This document shows, in pieces, positions 1 to 64,000 of a stretch of 64,000 nt of DNA (the stretch's first letter is position 1; each line of letters begins with the position of its first letter). Position numbers and translations under genes: made by a program. This DNA comes from Agelas oroides. Taxonomy: Eukaryota > Porifera > Demospongiae > Agelasida > Agelasidae. Below the pieces are notes generated by a model that had not been told where the DNA came from, did not search any database, and was given only the letters and a program-made list of their open reading frames with translations. Where the stretch lies: the NCBI GenBank assembly GCA_949130485.1, contig OX422188.1, forward strand, positions 798,479 through 862,478, written 5' to 3'.

Positions 1-3
1 ACC

Positions 4-292
4 AACATGAGGGTCATGCTGTGTGGAGGGTATGCTAGCAATCAACCCCAGTATAATCCGTGTAATGTGTAGTAGCTCTGAACATGAGGGTCATGCTGTG
101 TGGAAGGTATGCTAGCAGTCAACCAAAGTACTGAACATGAGGGTCATGGTGTGTGGAGGGTATGTTAGCAGTCATCCAAAGCATAATCCGTGTAATGTGT
201 AGTAGTTCTGGACATGAGGGTCATGGTGTGTGGAGGGTGTGTTAGCAGTCAACCTCAGGGTAAACCTTGTGATGCCTAGTTTAGTGGCTCTG
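4..292. repeat. Tandem repeat, about 77-bp unit, four copies
   Basis: Four consecutive units each begin with AACATGAGGGTCATG (the last with GACATG) at about 4, 81, 134 and 211. The second unit is shortened to about 53 bp. No coding potential is evident. Confidence 0.8.
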
Positions 293-639
293 AACTAACA
301 GTCATTTGAAATGGGTACTTACAGGCAGTGATGGCTGACAACCATCACCCTCCAGTAGTCTAAGAGTTTATCCCTAGCCTTGTTCCACCCAGCTCTTTCT
401 TGCAGTGCCCCACTTTGTATAACTCGATCAAGTTAAAGAAGCTGGGTGGAGTCTGAGAACCAAGCTAGCCTCATTCCCAGACTCCCCCAGAATGAGGCTG
501 TGTATCAACTTGAAATCTCCAGTATACATTCTAACACTTTTCATCACTTTTTTTTGACCACACCCAAAGCACCATTTGCTGAACTTTTGAGGGCATGGCA
601 CATCAATAGCTGATGTACCTATGAAGTACGTCCCCAGCT

Positions 640-1170
640 CATCCTCAGCCTCATCCCCAGGCTTGCTCAGCCTTGTCCCCAGCCTCGTCTCCAGGCTTGC
701 CCAGCCTCATCCCCAGGCTTGCCCAGCCTCATCCCCAGGCTTGCTCAGCCTTGTCCCCAGCCTCATCCCGAGGCTTGCCCAGCCTCATCTCAAGCCTTGT
801 CCCCAGCCTCATCCCCAGGCTTGCTCAGCCTTGTCCCCAGCCTCATCCCCAGGCTTGCCCAGCCTTATCCCCAGGCTTGCTCAGCCTTGTCCCCAGCCTC
901 ATCCCCAGGCTTGCCCAGCCTTATCCCCAGGCTTGCCCAGCCTTATCCCCAGGCTTGCTCAGCCTTGTCCCCAGCCTCATCCCGAGGCTTGCCCAGCCTC
1001 ATCCCCAGGCTTGCCCAGCCTTGTCCCCAGCCTCATCCCCAGCCTCGTCCCTAGCCTCGTTCCCACGCTTGGTCAGCCTTGTCCCCAGCCTCATCCCCAG
1101 CCTCATCCCCAGCCTCATCCCCAGCCTCATTCCCACGCTTGGTCAGCCTCGTCCCCAGCATATCATCCAA
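640..1170. repeat. C/T-rich minisatellite
   Basis: About 530 bp of short units of the type CCCCAGCCTCATCCCCAGG and CTTGCCCAG in variable order. It is open in all three forward frames and gives Pro/Ser/Leu-rich translations, as expected for a repeat lacking stop codons rather than for genes. Confidence 0.9.
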
Positions 1171-1321
1171 CATGGCTAGCAACTTGGATGAGTAATAGCT
1201 CGGAGTTATTTCACTGACTTGTGATCAAACTTCAGCTACAGTCTAGCCTCATAACAGACCTCGGAGAAAGCCTTGAGTGCCTGAGAACGAGGCTAGCTAC
1301 ATCTCCAAGATAAACCATAGC

Positions 1322-1373
1322 TAGCCTCGTACCCAGGCCACGTGGTCGGAAGGAAAGCCTGGGTACGAGGCTA
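1322..1373. repeat. Foldback element, TAGCCTCG family
   Basis: A 52-bp hairpin: left arm TAGCCTCGTACCCAGGC, right arm GCCTGGGTACGAGGCTA. The arms are perfectly complementary, including the shared TACCC variant, so the arms match each other better than they match other copies. Confidence 0.8.
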
Positions 1374-1659
1374 AACCTTAGCAGTCATTTCACTGTGTCT
1401 ATTAATGGACCCAATGACGTTTGAAATGCCCATTAGCAAGACATTTTTCACAGTTGGTGTGCTGGGGGAAGATACAATGTATGTATCCTAATACAATAAG
1501 GAACTATGCATACCACAGCAGATTTGATGCTGATAACTTTCCACTTACAACCAATCAACCACATCTTGATGTAACAAAGACAGGTCCAGTTGTTATAACC
1601 CATTGTGTAGGACAAATTTCAGCTTATAGCAGGCCTCCTCAGCTGTACTGGGGTGATGG

Positions 1660-1704
1660 TAGCCTCGTTCCCAGGCTCTCATGTGTGGCCTGGGAATGAG
1701 GCTA
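1660..1704. repeat. Foldback element, TAGCCTCG family
   Basis: A short hairpin whose arms are TAGCCTCGTTCCCAGGC and GCCTGGGAATGAGGCTA, with a loop of about 11 bp. Confidence 0.8.
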
Positions 1705-1863
1705 TGGTGATGGGAGATGGGACTGCTATCTCATGCAAGACAAGCAGTTGAGCCTTGTGGTCTCATCTCAGAAGTAGCATAGCATCTCTTTGTGCAGCTG
1801 TCCTTTTAAAATGGTTGCTACGAGTGATCATGAACATCACATGTTGTCAAGAAACGCACAGGA

Positions 1864-1918
1864 TAGCCTCGTTCCCAGCCCCCTCCTCCCCGAAGAGAGG
1901 GGCCTGGGGACGAGCCTA
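1864..1918. repeat. Foldback element, TAGCCTCG family
   Basis: A 55-bp imperfect hairpin. The arms start TAGCCTCGTTCCCAG and end CTGGGGACGAGCCTA. Confidence 0.75.
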
Positions 1919-3385
1919 GTACCAGAAGTGCTAACAATAGTTGCATGAACCTGTGAGGTCACTTTAGAACATATCATACAGACCGGTGTGAGTCACGTGG
2001 TGTCTTTAAAAGGTAAGGGAGAAGAAAAAGTTGTGTATGCGAATCGGGTATAATCAAGGCAGATATGTTTGTGTAGCTACATTTGGGAATCTAAAGTCTC
2101 TCAGTCTCGTATAATTAGGCAGCTCACTGACTAACATTATCCAGCTGCAACTCATTAAGACTAGACCCTCTTTCAGATAAATACACGCATATAAGATAGC
2201 AGTCCCCATCTCCCTGTTGCCCCAGTGCAGCTGATGAGGCCTGGTATTGGCCAGAAGGCCATTCTACGCAGTTGTTGACTTTGCATCACATTTAGGCTGG
2301 CCATTTTTCAAGGAGATGTGGTTCATTGATTGTCCATACATGCACCACCGGCTGTACACATGCATGAACAATCCTATCTCCCTGAAAAAAAGCAATCTCA
2401 GATGGTACACTAAGTCACTGTGCAGTGCGTGTTTCAACCCGTGCCAAGCCTCATCAGCTAGCTGCACTGGTAATGGGGACTACTACTAACCTCCATGTAC
2501 CCACCCATAGGCTATCCCTTACCCTGAACGTAAGTGTAATGGGTTTCCATAGCGATAGAATGTTACTCTATTTAGCTTCTGAATCACAGAGATGCGTGTG
2601 TGTAGATCCACGCAAGGCTTATTAGGACCTTTGCTTCCACATTTTTTAGAGGGTTACCATAGTTATGCTTCACCAGGGACTTTACACACACACATGTGTA
2701 CACACAAACGTGCACAACGCACACTCATGTGCACACACGTACATACACGACTTTACATAACATCTAAGCCTTCTTTTAAAAGGGAGATGTGGTTCGTTGA
2801 TTGTTCATACAGACATATATGTACACGCAGACTCACAGGCGGACACGCGTACAATGTGGGCTCACATACACAGATACACACATCTCACATTGCACAAAAT
2901 GCTATTACCAGGAGCTTATGTGTACCACCAATACTCTGACTATTGATAGCAGGCTTGCAAAGATATACCAAAATTAATTTAGAGAAGCCAGTTTTGCCTC
3001 AGGGTGAGCTGTGATTTAGACAGCTGTCCCAGGCTACCACAGTATTCATGGTTCTTTGTGGTGTTCAGTCTACATACTCACACACCCACATACCCACAAC
3101 TATACATACACCCCCCCCCCCCCCCCAACACACACACACACACTCAACTATATCCCCTCTACTCTAATATGGTACAGCTGGCTATGAGCACTCGGTGGGG
3201 GGTATGAGGCTAGCTATGAGGATAGCTAGCTTTGGTACTGCTTGTAACTCAAGCTAGCTGTCTCATTTTTACTATGCTTGCTAGCTCCCTCCCTCCCTCC
3301 CTCCCTCCCTCCCTCCCTCCCATATAAACCCTCCCTCCCTCCCTCCCTCCCTCCCTCCCTCCCACCTTACCTCTACTAATTGCAG

Positions 3386-6300
3386 GGGCACCCCCTGGGC
3401 ACTGGTTGGCCACACTGGTGAAGACAAACATGCACGTGACCTAGACTTCTTGAACAACTATGCTGACCGACAGTGGGAGGTAGATACCCTACCTTCTGCC
3501 TTACACACACTTGTATCTTTCACTCCTTGTTGCCGGGCTTTCTTCCCCACACACAGGAGTTGAAAAGCCACACACACACACACACATGCACACACGCACA
3601 CACATCACAAAAAGCTGGGTAGTGTCCTGGGAATGAGCCTATGTTGCATTGATGAAACCAAACAGCTTTCTCTGTAAGCTTTTGTCTGTGTAGTTACATT
3701 TGCGCACACATACCAACAGGCAGTACTGAACTATATGGTGGGTGTAGGAAGCAACGATGTCTGCTGCAAGGATACCATGCACGTGCTGAAGGAAGCTGGG
3801 CTAATGGCCAGGTAAACTGACAGGAGTCGAATGTCCAAAGCACAATTAACCCTTTAATTGCTGAGCACCTTAGCACTGATTAACCCTTTAATTGCTGAGC
3901 ACCTTAGCATGCGCATGCACTGATTAAGTTAACCCTTTAACAACTAATGACTGGAAAACTCCATCAGTTTCTATGATATCACCATAGGTAGCTACAATGT
4001 GCAAGGAACCTGTAGGCTAAAAATAGCATGTAGAAATATTTATTAGTAGTCGTTTGGTTAAATATGCAAAGCAAAATGTACACTATGTGTTATAGTAGTT
4101 TGCATTGTGCTAAAGATTAAAGATTGCCAGAGTGTGATCACACTGAAATGTTGTTATTGTTTAGTCTGTACCACCCTAACCACCCTCCCCTCACCTTCCA
4201 TCCTCAATCTCTCCTCCTTTCCTTCCCTCTTCCTATAATGCCCTTCATCTTCTCTTGATCCTCTTCCTCCCCCCCCCCTCCCCTTCCTCCTCCCCCCCCC
4301 CCACTTTCCCCCCCCCCCCCCCCCCACATACGTAGCCCTCAACCCGGGCAACAGCTGGCTATTACAACCAATGGTTTCCAGTTTCTTCTTCTTGAGAGGA
4401 GCTCTCAGGTCTGGTACTTTATGTTGCAGCACCTCAACACTGTGGAGGTAAGCCAGACAGGAAATAGTCTCGCTCCACGCCCCCCAGTGGAGCAGGACTG
4501 TCACGTATTAACATTAAAACCTAGGGGAACAGACAGGAAATAGTCTCGCTCCATGTCCCCCAGTGGAGCAGGACCATCATGTATTAACATTAAAACCTAG
4601 GGGAACAGACAGGAAATAGTCTTGCTGCACGCCCCCCAGTGGAGCAGGACTGTCACATATAAACATTAAAACCTAGGGGAACCGACGGCAAATAGTTTCA
4701 CTGCACGCCCCCCCCAGTGGAGCAGGACTGTCACGTATAAAAATCAAAACCTAGGGGAACAGACAGCAAATAGTAGTTAAACACAAGAAGGGGAGTTGAG
4801 CCGGACGGTCTGGGAGTTTTGACATTAATTTCCGAATGGATTTGTTTGAACAATCAATGAACCACATCAAAAAAAGGCAGGCCTAGATGTATGTAATGTC
4901 ACCCACTGGGCAGGATGCATTTTGGCCAATACCAGGCCTCATCAGCTACACTGGGGTGACCGGGAGATCGACTGCTATCTCATGCACAAAATGCAGTCAG
5001 GTGGCTGTATCCATATGGCAGTTAGAAGCTCCTCAAATGTATCCTCTCTTGGGGGAAAAGTGTGTTTTGTGTGAGTCATGTTTTATATTAGCTGGCCAAA
5101 AAAAGCCAGACTGAGTCATGTTTGTATTAGCTGCCAAAAAAAGCCTTTGTCAGCTGCAGATCTGCTGCATCAGCCTGTTAGGGAGGAGCCATGGAGCAAA
5201 CAGGAGGGAGGGCTCTGGACTGTAATTAGATAAGTTTGTTATCATATTTTGTGGGAGTGTGCAAAAAGGAAAAGAGCATCCCTGCACCTGAAAGGCTTCC
5301 TAAGAGGTCAGGTGGTAGGGCTGCCATGACATGGCTAAATTTTTTATCATATGTCGTATGTAATTTTATGTCACGATATGATGACATGAGGTTCATTTCT
5401 GAAATTGTAATCTATCACGGCATGAATAAAGTCATAAATGACTCATTAACTTAGTACGCTAGTGTTTGGTAATTTACGAGTACATGTGACCTTTCACAAG
5501 TAGCAATATAGGTCTGTTGGCTTATGTGTGTTCAGGTAAATCCAAGCTACGTAATTATGCAAATACACATTGTTTAAAATATCGATATAGACTTCGCTTA
5601 TGTCATATCATGTCAAGACTACTTTATGTCATGACATAACGACATATGATATATCGTGGCAACCCTACAGCAGAGAAGGTTGGACTAAAATGGCTGAGGC
5701 CATCATCAATTGATGTTTCGTATCTCAACACACTAGTTCTCTCGACTTTTACTGAGGGGGGAGGTGGCTAGTTTCCAAATCAAGATCCAAGTCATAGGAA
5801 AAGCCAAAAAGCTTTCTACCGTGCGTTATCCAAGATCAATTAGTGATGACCTCAGTTGTTTTAATTAGCAAAGGTCAACCATGTCCGACCTCCTCTGGTG
5901 GTACAGTGGAAAATACCTCCCGATTAACGAGGTGTCCTTGTTTCACTGGGAGAATGCCCAGTAGTTTATGTGCCGTTGTGGACTTGCAAAAATGTCCAGC
6001 TTAACTCAACCTCCTATCAACTAACAATCAATCAATTAACTAGTGTACAGTTAGCCCATTCCCAGCCCCCTCCTCCTCTTTGGGCCTGGGAATGAGGCTA
6101 GCTTATATATAGTTGAAAGGCGTTGTGTTTAGGGGTAGCAAGCCCAAGAGAGATCCAGCCTGATAACCCAACTGTGTCTATGGATAAATGCCATCTATCC
6201 TCTGCTCCAATGCCAGAGCTCCAGTGGCTCAGTGTTAAGAGCATCTGACTGGCATTCAGAAGGCCCAGGTTTAAATCCTGGCTTCATCTCGATTGATTGA

Positions 6301-9300
6301 TCGATCTTTCAATTGGAATCAAGAAACAATATCACAGCTCTACTATACATGCTTTAACACATACAGATCCTCATTTGTTTTTAGTTACCTCGACGACTCA
6401 GTGGCGGCCCTGTACAAGACCAACAAGTCAGCATGTCTACCTCAACTGTAGTGTGCCCAAACTTGTGAGCCAATATAGCGAGACCACTTACCTACGGTCA
6501 TGCTCCATTAGGAACACAGCAAATGGCGTTACTGATGTGGTCATGAGAATGGAGTCGGCCAACTCCCCCGACTGCATTCTCCGTTAGTTTCTTGTAGTCA
6601 TCTCAAACAACCGATCTGTTGGACCAAAGGTTATGTGGGTACACTGCACTCACGCGTCGTTAAGGAAACGAGCACCTACAGAGCTACAGTGTGGGTAGAA
6701 AATTTCGTTGGTGGAAAATTTCGTGACACCAGAGTTGACCACGAAAATAACGAAAATTAGCACCCCACGGAAATAACCCGCTAGGTCATTCAGTGTGTGC
6801 TTTATTGTGTGCTTTATTTAGAGTTGCACAGTGACTACATGCAAACCACACTTAATAGCGAATATGCACTTGTAAGTGGAATGTGCTTCACAACACATGA
6901 GTATGGTATTAGACAGGAGTGTTTGCAAGTGAATTGTCTAAGAGTGAACAAAACTTCATCATAATTCCAGCTAATACTCAGATAGTTAGGGATTTTGTTA
7001 TTCAGCATTTTTGCAATGTCTGGTCACAAGAGCAACAACTCTGTGAGCCAAACAGCAAAAAGAAGAAATTTGTGATTGGACAGCACTATTGTAACTGGAT
7101 GTTGCAAGAAAATGAAAGGACGCCATGATTGTTCATAAAGAACGCCCAAGTTAATCAGGACGTGTTTTGCTCTTAAGATTGATGGGCAAACTGTAAACCT
7201 TATTCTGTACCTCAACTTGCCAATGTTCCTTTTCACTTCTAGTACAAGTATTGCCATAAATAGGTAATAGTTGTAGCTGTTAATAGGACTTCACACAGCA
7301 GTGAGATCTTTATTTCGACCAGGCCGTGCTGGTCCTCACCAGGCAATGGTATCGCCTGATGGTATTGCCTAATGAAGACCAACACAGCCTGATTGAAATG
7401 TTGCATGACATACATAGCTAACTTGTGGCGTTTCTTGCCTGATGGAGGTGATCATAGTATCATTGAAATGTTGCAGCACAGCCTGGTTGAAGTTGAGCTA
7501 TTACTGTGCTGGAGCCTGTTTCAGAAGTAAAAGGGTTGGGCAATACATCCGGAAAGTGCTGACGTTGCAATAAAGTTATTACTGCTGTATAAAGTCACAT
7601 TAAAAACTAGGACGACTGTTGTTAATGGAAGTTCTACTGTAGCGTTATGTCCCTAAAAGACTAAACAAGTAATATTGTGTCTGGGTATAGTTCTGTACTG
7701 TGATAATGAGAATCTCTGATTTCATTGCATATTCAGGCATAGTGCATGTGACTTGTAGTAATAATGGTGGGAAGGCCTGGGAATGAGGTAATTGTCTTCT
7801 GCACAGTTGCACGATGTAGGATAAAAATAGTTATGTATCTCTTGTTCCTCTCTCTCTAGGCACGAGGGATGAATTTGGTCGAGTGTCTCATCTTTGTCTT
7901 CCAGTTGAGCTTCCTCACTTTGGGAAAGGCAAGCACCCATAGGAAGCTAGCTGGCTTCTTAAATTCTGTAATCAAGCTGCTTCCTGTCAGGTGTGCTAAA
8001 GGTATTGCTATTTGCAAACAAATAAACAAAAATTTGCTGACTAGGTACACAAACCATGCTGTGTCACCCACCCTAGATTCTTTTAGCAAGGGATCATACA
8101 CATCATGATAAAGAGCTGATAATTAGTTTTAGCATTCCAACCTCTCACCTTTATGTGATGTCATCACTTTGAGAATAAGTGAAAATGGAAAACAGCCGCC
8201 ATGTTGGTGTGTACAAGGAGGTAGTAGCGTGATCTTGACAAATAGAGCTTTTTGTGAATTGGACAAAATACTTTTTGTATGTGTTGAATCGGACAAAATA
8301 CCACTGCTATGTGAGTTAAAACAGCTGTGTAAATGCTTACCTGTGGTGGGGTTGTGAATCGATACAGCATATACTTCCAATGACGTACTATACACCAAGA
8401 TTGTGGTTTGATTGACTTCATATTTAGTATACAAAATTAAGATCACGTGATGAAATGCCAAGTGACATTTACAGCTTGTGATCAGTTGGCTCAGAGTAGC
8501 CCAGGAGTCTGGTACAGTTCACAAGACCAACGTACTGGCTCCTTCCCCACAGGACTACTCCACCGAAGGAATGACTGCCTCCCAGCTGGAGTTTATACAG
8601 AGCCTGAGGCAGTTTGGGCTCGTCTATCAGAGAAAGGTTGGTTACACACAACTACAAGCCGTGTAGTATGTAAGGGTGGTACGTACGACTTACAGTACAG
8701 TATCCCACCGACAAAACTGTTGTATCTTTCAAAATGAACTGCAGATATACCTCAAACTTTGACTAGTTAATGGCTGCTAATCAACTTTCTATTTAGAGAA
8801 ATGCTGTAATCACATACAAAGAGATGAGTTGATCTCTTTCGCTTCGTCCTTTTGGTTTCAAACTGCAGTATGCACTACACAAAAAAATCTGAGAGTTTTG
8901 TCATTGGAACATAGCATGCGCCATTTGTATGGAAATATATAGCAGCTATATCCCACGTCCAAGCTGGTCCTAAAGTCTCTCTCCCTGCCTATCGTTGTCT
9001 CAAGTTTGCAGTTTTTCAAGACCAGCTACAGTCGACAATCGCTCAATTGTTCCCAAACCATTTTGAATTGTGTGAATGACATGGAAAGAAGCACTTTATT
9101 GTGTGTGGGCAAAGGTAGTGGTTCCAAGGTACTTGTTCCATCTTCACAACACTCTAGCACCATACATAATTATACGAGACACCTGGTTCTCTTCAATGAT
9201 ACTGTGTTTTATTCCGTTCCATTCTTCTATGGGGAAGGGGGTCTGGGAATGAGGCTATTAGTGATGTATCAGAGCACAGCACAACTATGGTCTCATGCCC

Positions 9301-12300
9301 AATCCCCGGGAGGAAAAGGGTCTGGCACACTAAGTCAAATTTCTTGGCCAGCAGGTGCTTGAGTCAGGTCACAAGACCAGTGTAACCAAGCAACAATATA
9401 TAAGGGAAATGCTGTGTCACAAAGACTAGTATAAGGCTACTATTTGTTGCGTATTAGTTTCTCATCTCCCACCTGCATGCTTTTTAGGGACTTGCTTCAC
9501 TGGCCCATTATCGCCATTATTGTGTATGTTACAATCTTGTGCTTGGCATTGCTGATTTGCATGTCGATTTTGAACTACTCAGCGTACTGCGAAACAACTG
9601 AATGATGTCTCCTTCCCGAAAACATTGGAGCGCTTACCCTTCTAGGTCCAGATGTGTGCTTGTTTCAGAGGAAGCATAGCCTCTCAAGTCTTAGCCTCGT
9701 ACCCAGGCTGTTCGTAGGAGCCAAACTTTTGAAAAATAATGTATTACGGCGGTAGCTGCCCGCCCGCATGAACTTGGGAGAAACTCCCTGATGAGAAGCT
9801 AATATGCAATATGCAACAAATAGTGCCAAGTAACATTCAAATATATTAGGGAAGTGCTATGTATAATTAATAACCTTGCAATTTCATTGGTCCTTCCTTA
9901 TTACATTCTATGAGTCAACCCAAGAAATGCGACTTGGTGCTCCAGACCATTTCTTATCACACACGTAGCTGTGAACACAACCCGCGAGACAGACTTCCTC
10001 TCTCTCATTATAGGAAAGGGGGAGGGTGTTTTGCTCTACAAACTATGTGATATTCATTGGTGCATTCATACACTAGGAATGAATCTAATTAGGTCATGGT
10101 TACCGTGTTTAGAACTGCCTAACATTGTTTAGTTTCAGCCCACTTCCCTCTATATGGCAGAGCTGTACTGCTATTTCCTGTTCATACCCTTGGCATTTCA
10201 TCATGTCTTCTTGTTCCATTTTCCTTTCATACAGCGAAGTTCAAAGCGTTACTATCCAACAAAGCTGGCAATTAACCTCGTTTCAGGTATAAGCACATAC
10301 CCCTCTTCTTTTGTTGGCTATATCCCTCTTCTTTTGTTGGCTATTAACCTTGCCAGTTTCAGGTATAAGCACATACCCCTCTTCTTTGTTTATCATTAAA
10401 GAAACCTTGTGTGACACGGTTAAGTCAGGGCTCCATGTTTGCATGGCATTGTCAAGTATCCTTTGACAAACCATACAGAATAGCCTACAAAGAAAATATA
10501 GTGCTGGTTGCAGATATTATTTATGACCAGCTGTTAAAGGTTTATATTGTGGATAAATTTATAGGCCAAGATAGCTATGACTGCATGGTACGTTTATAGG
10601 CAGGTAGCTAGTATAAGTGCACTCACCCAGCCTCTGTACGTCTTTTGTCCAAGCTTTCGCGTAGCGTGTAAGTTTGGTGCTTCCACGTGCACACGTTCAC
10701 TTTCGTATGCGTTCATCTTCAAAATAAGTCTTTGCACTGTTCTCGCCGAAAGAATTCTTCTTCTTCGACTCAGCCACAGGCGTCCTCCAGAGTGCTGTAG
10801 CCAGGGCGAGCTTTGTAGATCGGACTTGTTTGGCAGGACGCGATTACCAATCGCCCCTCTTCCTGCCGACCAAGCCCAATCTACAACGCTCAGCCCCGCT
10901 AGCTTCCTCCGACGTCCAATTTCTTCGTAAAATCCACTGACCAGTGCAATCCGTCACTTGCCGAGCTGGGAAACCCGTTCTGCGAGGTTTCGCTGACGAT
11001 AGTGTGGGCGCTTTTTACGTTCGAGTCGGTGTATCCATTTTCTGCAATATTCTCACACAGTAGCTAGTTTCAGGGTGCTTTTGTAGTCTTGTTTTTGTTA
11101 AGCCGCCTCAGCTGCAGTTGTGCTATTTTATAACTCCGTCCGATTACGTAATGTCTGCGTCGAACGTTCTTGAGACGTGCGAGGACTCGCCTGCTCAGTG
11201 GGAGGGCTCAGACGTAGGAACGATATTCATGCAACTCGTGACTCGATTGTGGGAATGCCCTGACTTGATAACCCTCGGTATGCGGATGAATACCAGGCTG
11301 ATAATCATGATGTATTACCATGGAACTTAGTATAGCTAATCACTAGATGCTTTGAATACTCTCAGCCCACAAGAAGTATGTGTGGTTTGTGCAAGCATTT
11401 TACATCCCAATCCAGCGGGAATTACCGTGGGAATTCCCCCAAGGTCCAGTATGGCTTCCTTTACAGTGCGCACAGGAAATTCCAAGTCACTCCCCTTCTG
11501 ACCTTTTTGTTTGCATGTTTGTGCCTGTTGAACTTAGTTCAGCAACAGTACGTTAACAGTAGCCACCAGTACACTATGGAGCATTCATATGTTTACAACA
11601 TGTCATGTGCTCATCAGGTGATTCATTTAGTTCAGTGTTCTCTACTGATGATTCATACCTCCCGAGGGGGGGTGGTCATTTTACACATTTTTGGCAGTCC
11701 CAGGTAGAAATCGAACATTATTCCGTTACATTATTGTATCACTGCACTGTAGATATTGTATCACTGCGCTGTAGTGCAGAACTTCTGTTAATGTTGAGGG
11801 CAGAGTTCATACACACTGTTTAGGTGCGTGAATACCTGACACATTTACGCAGCGCAGCACGAATGAAGCCCAGCTGGGACTGCCACACTTGTGTTGGGCA
11901 ATATGCAAGACCACCCCCCCCCCCCAAGGAATATATAACTGTTACCTAGGCAACACAATTTGGAAGAGAGACATTCTTATGTGTTGTCTAGGTTATACTG
12001 TTGGGTGTAGTGTCATAAAGAGGAATTACACACACACACACGCACACACACTCAAGATGCTTGCTACTCTTTCCTGTCACAGGATTGCGGAGTCAACCAA
12101 GTGTGTCACAGGAGCCTGGGTTTATTATTCTGGAGACAAACTACAGACTGTTTGCCTACACAGGTAAGCCAAGTTTTTCCTGCCACAACTAAACACCATT
12201 GGCAGCAGGACAGGTTTGTGCGTCACGTAAGGAAACCTGCAAAACTACACTTTAAACTATGGTATATATACTGTGATTGTGTTCACTCAGAACTGAGAGG

Positions 12301-15300
12301 TTAAAGGTCACGCATGCATCTTAATAGTAGTTAGTGCATGCGTGATGCAACAAGTTTGCTCTGCTAACGTAATTACATTTCAGTAAACAAACACACAAAC
12401 AGTAAGCAAACACACAAACAGTAAACAAACAGTAAACAAACACACAAACAGTAAACAAGCGTATGCACGGGAGTTCCTCTCCATTAGTTTGTGATCTCAC
12501 GAGACCAGTGTACAGTCAATGCACAAGAGCGGTACTGTTCCAGGAAGCATCATTACGGCACTCCACCCCCTCCAGTTCCTTCTGCTGGGGGCCGAAAGAC
12601 CAAACTTTCCCTTATTACACAGCTATTCATACACACTTGTGTAGTTGTAGTTTCAATACCCATAGATATTGATATAGATAGATTGTAATCTTTCATTTCA
12701 TGATGAGCTAATGAGCTACTCAATGGTGCGTATAGAGGAAGGGGGGAGGGGGGAGGGGGGAGGGGGGAGGGGGGAGGGGGGAGGGGGGAGGGGGGAGGGG
12801 GGAGGGGGGAGGGGGGAGGGGGGAGGGGAGGGGAGAGGGGGGAGGGGAGGGGGAGGGGGGAGGGGAGAGGGGGGAAGGGAGGGGAGAGGAGGGAGGGGAG
12901 GGGTGGCTCTCGTTCCTAGGGCATCTCCCAGTTTGCTGTCACTTGCAATGACAGAATACAGGTAACAGGTAGCTATTGAGAGCCATGGAATGAAGCTACG
13001 GGGTAAATTGTAGACATGTTCTACCATCTTACAAGTGATGAATGTGATACCCTATACTCTGAAGGGGCTTTAATTTCAAATATTTCTCATAGCAGAGCTA
13101 ATAACTCTTAAAACCTGTGTGTGCTCTGGTTATTTCCCAGAGGGTTAGAATTTGCTTGTTGAGAACGGCTGACCAATCAAATCATCACGTGTTTATAAAC
13201 ATTTGGTTTCCTTTATTAAGTTTTTCCATATTTGGTAATTAACAGTTGTAGTATTTCCTTTTACTATAGACTCGGAACTACACCTTGCCATTCTTGCCTT
13301 GTTCTGTCAACTTCAATGCAGGTATACATAACAGGTATACATAACAGGTATATATAACAGGTATACATAACAGGTATACATAACAGGTATACATAACAGG
13401 TATACATAACAGGTATATATAACAGGTATACATAACAGGTTACTAATCTGATTAAAATTGGGTAATTAGATTTTCCTGTTTGGATGTGTGGAGGGGGGGG
13501 GGGGGGGGGGGGGGTGGCCTATGATACTACGTAACATATAAGACCACCCCCTTTCCCCTCCCAGGAATGGAATGTATAACTTGTTACCTAGGCAGTAACA
13601 CTTTGCAAGAGGGATGGAAACATTATTATGTCTTATGTGTTGCCTAGGTGACAGGTTTTAAATTGATTGATTTACCTTAAGATGTTGGATGGTGCATGCA
13701 ACTGTGTGTGTGAACATACTGTTGAGATCACTATAGTATATTCATGATATTATCTTAACTGTTGTTTGTAAGCAAAGGCAATACTTATAAGCAAGACTAG
13801 GTGGGTTTCTTGTCTGCCTGCAGATTTTCTAATGTGGTTATTGGGACTATTACACGGGAGAGTATTCATCAGGTAAGTGTACCTATCGTGACGAATCTTC
13901 TGGAACATTCTGACGTTATTCATAGTATGTGAATTGTCATAGTAACTGCGTCATTTCGGCGAAACTATCAAAGTTAGTGCAACAGTCATACATGAATATA
14001 CACTACAACAGTGAATAGTTGCTATCACATTCCATTGGACATTGGATTGTGTTTACAAAGTCTTGTGTGGGCTGTTGCCAATTTTCTTATTGACCAATGA
14101 GAGGCAAGACAGTATAGTCCACTTTCATATTCACATTGTTGTGAATACGAAATCATATGTGAATACAGTGGTATGGTTTGTTGTTAGTAGTCATTGCCAT
14201 GGTAACACATTATTTTAGTGAGGTGTGGGGTACTGGGAGCTCAGTAAACAAGCACAGAGAAAATGGTTTTTGAAAAAAAATTTTTTTGCACATACTGTTT
14301 GCAGCTTTGTGATATTGTGTGTATGATTATGATCTGCAGTAGGCATTGAGACATCTAATAAGGAAGAAGCTCACCAGTCTCTTATACTGAGGCTTAAATT
14401 TCATCACCATGGTAACTGAAATTTGAACACTATGCATCTCATTGCATTTGCATGTCCACAGGCTCTGATGAACGGAGTCACAGCTGAACAGGTAATACAT
14501 CTCTATTGCTGTCACACCAAGGTTTAGAGTGGTGAAGCAGTTGTGTCATCCCTAGACGTCTGTCTGCCTAGGGTTTTTTGGCTTGCTGTACAGAAGCAAT
14601 GAAAAGCTGCATGGGTGGGGGCTGAGAAGGAGTTGTTTTAGCTCCTACCAAGCTTAAAATTAGCAGCTTTACACAAGTTACCATTCTCTACAGATTCTCA
14701 GTTTTGTGAGGCTTCATGCTCATCCAAAAATGCTCAAGAATGTAAGTTTTTGACTGCAGCTAGCTATTATATGCAGCTAGTACAATTTATTATTTTCCAA
14801 CTGCCATCAAATTAAGTTTTACTGTTCTCAAAAAACTATTATTGCCTCACGTGTTGAGTTGCTGTGTCCTGTGCAGTGGGTGACTTTGTACAATGTGGCT
14901 TGTTCATTGTAACCTCTACAACGGCACACTGTATTACAGAAGCGTTTGCTGTAAAGTTTATAGTCATCTGTATGTTAGCTCTTTCTCTTAATGGCAAGAG
15001 TGATGTCATTGTTGTAACTGAGACGGTATCCTGCCACGACTGAATGTCAGACAGTCAGATAATCTTTACCAACTGAGCCATTGTAGCTCAAATAGTGGAG
15101 CAGAGGAGGTGGATTCTTCCAAATTAGACTCTTATGCTTCTTGATCTCTTATTCAGTTTGTTGGCAAGAACATTGCCCAAAAACAAATGTTCAGGAATCT
15201 GTTATTGTCTGTTGCATAATAGATCTAGATGATGCCCACTGTCAAAGGACTGTGCAGTAGCAAGGTTGGTGAACACTCAGGACAGTCTCATGGGAGAGTT

Positions 15301-16763
15301 TGTCAGTTTTCTAGCAACAACCCTTGGTGCGATCAGTTTTAGTAGCGTTGTGTCTTCGAGTTGTAGTTTATGTCCTGTATAGAACTTGTGTGCATGGTAG
15401 CTCATAGTCCTCACCTTCATTTCTCCTTGATGAAGTATCATTGAAATGTTGCAAAAAATGTGTGAACTATGAACGTCCAAAAAACGAGACTTATTTGCTA
15501 TAGCTGCTTAATCTAGCTACTCAATAGCAACTCCAATCAGCATGTATGATTCTTGCAGAACCCTGTGATTCCTCCTACCGTGACTGACCAGGTCAGATTG
15601 TGGGAAGAAGAGAGGAACAGACTGGAGTTCTCTGAAGGTTGTGTCATGTTGGCATGAAACAGTCAGCTGGTAGGAGTAATACATAAGTCAAGGCATCAGG
15701 GCAATATAGGGTACTTTTTCTTGCACAGTAACTATTATGTTTTGCTGTTGAGAAAAAATGAAAAGCCAGTAGCCGCCAGGTTTCTGCATGGCTCGATTTG
15801 CTAAGCTACGACCACTGGGCAGCCACAAGTCCACACAATCTTCTACATGTGCTGTATGTAAGCAAAACATGTCTTTATTCCAACTGAGGCAAGCTGTCCA
15901 AGCAACTATAAGCTATTGGCATGAAATGGTAAAAGCACATCAAAGAGGTAGTTGTTATAGACCAAGCTACAGTTAGTGCAACATGCATTGAACACCTGGG
16001 TTTACTGTCTTGACCGCAGGTGTGCTGTATTCTGAATTTCTGTCTGCCAGTGACTTTGACACAGTCAGAAGATACGCAGAGGTAAACCCATCCTCCACTA
16101 TTTTTGAGTGTGATGTGATGAACTGACACCGGTTTACGATGTAGCTATTGGCTGTTCCAAGTCTGAACTCTGTTTTGCCTTCCTTCTCAATTACTGTTTT
16201 AATACAGAGATCCCAGTGGCACAAGACTGATAGCTTAACCCTTTGCCAGCCAAGTGGAAGGTGTAAAAACTGCCATGCAAAAGTAGAATCAATCACCATA
16301 CAACTAGGGTACTCCAGTCAACCTATGGCTAATCACTTCTCATGACAATCAATTAACCAATCAATAAATCGATCAACCATCGATCAATCAATCAACCAAT
16401 CAATCACTCGATCAACCAATCAATCTATCGATCAACCAATCAATCAATCAATCAATCAATTAAACAATCAATAAATCGATCAATCAATCAATCAATCAAT
16501 CAATTAATTAACCAATCAATAAATCGATCGATCAATCAATCAATCAATCGATCCACCAATAAATCAATTAACCAATCAATCATGCAATCAATTAACCAAT
16601 CAATCAATCAATTGATTAATCAATCAACCAATCAATCAATCAATCTCCTGTATAGGACTTGGGAGTGCTGCTATGGAGTAATCCTGGTAAGAGGTTGATG
16701 GTCGTCAGCCCCAGTGGGCACGATGAAGTGAGACGATTCTGGAGAAGACAGAGGAGCACCTAG
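3386..16763 (+). CDS. GTF2H4: TFIIH subunit 4 (p52/Tfb2), 5' part missing
   Basis: p52 is a core TFIIH subunit. In known systems it anchors and stimulates the XPB helicase in transcription initiation and nucleotide excision repair in the nucleus. Fourteen exons join in frame: 3386-3479, 3720-3811, 4336-4447, 7860-7928, 8553-8636, 10235-10286, 12083-12163, 13270-13321, 13824-13872, 14462-14491, 14694-14741, 15559-15637, 16020-16081, 16656-16763 (TAG). They encode 336 residues that follow human p52 collinearly, with landmarks [81 protein letters not shown] and [15 protein letters not shown]. Human p52 has 462 residues, so about 120 N-terminal residues are absent. The intron after 7928 starts with GC, not GT. 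The exon at 14462 is only 30 bp. The gene converges on FBXO7, with 373 bp between the stop codons. Confidence 0.95.
4453..4770. repeat. Tandem repeat starting at a GTF2H4 5' splice site
   Basis: About four copies of an ~83-bp unit containing GACAGGAAATAGTCTCGC and ACATTAAAACCTAGGGGAAC. The first copy begins 5 bp after the GT of the intron at 4448. Each unit contains the G/C-rich stretch CCCCCCAGTGGAGCAG. Confidence 0.8.
5316..5667. repeat. MITE-like element with imperfect terminal inverted repeats
   Basis: The ends are TAGGGCTGCCATGA and TCGTGGCAACCCTA. Internally the sequence is rich in ATGACATA/TATGTCAT palindromes. It is non-coding. Confidence 0.6.
6052..6100. repeat. Foldback element, TAGCCTCG family (degenerate)
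   Basis: A 49-bp hairpin with left arm TAGCCCATTCCCAG and right arm CTGGGAATGAGGCTA. Confidence 0.65.
6218..6289 (+). repeat. tRNA-like unit (SINE head or tRNA pseudogene)
   Basis: A 72-nt cloverleaf-like segment. The D arm is GCTC/GAGC, the anticodon arm TCTGA/TCAGA with loop CTGGCAT (anticodon position GGC, alanine-like), and the T arm CCAGG/CCTGG with loop TTTAAAT. A-box-like TGGCTCAGTGTTAAGAGC and B-box-like GGTTTAAATCC are visible. The acceptor stem pairs at only about 4 of 7 positions, and a GATT/GATC-rich tail follows. A tRNA-derived SINE is therefore more likely than a working tRNA. Confidence 0.5.
10280..10390 (+). repeat. Local duplication across a GTF2H4 exon/intron junction
   Basis: The end of the exon at 10235-10286 and the start of its intron (TTTCAGGTATAAGCACATAC) recur at 10357-10376. 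This leaves a second, intact-looking donor 80 bp downstream. The donor at 10287 keeps the frame with the next exon. Confidence 0.7.
11692..11885. repeat. MITE, GTGGCAGTCCC family (diverged copy)
   Basis: The ends are TGGCAGTCCCAGGTAGAAAT and CTGGGACTGCCA. The 194-bp interior keeps only part of the palindrome seen in the fuller copies. It lies in a GTF2H4 intron. Confidence 0.7.
12736..12903. repeat. G-rich (GGGGGGA)n tract in GTF2H4 intron
   Basis: About 165 bp of GGGGGGA-type units, with a high potential for G-quadruplexes on the + strand, which is the transcribed RNA's sequence. Repeat-derived open frames on both strands are not genes. Confidence 0.85.
13322..13441 (+). repeat. 13-bp repeat GTATACATAACAG starting at a 5' splice site
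   Basis: About nine near-identical 13-bp units begin at the first base of the intron after the exon ending at 13321. Each unit starts with GTATA and ends with CAG, so every boundary reads CAG|GTATA, which looks like a joined splice acceptor and donor. A poly-G run follows near 13492-13514. Confidence 0.9.
15020..15110 (-). repeat. Possible degenerate tRNA-like SINE
   Basis: On the minus strand there is an A-box-like TGGCTCAGTTGG, followed by an anticodon-arm-like segment. The B box is poor. It may be a degenerate relative of the unit at 6218. Confidence 0.3.
16323..16646. repeat. (CAAT)n-derived repeat in last GTF2H4 intron
   Basis: About 320 bp of CAAT/CAAC/CGAT units running to within 10 bp of the last acceptor (AG at 16654-16655). 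Only a short CTCCTGTATAG separates the repeat from the exon. Confidence 0.9.
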
Positions 16764-17136
16764 CAACCCCTTAGCAACCATGCATGCATCGTCCTCACTT
16801 CTAGCAGTATACGTTGCTATCATCATGTGTAATATCAAGTATTTGACTGTATATGAGAAATCATTATGAAAAATTGAAAACTCCACTCGATCATTTTATG
16901 TTTATGCTGTACAATCATACGGTGATTAAGGAACTTTCATGTAACTTTTATAATTTTTCTGGTTTTTATATCACCACATGGTAGCACTACTATTTTATAA
17001 TAATAATTGACTGTCAGAAATTCATGACACTGAAGGTGTATGAGGTGTGCATTAACTGGAGTACTGTGCAGGATAACAAATTCAGCATGCACAAGAGATA
17101 AAAATCTGGTGATACAGTTTAAAACATTTTGGGCTG
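16764..17136. other. Convergent spacer between GTF2H4 and FBXO7
   Basis: This 373-bp spacer must hold the 3' ends of both transcripts. It is A/T-rich (for example near 16960-17010). I see no further gene and no clear canonical AATAAA on either strand. Confidence 0.6.
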
Positions 17137-19671
17137 TTAGAAGAATCGCATTCCTCCAAATGTTCCTCTGCCATGTCGGCTAAAGTGGACATCCCCTAGC
17201 GTTCTCCTTTCCATCCTCCCGTCCATGAAAGAGCCAGGTGGTCTGCAAGAGGTATATACCAAGAAGGAAGACAGTGCTATTCTTGTGACGTATAATTCAG
17301 TCCCTTTCTTGGATAAAACATGTCCTGCGCAGTGGATAACTTTGCATAACATCTAGGCCTGCCTTTTTGTAGGGAGATGTGGTTCATTAATTGTTCATAC
17401 AGTGAGGCTAAAGCCTGTTATAGCAAGGTCCTCTCCCTCGTGTGGTAAGACGAAATGAGCCTATGCACGAAGCTATGGCTGCAACACATTGAGTGGGCTA
17501 ATACCAGGGTCTAGTTAGTCTCCTCTCTGGAGCATTCTTTTATTCAGCACATGTGTATGTTGCTGCTAGTAAAAGAAAAGTATGGAGGGGTTGGTTTGAG
17601 TGTCTGGATCCTGGACTGTGAGACCAAGTCTACCTGATGCACTTCCAACAATATTGTCATATACTATGTACACATATGTGGCAGTCCCGGATAGAAATCG
17701 AATATTATTCCGTCCATATTTTGAGCGCATCACCAAGTTTGACGCACTATAATGCTGAGCTTCCGCTAAGGGCGGGGCTCATACGCGACATGTAAACACA
17801 TGAATATCTGATGCGTCTATGAAGCGCGTATGAGTCCCGCCCTTAGCGGAAGCTCAGCGCTATAGCGCGTCAAAGTTGGTGATGCGCTCGAAATACGCGA
17901 CGGAATAATATTTGATTTCTATTCGGGACTGCCACATATGAAAATCTTTTGTAGTCACAAAAAATGTGTCTCATACCAAAATGTTCATTCCCATAATTAC
18001 ATGCATGGAATTGAGGCTGGAGTGTATTAGTAGAGAGATACCTGAATTTATGTTCTGATAGGGGACTGTATGGGTTGAACCTTGGTCGTGGGACAGAGTG
18101 GGGGAGTGGGACCAGAGGGTGAGGAAGACGATCATAATCGCCACCTAAATGGATAATTGTGTGCATGTAAGAACATGAGAATAGAAGAAATCCAATCCAT
18201 GCATTTGACAAGAGCACATAAGAACGGGTGGCTCGAGTGAGAGCGTGTAACTCCAATAGAAGCCCGTAGTCCGGTCAAAATTATTGAACTGTACTAAAAA
18301 GAGAACACCTGGTCACATGCTTAGCAACAATGGCTTATGCCTATGCAGCATGTGCAGTACGTGTTACCATTTTAAGTACTGGCGGTAAATTCCGACTGGT
18401 TTCAAATTTTAGGAGTTGCATGCTTTCACTCTAGCTGCCCGTTCTTATGTGCTCTTGATTCGAATAGTTTCATTTTCACAATTGCACAGTACATACACCA
18501 CAGTGCACACAGAGACTACATGTATCTACATGTACTCACTAACCACATACACCACAGTGCACACAGAGACTATCTACATGTACTCACTAACCACATACAC
18601 CACAGTGCACACAGAGACTATCTACATGTACTCACTAACCGATAACTCCAGGAAAAGTCACGAAGCCTGGGGGATAAACAGCACTGGGGAGGTGGGAGAG
18701 AGGGTCTGCAGTCGTCATGGTGAACCATCTCTGGCGCTGCCTCCTTGACTCCTGTTTCCACTTGTAGTGCTGAATGTACGTCTGTGAAGAGAGGAAGAAA
18801 AGTGGTTGCAGGCGGGAGAAGGAAAAGGGAAGAGGGGAAAGGGAAGGGAGAAAGGGAGAAAGGGAGAAAGGAAAGAGAAGCAAAGAGGGAGAAGGAGGCG
18901 AGAGGGAAGAAGTAAGGAAGAAAGGAAAAGTAGAGCATACTAGAGAAAGAACGACAACTGTGGACAAGTTCTTACCTCCTTCCAGGACTGTCCTCTGCTA
19001 CCACCTAACGACGCTGCAGTTGGAACAAAGCATGGTGACCCTCTTATAACTCTCATTAGCTGGGTATTGCAAGTGGCCAACAACTGAGAGGGTCTGGGTA
19101 CAAGACCATGAACACATGGTGCCTACCAGCCTACCATGTAGCCTCATTGGTCTTAATAGTAAGAAAAATTGAAGTGAGTTAGCCTGGCTACAAGACTAAG
19201 TATGGCCTAGCTACCAGGGCAGCAGGTTAGAATTGTATCCCTTTTCACTTGATCATTGGAATGAAAATAGACATTGCTTTGATTATACCAAGCACCATAA
19301 GTGCAATTAAAATTGTTTGCTTTCGAGTTTCACTCAGGGATTGTTGAGGCAGGCTTCCAGCTTCTCTTTATTGTAACTGATCTACCAGCAAGCTTCAGCT
19401 CCAAGATTTTGTATGTGAGCATGCAAGCGTGTTCTACCTCCTCTGTCCTAAAGCACTCATCAAATGAACCAGGAATGAGAATATGGAATGCAAACAGCCC
19501 CATTACCTACCCTGCCCAAAATCTCTTGTGAATATTCCTCTCCAGAGGAAACTGTCCTGTCCTAGAATGTAGAGTTCACGGCAGGTCATCGTCATGGCAA
19601 CAAGACTGTGCACATCCAAGTATTTCATGATGTGTAACTGCATTAGAAGAGTGTGTATGTGACATGTATAG

Positions 19672-19702
<31 letters not shown>

Positions 19703-22121
19703 TGTGTGTGTGTGCATGACTGCCAAATGTGTGTGTGTGTGTGGTGTGTGTGTGTGTGTGTGTGTGCATGACTGCCAAATGTGTGTGTGTGTGTGGTGTG
19801 TGTGTGTGTGTGTGCATGACTGCCAAATGTGTGTGCATGTGTGTGTGGTGTAAGTATGGTGTGTGTGGTGTGTGTGTGTGCACGTGGCTGCCAACTCTTA
19901 CCTTGAGCTCTGGGAAGAGGCTGGTGAGTGTGCCCACTTCTGGTAGACCAAGAGCTACAGTCATAGAAATAACAGCCAATAACTACCAATAAGTACCAAT
20001 AACCATCAATAACTACCAATAACTACCGATAACCATCGATAACACAACATCAAAGACCAGTAAACATTTTCCATATAGCACTGTTTGATGTATATTTAGC
20101 CTTGCTTCAGACCACTCCCAAATTGTATCTCATAGGCGTGTCTACAGCAGCAAGAATTAATCTGGGAGTGCCTGGGAACAAAGCCACATATTAATGGTGG
20201 AAGACAGAAAGCAAACGCCCTTAATAAATATTGCTACTTTAAAAATCCGCACTTTTCCTGATCTTAGTGAGTAGCTTGTGTGCCACTGTGTCCTTGAAGA
20301 TGCGAGCCAGCTGGCTTGTATGTCTCAACATCTGGGAGGGAAGTGTTCTTTCTCCTGTGGTGCTGGTGTATTGGTCAAGGTTGAGTTGGGAGGAACAAGA
20401 GATGGTTTTTGAGGTCATATCTTCATCCTTGCCCTCTGATAATGTGGCCAATACTTGAGGGAGAGAGGGGGATGGGAGGGAGGGAGGGAAGGAGAGGGAG
20501 AGGAAGGGAGAGGAGGAGGAAGGAGAGGTGGAGGGAGGGAGGAAGGGAGAGAGGGAGGTTAGTGAAGAGAAAAGAAGGGGTGGGTGAAAGGGGAGAGTGA
20601 AGGGAAAAATTTGTGAGAAAATGAAACATATTTAGACACAGTGATTGGAAGCACAATATAAGACTGTAAACTCACACACAACTATTCTCATCAAGCTCAC
20701 CTTGAACAGCAAGAACTGGCCCCATGGTGGTCATTACCATGGTAACACCAATCTCCTCATTCACTGCAGTACTATAGTATCTCTTGACCACACCCATCAA
20801 CACCGTGGAGCCTCCCTGGTTGATAGAGACCAACACACATTAGGGCACAGCAGAATGTAACCATGGTAACATGTCAATACTGATCTTAATTGGAAACTCC
20901 ATTACAGCTATTAGTCTCATGCCCAGACTCCACCCTCTGGAGACAATTAAGTGCTTTTGTGCCGAGTCAGCAGTCTGAATTCTGAACAAACCAATGCAAT
21001 AGCGTCATGAAGATGTAATCATTGGCTTGGCCAAAATCAATATTGCTAAGGGTGTGGGTATGAGACTAGTTTGACTGCTACTGCTGTCATACCTCTTGTT
21101 CCATGAAGCCCGAGTCCAGCATGAGTGCATGCAGAGCAAGGCTCAGCACAGTGGCACCGCACGACACATCAGTTTGAAGCTGTTCTCTCAAGAACTGCTC
21201 AAAGTGATTTCGATTAGAGGATGCTGTCAGTGCCACTGAGTGATGCTGTGAGTCCTGCCTGGATTCCATAACTGGATTCAGTGCAGAATTCTGTAGGCTA
21301 AAACCGTGTCCACATTCCATACTAAAATCTTGTCCACATTCCATGTTACCACCTGTATTGAGTCTATTGGAAAAGCATCCTTGAAATTGATTGGAAGAAT
21401 CTGCTGCTTGACCACACTCTGGCTTTTCTTTAACCCTGTCAGTCTGGACATGCACATGACTGCAACTACGCATCTGATTGGCTGGGTTTGGTTCAACTTC
21501 ACTACCAGGCTTATGGAGTTGTTTTTCGTTGGATGGCCTTTCACCGATCTCTTCCTCCTCATGTACCACTAGATGCAGAAGGTCTCCACCAACAATACCG
21601 AGGTCATGCAGAGTTCTATCTTCATCCAAACTGTCACGTCCATTAAGCGAGAACACAAAATCTACACTGGAAAAATGCAGAGATTCATGGGTAATTTGCA
21701 TGGCGTACCACATAGCCTAGGATACTTGGCACCGGATACAAGATATTCCAGGAAATTCTTATGGGGTACAAAATATCCTAATAAATAGAATGCAATATTT
21801 TCCAAGGGGGTTCCAAACTTCCTGGAGAAATCCCATATTTCCTAGGAAAAATGGCATGGGGTAGTAGTAAATTTAGCACCCATGATGCAATATTTTCCAA
21901 ATTGGAAGGGCTAAGCGCTAGGGGGTTCCAAACTTCCTGGAGAAATCCCATATTTCCTAGGAAAAATGGCATGGGGTACTATAAAATAGCCTGCTCTGAC
22001 AGACTTACGTGACTAGTTTTTCGGAAGCAAGATCCTCTCTCAGGCTACCAAGAGTTGCTGTCTCCTGGGTGCAAAGGATGATGGTTGGCTTCTCCTTCGA
22101 CAAACGCACACGTACCTTCAT
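17137..22121 (-). CDS. FBXO7: F-box only protein 7 (complete)
   Basis: FBXO7 is an SCF substrate receptor that also binds the proteasome regulator PI31 and, in vertebrates, parkin. Ten minus-strand exons join in frame: 22009-22121 (ATG), 21093-21666, 20701-20815, 20253-20453, 19902-19954, 19511-19637, 18976-19013, 18640-18781, 18042-18144, 17137-17242 (TAA). They give 523 residues; human FBXO7 has 522. Residues 1-85 form the ubiquitin-like domain (starts MKVRVRLSKEK, includes LHDLGIVGGDLLHLVVHE). An FP-type domain starts near 210 (LALHALMLDSGF). The F-box lies at about 335-380 (LPEVGTLTSLFPELK then MKYLDVHSL and FLWRGIF). A proline/arginine-rich tail follows, with PPGFVTFPGVIGGDYDRLPH and RPRFNPYSP, as in human. 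The low-similarity linker at residues 95-205 contains short near-repeats (MECGQDFSMECGHGFS). It is head to head with parkin. Confidence 0.95.
17679..17934. repeat. Palindromic MITE, GTGGCAGTCCC family
   Basis: A 256-bp near-palindrome ending in TGGCAGTCCCGGATAGAAAT and its complement, flanked on both sides by CATATG. The inner arms CTTCCGCTAAGGGCGGG and CCCGCCCTTAGCGGAAG are perfect complements. It lies in the last FBXO7 intron and is non-coding. Confidence 0.85.
18490..18639 (-). repeat. ~48-bp tandem repeat starting at FBXO7 exon 8 donor
   Basis: Three units containing CACATACACCACAGTGCAC and TACTCACTAAC. Read on the FBXO7 strand, each unit begins GTTAGTGAGTAC, so the real donor (exon ends at 18640) is followed by two further copies of itself. 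Confidence 0.85.
19670..19885. repeat. (GT)n minisatellite filling an FBXO7 intron
   Basis: GT tracts interspersed with GCATGACTGCCAAATG, about four units. They make up most of the 264-bp intron between F-box exons 19902-19954 and 19511-19637. The His/Thr-rich frames through it are artefacts, although the exons on each side are real. Confidence 0.9.
20460..20600. repeat. Purine-rich tract beside FBXO7 exon 4 acceptor
   Basis: A GGGAGG-type tract. On the FBXO7 strand it is an extended polypyrimidine tract ending at the acceptor of exon 20253-20453. Confidence 0.75.
21800..21980. repeat. Direct duplication in FBXO7 intron 1
   Basis: A block starting GGGGGTTCCAAACTTCCTGG and ending AAAAATGGCATGGGGTA occurs twice, near 21806-21862 and 21920-21979. 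Confidence 0.8.
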
Positions 22122-22198
22122 TGTCGGATCGTGGTCGGATAATTAGGTTTACAATTCAAAATTTCGATGTTTACGGATATTAAGATAGCGTTTGCAAC
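22122..22198. promoter_or_regulatory. Bidirectional FBXO7/parkin intergenic promoter
   Basis: Only 77 bp separate the ATG of FBXO7 (22121, minus) from the ATG of parkin (22199, plus). The core promoters and 5' untranslated regions of both genes must lie in this interval, overlap it, or extend into the neighbouring first exon. It is A/T-rich, without a clear TATA box, and contains GGATCGTGGTCGGAT (22126-22140). Shared regulation is an inference from the geometry. Confidence 0.75.
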
Positions 22199-25038
22199 AT
22201 GGCCGCAGGAACGGATACGAGGGAGTCTTTCGACGTGAACGTGAAGGATTTTCAGGGCCACTCGGTAGTGATCAAGGTCACACCGACATGGGACGTGGCT
22301 CGTGTGAAGCAGGAGATATCGCGACACACGCATGTAGCCCCCGGGAACTTCAAATTGGTTTTTGCTGGACAAACCCTGGCTGAAACCCTCACATTATGGG
22401 TAGGGTGGTGGGTGTAGCTTGTATGTGCAGTGTACTACATAATCGATCTATGTTTTCATGCTGCAGTAATAGTCCAGGCCCAGATCTTTTAGACCGGGGG
22501 TGCCCGGTTAGAACAGTCTGGTGTCCAGACTACTGCAGTGGTATACATGTACTCCTGATCATCATGTTACTGTGTGCTATGGTATTTCAACGATTGATCT
22601 TGGACATTCACGGTAGTTGGCAAAGCAATGTTTCGATCACACTCTGGTAATCTTCCTCAGGCAACTGGGTTAGGGTAAGGGTTGCCTAAAGAAGATTACC
22701 AGAGTGTGATCGAAACGTTGCAAATAATGTTTTGACAGCTACCATGCATGTCCAAGATCAATATGGTATACATGTACACAACTCACAATTTTTCTCATAT
22801 GCAGGACATTGGTGTGCAAGGGTACAGCACACTACACTGTATCCGTGAAAGAGGTGTGGAGGTCACAATGGCCACCCCCCTAGACCACGTCCCCCTTGGG
22901 TCCATGCGACCTTCTTCTCCTCAGCACACCACACTCAACACTCCAACAAACCATACTGACCGACGTAAGTAATACTTGCAGCCGGGCTGTAACCTCATTC
23001 CCAGCTTTCCGTCACTTTCAATAGCCTGGAAATGTGGCTAGCTGAATTGGTTAGTTAGTCATTTTTAACAGGAAACGTTCTTTCAGCCTGAAGGCTTGTC
23101 TGTAGCCTTGAACTCCAGGCTTTCTGTTCCGGATTTTGTCTTGCAGCTTTGGAAAAAAATGTTCCAAAAACTAGAAGACACAATCCGGAACAGAAAGCCT
23201 GGGTTCGAGGCTAGTTTGTCTGTGAGGGAGTCCTACATAACAGTTAGTCAGTGTTCTAGCCACACGTTTAGTTTGTTCACGAAGCACGTCTTCAAACATC
23301 TGTTGAACATATTCTCTCAACATCCGTTGAACTTATTCTCTCCCACACACGCACTCTTATACACACAGCTGCTGCAACTCCCCAACACCGATTCTATGTC
23401 TACTGCAAGAAACCCTGTGGGGCAATGGCTCCTGGCAAGCTACGAGTGCGGTGTGCCGACTGCAAGGACACATCTTTTGTGCTTTCTGGGGTATGTCTAT
23501 GTACTTTCTTTGACAAGCATTTTGTTGTTGCTAGGGAACTAGTGAACTAGTGACTGAGGACATGAGAACAAGGCAAGGTCTGTTTGAAATACTATCAGTC
23601 AAAAAAAATGGACAAGGGTGGAGCCTAGCCTCGTTCCCAGGCCACTCTCCACCCACACACGAGAGCCTGGGAACGAGGCTACCCAGCTTCTTCTGTTGAC
23701 TGTAATCAATCCTCTGACCTTTGCAGGGCCCTGGAGGGTGGGATGATGTGCTGACTTCCAGGAAGCTACATGGCCAGTGCCACCGAACTGGCTGCAACGG
23801 TCAAGATGCCGTGAGTTCTATTGCAGGGTCCTTTCTCCCATATTCCTACATGTGCTCCCCCCCCACACACCCTCTTCCTTCTTGCTCCTTTCTTCCTTCT
23901 TATTCTCCCTCTTCCTTCCCCCTCCCCTCTCCCTCCTCCCCCTCCCCCCTGTCTTTACCCACAAACACAACAGGAGTTTTATTTCAAATGTGCCAACCAT
24001 CGCACGGAAGAGACTGAGGAATGCGTAGCTCTGCACATGGTCAGGGCTAACACCATCAATGTGGAGTGTGCATCATGCTTGGATGTTGAGTAAGTGATGT
24101 GGACCATTGAGCTAAACCATCTCTCATCTGGAGGGTTAGAGACGGTCTACTTGCAGTATAATACCTGGTCGCTGAATAATTGACATGGAGTGCACATGGT
24201 GCATTTTTCCTGCAGTGATTTGGTGGTGGTGTTCAACTGTCAAGCCCAGCACTGCATGTGTGTGGAGTGTTTTAAGCAGTACATTAAAGTCCAGCTCACA
24301 GACCGACAGTTTGAGGAACATAGAAACATTGGCTATACCATCAAGTGCCCAGGTCAGCGAGCTATCTACAGTACTAATCATGTAAATGTCCTTGCTTTCG
24401 TGAAATGTTTCACATAAATCCTTTTACCTTTTCCCCCTCCCCCTCCCCCTCCCCCCCTCCCCCTCCCCCTCCCCCCTCCCCTCCCCCTCCCCCTCCCCCC
24501 CTCCCCTCCCCCTCCCCCCCTCCCCTCCCCCTCCCCCTCCCCCNNNNNNNNNNNNNNNNNNNNNNNNNNNNNNNNNNNNNNNNNNNNNNNNNNNNNNNNN
24601 NNNNNNNNNNNNNNNNNNNNNNNNNNNNNNNNNNNNNNNNNNNNNNNNNNNNNNNNNNNNNNNNNNNNNNNNNNNNNNNNNNNNNNNNNNNNNNNNNNNN
24701 NNNNNNNNNNNNNNNNNNNNNNNNNNNNNNNNNNNNNNNNNNNTGACTCTGTTATTCTTTTCTTTTCGGCCTTTTTTTGTCTCTCCTCCACTATTTCCTT
24801 CTCTTTTTGTCTCCTCCTGCTCTTCCCCTTCGTTCTTTTCCTCCTCTCCCTTCCTTCTCGCCTCCCATTCCTTCTTCTCCTAATTCCTTGTCAGTCACCA
24901 ACTCACATCCCCTTCTCTCTCTCTCCAGGAGGTTGCATGCACATGACATGCAGCATGGCAAACTGCAAACACGAGTGGTGCTGGATCTGCGGCATCCCCT
25001 GGAACAGACAGTGCCAGTCCACACATTGGTTTGGCTAG
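22199..25038 (+). CDS. PRKN: Parkin RBR E3 ubiquitin ligase, interrupted by gap
   Basis: Parkin ubiquitylates outer-membrane proteins of damaged mitochondria after activation by PINK1. Exons: 22199-22399, 22805-22964, 23369-23490, 23727-23810, 23974-24089, 24216-24352, then 24929-25038 (TAG) after the gap. The first 273 residues hold a ubiquitin-like domain (1-85), a short linker, RING0 (about 122-203; ligands in FYVYCKKPC, VRCADC, GQCHRTGC, YFKCANH) and most of RING1 (VECASC, FNCQAQHCMCVEC, IKCP). The last exon encodes the end of RING2, GGCMHMTCSMANCKHEWCW, with the catalytic Cys and the His and Glu partners (human C431, H433, E444). Ser75, in YSTLH, aligns with Ser65 of ubiquitin and parkin. 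The protein ends HWFG, two residues short of human HWFDV. About 140 residues (end of RING1, IBR, REP, start of RING2) fall in the unsequenced gap. Confidence 0.93.
22618..22730. repeat. Foldback in parkin intron 1
   Basis: The arms TCGATCACACTCTGGTAATC and GATTACCAGAGTGTGATCGA are perfect complements around a short loop containing GGCAACTGGGTTAGGG. The CGAAACGTTGCA end recalls a motif (GAAATGTTGCA) seen near 7395, 7468 and 15443. Confidence 0.8.
23105..23213. repeat. Foldback element in parkin intron 2
   Basis: The left arm contains AGGCTTTCTGTTCCGGATT and the right arm AATCCGGAACAGAAAGCCT, followed by GGGTTCGAGGCTA. This is a longer-armed member of the TAGCCTCG family. Confidence 0.75.
23626..23681. 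repeat. Foldback element, TAGCCTCG family
   Basis: A 56-bp hairpin in parkin intron 3 with perfect arms TAGCCTCGTTCCCAGGC and GCCTGGGAACGAGGCTA. Confidence 0.85.
24544..24743. other. Assembly gap, exactly 200 N
   Basis: A run of exactly 200 N, flanked on the left by a (CCCCCT)n tract and on the right by C/T-rich sequence. The round size suggests a placeholder of unknown true length. It sits inside parkin, where several exons are missing. Confidence 0.95.
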
Positions 25039-26450
25039 CCACACCCTCTACTCCCTCATTCCACACAATAGGTAGCCTTCACCCCAATCAGTACCACCAT
25101 TTTCTTAATTTGCTGGAAAACTTGAGGTGTAATGTACATGTAACCTGGGGGAAGATGTTTTTTTTTTTGTGTGTTTTTTAGTAAGATATGGATAATTTAA
25201 GGCTTGTACGTGTTATTTTATGTACATGTAAAAGTGTTTGTTTAGCTTTTATGATTCAAATTGTAAATTTTAATTTTTTGGTTTGTAATTTGTTAGTTAA
25301 TAGATAGTGAAATGTTGTCTTGAGACGACAGCGTGTGTGTTGGTAAGGTACATGTGTACATCATGATGAGGAGCATGGGTGTGTGTTAGGTAAGACGAGA
25401 GTCCACGCGAGGACAGCTGGGATGCAGAAACTCCCTGGGGCCCACAGAACCTCCATAACGATCACTATAGGGAGGGGGAGGGGGTGGGGGTGGGGGAAGT
25501 TCATCTCACGCATTGTGAATGGCACTTAAAATACTGTACGGCTGAAATATGAAAGTGTGCACATAGGTTCCAAAAACAGTGAGAGCCTGCCCAGGTCAGA
25601 AGAATTAATTAACCCTTTAAACCCTGTAGTACACTTTTGATAACGTCATACTGCGCACTGCGCAGAAAAGATAGTCTCTGTGTGGGGTCACCCACAGGGT
25701 GCTGTGCACATGGCAGCTGCTAGGCTTGGCTGTAAAAGGACCATGGTTGGCACCCGGTGGGCCAATTCTCGGCCTGGCTGCATGAGTAGGCTTAGAAAAC
25801 GCTACTCTCACCTTTCAGGGGGTTCATTTCTGGCAGGGAAGGCTTCTTGGGCTCTAAGCAGGTGTTTGCCAATCGAGAGTGCTGACCATTGCATGTTCGT
25901 TAATGAGTGGGCGTGGTTAAGGTCACAAGTCTGCTTGTTAAGGCTGGAAGTGGAGTTGGGTTCAGCTTTGGAGTCAGAGCTCGGACAGAAATGGAGATAT
26001 GGTGTGTTAAAGGCATGTTTAGGCTAAAACTAATCTCAAGTGAAAAAAATTCAGGATTTAAAGGGCTTTAGATTGGGTTACATATATTGATTGTCAATAT
26101 TTGGGGGGATCACTGCACTTTCTAGTCAATTCCCATGGTGGGTTAATTCAGCTAACATCTTGGCCATACCGTGGAGTTAGCTACAAAGATGGAAGTTCAC
26201 TGATGGTCAATGAAAGTGCACAAATTAAATTTTGCAAGCTGAGAAGGACACATGGGTGAGATTGTTAATTTTGAACCACTGAAGATGTCACACACAGAGT
26301 CACACATTGTGCAGGACATGGTTTGGGCCTCACCAGCTACACTGGGGTGACCAGGAGATGTACAAGAAACGCATAATCATGTAACTTTTGGTACACGCCA
26401 GATGCCTACGTAAAGTTACATAACCGTATCTGAGCTCCCTCATGCTATAC
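25039..26450. other. Convergent spacer between parkin and ROPN1L
   Basis: About 1.4 kb without a recognised exon on either strand. It contains G-rich GGGGTGGGGG sequence near 25468-25496, T-rich sequence after the parkin stop, and a copy of a dispersed repeat with CAGCTACACTGGGGTGACC at about 26330, also present near 4931 and in weaker form near 1640. Confidence 0.6.
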
Positions 26451-28882
<2,432 letters not shown>

Positions 28883-30973
28883 ATGCCAGCTCTGGTGGCG
28901 TGTGGCAGAAAGTGGGAGATCGGTAGTGATGACCTTGTCCTACCAGGAATTGCATCCATCCTAATCCGCACCTTGTGGCTCATTGGTACTTCAGCGGGTG
29001 TGGTGTACTATCGCAATGCCCTCTTTTGCGAACAATCCCATCTTCTTCTGGCATTTGCCTTCTCAGTGATGGGTATTATTCTAGTCACTATATTCCTTGA
29101 GTTAGCGATCGTGTTCTTCAGTGCTCGAGGAACTATTGTGCGAACAAAGCCACGGAAACCAGTCGTTCATCTATTGCACTTTCGAGTGCTTGTTTTTATC
29201 CTGGAAGTTGTCTTGCTTGTAATTGGTACGGTATTTGCATTCAAAACCCAGGAAGAACCTGACAGGGTGACGTGCCCAAATTTGGACGATGCTGTATTAA
29301 TCACGCAGATAATTGTAGCTGTTGACTGGTGTGTGTTACTTGTTTTTGTCCTCCTCTTCATTGTGTACTTGGATCCCTGCCACTGCTATTCTGCCAAGGT
29401 CAACTACAGTCCCAACAGCAACATGGATAGAAATCTGTGGAGGTTGAGTCACTCCGTCTGGGAGAAGCGCTTTCGAGTAGCCTGCTGCTGTTCTGGCAGA
29501 GATGACAATCACCAGGTTGCGTACAAAGAAGTGGCAGAAATCTTTGCCCACTTGTTCTTTGACACGAATGTCGTTCTGTCGGACATTGCTGCGGGAATGA
29601 TTCTTCTCCAGAAGGAGCACCTTTCCCGGGAGCGGGAAAGGAGGTATCCTGTGGCTGAGGAGAACCACGGCTTGCTGGTTGATTTTGTTGACCTTGAGGA
29701 GAAACAGCACTTCAAAGATGCAATGCACTTCCTGAAGTATGCTCTTGGGATGTACACCTGGCCACTCTACATGTTCATGAACCTCTTCACTGGGTGCTGT
29801 AAACTCTGCTGCCGACTCAAATGCTGCTGCCGAAGCCAGAGACCACACATTGTGGAGGATAACCTGTGTCACTGTCACCTAGCTGCCCTGCACAAGGTGA
29901 CAGGTCTGAATGAAGTGGACATCATTTACTGCTCTTTCGAAAACGACATTTATCAGGTTCCCTTTTTGGTATGTCTGGACCACCGACGCCAGTCTGTGGT
30001 GATTGCAATTCGTGGGACGCTGTCACTTGCTGATGTTGTGACAGATCTCACTGCCTCTACACGGCCAATTGAGCTACCTGGTTTCCCCAATTTTCTTGTC
30101 CACAAGGGGATGCTAAAAACGGCAACTTGGATCCTGGAGAAACTGAATGAGGGGAAGATATTGGAGGAAGCTTTTAGTAAAGTTTTCAACTACAAATTGG
30201 TGTGTGTTGGACATTCACTTGGATCAGGTTGTGCATGTATTCTGTCAATGCTTCTGCAGGACAAGTATTCAAACCTTCAGTGCTTTTGCTACTCTCCTAC
30301 TGGTGCCCTCTTGAATGAAACAGCGGCCAAACACACCGAATCATTCGTGACCTCTGTAACCTTGGGAATGGATCTTGTTGCAAGACTGAATGTTTCAAAT
30401 GCTCACATTCTAAAGGAAGACCTTGTTCGAGTTCTGGAATCATGCAAGAAGCCAAAATGTCAGGTTTTGTTTGAGGGTATTCTTGAGACAGTATGCAATT
30501 GTTTTGGACGACCAGTAGTGTTTGAGGGGTCAGACACAAGTGATCAGCTAGAATGTGAAACCTCTCCACTGAACCCAGAAGATAGCTTAGAGCCACTTCT
30601 CTACAGGGACATGCCATCGCTCAGAACCCTCCCTACTGCTGCTTCAAACCAAGAGCAGGATGAGCGTCTGATGGCTGAGAGCAGCGGCGATGGGGATGAG
30701 AATGGTCAGGCACAGAACTCTCTTGTTCCCCTCTTTCCACCGGGGAGGTTGATACACATCTATGACTGCAGTGACCACAAGGTTTGCATCTGTGGCAGAC
30801 GTCAGCTAGAGGCTCGGTGGGTCTCCCGTGCAAAGTTTGATCGTGTTATAGTCTCACCAGACATGCTACGAGATCACCTGCCGAATGTGCTGCAGGATGC
30901 AATGAATTGTGTGTGGAAGTTTAAGACAGAGGAGGTGGAGAACTCGGCTATTTCTGGATTAGCTGCTATGTAA
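28883..30973 (+). CDS. DAGLB: Diacylglycerol lipase, beta-like, single exon
   Basis: An sn-1-specific diacylglycerol lipase, which makes 2-arachidonoylglycerol-type monoacylglycerols in animals. The protein has 696 residues (human DAGLB 672). The start MPALVACGRKWEIGSDDLVL matches the human beginning; an upstream in-frame GTG at 28865 is not needed. Four membrane helices lie at about 18-44, 54-80, 97-120 and 138-163. The lipase domain follows, with nucleophile Ser445 in VGHSLGSG, Asp497 in LGMDLVARL and probable His625 in PGRLIHIYD. The Ser-to-Asp spacing of 52 equals that of human DAGLB (S443, D495). The cysteine-rich stretch GCCKLCCRLKCCC is near 310, and the long DAGL-alpha tail is absent. 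The whole frame is uninterrupted, unlike its neighbours and the human genes, so it may be a retrocopy that stayed functional. ATTAAA occurs at 31083. Confidence 0.93.
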   Translation: MPALVACGRKWEIGSDDLVLPGIASILIRTLWLIGTSAGVVYYRNALFCEQSHLLLAFAFSVMGIILVTIFLELAIVFFSARGTIVRTKPRKPVVHLLHFRVLVFILEVVLLVIGTVFAFKTQEEPDRVTCPNLDDAVLITQIIVAVDWCVLLVFVLLFIVYLDPCHCYSAKVNYSPNSNMDRNLWRLSHSVWEKRFRVACCCSGRDDNHQVAYKEVAEIFAHLFFDTNVVLSDIAAGMILLQKEHLSRERERRYPVAEENHGLLVDFVDLEEKQHFKDAMHFLKYALGMYTWPLYMFMNLFTGCCKLCCRLKCCCRSQRPHIVEDNLCHCHLAALHKVTGLNEVDIIYCSFENDIYQVPFLVCLDHRRQSVVIAIRGTLSLADVVTDLTASTRPIELPGFPNFLVHKGMLKTATWILEKLNEGKILEEAFSKVFNYKLVCVGHSLGSGCACILSMLLQDKYSNLQCFCYSPTGALLNETAAKHTESFVTSVTLGMDLVARLNVSNAHILKEDLVRVLESCKKPKCQVLFEGILETVCNCFGRPVVFEGSDTSDQLECETSPLNPEDSLEPLLYRDMPSLRTLPTAASNQEQDERLMAESSGDGDENGQAQNSLVPLFPPGRLIHIYDCSDHKVCICGRRQLEARWVSRAKFDRVIVSPDMLRDHLPNVLQDAMNCVWKFKTEEVENSAISGLAAM

Positions 30974-31116
30974 AACTCTTTCTTTTTGTAGCCTTTTGAT
31001 TTGAAGCGGATAAGGCAAGAAATAATGTTCTGTTTTTTGAGCATAAAAACAAGCAGTTACGTTTTACAGTTGATGAAAAGCAATTAAAGCATAAGCATAC
31101 ACAAGAGGTAAACAGG

Positions 31117-31358
31117 TAGCCTCGTTCCCAGGCCTCCCCCGTTTTTGTTCTTCAGTTTGTGTTCAGTATTTGAACGTGGGTCCCTCCCCCCCTACGTCCA
31201 CCTTGCATCCATGAGACGTCATTCACATGATAGGTGTTCCCAGGCCTTCCCTAGTCTCGTTCCCAGCGCGCGCCTTAGCTTGTGAGAAGGTGGGGTCTGG
31301 GTATTATACTGAAAGCAAACCGAAGAACAAAAACGGGGGAGGCCTGGGAACGAGGCTA
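31117..31358. repeat. Compound foldback element, TAGCCTCG family
   Basis: The outer arms read TAGCCTCGTTCCCAGGCCTC and GAGGCCTGGGAACGAGGCTA and continue into CCCCCGTTTTTGTTCTTC/GAAGAACAAAAACGGGGG. A second, inner motif AGTCTCGTTCCCAG sits near 31253. Confidence 0.85.
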
Positions 31359-31715
31359 GTAAACAGGTAGTGGAAAATCTATGAGCTATAAAGTTAGAAG
31401 TGGTTATATAACTAGCCTCATGAAGTAACATTACACGATCAAAAAGCAGGAGGAGGAGTCTGGTAATGAGACTGTATACAAAAACATTTGTAAGGACTGA
31501 AGTACTGTACATGAAATTAGGGAGCAATTATGCAATTAAAAAAGGAAAAAGCGTGGCAGTATAATCAATCAGTGAACCACACTTACGTACTTGTTAAAAG
31601 GCTGCCCTACAATCACAGATGTTACACTGAGTCATCTATCACAAAATGTGTCTCGGACACCTCATCAGCTATATTCTGGAGCAACTGGGATATGAAGACA
31701 ACTGCATTGTCCAGT

Positions 31716-32286
31716 AGGTGTTCGTCTACATTGTCTACTAAGTACATTATCTACTAGGTATATTCGTCTACATTATCTACTAGGTATATTCATCTACATT
31801 ATCTACTAGATATATTCGTCTACATTATCTACTTGGTATATTTGTCTACATTATCTACTAGATATATTCGTCTACATTATCTACTAGATACATTATCTAC
31901 TAGATATATTCGTCTACATTATCTACTAGGTATATTCGTCTACATTATCTACTAGGTATATTCGTCTACATTATCTACTTGGTATATTTGTCTACATTAT
32001 CTACTTGGTATATTTGTCTACATTATCTACTAGATATATTCGTCTACATTATCTACTAGGTATATTCGTCTACATTATCTACTAGGTATATTCGTCTACA
32101 TTATCTACTTGGTATATTTGTCTACATTATCTACTAGGTATATTCGTCTACATTATCTACTAGGTATATTCGTCTACATTATCTACTTGGTATATTTGTC
32201 TACATTATCTACTAGATATATTCGTCTACATTATCTACTAGATATATTCGTCTACATTATCTACTAGGTATATTCGTCTACATAGT
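31716..32286. repeat. 26-bp minisatellite, about 20 copies
   Basis: The unit is TATTCGTCTACATTATCTAC plus TAGGTA, with variants TTGGTA and TAGATA. The variants are interspersed in a pattern that suggests higher-order duplication. Confidence 0.9.
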
Positions 32287-32726
32287 CTGCTAAATTACTT
32301 TGTAGTCCTGTAGCATAGTGGTGAAGTGTATGCATACTATGCACTGACAAAAGTAGATGGTAGAGGTGCATGGTGATACAAGGTGCAGACGATTTATGAG
32401 TAATTGCATGGATTTCGATACGATACCAAATGATACTGGCTCCTCGCCAAATGTAATTTGCAGTATCAAAAATACTTCAACCATGTTTGTTGCGGAGCTG
32501 TTTGTCCTCACTCTCATCACTACTTCCTATCCGTAGCTGCCATGTCTCCCATATGAGCAAAGTATCATATTGAAATCACGAGGGCCAAGTATCAATACTG
32601 TCTGTAATTATTGGTATCATTATTTGTGGTATCATTCTGCCCATCACTAGTAGATGAAGCAATAACAACCACTGTTGCACATCATAATACAATTTTCTAA
32701 TGCAACAAATTTATATATATTAATAC

Positions 32727-32882
32727 AGCCGTGTCGCACATGCGCAACACGGTACATGAGCGGAAGTGCAATATCGTTTATGTTGCCCTCGGGTTGATGT
32801 TGACCTTCGGGCTTCGCCCTTGGGTCAACAACAATCCCTCATGCAACAATAAACGATATTGCACTCCCGCTCATGTAATAAC
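32727..32882. repeat. Foldback element
   Basis: The arms contain TACATGAGCGGAAGTGCAAT and ATTGCACTCCCGCTCATGTA, with inner palindrome TGTTGACC/GGTCAACA. It is non-coding. Confidence 0.75.
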
Positions 32883-33060
32883 ATAATTATACTTGTAGGG
32901 GTAAACAAGATGTTATAAATTCAACAGGTAAAAAATGCTTGTCAAGATGACATATCGTCAGAAAAGTCCCTAAAATCAAAAATCTAGTCACATATGTACA
33001 GTTACATACGACAAACCTAGCTAATAATAATTAGTTCAAACAACTACTGATTAGTTCAAA

Positions 33061-33950
33061 CTAGCAGTTTTGTTCCTCAAACCTTGAGTATGTAAAATCA
33101 GTTTCGAATAATCCATTAACTATGTAATCCTTATAGCTTCCTTGGATTACGGGACTATTTAGGCTGTTCACTTCTCCACTCCAACCTCCCTGAGCGTTCC
33201 CAGCATACAAACAGGGGCCAGGGCGACTCTCCCACGTACGGACAAACTGCTCTGCCAGAAAGCTTCGCGGTGGGGAACCATCTTCCGGTGTTACTGTGAC
33301 AACATAGAGCTCATCTTGATTGAGGTTGCCTCCTGACCTGTCAACAGTGCCATTGAATCTGGTGACATCCACCGGGATGTTCCAGAACTGGCCTGCATGG
33401 GATAGGAGGGAGGGAAGGACATAAGTGTGTGATCATTGACTGTATGTCTGCCTATTCATCTGGAGTGATGTACCTAGCAGGCCATGAGAGCTTGGTCGCA
33501 AGTTGAGACCTCGTGTGATGACAAATCGGATCATTGGCTGTCCACTGTTATTCTGGCACATGACCCACATTACCAAGTTCAGGTTGTCGCAGTTGGGGAC
33601 AGAGATGCGAACACGGTTCCTCATCCTCCGCACAGCAACACCCTCCTCATTCCTCACGCCAATCACCTCTGTGTCATCTATGAAAGCCCGACAGCCTTCC
33701 AGCTCCACTCGAACATTCTTGCACTGTCCAGCATTGGGCTTGGCTAGGACGCCAATTTGACTGATTATATTTCCATTTTCTGGAATGTTCATGGCAGTAT
33801 AGTTAGCATTGATGGAGGTGCACACGTCAGATACCAGGTTGAAAATTGTGTTAGATTGCCCGTGTATCTCAAAACATAGAGACCGGCCATCAGGACTGAT
33901 AGGGACAGTAAAGAGTGGGTCGCCAATAACTGTGTCGTTGGTGACCTGAC
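33061..33950 (-). other. C-terminal region, candidate Wreath domain
   Basis: Exons 33474-33950 and 33061-33392 (TAG at 33061-33063), joined by a phase-1 intron. They encode about 270 residues after the VWD domain, starting GQVTNDTVIGDPLFTVP and ending YSRFEEQNC. Cysteines lie in LCFEIHG, VCTSINANYT, GQCKNVRVELEGC, PNCDN and VMCQNNSG. NDT, NYT and NNS glycosylation sequons are present. No catalytic motif is seen. Its place at the end of a Calx-beta/VWD protein suggests the Wreath-type domain of aggregation factors; a remote likeness to the C-terminal domain of inter-alpha-trypsin inhibitor heavy chains is also possible. Confidence 0.6.
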
Positions 33951-36900
33951 CTGCAGTTGGAAGGAGCAAGAAATAGGATGAGAGAGAGGGTGGGAGAGAT
34001 CAATAAACCGTAGTTTGTCTAACCAGTCATGGGGCTACACTTAGCCTCATTCCCAGGCTCTCTCCTCAAAAACGGGGGGAGGAGAGAGCCTGGGAACATT
34101 TGCGAGAAAAGCTGTCGACTTCCGGCGCGTCATCATTCATGTGATCAACGTAGGACGCTCCCACTTTAGTAATAATTGTCATGTGATTTAATAAGTTGTC
34201 ATGCAATATCGGTACTATACCTGGTAGCAGCGCAAGCTATTTACAATTTCGCTCCTCGTCTTCGAGGCATCCGCAGTTGTGTTGAGTTCCATGACGCACT
34301 TTGTATAATGTAAACTTGGAGCTGCAAAGTATGGTGAGCGAGTCGGTCCCGCAAACCAACTACAGCAAACTTTGATCTTGGACTCTCTGGACTTGTGCCT
34401 CTTCCACACATCTGAAAACTGTTTTTTTCACCAACCTTCGAGGTGTAGTCTACGCTTCTAAGTTAATTTTCAAGTTGACATATTTTTTTGGCTGAGTGGA
34501 CAAAATCTCACGTGTACACATGGTTTCGTTCTCCAATCTGATTGGTACCGCCAGAGCACGGCGGCGGAAGTCAACAAGATTTCCCGTGGATGTTACCAGG
34601 CTCTCTCCTCACCCCCGTTTATGAGGAGAGAGCCTGGGGACAAGGCTAGGGCTACACTCAAGTAACATGATGACCTAGATCCTGGGGCTACACTAAAGTC
34701 ACAGAGTGCTTTCTTGATGTGCCAAGTTAGTAGCATCAAGTTTGAACAAGCCAGTGAAATAATGCTATCTCATGCAAGGAATGAACACAAGCCAATAAAA
34801 TGATGCAAGCACTGATCAATGAAATAGGGCCATGTCATGCACGCCATGTTTGATAATGCTGACTCAGCAAACCAAGATCTAATACCTCATGTATGAGAGG
34901 GTGAGAGGCTAATGGTGACCTTCCACTAGTTCTAGACTACTTATACGACTAATCATGCGATCAAAAAGGCAAAGAGGGGACTTCCTACCATATCTTAATA
35001 TATACTTACCACACTCCCTCCTCTGCGGGTGTAGGAACTGGTCCCTTGGTGCCACAAGGTAGCTGTTTGCAAATGCATCCACCTCAGTCATGTTCATGAT
35101 GTTGGCAGTGTTGCCATTGCGGTACCGAAGAACTCCCTCAGTAGTGCCACATAGCCCACATGTCTCCCCAAGTGTACTTGTGGCTGAGATATTTACCTGT
35201 AGTACATAGCACACACTCAAATTTCTGATGGTAATGCTTACAGTGTACACAATTCATGATATTTTGGCAATAGTAGAAATGTTCTCTGTAATCCTGTGAA
35301 AATGACTTAAGTTGAACATGTTTGTAGCTATAGGTATAGCAATTCTGGAAGAAAAGGTTCTCAGGATTGGCTTGTGCTATGAGTGACCAACATACAATGT
35401 CTCAATGGCTGCTCTCTGCCAAATATCATGGGTCATCCAAAAATAATTGGCTCTATTAGCTACCTGCAGTTTTTAAAATTTTGTTCAAGTATTGGAAAAT
35501 TAAAAACACATGTAACTTTCATATCAACAAAGTTTCCAATGACCAACAGTGATCAATCGATAAAGCTCACTGAGAGCTTTCTTTCAGTGTATTGGTTTTG
35601 ATAATGGCTAGTGTTTGCGGTGTCTAAATATGTCCAATGGGGTCTATGCAATTTGTGTAACAGATATTCACCTGCACAACAGCACACATCAAATTTCATC
35701 AACCCTTGGGGTGGGGGAAGCATGCTTGAAATAGCTCAGTGTTTACGTACCTGGAAAGATGGATCTTGCCCGAATTGGTGGACAATGGTGACTCCCAAAT
35801 CTTGAAAATCAATAGTGGTCTTATTAGCCGTAGAATCACGTGTGACGGCAACATTGCCTTGGTAAACTATGGTGTTGCCACTCATGGAGATAACCTCGGT
35901 ATTACTGTCAACTGTGACAGTTCCATCTTCCTGGCTGACGAACATCCGGCCATTGTATGATGCTCCTATTCTGCCATTTTGTAATGTGTCTGCGAGAAAG
36001 TCCACAGTGATCCTAAAGTCAGGGCTTCCATCACATGGTGACACAATAACATGTTCACATGATCCGCGGAAATTGTAGTTCATGGAGCTTTGGAATGGAG
36101 ACACGATGAGAGGTTGCGTCACTGAACAGATGGTGACGTTGCTCACTGAGAGAGAGACAAGGAGCTGACTGTGAATTAGACAGTGCAGCTGTGCATGCTA
36201 AAGTTGACAGATGGTAACTACAAGGGTTTTCTGTACATTGTGTCACCTTGCGTGGGCGGATCAAAGAAGCCGCACGCACTTTAAGGAAGCAAGATCCCGC
36301 CTTGCCGTGAGAACCGTGCTTTAACATGTTTAACCAGGTGTGAAGGTGCTTTAACCAGGTGTGAAGCGTGCTTTAACTGGGTGTGAAAAGTACAATTAAC
36401 CCAGCATTGCTTGTACATGGACAGTACAGTATATATGAAACATAGCTATATGACACAGAATGCATGCACGAAGCAGCAAGACAAAAAGAAAAAAGCAGCT
36501 TGCGTACTCCTAGAACAGCGCTCAATCGAGGCATATTCAAATTTGTTCGTAGCGCTACACAGCGGACTTTCGAACACTTTTTCGTTTCAACTACTCTTTT
36601 CTAAGCCTCGCAGAGAGAGCAGCAACGCTTTAAATACGCTAGAACTGCACACATTATTACGCCTGACCTAGCTACTCACGCTTACATGCGGTGAGCTGCG
36701 TAAAAAAAGTGATTTTACCTCGTTTGAGCCATAAAACTTACAGTTCTTTATTTCTGCTTGCGTTCTTCGATTTACGGTGGCGGAATTTGTCATCGCTGAA
36801 AGCTGAACGGCCTAGCAGTGAGTAAATAACGCTACAGATTCAGCCATGGCAGCAACGCTCGATTTGAATTGTGAAGCCAGCTAAACACATTTGCATGACG

Positions 36901-39295
36901 TCACGCTTGGCAACAACCGTGTTGACGTCATTTGCTTAGCAACCGGTGACACAAAACACTTATATCACGCCTACTCGGGATGTATCCGGTTTAAATCGGG
37001 ATGTATCTGGTTTAAATCGCTTTGATTTACGATGGCAGAATTTCGCAGCGCCCGAGGGCGGAGCGATTTAAACCGGATACATCCCTCGTAGACGTGATAT
37101 AAGTATTACTTATACTATATGCAGTTGGCACTTTCTATACCTCACAAAAGAAACCCTGAATTAAAAAGTGCCTTCTATACATTTTGTTCAATAGTCAATC
37201 TAGCACTGAAATCAGGAGAGCTAGATGTACGTATGTATACTGTAAATTTAAGATAATACACTCTGCCATTTTGAACACTACTTTAAGTGTAAAGTGGGAA
37301 GAAGTTAAGGTGTTTACTGGAATACTCAATTTTACTCTCTGATTCAATAACTAGTTTAAGCAGATGCAAATGACACTATGCAAGATGTACCTGCGTCGTC
37401 ATCGATGATGGTGACATTAGCAACTTGCCTCATACCCCGCATAACCCTTCCTTCTGCAGGCCCGGACACTATTGGGTTAAAGTTCACCTGTGATGTGTGG
37501 AAATGGTGTGAGAGGTGGCAACGTTGAGAGTGAAGTGGGAGGGAGAAAGTGTGTGGAGTGAGATAATGGCATGTGTAAGGAGAGATGCGAGGTGAAGATG
37601 TGTGAAAGAGAATGCTTTAAGTGGATGAATTTTAGAGGGTCAAGGAAGGAGAAGGTGAGAGAGTGATGTCTGTACCCTGAAGGCCTCTGGTTGCTCAATA
37701 GTACTGTCGTCAACAAGTGACAGTGATGTGCAAGCAACACTGGCATTTGGAGCAAATGTGATGTTCCGAGGTTCAGCAATGAAGTCAGTCCCACCTGGGG
37801 AGGAGAGCAAAGTCATTTTTGTACTATCATTAAAGTGAGTTCTTTTTGTGCGACAAAATGTACATATCATTGCATGACCTACAGGTGAGCAGTAGTTCTT
37901 ATGATACTAGAGCTGCTGTGGTACCTCTGGCACATGAATGCTGTAGTGTCTTATAAAAGCTACACGTACGTGCTCACAAGATTTTTTGAATGGCCCTTGC
38001 ACATCTTAGGCTAGAACATGCACTTTTCTGTAGTCTTGTTCCCTTGGTCCTTGCATCTTAGGCTAGAGCACGCACTTGTTCCCTGGTCCTTGCCCCGCCC
38101 AGCTTCCCATCACTTGCAATACGAAAAGGGCCTTGTAAATTTTACCATGTGTGAGTGACGTCAGGGCAGAAATGATGGTAGAAAGGATATTATTGAGCGA
38201 AGACTCAGAACAGCAAGAAGAGTTTACTGCACGTACCCATCTATTGGGGAGCAACTGTCGTACATGCACAGTGCTGAGTGCATAGCTGAACACATGAACG
38301 TTGTCTTTTCGTTCTATATTACAATGACATCATTACTCACATGATAACTTACCAGGCCCTCCTGCTGTTTGTATTGCAAGTAACAGGAAGCTAGCTAGGC
38401 AAGAACCCGTGAAGAACCGTGAACGAGACTACTTCTGTGTGAACATAGCTCTTAGCCCTGCTATATCCCAAGCTACATCGTGCCATGAAATGTACTGGAA
38501 GCCCCTGAGACACCTCAGTATAGGTTGCTATAAGGGACACTCGCAATGAAGTCTGCCTTTGAGAGGTTCAACTGTACACCCTAGCTAGCCTCGTTCCCAG
38601 GCCTCCCCCATTTTTTGTTCTTTGGTTTGCGTTCTGTATAATGCACGGAAGCGGAAGAGCACGAAAAATGGGGAAGGCCTGGGAACACCTATCACGTGAA
38701 TGATGTCTGGTGGACGCGAGGTAGACGTAGGGGGGAAGGGGTCCACATTCAAATAACGTACTAGACTTCATCATCAAGCGCTCCAACGATAGCCAGGATC
38801 CCAGACGTTCATGAGATCGACAGTACTTGACTTCACCAGTAAGAAACTTGCTCTATGGTTTATTACACAAGAATTTGTAGTTGGGTACCGCCCCCCCTAT
38901 GTCCACCTCGCGTCCACCAGACATCATTCATGTGATAGGTGTTACCAGGCCTTCCCTGTTTTTTGCGCTTTTCCGCTTCTGTGTATTATACTGAACGCAA
39001 ACTGAAGAAATAAAAAGGGGAGGCCTGGGAACGAGGCTACACCCCAGCTACGTCATGCCAGCTACTTGGCAATTAAGAGACTGCATGTGAACACATCATA
39101 CCTGTTGCTGTGCCTTCGTCTTCTGTCACTTCCACCACAATAGGCTCATCCGTATCCTTGTCCTTTTCTAGACAGACGGTCACAGTACCGTTGTTCTCGT
39201 TCACTGTGACGTTGGCTGTCTGGAAGTCAATTACCAATACTGTGTGTGTGTGTGTGTATGTGTGCATGTGTGTGCGTGAGTGTGTGAGTGTGTGA

Positions 39296-39326
<31 letters not shown>

Positions 39327-42300
39327 TGCACGCGTGTGTGTGTGTGTGTGTGATGGCTAAATAAAACTGTAAATTCTGGAGAAGTTGGTAACAGATAACC
39401 TTCTCTTCATTTATGCAGAAGCCAACTGAGAAGCCACTGAAAGCACTAAATTCTATATGATACAAGACAATGATGCCACTTTCAAAGCTCCTGGGGAGTA
39501 TCAACATACCATCCTCATCGGTGATGATGACCATGGACTGTGGTATGCTCCCCTTGCGTACGAGTCCCACCTCGACATCAACAAACTCAAAGTCAACATT
39601 GAAACCCTCGTCATTCTCCAGGGCAACATTGTCATCTATGATTTCAATATCAATACACCTAGTTGAGCCAACAACACCAGTGGGGAAGGTAACCAGGCGG
39701 GGTGGGCCACTTCTGAAGTCCATACCGTCTGAGGGTGGTAGTGGTAGAGGAGGAGGAGGAGGGGGGGAGGAGGGGGAGGAGGAGGAGGGGGAGGAAAAGA
39801 AAGAGGAGGACATGAAGGAGAATGGATTCAGAAATCATCAAACTTTCTAAAACATACCTTGAGCATCCACAGGAGACTTTTCTGAAACCGTAACCGTGAC
39901 GTTCAAGTCTATCTTTGTCTCAATGTTGGATCGAAGGCACACAGTTACGGAGCCATTTGATTCTGGCACAGTGTACATATCTTCCACAAATTCTACTTCA
40001 ACAACTGTGTGTGTGTGTGGGTGGGTGGGTGTGAGGAGTTATATGTTAATTTCTCTCTTCCCATTTATCTACAATGGGGCCACTCATCCTCCCACTAACG
40101 TACCGTCATCATCAATGATGGTAACCCAAGACTCGGGTCCACTTTGCCCAACTCGTACAGTAAACATCTCGTTCCCCTCAAGGCCAATAGTGTCATTAGT
40201 GATGTCAAAACTGGTGCACACTCGAGTGGGAGTGGGGCTGGGTGGGAATGTGATGGTGCGGGTGGCAGGTGTGAAGTCCTCACCAGCTGGGTAGAAGGAA
40301 CACACAGAATTACAGTGGTGAGTGAGACTACTTATTTCTCTTGTATCAGAAGATGTGCAGAGAAAGGTGAAAGGTGAAAGGTGAAAGGTGAAATTGATCA
40401 GTTTTCACAGTACCTAGGTACAATGTAGTGTATGGTGCTTAGTTTTTCACAAATGGCCTTGTCAATATGCTGAGAATTGCACTCTTCAAAACAATAATTT
40501 TGGATACTTGGAGGGCAGTCCTTCACAAAAAACAGCATTTCACGTTATTCCCATGTACAAGGTATAGCTAAGCATATATCCAGACACTCAAAGCTTACAG
40601 CAGGAACTAGAGCTAGCCATTATCAGGGAAAGCTTTCAGTGAGTTCTCTCAACTTATCACCACTGGTTGTTGTGAACATCAATGATACAGACAGTGCAGT
40701 CATACGCAAAAATAGAACGTATAATTTATTATAGCACGACCCCCCCTCGATTCCTTAAAAAAGCAGGATGTCATTGGACGTTGTTTGGTACACATTGATC
40801 ACTCATAGCCAGTTCAGAGAATGAGCTGGTTTTAGAATACATTACCAGAGCCACTATGGTGAAAAGTGTGGGTGAAGCCACACAGCTGAACGAAGCAACC
40901 ATCATACAGTCTACTCACCAGTGGCAATATTTCCTGTCGTCTTCTGCACCGCAGTAACTTGTCGGATGAGTGGAGTAATGATGCCAGTGGTGGTGTTGAA
41001 GCAGACAGTGACAGTGCCATTGTCTTCAGGTACCTCGACATTAGGTACGCTGGGGACCACTGTTGCAACTATAGGAGAGAGGGAAAGAGAGGATGGAGAG
41101 AAGGGTTGGAGGGAGGCAGTAACATATGTATCATAGTCTCCTGAAAGAGCACCTACCCTCGAAAGGGCGTCTAACCCCTACTTTTGGCCCAAACTTCTGT
41201 ATAGGGTCAAAGTTTACTTTAATAACCCTGGAGCGAGCTTAATTTGTGTGACTAATAAAGCACACTCGTGGAGTGTTGAGAAGCACAGCCTCAAGCACTA
41301 TGCATATCTGAGGCAAAACACCAACAAAAATTTTCTCAAAGGTTGCATGTGGTCTGGATTTGAGCTTCAAAGTCTGGCATCTCTGTTATATGTGGCAGTC
41401 CCGGGTAGAAATCGAACATTATTCCGTTGCATATTTCAAGCATGTTACCATGTTCAAAGGACTAACTTCTGTTAAGGGTGGAACCAATACAAGCTGCGTA
41501 GATGCATGAATACCTGACACACCTACACAGCACATATGAGCCCCACCCTTAATGAAAGTTCTCCACTACAGTGCTTTGAAAGCATGATCAAAATATGCAA
41601 CAGAATAATGTTTGATTTCTACCTGGGACTGCCACATATGTTGGTCCAATAAGTTCTGCTGTCAACTCCAACAGAGTGATGAATTCGAGGGCATCGAGTT
41701 GATGTAAACATACAGGAGCACTCTTTCGATGTTATAAAACACTTGAAAGAGTGCCCAACTGCTTCTTTCGCAAGCTTGTAAGGTGTTCCGCCCATGGGTG
41801 CACTTTTGTGAGACTAGGGTATCATCAGTGATGATGATGATGCTGGTACCATATGCTATGGTGTAACATTCAAAGCTCCTGATTAAGAATAACATACCAT
41901 CGTCATCTTCGATGATGACCATGGACTGTGCCACTGTTCCCTTGCGTGCTCCCATCCCGTCCACAAACTCAAAGTCGACATTGAAACCCTCGTTATTCTC
42001 CTGGATAGTGTCGTTTATGATGTCAAACTGGGTACACCTAGTTGAGCCAGCAACACCACCGGGGAAGGTGAGGGAGCGAGGTGGACCACTGTTGTAGTCC
42101 ATACCATCTGAGGGTGAGAGGAGAGGAGGAGGAGGAGGACAAGAAGGAGAGGAAAGGGATTCAGGTATTTATGCAATCAACCACAGGAGGTATGTGGTAG
42201 CCAGCTACATACCTTCAGCTTCTGCAGGAGATTTGTTTGATGCTGTAACCATGATGATCAAGTCTCTCTTTGTCTCAATGTTGGATCGAAGGCACACAGT

Positions 42301-45300
42301 TACGGAGCCATTTGATTCTGGCACAGTGTACATATCTTCCACAAACTCTACTTCAACAACTGTGTGTGTGTGTGGGTGGGTGGGTGTGAGGAGTTATATG
42401 TTAATTTCTCTCTTCCCATTTATCTACAATGGGGCCACTCATCCTCCCACTAACGTACCGTCATCATCAATGATGGTAACCCAAGACTCGGGTCCACTTT
42501 GCCCAACTCGTACAGTAAACATCTCGTTCCCCTCAAGGCCAATAGTGTCATTAGTGATGTCAAAACTGGTGCACACTCGAGTGGGAGTGGGGCTGGGTGG
42601 GAATGTGATGGTGCGGGTGGCAGGTGTGAAGTCCTCACCAGCTGGGTAGAGGGAACACACATGACAGTGGTGAGACTGGTTTCCTGTCATAGTGGACAGA
42701 AGATGTGCACATCCTTCTGCAAGTCTACTAACCGGTGGCAATATTTCCTGTGGTCTTTTGCACTGCAGTAACTTGTCGGATAAGTGGAGTAGCGATGCCA
42801 GTGGTGGTGTTGAAGCAGACAGTGACAGTGCCATTGTCTTCAGGTACTTCAACATTAGGTACGTTGGGGACCACTGTTGCAACTATAGGAGAGAGGGAAA
42901 GAGGGGATGGAGAGAAGGGTTGGAGGGAGGGAGTGATGAAGTGGAGGGAGCATAGGAGAGGGGAAGGAAGAACAAGAAAGAACAGTTAATGCACAATAAG
43001 TGAAGCTATGCTGAGGCAGTATCGTAGTCTCGTGAGAGAGCTCCTACCCTTGAAAGGGCGTCTAACCCGTACTCTTGGCCCAAACTTCTGTATAGGGTCA
43101 AAGTTTACTTTAAATGACAGCCCACCCTGGAGCGAGCTTAATTTGTGTGACTAATAGAGTACACTCGAGGAGTGTTGAGAAGCACAGCCTCAAGCACTAT
43201 GCATATCTGAAGCAAAACATCAACAACAATAACAAAACTTTGTGTTATACTTTCTCAAAGGTTGCGTGCTGTCTGGATTTGAGCTGGCATCTCTGTTACA
43301 CGTTGGTCTAATAATTCTGCTGTCAATTCCAGCAGAGTGATGTATTTGAGGGCATCGAGTTGCTGTAAACATACAGGAGCACTTTTTCGACGTTACAGAG
43401 TGCCCAACTGCTTCTTTGGCAATCTTGTAAGGTGTTCTGCCCATGAGTGCTCTTTTGTGAGGGTATCATCAGTGATGCTGGTACCATATGCTAAGGTGTA
43501 ACAATCAAAGCTCCTGATGAAGAATAACATACCATCGTCATCGGTGATGATGACCATGGACTGTGCCACTGTTCCCTTGCGTGCTCCCATCCCGTCCACA
43601 AACTCAAAGTCGACATTGAAACCCTCGTTATTCTCCTGAATAGTGTCGTTTATGATGGTAAACTGGGTACACCTAGTTGAGCCAGCAACACCACCGGGGA
43701 AGGTGAGGGAGCGAGGTGGACCACTGTTGTAGTCCATACCATCTGAGGGTGAGAGGAGAGGAGGAGGAGGAGGAGGAAGAGGAGGAGGATTCACATTCAG
43801 GTATTTATGCAATCAACCACAGGAGGTATGTGGTAGCTAGCTACATACCTTCAGCTTCTGCAGGAGATTTGTCTGATGCTGTAACCATGATGACCAAGTC
43901 TCTCTTTGTCTCAATGTCGGATCGAAGGCACACAGTTACGGAGCCATTTGATTCTGGCACAGTGTACATATCTTCCACAAACTCCACTTCAACAACTGTA
44001 TGTGTGCGTGGATTGGAAAGTGCGTATGAAGGATATATACTAGCTGTTAAAAACCAGCATGATTACAATTTGCTGGCTTGCAGTTGTAGCATACCATCAT
44101 CATCCATAATCGTGACACAGGACTCTTCTCCAGTGAAGTTTACTCGTACAGTAAACATCTCGTTTCCCTCAAGACCAATTTGATCGTCAAGGATGTTAAA
44201 ACTGGTGCACACGCGGCCAGAGGTGGAGCTGATCGGGAATGTGACTGTGCGTGTTTCAGCCGTGAAGTCCTCGCCAGCTGGGTGGAGAGAACACACAAGA
44301 CGGAGGTGAGACTAGTTCACTATCATGGAAAGTGTGTCTTAATTCCATCTTCCTATGAGTGCTTTCTTTGTGTGCAGATTGAACATCACGAGTCTTATTC
44401 CCAGACCAGCAAACAGTGGTCTGGGAATGAAACATCACACAACATAGCTTACCAGTGGCGGCATTACCACCTGCTCTGGGCTTTTGCTCTGCTATTAACA
44501 CCACGGGTAGTGGTGTAGAAATTCCACGATTGACGTCGAGGCAGATAGTAACAGTGCCATTGTCTTCAGGAACCGTTACATTTGGCATCACAAAGTTCAC
44601 TGCTAACACTGTTGGAAGAAGGAAGGAAAAGAAAACAAGGAAGAAGAGTGGGAAGATGAAGGAACAGAAGAAGAGAAAGAGAAATTAAGAGGAGGAGGAG
44701 GAGGAGGAGGAGGAGGGGATGATGGTATAACTACACTAAAATAGAAAACTACTATCTTCGACTGATAACTATAACTAAATACTTTTTGGTAAGGGATCTT
44801 GGAGTTATAGTAATTGATAAAAATCAGGTAACTAAAACTAAACTATTTTCAGAATCTAAAAACAAACTACAACTAAGCTAAAAGTGTAAGCTTTTAACAG
44901 TAAAACAACACTGTTACAGAGAAGAACATTTAGCATAGATTGCTGGTCTGCCAGTGGAAGAAGAGGAGGAGAAACAAGAAGAGGTGGAAGAAGAGGAGTT
45001 GGAGGAGGGGAGGAAGGAGTAGGACTATAAAATCTGACGATTGTGCTGCGTACTTTCGTCATCCATGATTGTGACCATGGTCTGTGAGTTTGGTCCCTTG
45101 CGTACTCCTGTGTCATTCACAAAGCTAAAGTCCACATTGAAACTTTCAGGTTGCTCCTCGAGTTCATCGTTTATGATGTGAACCTGGATGCACTGTGTTG
45201 AGCCATTATTACCAGCAGGGAAGGTAACACTGCGAGGAGTTCCACTGTTGAAGTCCATACCATCTGTGGAGGGGGGGGGGGGGGGGGATAAGGAGGAGGA

Positions 45301-48300
45301 GGAGGAAGAGGAGGAGGGGGAGGGGGAAGGTGGAGGGGAGGGAGGAGGTGGAGGGGGGAGGAGGTGGAGGGGGAGGTGGAGGAGGAGGGGGAGGAGGTGG
45401 AGGAGGAGGGGGAGGAGGAGGAGGGGGAGGAGGAGGAAGAGGTGGAGGTGGAGGTGGAGGTGGAGGTGGAGGAGGAGGAGGAGGTGGAGGTGGAGGAGGA
45501 GGAGGAGGAGGAGGAGGAGGAGGAGGAGGAGGAGGAGGAGGTTAATATTCAAGAGTAAGGTGCATGACAGCAGTTTTGCTGCAAAGCAAGTACCTTGAGC
45601 GTCCACTGGCATCTTCTCTGAAACTGTAACTGTAACCTCCACATCTCTCTTAGACCCAATGTTGGATCGGAGGCACACAGTGCCATTATTTTCTTCTCGT
45701 ACAGTGTACATCGGCTCCACAAACTCCACTTCAACAACTGTATGTGTGTGTGTGTGTGAGGAGTCATATGTTAAGTTCTCTCTCCCCATTTTCCTAAAAT
45801 GGGGTCACTCATCCTCCCACTAACGTACCGTCATCATCAATGATGGTAACCCAAGACTCGGGTCCACTTTGCCCAACTCGTACAGTAAACATCTCGTTCC
45901 CCTCAAGGCCAATAGTGTCATTAGTGATGTCAAAACTGGTGCACATTTGGCTGGGAGTGGGGCTGGGTGGGAATGTGATGGTGCGGGTGGCAGTTGTGAA
46001 GTCCTCACCAGCTGGGTGGAGGGAACACACAGAACAGAGGTGAGAATACTTATTTCTCTTGTATCAGATATGTGCAGAGAAAGGTGAAAGGTGAAAGGTG
46101 AAAGGTGAAATTGATCAATTTTCACAGTACCTAGGTAGTGTATGGTGCTTAGTTTTTCACAAATGGCCTTGTCAATATGCTGAGAATTGCACTCTTAAAA
46201 ACAATAATTTTGGATACTTGGAGGGCAGTTCTTCACAAAAAACAGCATTTCACGTTATTCCCATGTACAAGGTATAGCTAAGCATATATCCAGACACTCA
46301 AAGCTTACAGCAGGAACTAGAGCTAGCCATTATCAGGGAAAGCTTTCAGTGAGTTCTCTCAACTTATCACCACTGGTTGTTGTGAACATCAATGATGCAG
46401 ACACTCCTCGATTCCTTGCAAACAGCAGCCATTGATTACTCATAGCCAGTTCAGAGAATGAGCTTGTTTTAGAATAGGAACCATTAGCACAGCCACGTCT
46501 ATAATGAAAAGTGTGGGTGAAGCCACAAAGCTGAACTATTCATTCAACATTTTTTACGAAGCACCATCATACAGTGTACTAACCAGTGGCAATATTTCCT
46601 GTGGTCTTCTGCACCGCAGTAACTTGTCGGATGAGTTGAGTAGCAATGCCAGTGGTGGTGTTGAAGCAGACAGTGACAGTGCCATTGTCTTCAGGTACCT
46701 CGACATTAGGTACGTTGGGGACCACTGTTGCAACTATAGGAGAGAGGGAAGAAATGAAGGAAGGGAGGAGGGAGAGAAAAGAGCGAAAAAGGGAGAAAGA
46801 AAGGAAGGAAGAGAGGAGGAATTCGAAGGAGGAGAAGATGGAGGAATGAAAGAGGAGAGGGAGGACGAGATCGAGGAAAGGCCGACAAGGGAGAGAGAAA
46901 CAAGAGTAAGACGCACAGATATATTGTGCGTATGTATGTAGACAATCGCTATTGTGGTCAGTACTTGCTTTCTCACCATCATCGTCAACAATAGTCACAG
47001 TTGACATTGTGCGGCCAGTTTGAACCCCAGTTGTTCCCGGCTGCAGCGTAAAGTCCACAGTAAACTGCTCATCTCCTTCACCAGCAATTGTGTCATTCAG
47101 GATTGGAACTGTCGTGCAGAGTTCGGTACTGTTAGCTGGGAAGACAAGAGGTACTGACCCAGCACTGAAGTCCTGGCCATCTGCATAGTCAGAGAGACAC
47201 AGTTATCAATACAATGCTGGAACAACCAGTAGGCTATGTACGCAAACATAGCTAGCCAACATGGAGTATGTGTTCATGTATGTACAATATCCAGATAATG
47301 ATACACGCTAAAAGATCCCAACCCAGGGCCAGGCCTAACTGCTTCTGGAGTAGCATTACAACAACTGCGTCATGTTGCACTAGTCTTGAGAGCCTGAGTA
47401 CTATATATACAACCAACCCCTTGCATCAGGTGAGGTAGACTCAAATGCTCGTCCAGTAAGAGAAATGTCTTGTGCAGTAGTTCCAGTCTTCATCAGACAT
47501 ACTGTCACAGTGCCATTGTCCTCCCTCACTCTGTAGTTATCACTGGTGAAGCCAATAGTGACAGCTGGGGGAGGGAGGGAGGAGAGGGGGAGGGAAGGAG
47601 GAGGAGGAGAGGGAGAAGAGGGAGGAGAGAGATTGGCAAAAATGGCAAAACAGCAAAACATGGTATGAAAATCCATGTAATATTTCACAAACTCCACAGC
47701 AACAAATTTCTCTCACTATCATCATCAACAATAGTCACAGAGGACATTGTGCGGCCAGTTTGAACCCCAGTTGTTCCCGGCTGCAGCGTAAAGTCCACAG
47801 TAAACTGCTCATCTCCTTCACCAGCAATTGTGTCATTCAGGATCGGAACTGACGTGCAGAGTTCGGTACTGTCAGCTGGGAAGACAAGAGGCACTGACCC
47901 AGCACTGAAATCCTGGCCATCTGCATAGTCAGAGAGACACAGTTATCAATACAATGCTGGAACAACCAGTAGGCTATGTACGCAAACATAGCTAGCCAAC
48001 ATGGAGTATGTGTTCATGTATGTACAATATCCAGATAATGATACACGCTAAAAAATCCCAACCAGGGCCAGGCCTAGCTGCTTCTGGAGTAGCATTACAA
48101 CAACTGCGTCACGTTGCACTAGTCTTGAGAGCCTGAGTACTATATATACAACCAACCCTTTGCATCAGGTGGGGTAGACTCAAATGCTCGTCCAGTAAGA
48201 GAAATGTCTTGTGCAGTAGTTCCACTCTTCATCAGACACACTGTCACAGTGCCATTGTCCTCCCTCACTCTGTAGTTATCACTGGTGAAGCCAATAGTGA

Positions 48301-51300
48301 CAGCTGGGGGAGGGAGGGAGGAGGAGGAGAGGGAGAAGAGGGAGGAGAAGAGGCAGGGAGGGAAGAGAGGCAGGGAGGGAGGGAGAGGAGAGAGGGAGGG
48401 AGAGAGGGGGAGAGGGAGGTAGAGGGGAGCGAGGGAGGGATGGGGAAGAAAGGGAGAGAGACAGGGCGAATCAAAATTAGTGTGATAATGCTCAAATAGT
48501 TTCACAAAACAGCCACCAACACATTTTGTGAAAAGTATCTAAAATATTTATCTATGTAACTGCCTGGACAGTTTGTATCAAGCTGTATTACGATGGCAAT
48601 GAGAGTACAGAAATGTTTGGACATTTTTAGTCAATGAAGAGCTAAAAACTGCACATATACAAACACACACACACACACACACACACACCCACACACACAC
48701 ACACACACACCATCATTGTCAAGTATCATAATGGAGGCTGTGTCATCACCAAGGTTGACATCATTTGGATCCACGTTGTCCAAATTGGCAAAGAATTCCT
48801 CTGTTCCTTCAGCAATGGTGTCATTGATGATTGAAACTGGCACCTCAATGACTGCATCTCCACCAGGAGGGAAGGTCAAAGTGCGTGAAATTCCTGTGAA
48901 ATCTTCTGGGTCTGTAGAGTAGGTGTTTGAGAGTAGGAGGGAGCGAGGGAGGTGACACGGATGAGAGGGATGAGGAGGGAGGGAGGTGAGATGAGATGGA
49001 TGAGAGGGATGAGGAGGGAGGGAGGGAGGTGAGATGGAATGAAAGGGATGAGAAGGGAGGGGGAGGTGAGATGAGATGGGAGGGAGAGAAAGAAAAGGAG
49101 GTGAGGTGGAATGGGAGAGAAAAGGAGATTTATGTGAGGATGAAGGAACTCAAGTAAATGATGTGTGCATACCTTCAGCGGTGTCACCAGAGGTACTGAT
49201 ATCCACGGTGACGGGGATTTCATTTTCTCCTGTCTTGCGCACAAGCAGTATCACGGTCCCATTGTCCTCATTCACAGTGTAGCTTGTTGGGTCAAATGTA
49301 ATCTCCACCACTGTGGTGGGAGGAAGAGTGATATGACGCTAAACGCATTATACAACTGTGAATCACTGTAACACAACTTTAACTGCCACTAGCAAATGTA
49401 CTCCCTCCCTCCCTCACTCATGTGCACATGCATGCAAGACGCATGCAAGCATGCGCATACACACACACACACACACAACACACACACACACCATCATTGT
49501 CGAGTATCATAATGGAGGCTGTGTCGTCACCAAGGTTGACATCATTTGGATCCACATTGTCCAAATTGGCAAAGAATTCCTCTGTTGCTTCAGCAATGGT
49601 GTCATTGATGATTGAAACTGGCACCTCAATGACTGCATCTCCACCAGGAGGGAAGGTCAAGGTGCGTGAAATTCCTGTGAAATCTTCTGGGTCTGTAGAG
49701 TAGGTGTTTGAGAGTGGGAGGGAGGGGGTGAGATGAATGAGAGGGATGAGAGGGATGAGGAGGGAGGTGAGATGGATGAGAGGGATGAGGAGGGAGGGAG
49801 GGAGGGAGGTGAGATGGAATGAGAGGGATGAGGAGGGAGGGAGGGAGGTGAGATGGAATGAAAGGGATGAGGAGGGAGGGGGAGGTGAGATGAGATGGGA
49901 GGGAGAGAAAGAAAAGGAGGTGAGGTGGAATGGGAGAGAAAAGGAGATTTATGTGAGGATGAAGGAACTCAAGTAAATGATGTGTGCATACCTTCAGCGG
50001 TGTCACCAGTGGTACTGATAAGCACGGTGACGGGGATTTCATTTTCTCCTGTCTTGCGCACAAACAGTATCACGGTCCCATTGTCCTCATTCACAGTGTA
50101 GCTTGTTGGGTCAAATGTAATCTCCACCACTGTGGAGGGAGGAAGAGTGATATGACGCTAAAGACATTATACAACTGTGAATCACTGTAACACAACTTTA
50201 ACTGCCACTAGCAAATGTACTCCCTCCCTCCCTCACTCATGTGCACATGCATGCAAGACGCATGCAAGCATGCGCATACACACGCCCACACACCCACACA
50301 CACACACACACCATCATTGTCAAGTATCATAATGGAGGCTGTGTCGTCACCAAGGTTGACATCATTTGGATCCACGTTGTCCAAATTGGCAAAGAATTCC
50401 TCTGTTGCTTCAGCAATGGTGTCATTGATGATTGAAACTGGCACCTCAATGACTGCATCTCCACCAGGAGGGAAGGTCAAGGTGCGTGAAATTCCTGTGA
50501 AATCTTCTGGGTCTGTAGAATAGGTGTTTGAGAGTGGGAGGGAGGGGGGGGGGGGGGGGGGGAGGTGAGATGAATGAGAGGGATGAGAAGGGAGGGAGGG
50601 AGGGAGGTGAGATGGATGAGAGGGATGAGGAGGGAGGGAGGTGAGATGGAATGAGAGGGATGAGAATTAAGGGAGGGAGGTGAGATGGAATGAGAGGGAT
50701 GAGGAGGGGGAGGTGAGATGACATGGGAGGGAGAGAAAGAAAAGGAGGTGAGGTGGAATGGGAGAGAAAAGGAGATTTATGTGAGGATGAAGGAACTCAA
50801 GTAAATGACGTGTGCGTACCTTCAGCGGTGTCACCAGTGGTACTGATATCCACGGTGACGGGGATTTCATTTTCTCCTGTCTTGCGCACAAGCAGTATCA
50901 CGGTCCCATTGTCCTCATTCACAGTGTAGCTTGTTGGGTCAAATGTAATCTCCACCACTGTGGAGGGAGGAAGAGTGATATGACGCTAAAGACATTATAC
51001 AACTGTGAATCACTGTAACATTATCAGAGAGTCAGTAGACTCTCTATGTAGGGATGGCGCCGACGCGCAATATATGCAATACTTAAGCAAAAGCTGTATA
51101 ACTTCACCACAAACACGCAAAGAGTTTATTTAAGCATCCAGGCTTCCTCTTTGAGTGCCTTTGTGATCAGCAAGACTCATATAAGTGGCCAAAAGCCACG
51201 CGGAAGACAGCTAAACGCAAAAGTGTGCGATAGCAAAAGTGCCATTTTTCGTATTCTTCTTTCTTTCTTTCTTTCTTTCTTTCTTCGTTACGACTTTTGT

Positions 51301-54300
51301 TCAAACAACAATAACTCAAAAACGGTTCAAGCACTCACCGTAATTTTAGCACGAAACTGATACTTATCACAGCGCGGAGCTCTACGACCACTCAGCGTCT
51401 TCATAGCTTCAAGTTCACCCTAGTCAACAAAAGCCATTCACAACACTTGGAGGCTGCTATGTGTTGCTTAGGACGCCATTTTCTAATTTTGTACGCATGC
51501 GCACACGAAGTCTCGTTCCCAGACCAAAGACCACGGTCATTGGTCTGGAAGCGAGACTAGTACACACGCGCGAAATCGCCAGCGGGCAGTACGCTTGGCT
51601 GTCACGGTCTTTTCCTCCCGCCGGCATTGGGCAAGGCTTATGAACACTACGTAGGTAAGGCGCTGCATTCAGCTGCCTACTTGTAGCTACACTAAAAATA
51701 GCCTTTGAACTGTAAAGCTAGGATGGTCAGTTGTCAGTAGGATAGTAGTTTCTGTGCTGCAGCTGGTCAGTCGTCATGTGATTGACAACTGAAATTGGTT
51801 TCACAAAGTTTGGTAGGAAGAGTGGTTGGCCCTTCATCAGGTTCTAGCTGGCTATATTACACATAGGCCTAATTGAGTGGTTGGCCCTTCATCAGGTTCT
51901 AGCTGGCTATATTACACATAGGCCTAATTATTTAATACATGCCTGGAACCACTACTAAACTGTCAACGCCGTTTCAAGTTCTGGTGTTGTGATTACACTT
52001 ACGTGTAACTGTAACTGAGATTAACATCAAAAAAGTACAGAAACAAGACTTAAAAAACATTAAAAATGTAAAAAGATGTAGGGATGGCATGCCAAAAAGT
52101 ATGCAAACAAGGTAGGGATAATGCATGAAAGCAAAGGTCAACACATTGGCAAAGCCCCATCCCTACATCTTTTTCACACTACAGTTGATGCAATGCTGCT
52201 AGATCATATTAGCCTCATCCCTGAGCCAACATGTGGGAGAAGGAATGTGGCCTGGGGACGAGGTTAAAACCATGCCATGTACTTTAACGACACTATCATA
52301 AGTCTGCAGTCTACTCCAACTCACTGCTTAAGTTGTTGAAGAGGTTCTGTATAACATAATGCTACCAAGAGGGTCATACTAGCCTCATTACCAGGCCATG
52401 TGGGAGGAGGAGGTGGCCTGAGAACGAGGCTACAGCCATGAACTGCCAGTAATAAAGGTTGTGAACTTGTGGTACGTTTTAGGAAGACCCCCATGCACTA
52501 ACTGTAGTGTGAAAAAGATGTAGGGATGGGGCTTTGCCAATGTGTTGACCTTTGCTTTCATGCATTATCCCTACCTTGTTTGCATACTTTTTGGCATGCC
52601 ATCCCTACATCTTTTTACATTTTTAATGTTTTTTAAGTCTTTACCAGTACAACCAGTGGATCACACTTGAACTGTCATCTATGAAATGAAACATTGATCA
52701 TACAGTAAGTAGCCACATATATACATACATGATACAACACCAAGCCCGTAGCCAGGATTTTCAGAAGGGGATGGTCTGAGACTGCCTCTGAGGCCATTTT
52801 GGGACAGAAGCAGAGCTGTAGTAGCTATATACACTGCAAAAACACTTGGGTTACTTCAACCACATTTTTGTCTCAGTTGCATCATTATGACCATGCAAGG
52901 AATGCTTTTCTTGAACATTCATTGAGGAGCTTCTTCTTTAGTTACATAAGCTAGTCTCTTTTTTCAGAAGACAGGTTACACTCCTGACATTTCTACCACA
53001 ACCATGCAACCAAGGAACTCCCCAGGGGCAGATTTACAAGATCAAACAACTGTTGAAACCTCATGCACCAGAAATGCGGCTTTCTGAAAGGAGATAGTAA
53101 TTTAACAAAATAGGGAAGCTTCTCAACTACACTCTCATTCAAATTGTAAGCACTGCTTGAACGTTATGTGTCACGCACACAAGAAGAATGCAACTGAGGT
53201 GAGCAAAATATGGTTGAAGTAACCTAACCCTTTTTAGACTATCTACATGGCTCACAGAATATTGCCTCTAAGTTTTGGCTGTCCATAGCTGGTGATGCAA
53301 TCGAAATACACGACAAAATAAAAGAACAACATTCAATTTCTACATGGGACTATCTGTGGCAGTCCCGGATAGAAATTGAATATAATTCCATCGCGTATTT
53401 CGAGCACATCACCAAGTTTGACACGCTATAGTGCTGAGCTTCTACTAAGGGCCGGAGCTCATACGCGCTTCATAGACGCATCAGGTATTCATGTGTTTAC
53501 ACGTCGCATATGAGCCCCGCCCTTAGCGGAAGCTCAGCGCTATAGTGCGTCAAACTTGGTAATGCGCTCGAAATATGCGACGGAATAACATTCTATTTCT
53601 ATTCGGGACTATCACATATATATGCTGGCATATTATAGGTTTGTTAATAGAAGCTTGCTTGGTTAGAAATAGATCTAACTCTAAGGAATTTCCTGATGTC
53701 TAGAAAAATCTTTTTTTTTTCCTCCTGTATATACTTTTCTGATGTCTCTAAACAGATCATTTCACTTTTGTATACAAATTTCCTGATGACTATAAAAAAA
53801 TCATTTCGGTTTCAGTATATAAATATGATGTGTATAGACTTACTGTCGGTATCAATGATAGTGGCGGTAGCAGTGTTGCTAGAACCAATCATCACTGTAC
53901 TGTCACTGGAGGTCAAGGTAGCTGTGAACGTCTCATCGCCTTCAACTATATCATCATTTGCCACAGAAACGTTGACATACTGCACAGTTTCACCAGGTGC
54001 AAAGGTCACCGGGACGTTGCTTCGCCCACTGAAGTCAGCTGGATCTGAAGAAGGATTTAACTCATGTTTAACTGTAATGTCACAATGGGTCATATCCATG
54101 TGTTACCTGTGGCAGTGCCAGGTGAAGTACTGAACTGCACAGAAACAGTTTGTGTGGTGGAGGTGAGTTTCACTATCCGGAACCTCACAACAGCACCATC
54201 TTCTTCATTAACGGTGTACGCAATGGGATCAAACTGCACTGTAACAGCTGTGAGGGTACAGGAACAACATGTTATAAATTCCTGATTCTATAAACTATCA

Positions 54301-57300
54301 TTTCGCCTCAGTATATAAATTTGATGTCACTGTTAAAATTTTACAATAATAGTTTGCACAAAACATGCATGATGTACCAAAATAGTGAGTTTTACACACA
54401 ATTGAGTTATAGTTTATTGTCTCAGTGTGGTATAAACTGGATATACTACCTATACTCGGAGGTTTATACTTGGAGTATAGGTAGTATATCCAATACTTAT
54501 ACCACAGCAGTTAGGTCATACCATTTGCATCGTGTCATGCCACCATATTGAACTATAGTGATACTATTGAACTTGCACAGATCCCTTCTTGTACAGCAGG
54601 TTACAAGTTAACACCAACACTCTGCAAACTGTCCATACCTCAAGCAAGCTCATAGAGTAGTCTCATGTTCACATGACGTTAAAACATGGTCCATACCTCA
54701 AGCAAGCTCATAGAGTAGTCTCATGTTCACATGATATGGTCCATACTTCAAAGCAAGCTCATAGAGTAGTCTCATGTTCACATGACATGGTCCATACCTC
54801 AAGCAAGCTCATAGAGTAGTCTCATGTTCACATGACATGGTCCATACCTCAAGCAAGCTCATAGAGTAGTCTCATGTTCACATGACATGGTCCATACCTC
54901 AAGCAAGCTCATAGAGTAGTCTCATGTTCACATGACATGGTCCATACCTCAAGCAAGCTCATAGAGTAGTCTCATGTTCACATGACATGGTCCATACCTC
55001 AAGCAAGCTCATAGAGTAGTCTCATGTTCACATGACATGGTCCATACTTCAAAGCAAGCTCATAGAGTAGTCTCATGTTCACATGACATGGTCCATACTT
55101 CAAAGCAAGCTCATAGAGTAGTCTCATGTTCACATGACATGGTCCATACTTCAAAGCAAGCTCATAGAGTAGTCTCATGTTCACATGACATGGTCCATAC
55201 TTCAAAGCAAGCTCATAGAGTAGTCTCATGTTCACATGACATGGTCCATACTTCAAAGCAAGCTCATAGAGTAGTCTCATGTTCACATGACATGGTCCAT
55301 ACTTCAAAGCAAGCTCATAGAGTAGTCTCATGTTCACATGACATGGTCCATACTTCAAAGCAAGCTCATAGAGTAGTCTCATGTTCACATGACATGGTCC
55401 ATACTTCAAAGCAAGCTCATAGAGTAGTCTCATGTTCACATGACATGGTCCATACTTCAAAGCAAGCTCATAGAGTAGTCTCATGTTCACATGACATGGT
55501 CCATACCTCAAGCAAGCTCATAGAGTAGTCTCATGTTCACATGACATGGTCCATACTTCAAAGCAAGCTCATAGAGCAGTCTCATGTTCACATGACATGG
55601 TCCATACTTCAAAGCAAGCTCATAGAGCAGTCTCATGTTCACATGACATGGTCCATACTTCAAAGCAAGCTCATAGAGCAGTCTCATGTTCACATGACAT
55701 GGTCCATACTTCAAAGCAAGCTCATAGAATAGGTTACCAATTTTCATTTGCCCTCAAACTACATTACTACAGCTTCTGTGATATTGTTGACGTGTTAAAC
55801 CATGGCCCATACTTGTCCTCAAACTACATTACTACAGCTTATTGTTGAGGTTAAACCATGGTCCATACTTCAAAGCAAGCTCATAGATCACATTCATTTG
55901 CCCTCAAACTACATTACTACAGCTCCTGTGATATTGTTGACATTAAAACATGGTCCATACCTCAAAGCAAGCTCATACATATTCATTTGCCTCCCTATAG
56001 GATCCTGGATAGTTTACCTGCGTCTTCTGTGATATTGATCATGGCTGTGTCTTGCTGTCCAATCATAGCTCGTGTAGAGGGGTTGGACAGGACAGCTGTC
56101 AACATCTCTGTGCCCTCCACTATGTTATCAGAGAGGCTGGTGAAGTTGACAAACCGCTCCGTCTCCCCAGGCTGGAAGGTCACCACTTCATTGGTGATTG
56201 GAGTGAAGTCAGCTAGCCCTGAGGTCAATGTAGGCATAGCAAACAACAGCTGATTCACCACATCATTTATGATAATATTCTTTATAACCAATCTAGTCAC
56301 CCTCAAGATACATAGCTGAAAGGATTCATGATCAACAGCTGGGTAGCTGCCCAAAAGGAGGAGCAAGACAAGTGGACAGTGGCTTCTACGCCCACTGTCA
56401 TTCTTCCTTCTTCTTGGAAATTGCATTTTTGGGTGGTAGCATATTTTGATCACAAGATGCTACCTTACCACACAGCTGAAAGGATTCATGATCACAGCTG
56501 TGTAGCTGCCCAAAAGGAGGAGCAAGACAGGTGGACAGTGGCTTCTACACCCACTGTCATTCTTCCTTCTTCTTGGAAATTGCATTTTTGGGTGATAGCA
56601 TATTTTGATATGTACAGAATCTGATATTGGCTCTATTCACCTGCAGTTCCTACAACAGTTGAGAGAGACACAGAGACGGGAACATCTGCAACTCCAACTT
56701 TCACAACCCTGAGCCTGGTGGAGCCACCCTCTGCCACCATGTAGCCAGTCGGGTTAAACTGAATCACCACATCTGGACAGGAGGACAAGTTCATAGACAG
56801 ACATGAACCAAATCTTCATGACTACGTACATGATCTAGATCATGCACGACCATGAAGGTTTTTGTCCAGGGTTTTCTTACTAATGCTCGACAGCATGACA
56901 GCAGGACAGGGATTGGAAACTCAATCAACACCTTTTTGTTTGTATGTGCCATTCTATATATGTGGTAACCATTGGAAGTGTGACAAAAAGTGTCAAACTG
57001 CTGGAAGTGCTGGTGTGCCAGAGGTTTGGGGATGCTTTTTCCAACAGAAGAGGATACAGAAGAAAAAAACAAGATTCTAGCCTTGCAACAAGTCTTCTTG
57101 AAGCACGGCAAGGTTTTTTCCGCTACAGTACATAGTCGAGTGACAGTACGCGGGTGCTCGGTGGAGTATGAGTACAAATTTCTACATCAGTTCGCTCGTG
57201 TTGTTGCGCACAGAATGCCGTATACCAGCGTTTTATCTATTTATACGACATTGCTGCAGGGCCACACGAAGCGTTTTTGAAAAAAAAATTCCAGTTCGCC

Positions 57301-60300
57301 GTAGTTTGTTTGCAAAGTTACTGGGTACCCGTTTTTCGAGTGTCCAGTAGCCTTTCAGCCACTGCTGCTCTGTTCTATTCCGAGATATGAGCGAAAACGC
57401 TTCGTGTGGCCCTGCAGTGAGTTGCTCTGGCTCTGTTTAAGTCACAAATAGCACCTAGTTCCTCCTACCGTCGTAGTAAACTGACGTAGAAGTTTGTACT
57501 CGTACTCCACCGAGCAGCCGCCTACTGTCACTTGACTGTGTACTGTAGCAAAGTTAGTGGTATGCTGAACTATAGCCGAATGCCATCTGTAGCGACTGGT
57601 TGTTGTAAAACTCCGGTAGCTTTTTGGTAGGAAATGTTATACAGGCAAGTTTGTGACATACTAATTTTATTCATGAACTTGTACTCGTAACCTTAATGGA
57701 AATTAATTCAGGGACACAGCACTTTGATGCAATGGAAATACACGACAGAATAATCCTACATGGGACTATCACATATAATTATATAGATTTGGTAATAGAA
57801 GCTTGCATAGATCTAACTCTAAGGAAATTCCTAATGTCTACAAAAAATTTTTTTTTCCTCCTGTATGTACTTTCCTGATTCTGTAAACAGATCATTTCAC
57901 TTTTGTATACAAATTTCCTGATTCTGTAAACAAATCATTTCGATTTCAGTATATAAATATGATGTGTATAGACTTACTGTCGGTATCAATGATAGTGGCG
58001 GTAGCAGTGTTGTTAGAACCAATCATCACTGTACTGTCAGTGGAGGTCAAGGTAGCTGTGAACATCTCATTGCCTTCAAGTACATCATCATTTGCCACGG
58101 AAACGTTGACATACTGCACAGCCTCACCAGGTGCAAAGGTCACCGGAACGTTGCTTCGCCCACTGAAGTCAGCTGGATCTGAAGAAGGATTTAACTCATG
58201 TTTAACTGTAATGTCACAATGGGTCATATCCATGTGTTACCTGTGGCAGTGCCAGGTGAAGTACTGAACTGCACAGAAACAGTTTGTGTGGTGGAGGTGA
58301 GTTTCACTATCCGGAACCTCACAACAGCACCATCTTCTTCATTAACGGTGTACGCAATGGGATCAAACTGCACTGTAACAGCTGTGAAGGGTACAGGAAC
58401 AACATGTTATAAATTCCTGATTCTATAAACTATCATTTTGCCTCAGTATATAAATTTGATGTCACTGTTAAAATTGTACAATAATAGTTTGCACAAAACA
58501 TGCATGATGTACCAAAATAGTTTACACACAATTGAGTTATAGTTTATTGTCTCAGTGTGGTATAAACTGGATATACTACCTATACTCGGAGTATATCTGT
58601 GTTTATACTTGGAGTATAGGTAGTATATCCAATACTTATACCACAGCAGTTAGGTCATACCATTTGCATCGTGTCATGCCACCATATTGAACTATAGTGA
58701 TACTATTGAACTTGCACAGATCCCTTCTTGTACAGCAGGTTACAAGTTAACGCCAACACTCTGCAAACTGTCCATACCTCAAGCAAGCTCATAGAGTAGT
58801 CTCATGTTCACATGACATGGTCCATACTTCAAAGCAAGCTCATAGAATAGGTTACCAATTTTCTTTTGCCCTCAAACTACATTACTATATCTTCTGTGAT
58901 GTATATTGTTGACGTGTTAAACCATGGCCCATACTTGTCCTCAAACTACGTTACTACAGCTTATTGTTGAGGTTAAACCATATGGTCCATACTTCAAAGC
59001 AAGCTCATAGATCACATTCATTTGCCCTCAAACTACATTACTACAGCTTCTGTGATATTGTTGACGTTAAAACATGGTCCATACTTCAAAGCAAGCTCAT
59101 ACATATTCATTTGCCTCCCTATAGGATCCTGGATAGTTTACCTGCGTCTTCTGTGATATTGATCATGGCTGTGTCTTGCTGTCCAATCATAGCTCGTGTA
59201 GAGGGGTTGGACAGGACAGCTGTCAGCATCTCTGTGCCCTCCACTATGTTATCAGAGAGGCTGGTGAAGTTGACAAACCGCACCGTCTCCCCAGGCTGGA
59301 AGGTCACCACTTCGTTAGTGATTGGAGTGAAGTCAGCTAGCCCTGAGGTCAATGTAGGCATAGCAAACCACAGCTGATTCACTAATTTTCATTATAACCT
59401 GTGGAGCAAGACAAGTGGACAGTGGCTTCTACGCCCACCGCCATTCTTCCTCCTTCTTGGAAATTGCATTTTTGGGTGATAGCGATATGTACAGAAATCT
59501 GATAACATGTTTTAATATGTACAGAATCAGCTGATTCACTGCATGATTTATGATTACACATCTAATTTTCATTATAACCAATCTAGTCACCCTCAAGATG
59601 CTACCTTACCACACAGCTGAAAGGATTCATGATCAACAGCTGGGTAGCTGCCCAAAAGGAGGAGCAAGACAGGTGGACAGTGGCTTCTACACCCACTGTC
59701 ATTCTTCCTTCTTCTTGGAAATTGCATTTTTGGGTGATAGCGCATTTTGATATGTACAGAATCTGATATTGGCTTTATTCACCTGCAGTTCCTACAACAG
59801 TTGAGAGAGACACAGAGACGGGAACATCTGCAACTCCAACTTTCACAACCCTGAGCCTGGTGGAGCCACCCTCTGCCACCATGTAGCCAGTCGGGTTAAA
59901 CTGAATCACCACATCTGGACAGGAGGACAAGTTCATAGACAGACATGAACCAAATCTTCATGACTACGTACATGATCTAGATCATGCACGACCATGAAGG
60001 TTTTTGTCCAGGGTTTTCTTACTAATGCTCGACAGCATGACAGCAGGACAGGGATTGGAAACTCAATCAACACCTTTTTGTTTGTATGTGCTATTCTATA
60101 TATGTGGTAATTAACCATTGGAAGTGTGACAAAAAGTGTCAAACTGCTGGAAGTGCTGGTGTGCCAGAGGTTTGGGGATGATTTGGGATGCTTTTTCCAA
60201 CAGAAGAGGATACAAACGAAAAAAAAAACAAGATTCTACCCTTGCAACAAGTCTTCTTGAAGCAAGGCAGTTTCATGCAGACAGTCAGTTGGGGGCTAAA

Positions 60301-61507
60301 ATGCTGAATTATATCTACTATTTTTGCTTGGATGAGTTAGCTATAGTAGACCTTTCTGTACCTCCAGTGATAGCTATAAGATGTATGCAGATCCGAACCC
60401 AGACATGAAGTTTTAATTAGGCATCAATGGGAGAATTTTAAGTCCCTACTCTACTATCACCTGACCTCAAAGTACAAATTCCCATAGTCTGGTCTCTGTT
60501 AAAAGAGGGCTGGTATTGAATTAGCCTTAGCGAAATGACTCCCAGAAGAAGACTTCAAAATGCAATCATGTCTTGGCAATACATTATCACTCTAGTGTAC
60601 ACTAGATATTTTTAGAACAGCTGTCACTCAAAACATCAGAAGCTAGCTTCCAAGGAGGGTCTGGGAGGGTCTGGGAACAAGACTAAATTACAACATAATA
60701 TCTACTGGAAGCTTTGAAGCTATAAACACCAACCTTGTGACCATCTGTCCACTAGAAGATAAGCACCAGATGGGAACAGTATGTTGTTATGGTAACAGTA
60801 TGTTGTTATGGTAACTGATCACTTGCAACAGCTGGCAGTGCCAATAACACTATCAACCACTTCCAGGTATAAAAATCTTCATCATGAGTGAGCAGTGTGC
60901 TGCTTATGCTAAGAAATTCAGTCAGTCCTTACCACACGTGATCACAGATGCAGAAAATGCATGGAGCTTCTTATCCTGTTTTGACAGTATGAATGACTGA
61001 AGTTTCAGAGAGCAGTATCAGGCTATAGTTCTTTGTCTAATGAGGCATGGGGCTAGCCTCGTTCCCAGGCCCTCACCCGGCTTCCCGTCGCTTGCAGTAC
61101 GGTAACTCTCGTTCCCAGGCCCTCACCCAGCTTCCTGTTGCTTGCAGTACGGTTAACTGCAAGCGATGGGAAGCTGGGTGAGGGCCTGGGAATGAGGCTA
61201 GCGTGGGGCTATAGAGTTCAAGAGAGGTTTCACTCACTGTCATCATCTCTGATGGTAACAGTGGCTGTTGTTTCAGCCCCAAGAACCACTCCCGAGGAGC
61301 CAGACGGTAAGGTTAGTTGTCCAATGAAGGTTTCATCAGGTTCAACTCTCTGGTCTTCTCTGATAGGCACCATCACAATCTGGGTAGTCTCCGTAGGTGC
61401 AAAGGTCACCGACCGTGACGTTGTTGTGTAGTCTTCTCCAGCTGTATGTGTATGTGTGAGTAGAGAAGTGTGTATGTGTGTGTGTGTGCGTGTGCGTGTA
61501 TGTGTGT

Positions 61508-61543
<36 letters not shown>

Positions 61544-63161
61544 ATATGCGTGTGAATGTATGTGTGTGTGCGTGTGTGTGTGTGTGAATGTATGTGTGCA
61601 TGAGTGAGTAGGCAAGTATGTGGTGGAGTAAGTCACTGGGTGAGTGAATCTCCCTTTCCCTCACAATCTCCCTTTCCCTCACATTCCATCTCCTTGCCCT
61701 TTTTCATGTAAAGCATTTGACTTTAATTTGTGACATTGAGATACTTACTAAGTACGTTATGCCGTGGGGAGGGTGGGGAGGTATAGCTGTATCACAGGCA
61801 TAACGGGGTTTGCTAGCAGCTATTGTTTTTGGAAATTGTTCGTCTTTGAGTAGTTTATATCACATCATATTTGCAGGCCTTGTCCTACTAGTTTGCACTG
61901 CTAATAGCTAATGTGAAGCTGCTTTTTTGCTTCACTGCAAGCATTGCAGAAACAAGGAGATTGTGTGATATAAAGTGAAGCACGGTGGTTTATGCATACT
62001 CACCAGTGGCAGAGCCATCTGCAGTGGTGAAGGTCACACTGACTGTCTGGGATGTTTGGCCTCTCTTCACAACTGTGATGTTGGCATAGCGATCAGACTC
62101 AAAGACAGTATAGCTTATGGGATTAAACTCCACTGTCACAGCTGGAGAGAGATAGAGATAGAGATACAATTAATGCTAGGAGTGTTTATTTTCATGACTT
62201 TCTTAGTGGCAGGATGACTTACGATCATCATCACTAATCTCAACTGTGGCCATGTCTGCACCAAGCATCACCCCACTCTGACCAGCTGGCACGGATAACC
62301 GAGCAGTGAACTGCTCCGCACCTTCTCCCACACTGTCATCTATGATGGGTACCATCACTGTCTGTGAGTCTTCGGAAGGTGCAAAGGTCACCGTCTGTGA
62401 TGTTGTGTTGTAGTCCTGTCCAGCTGTTCAAGAGAAGACAAGACTGGTTCAATTGGACAGTGGTTGCAGTCACCTACTAAATACTAACCCATAGCAGAGC
62501 CATCCGCAGTGGTGAAGGTCACACTGACTGTCTGGGATGTTTGGCCTCTCTTCACAACTGTGATGTTGGCATAGCGATCAGACTCGGATACAGTGTAGCT
62601 TATGGGATTAAATTCCACTGTCACAGCTAGAGAAAGAGAGAGAGAGAGAAAGAGATACACAAGTGCTTGGAATACTTCCTCTACAACATCACAGGTGTCA
62701 TGAATGACTCACAGTCATCATCAGTGATTTCAACCGTGGCCATGGCTGCACCCAGCATCACTCCTGTCTCACCAGCTGGTATGGATAGCCGAGCAGTGAA
62801 CTGCTCTAAACCTTCAAGTACATTGTCGTCTCTGATAGGTACCATCACTATTTTCGACACCTCCATAGGTGCAAAGGTCACTGTCTGTGATGTTGCATTA
62901 TAGTCCTCTCCAGCTGTGCAAGAAAAACAAGTGATGTGCAAAAAGACGGTTCTTGAGCTGTTACTAACTGTTCATTTTACCAACTAAGAAGCCATGATGT
63001 GCATGTGAAGACTGATTGCTCACCAATGGCAGAGCCATCCATGGTACTGAAGGTTACACTGACTGTCTGGGATGTTTGTTCCCTCTTTACAACTGTGATG
63101 TTGGCATAGCGATCAGACTCGGAGACGGTATAGCTCGTGGGGTCAAACTCCACTGTCACAG
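33061..63161 (-). CDS. Sponge aggregation-factor-like protein: Calx-beta array plus VWD
   Basis: A giant secreted-type protein. At least 47 exons in the window encode about 2867 residues, and the 5' end with any signal peptide lies outside. From N to C it has 21 Calx-beta domains (exons between 63161 and 37391), a von Willebrand D domain (36145-35010) and a C-terminal region of about 270 residues (33950-33061). All exons keep one frame; nearly all introns are phase 1. Aggregation factors are extracellular proteoglycan-like molecules of demosponges that mediate calcium-dependent species-specific cell adhesion and allorecognition. Calx-beta arrays plus VWD plus a special C-terminal (Wreath-type) domain are their known layout. 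ADGRV1 and FRAS/FREM proteins also have Calx-beta domains, but not this VWD ending. The domain calls are certain; the family call is strong inference. Confidence 0.82.
33951..35009 (-). other. Intron with paired foldback elements
   Basis: Between the VWD and C-terminal exons. Two hairpins, at about 34042-34100 and 34597-34648, share the arms CCAGGCTCTCTCCTC and GAGGAGAGAGCCTGG. Together they may be the ends of one ~600-bp compound element (34042-34648). Confidence 0.7.
35010..36145 (-). other. Von Willebrand factor type D domain
   Basis: Two exons, 35751-36145 and 35010-35196, joined by a phase-0 intron. The domain begins near NYNFRGSCEHVIVSPCDG, the usual YxFxGxCxYxL-like start. It continues with FRITVDFLADTLQNG and ends with the hallmark CGLCGTTEGVLRYRNG, then FANSYLV and RRECG. 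VWD domains are disulfide-linked extracellular modules. Confidence 0.92.
36957..37103. repeat. Foldback/MITE in the intron before the VWD domain
   Basis: The ends ACTTATATCACGCCTACTCG and the complement of CGTAGACGTGATATAAGT form imperfect terminal inverted repeats. GGATGTATCCGGTTTAAATC and its complement form the inner arms. It lies in intron 36146-37390. Confidence 0.8.
37795..39101 (-). other. Intron with compound foldback
   Basis: A 1.3-kb intron inside the last Calx-beta domain. It contains a compound TAGCCTCG foldback at 38586-39039, made of two hairpins with similar arms (GGCCTCCCC and related). No extra exon is recognised. Confidence 0.65.
38586..39039. repeat. Compound foldback element, TAGCCTCG family
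   Basis: The outer arms are TAGCCTCGTTCCCAGGCCTC and GAGGCCTGGGAACGAGGCTA. GAAAAATGGGGAAGGCCTGG and CCAGGCCTTCCCTGTTTTTTG lie inside as a second inverted pair, as in the element at 31117-31358. Confidence 0.8.
39858..41100 (-). repeat. Duplicated block, copy 1
   Basis: Exons 40919-41068, 40104-40286 and 39858-40004 with their introns. The part 39900-40305 is almost base-for-base repeated at 42249-42654. The intron stretch around 40365-40690 recurs at 46075-46400. Confidence 0.85.
41393..41634. repeat. Palindromic MITE, GTGGCAGTCCC family
   Basis: A 242-bp copy with ends TGGCAGTCCCGGGTAGAAAT and CTGGGACTGCCA, flanked by ATATG and CATATG. It lies in the intron 41069-41897 duplication unit but is absent from the equivalent intron at 42883-43532, so it inserted after that duplication or was lost from the other copy. 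Confidence 0.85.
42213..42930 (-). repeat. Duplicated block, copy 2
   Basis: Exons 42733-42882, 42459-42641 and 42213-42359. The intron between the last two is nearly identical to that of copy 1. Copy 2 lacks the ~0.6-kb intron stretch found between exons 40104 and 40919 in copy 1. Confidence 0.85.
45264..45542. repeat. (GGAGGA)n homopurine tract beside a splice acceptor
   Basis: About 280 bp of G/A on the + strand, so almost pure pyrimidine on the gene's strand, ending at the acceptor of exon 45054-45263. Poly-Gly and poly-Glu frames through it are artefacts. Such mirror-like tracts can form triplex DNA. Confidence 0.9.
45594..46740 (-). repeat. Duplicated block, copy 3
   Basis: Exons 46584-46733, 45829-46011 and 45594-45737. 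The intron 46012-46583 retains the GAAAGGTGAAAGGTGAAAGG stretch and following sequence of copy 1. Its N-half exon 45594-45737 is one codon shorter than the copies. Confidence 0.85.
46977..48460 (-). repeat. Tandem 740-bp duplication of one Calx-beta domain
   Basis: Exon pair 47418-47564/46977-47180 and pair 48157-48303/47717-47920 sit 739-740 bp apart with near-identical introns, including AACACGC-free stretch TATGTACGCAAACATAGCTA. The coding differences are few. Confidence 0.9.
48711..51010 (-). repeat. Three tandem copies of a ~0.8-kb Calx-beta unit
   Basis: C-half exons start at 48711, 49492 and 50312, and N-halves at 49173, 49992 and 50820, so the period is about 781-828 bp. The exons are almost identical, and the purine-rich introns differ mainly in repeat number. 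Each C-half donor lies in a (GT)n microsatellite. Confidence 0.92.
51509..51559. repeat. Foldback element, AGTCTCGTTCCCAG variant
   Basis: A hairpin with arms AGTCTCGTTCCCAGACCA and TGGTCTGGAAGCGAGACT. It is a variant of the TAGCCTCG family ending. Confidence 0.75.
52045..52641. mobile_element. 597-bp element with 142-bp terminal inverted repeats
   Basis: The left arm 52045-52186 and right arm 52500-52641 are near-perfect reverse complements. They begin AAGACTTAAAAAACATTAAA, and each holds GATGTAGGGATGG motifs near both of its ends. The 313-bp interior holds two foldback hairpins (about 52210-52266 and 52380-52432) and no transposase, so it is a non-autonomous element. Confidence 0.85.
53357..53614. 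repeat. Palindromic MITE, GTGGCAGTCCC family
   Basis: A 258-bp copy with ends TGGCAGTCCCGGATAGAAAT and ATTCGGGACTATCA. The inner palindrome TAAGGGCGGGGCTCATA-like is the same as in the copy at 17679. A remnant of the family's right end (GGGACTATCACATATA) is found near 57755. Confidence 0.8.
53628..57115 (-). repeat. 4.1-kb duplication unit, copy A
   Basis: It holds two Calx-beta domains (exons 56641/56018 and 54107/53844). Its exons lie 3142-4134 bp from their partners in copy B: the downstream pair is offset by exactly 4134 bp, the upstream pair less because copy B lacks most of a minisatellite. Confidence 0.9.
54645..55735. repeat. 50/51-bp minisatellite, about 22 copies
   Basis: The unit contains GGTCCATACTTCAAAGCAAG and CTCATAGAGTAGTCTCATG, then TTCACATGACAT. 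It is 51 bp, or 50 bp in variants with ACCTCAAG. The 51-bp form is a multiple of three, so both strands stay open with 17-residue periodic peptides. It lies in an intron between two Calx-beta exons; copy B has only about one to two units. Confidence 0.92.
57122..57549. repeat. Nested foldback element
   Basis: The outer arms 57122-57185 and 57486-57549 (64 bp, few mismatches) start GCTACAGTACA. The inner arms 57254-57277 and 57394-57417 are a perfect 24-bp pair containing CAGGGCCACACGAAGCG. It lies where copy A and copy B of the 4.1-kb duplication stop matching. Confidence 0.85.
57778..60262 (-). repeat. 4.1-kb duplication unit, copy B
   Basis: Two Calx-beta domains (exons 59783/59142 and 58241/57978) nearly identical to those of copy A, with matching flanking intron sequence to about 60262. 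It has the short form of the minisatellite and a rearranged intron around 59400-59640. Confidence 0.9.
59915..61237 (-). other. 1.3-kb intron with foldback
   Basis: After copy B homology ends near 60262 the intron is unique, apart from a compound foldback at 61054-61200 (arms TAGCCTCGTTCCCAGGCCCT and AGGGCCTGGGAATGAGGCTA). No extra exon is recognised. Confidence 0.65.
61442..61620. repeat. (GT)n tract beside a Calx-beta acceptor
   Basis: GTGTGT runs with interruptions directly upstream, in transcript sense, of exon 61238-61441. They give His/Thr-rich spurious frames. Confidence 0.85.
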
Positions 63162-64000
63162 CTGTCACAGCTAAATAATGTAGTAGACAAAGTTCATAAA
63201 TTATCATGTTGCACAATTCCAATCACAACTACACATGTTACAGAGCAATCGAGTGGATGTGGATGCCTTACGCATGAGCACATGCACCCAGGGTGTAGTT
63301 ACACCAGGATCCATACAGCCTAGGCCCTGGTAAATTGTGTGAATGCCCGGGTGAAGAAGCATGTGCAAACTACTACTGCAGCAAAGGACAGCAATAGCAC
63401 AAAACTGGCTTCAGAACTGGCTCTAAAAATTAAGGGCTTCTGCAGAAGTACCTAAGGGAGCCTGGGAAAATGCTTTTTTAGAAAATTTTATCTGTACTAA
63501 GTATTCCAGCTTCACGACTGAGCACATCCATGTAAATTAGTAGGTGTGTGTGAGTATAAGTATTGGAGGAGTATAAGTATTGGAGGAGTATATCGTGTTT
63601 ATACTGAGTATAGGTACGTAGATCCGCATTGAGACAGTAAACTATCATTCAATTTTGTGATGCAAGTTTAATGCAAACTATTATACATAATAGGAGTATA
63701 TAACTCCTTATACTCTGCTGTTCAAAATACATAGAAAGTGATGTAATGTGGTATAAATGATGACAAAGCAAAGACCACAGCAGTATAAATCCCTCACAGA
63801 GAAAATGCATGCATTAAGGAAAATACATTTGCTCGCAACTAGCTACTTAGCCTTAAGAGAAAGGTTCTCTGTTATAAATTAGAAAACTTTTGCTGATATT
63901 TCGACTGAATGCTTCAGTTTTCATCAGGATGAACAAGAAACAACTTATAGCCATGCAAGGTGAAAGTGTTTCTTCTAAGTTGCTGATTCATGTGTGGAAG
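63162..64000. other. Upstream end of the window, no exon recognised
   Basis: By the alternation of half-domain exons, a C-half Calx-beta exon should come next upstream, but none is visible here, so it probably lies beyond 64000. The stretch holds a short direct repeat GTATAAGTATTGGAGGA near 63555-63590 and otherwise unremarkable A/T-rich sequence. Confidence 0.6.

What the first reader, a model, noticed from the sequence alone, without database searches (positions are those of the whole stretch)
17137..25038. FBXO7 and parkin form a head-to-head gene pair
The two genes are transcribed divergently with only 77 bp between start codons. Human FBXO7 (PARK15) and PRKN (PARK2) are on different chromosomes, and human PRKN instead shares a promoter with PACRG. 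The encoded proteins interact and act together in mitophagy in vertebrate cells, and both have an N-terminal ubiquitin-like domain. A shared promoter would give co-expression. This may be an ancestral linkage or a sponge-specific one.
Basis: partly seen in the sequence, partly recalled or inferred. Interest (0 to 1): 0.92.

Follow-up and report, generated by a model that had tools for sequence, protein, structure and literature searches.

The report
Sponge FBXO7 and parkin head-to-head pair
In this sponge-like genome the counterparts of two human Parkinson's disease genes, FBXO7 and parkin, sit back to back with 77 bases between their start codons and probably share a promoter, but close divergent pairs are common in at least one sponge genome and it is not known whether other animals have this one.

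Summary
FBXO7 (minus strand, 22121-17137, 10 exons, 535 aa) and parkin (plus strand, 22199-25038) are transcribed divergently, with 77 bp and no Ns between their ATGs. Both identities are supported: FBXO7 aligns along its length with four FBXO7-type proteins (hhalign E 1.9e-41). Parkin matches sponge parkins and solved parkin structures. Caveat: parkin's IBR and first half of RING2 are missing at a 200-N gap. With 77 bp of room and one CpG-rich patch over both starts, a shared bidirectional promoter is the likeliest reading. Transcription starts and expression were not available.

The stronger reading (selected co-regulation, or an ancestral linkage) is untested. In Amphimedon, 11,379 of 40,122 genes are head-to-head with starts within 1 kb (PMC4773876). 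This window holds a second head-to-head pair, 513 bp apart. CpG patches here also occur where no promoter is known. Whether FBXO7 is needed for PINK1/parkin mitophagy is disputed. I could not reach FBXO7 of another sponge, so conservation remains open. Verdict: real, a new member of a known kind, worth one quick synteny check.

The parts
17137..22121 (-). FBXO7 gene, coding part; exons 22121-22009, 21666-21093, 20815-20701, 20453-20253, 19954-19902, 19637-19511, 19049-18976, 18781-18640, 18144-18042, 17242-17137
   Evidence: Hand-built model, 9 of 9 introns GT-AG, 535 aa; hhalign to a profile of 4 FBXO7-type proteins, E 1.9e-41 over 423 columns; F-box-like E 1.3e-6
22122..22198 (.). 77-bp intergenic region, putative bidirectional core promoter
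   Evidence: Contiguous, 36% GC; 6 CpG, o/e 2.57
22000..22400 (.). CpG-rich patch over both first exons
   Evidence: 200-bp windows: o/e 1.14, 1.55 and 0.97 at 22000-22199, 22100-22299 and 22200-22399, against 0.40 for the window
22199..25038 (+). Parkin (PRKN) gene, coding part; exons 22199-22399, 22805-22964, 23369-23490, 23727-23810, 23974-24089, 24216-24352, [gap], 24929-25038
   Evidence: 6 of 6 donors GT and 6 of 6 acceptors AG; zf-RING_12 E 3.5e-29, zf-RING_14 E 1e-18, ubiquitin E 2e-12; tblastn with P0004 finds 6 pieces in order
24544..24743 (.). Run of 200 N inside parkin, where IBR and the first half of RING2 should lie
   Evidence: P0004 residues 272-406 unmatched

Best explanation
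FBXO7 and parkin are a genuine head-to-head gene pair whose two transcripts start from one short, CpG-rich, bidirectional promoter. With 77 bp between the start codons, both 5' UTRs and both core promoters must fit in that space or overlap the partner's first exon, unless there are unseen upstream UTR exons. Opening this one promoter would tend to fire both genes, giving at least partial co-expression of an SCF substrate receptor (FBXO7) and an RBR E3 ligase (parkin), which both bear on mitochondrial ubiquitin. Shown: adjacency, orientation, spacing, gene identities, CpG enrichment. Inferred: shared promoter activity and co-expression. Also inferred, with no direct evidence: the pair arose by rearrangement in this lineage and need not have been selected for a mitophagy function.
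For: Exact spacing and models. Each ATG has an in-frame upstream stop. CpG o/e reaches 1.55 in the 200 bp covering the 77 bp, against 0.40 for the window. FBXO7 identity; parkin identity. In Amphimedon 11,379 of 40,122 genes are head-to-head with TSSs within 1 kb, and CpG rises at the TSS (PMC4773876, passages). A second head-to-head pair, with its own CpG peak, lies at 28369/28883 in this window.
Against: No transcription start or expression data. CpG patches are not specific to promoters here: 47 in 274 kb by my criterion, one of them (window 17551-18101) over a fold-back repeat inside the last FBXO7 intron. Of 10 promoter motifs recalled and scanned over 22000-22320, only a YY1-like site over the parkin ATG and an ETS-like site in FBXO7 exon 1 were found; no GC-box or TATA. 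Unseen 5' UTR introns could separate the real start sites.
Confidence: 0.7

Rival explanations
1. The linkage is kept by selection because FBXO7 and parkin need matched expression for mitochondrial quality control; it should then be shared by many sponges, or be an ancestral animal linkage lost in vertebrates, where parkin instead pairs with PACRG.
For: FBXO7 is reported to facilitate PINK1/Parkin mitophagy in cultured cells, and ntc (fly FBXO7) provides basal mitochondrial ubiquitin for Pink1 (PMC10427020, passages). Conserved head-to-head pairs of partners exist: integrin alpha/beta in Capsaspora and Corallochytrium, co-expressed in Capsaspora (PMC5560861, passages). The 77-bp spacing is tighter than the neighbouring pair's 513 bp.
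Against: No second species could be examined: FBXO7 of a named sponge was not found and contig scans gave nothing. [quoted passage not shown] In humans, neighbouring genes are frequently co-expressed but rarely functionally related (PMC5572396, start of abstract).
Confidence: 0.15
2. A chance neighbour pair with no shared regulation: two independent promoters overlap in a compact stretch.
For: Divergent close pairs are frequent in Amphimedon and a second one lies 6 kb away. My own rough estimate with assumed numbers: if 28% of genes are in such pairs and each gene has about 50 known partners, a genome would hold about 7 partner pairs by chance.
Against: 77 bp leaves little room for two separate promoters, and the CpG patch is single and spans both starts.
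Confidence: 0.13
3. Assembly artefact: the two genes were joined wrongly.
For: There is a gap inside parkin (24544-24743).
Against: The gap is 2.3 kb from the intergenic region, which is contiguous. The window lies in a 10.5-Mb contig. Exons on both sides of the gap match one parkin in order and strand. The two stretches searched in the whole assembly (FBXO7 exon 2, and the frame holding parkin's last exon) each match one place only.
Confidence: 0.02

Closest known systems
Parkin-PACRG bidirectional promoter
   Same: Parkin transcribed divergently from a close neighbour (start sites separated by about 200 bp, PMC5951884, start of abstract)
   Different: The partner here is FBXO7, not PACRG; PACRG's own place in this genome could not be searched
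Bidirectional promoters of Amphimedon queenslandica (PMC4773876, passages)
   Same: Divergent genes within 1 kb, CpG rise at the start sites
   Different: Those are classed by annotated transcription starts; here only start codons are known. The Sp1/GC-box that is common there was not found here by my recalled pattern
Head-to-head integrin alpha/beta pairs of Capsaspora and Corallochytrium (PMC5560861, passages)
   Same: Head-to-head genes whose products work together
   Different: Found in two lineages, and co-expressed in Capsaspora; neither is known for FBXO7-parkin

Membership tests
FBXO7 | F-box | tested here: met
   F-box-like PF12937 E 1.3e-6, 28.5 bits against cut-off 24.3; F-box PF00646 18.7 bits, below its cut-off 20.5
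FBXO7 | N-terminal ubiquitin-like domain | tested here: inconclusive
   PF00240 E 0.026, 14.7 bits against cut-off 25.4; aligns with the N-terminus of the FBXO7 profile in hhalign
FBXO7 | FP / PI31 N-terminal domain between Ubl and F-box | tested here: inconclusive
   PF11566 not reported at E up to 0.1, and no solved structure matched at E up to 0.001; PF11566 is in octopus and Actinia FBXO7, with which this part aligns
FBXO7 | Full-length collinearity, with C-terminal GVIGGDYD / RPRF tail | tested here: met
   423 aligned columns, E 1.9e-41
Parkin | Ubl, RING0 and RING1 | tested here: met
   PF00240 2e-12, PF17976 3.5e-29, PF17978 1e-18; the RING1 match covers profile positions 1-63 of 91, the rest being at the gap
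Parkin | IBR domain | not testable with these tools
   Sequence missing at the N gap; residues 272-406 of P0004 unmatched in 274 kb; whole-assembly search unanswered
Parkin | RING2 with catalytic cysteine (identity of the cysteine recalled) | tested here: met
   Last exon reads GGCMHMTC, as in P0004 and Oscarella parkin; only the second half of RING2 is present
Bidirectional gene pair | Divergent genes, starts within 1 kb | tested here: met
   77 bp between start codons; transcription starts unknown
Bidirectional gene pair | Shared promoter activity and co-expression | not testable with these tools
   No expression or start-site data
Conserved microsynteny | Same adjacency in a second lineage | not testable with these tools
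   No second genome with both genes reachable

The most novel reading that the evidence does not exclude
FBXO7-parkin is an ancient animal gene pair under one promoter that kept two arms of mitochondrial ubiquitin signalling in step before neurons existed; vertebrates broke it up and parkin took PACRG as its promoter partner.
Probability: 0.1. Interest if true: 0.85.

Novelty: new member of a known kind. Interest (0 to 1): 0.38.

Why it matters
If other sponges or cnidarians share the linkage, it would be evolutionary evidence, independent of disputed cell-culture assays, that FBXO7 and parkin belong to one module, and would offer a natural test of whether promoter sharing predicts joint function. 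If only this lineage has it, it is an ordinary example of the divergent pairs frequent in Amphimedon.

Tried and rejected
Cross-species linkage through protein records: the parkin search gave 58 proteins at E up to 0.001, including Dysidea avara, Oscarella lobularis and one with an Ephydatia-style gene number (Em0008g340a; that reading is recalled), so I looked for FBXO7 of the same species to compare contigs or gene numbers. The FBXO7 search scored only the 7,995 candidates sharing most words and gave 3 proteins: two octopus, one without a name or organism. A second one, with a rearranged query that brought the conserved stretches together, scored 306 candidates and gave 3 at E up to 10: two from anemones (Actinostola, Actinia) and one weak hit from a eukprot record. 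No linkage result either way; these searches are not evidence that sponges lack the linkage.

Contig scans: viral contigs with FBXO7 and with a parkin alignment, and prokaryote genome contigs with the parkin alignment, gave no relative.

Local gene map: codon-usage scoring of 274 kb was too insensitive to count head-to-head pairs. It kept 52 stretches, among them 1 of FBXO7's 10 exons (itself in the training set) and none of parkin's 7. So no genome-wide or local rate is claimed for this species; the baseline comes from Amphimedon.

Solved structures: FBXO7 matched none at E up to 0.001. For parkin the top-scoring rows were polyubiquitins matching the Ubl; the best parkin chain (6glc) had E 4.2e-45.

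Artefact by misassembly: rejected (see rivals). FBXO7 being a mere PI31-like protein: rejected, because an F-box is present.

Literature: 'fbxo7 parkin sponge' 9 papers, all listed; 'fbxo7 parkin synteny' 1; 'parkin pink1 porifera evolution' 6; five FBXO7/PI31 terms 0; none is about this pair by title. One search held 285 papers with at least 3 of 6 terms, of which I saw 15. Only openly licensed papers are held.

Full report
What is there. The window is part of a 259-Mb, 141-contig assembly (C6:798479-862478), on a contig of 10.5 Mb. Parkin's nearest named relatives are sponge proteins (Dysidea avara, P0009, 50% identity over 97% of the query), so the source is sponge-like; no call names the species. 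On the minus strand a 10-exon gene runs from ATG 22121 to stop 17137; on the plus strand a gene runs from ATG 22199 to stop 25038. Between the ATGs are 77 bp without N. The introns that could be modelled are GT-AG (9 of 9 in FBXO7; 6 donors and 6 acceptors in parkin), and each ATG is preceded by an in-frame stop. The models were built by eye, not from transcripts.

Identity. FBXO7: the octopus protein named F-box only protein 7 was the best hit of 3 (E 1.1e-15). A profile of four relatives found with the window's own sequence (two named FBXO7, one unnamed with FP and F-box domains, one hypothetical Actinostola protein) aligns over 423 columns with E 1.9e-41. Pfam reports one F-box model above its cut-off, the Ubl only weakly, and no FP domain, and no solved structure matched; these are the weak points. 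Parkin: RING0, RING1 and Ubl are strong, solved parkins match at best E 4.2e-45, and 58 relatives were found, the nearest (P0004) 69% identical in alignment. tblastn with P0004 hits six pieces in order and finds nothing for residues 272-406, which fall at the 200-N gap.

Promoter. The 77 bp holds 6 CpG (o/e 2.57); 200-bp windows over both first exons reach 1.55 against 0.40 for the window. That fits a shared promoter but is not specific: by my criterion 47 CpG patches occur in 274 kb, including one (window 17551-18101) over a fold-back repeat in the last FBXO7 intron (arms of 71 and 42 nt). Of ten recalled motifs, only YY1-like and ETS-like sites appear.

How unusual. [quoted passage not shown] Here a second pair lies about 6 kb away: an RIIa-domain gene that I take for ROPN1L (PF02197 E 4.1e-5 on a piece joined by eye; name recalled) with ATG at 28369 minus, and a lipase that I take for a diacylglycerol lipase (PF01764 E 2.2e-15; name recalled) with ATG at 28883 plus, 513 bp apart. 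So the arrangement is ordinary in kind; what is notable is the identity of the partners. No rate of such pairs was obtained for this genome itself.

Function. The case for joint action is mixed. [quoted passage not shown] In humans neighbouring genes are frequently co-expressed but rarely functionally related (PMC5572396, start of abstract). Against this, head-to-head integrin alpha/beta genes in unicellular holozoans show that functional partners can be kept this way (PMC5560861, passages).

What could not be decided. No other genome with both genes could be reached, expression data are not held, and the search for PACRG in this genome did not complete (14 tries, listed under steps). What the sequence does show is that the gene next to parkin's start here is FBXO7 and not PACRG.

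Verdict. A shared promoter is likely. Conservation, selection and a mitophagy rationale remain conjecture. It is a new member of a known kind, with a cheap and decisive synteny test outstanding.

Noticed in passing
window 26454-30973: Second head-to-head pair: an RIIa-domain gene (ROPN1L-like, name recalled; 3' end not established) with ATG at 28369 minus, and a lipase-3 gene (diacylglycerol-lipase-like, name recalled) with ATG at 28883 plus, 513 bp apart with a CpG peak between. Parkin and the RIIa gene are convergent.
   Followed up: partly
window 17673-17940: Fold-back element inside the last FBXO7 intron (arm pairs of 71 nt, 92%, and 42 nt, 95% complementary) that is itself CpG-rich, a warning against reading CpG patches as promoters here.
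   Followed up: partly
window 33000-62000, minus strand: Run of Calx-beta-type exons: 3 of 6 ORFs scanned hit PF03160, at 45025-45804, 56000-56459 and 61230-61703; the 3 ORFs at 33-35 kb hit nothing. Duplicated blocks are seen by eye in the ORF list.
   Followed up: no
window 54986-55848: Tandem array of a short unit giving repeated HTSKQAHRVVSCSHDMV-type reading frames (by eye).
   Followed up: no
G000:C6:787850-796516 (L003/L004), minus strand: Single open frame of 2,889 aa just upstream of the window, filamin-like by recalled motifs only.
   Followed up: no
   Followed up: no
protein P0063: An Actinia FBXO7-like protein carries an additional UBA domain.
   Followed up: no
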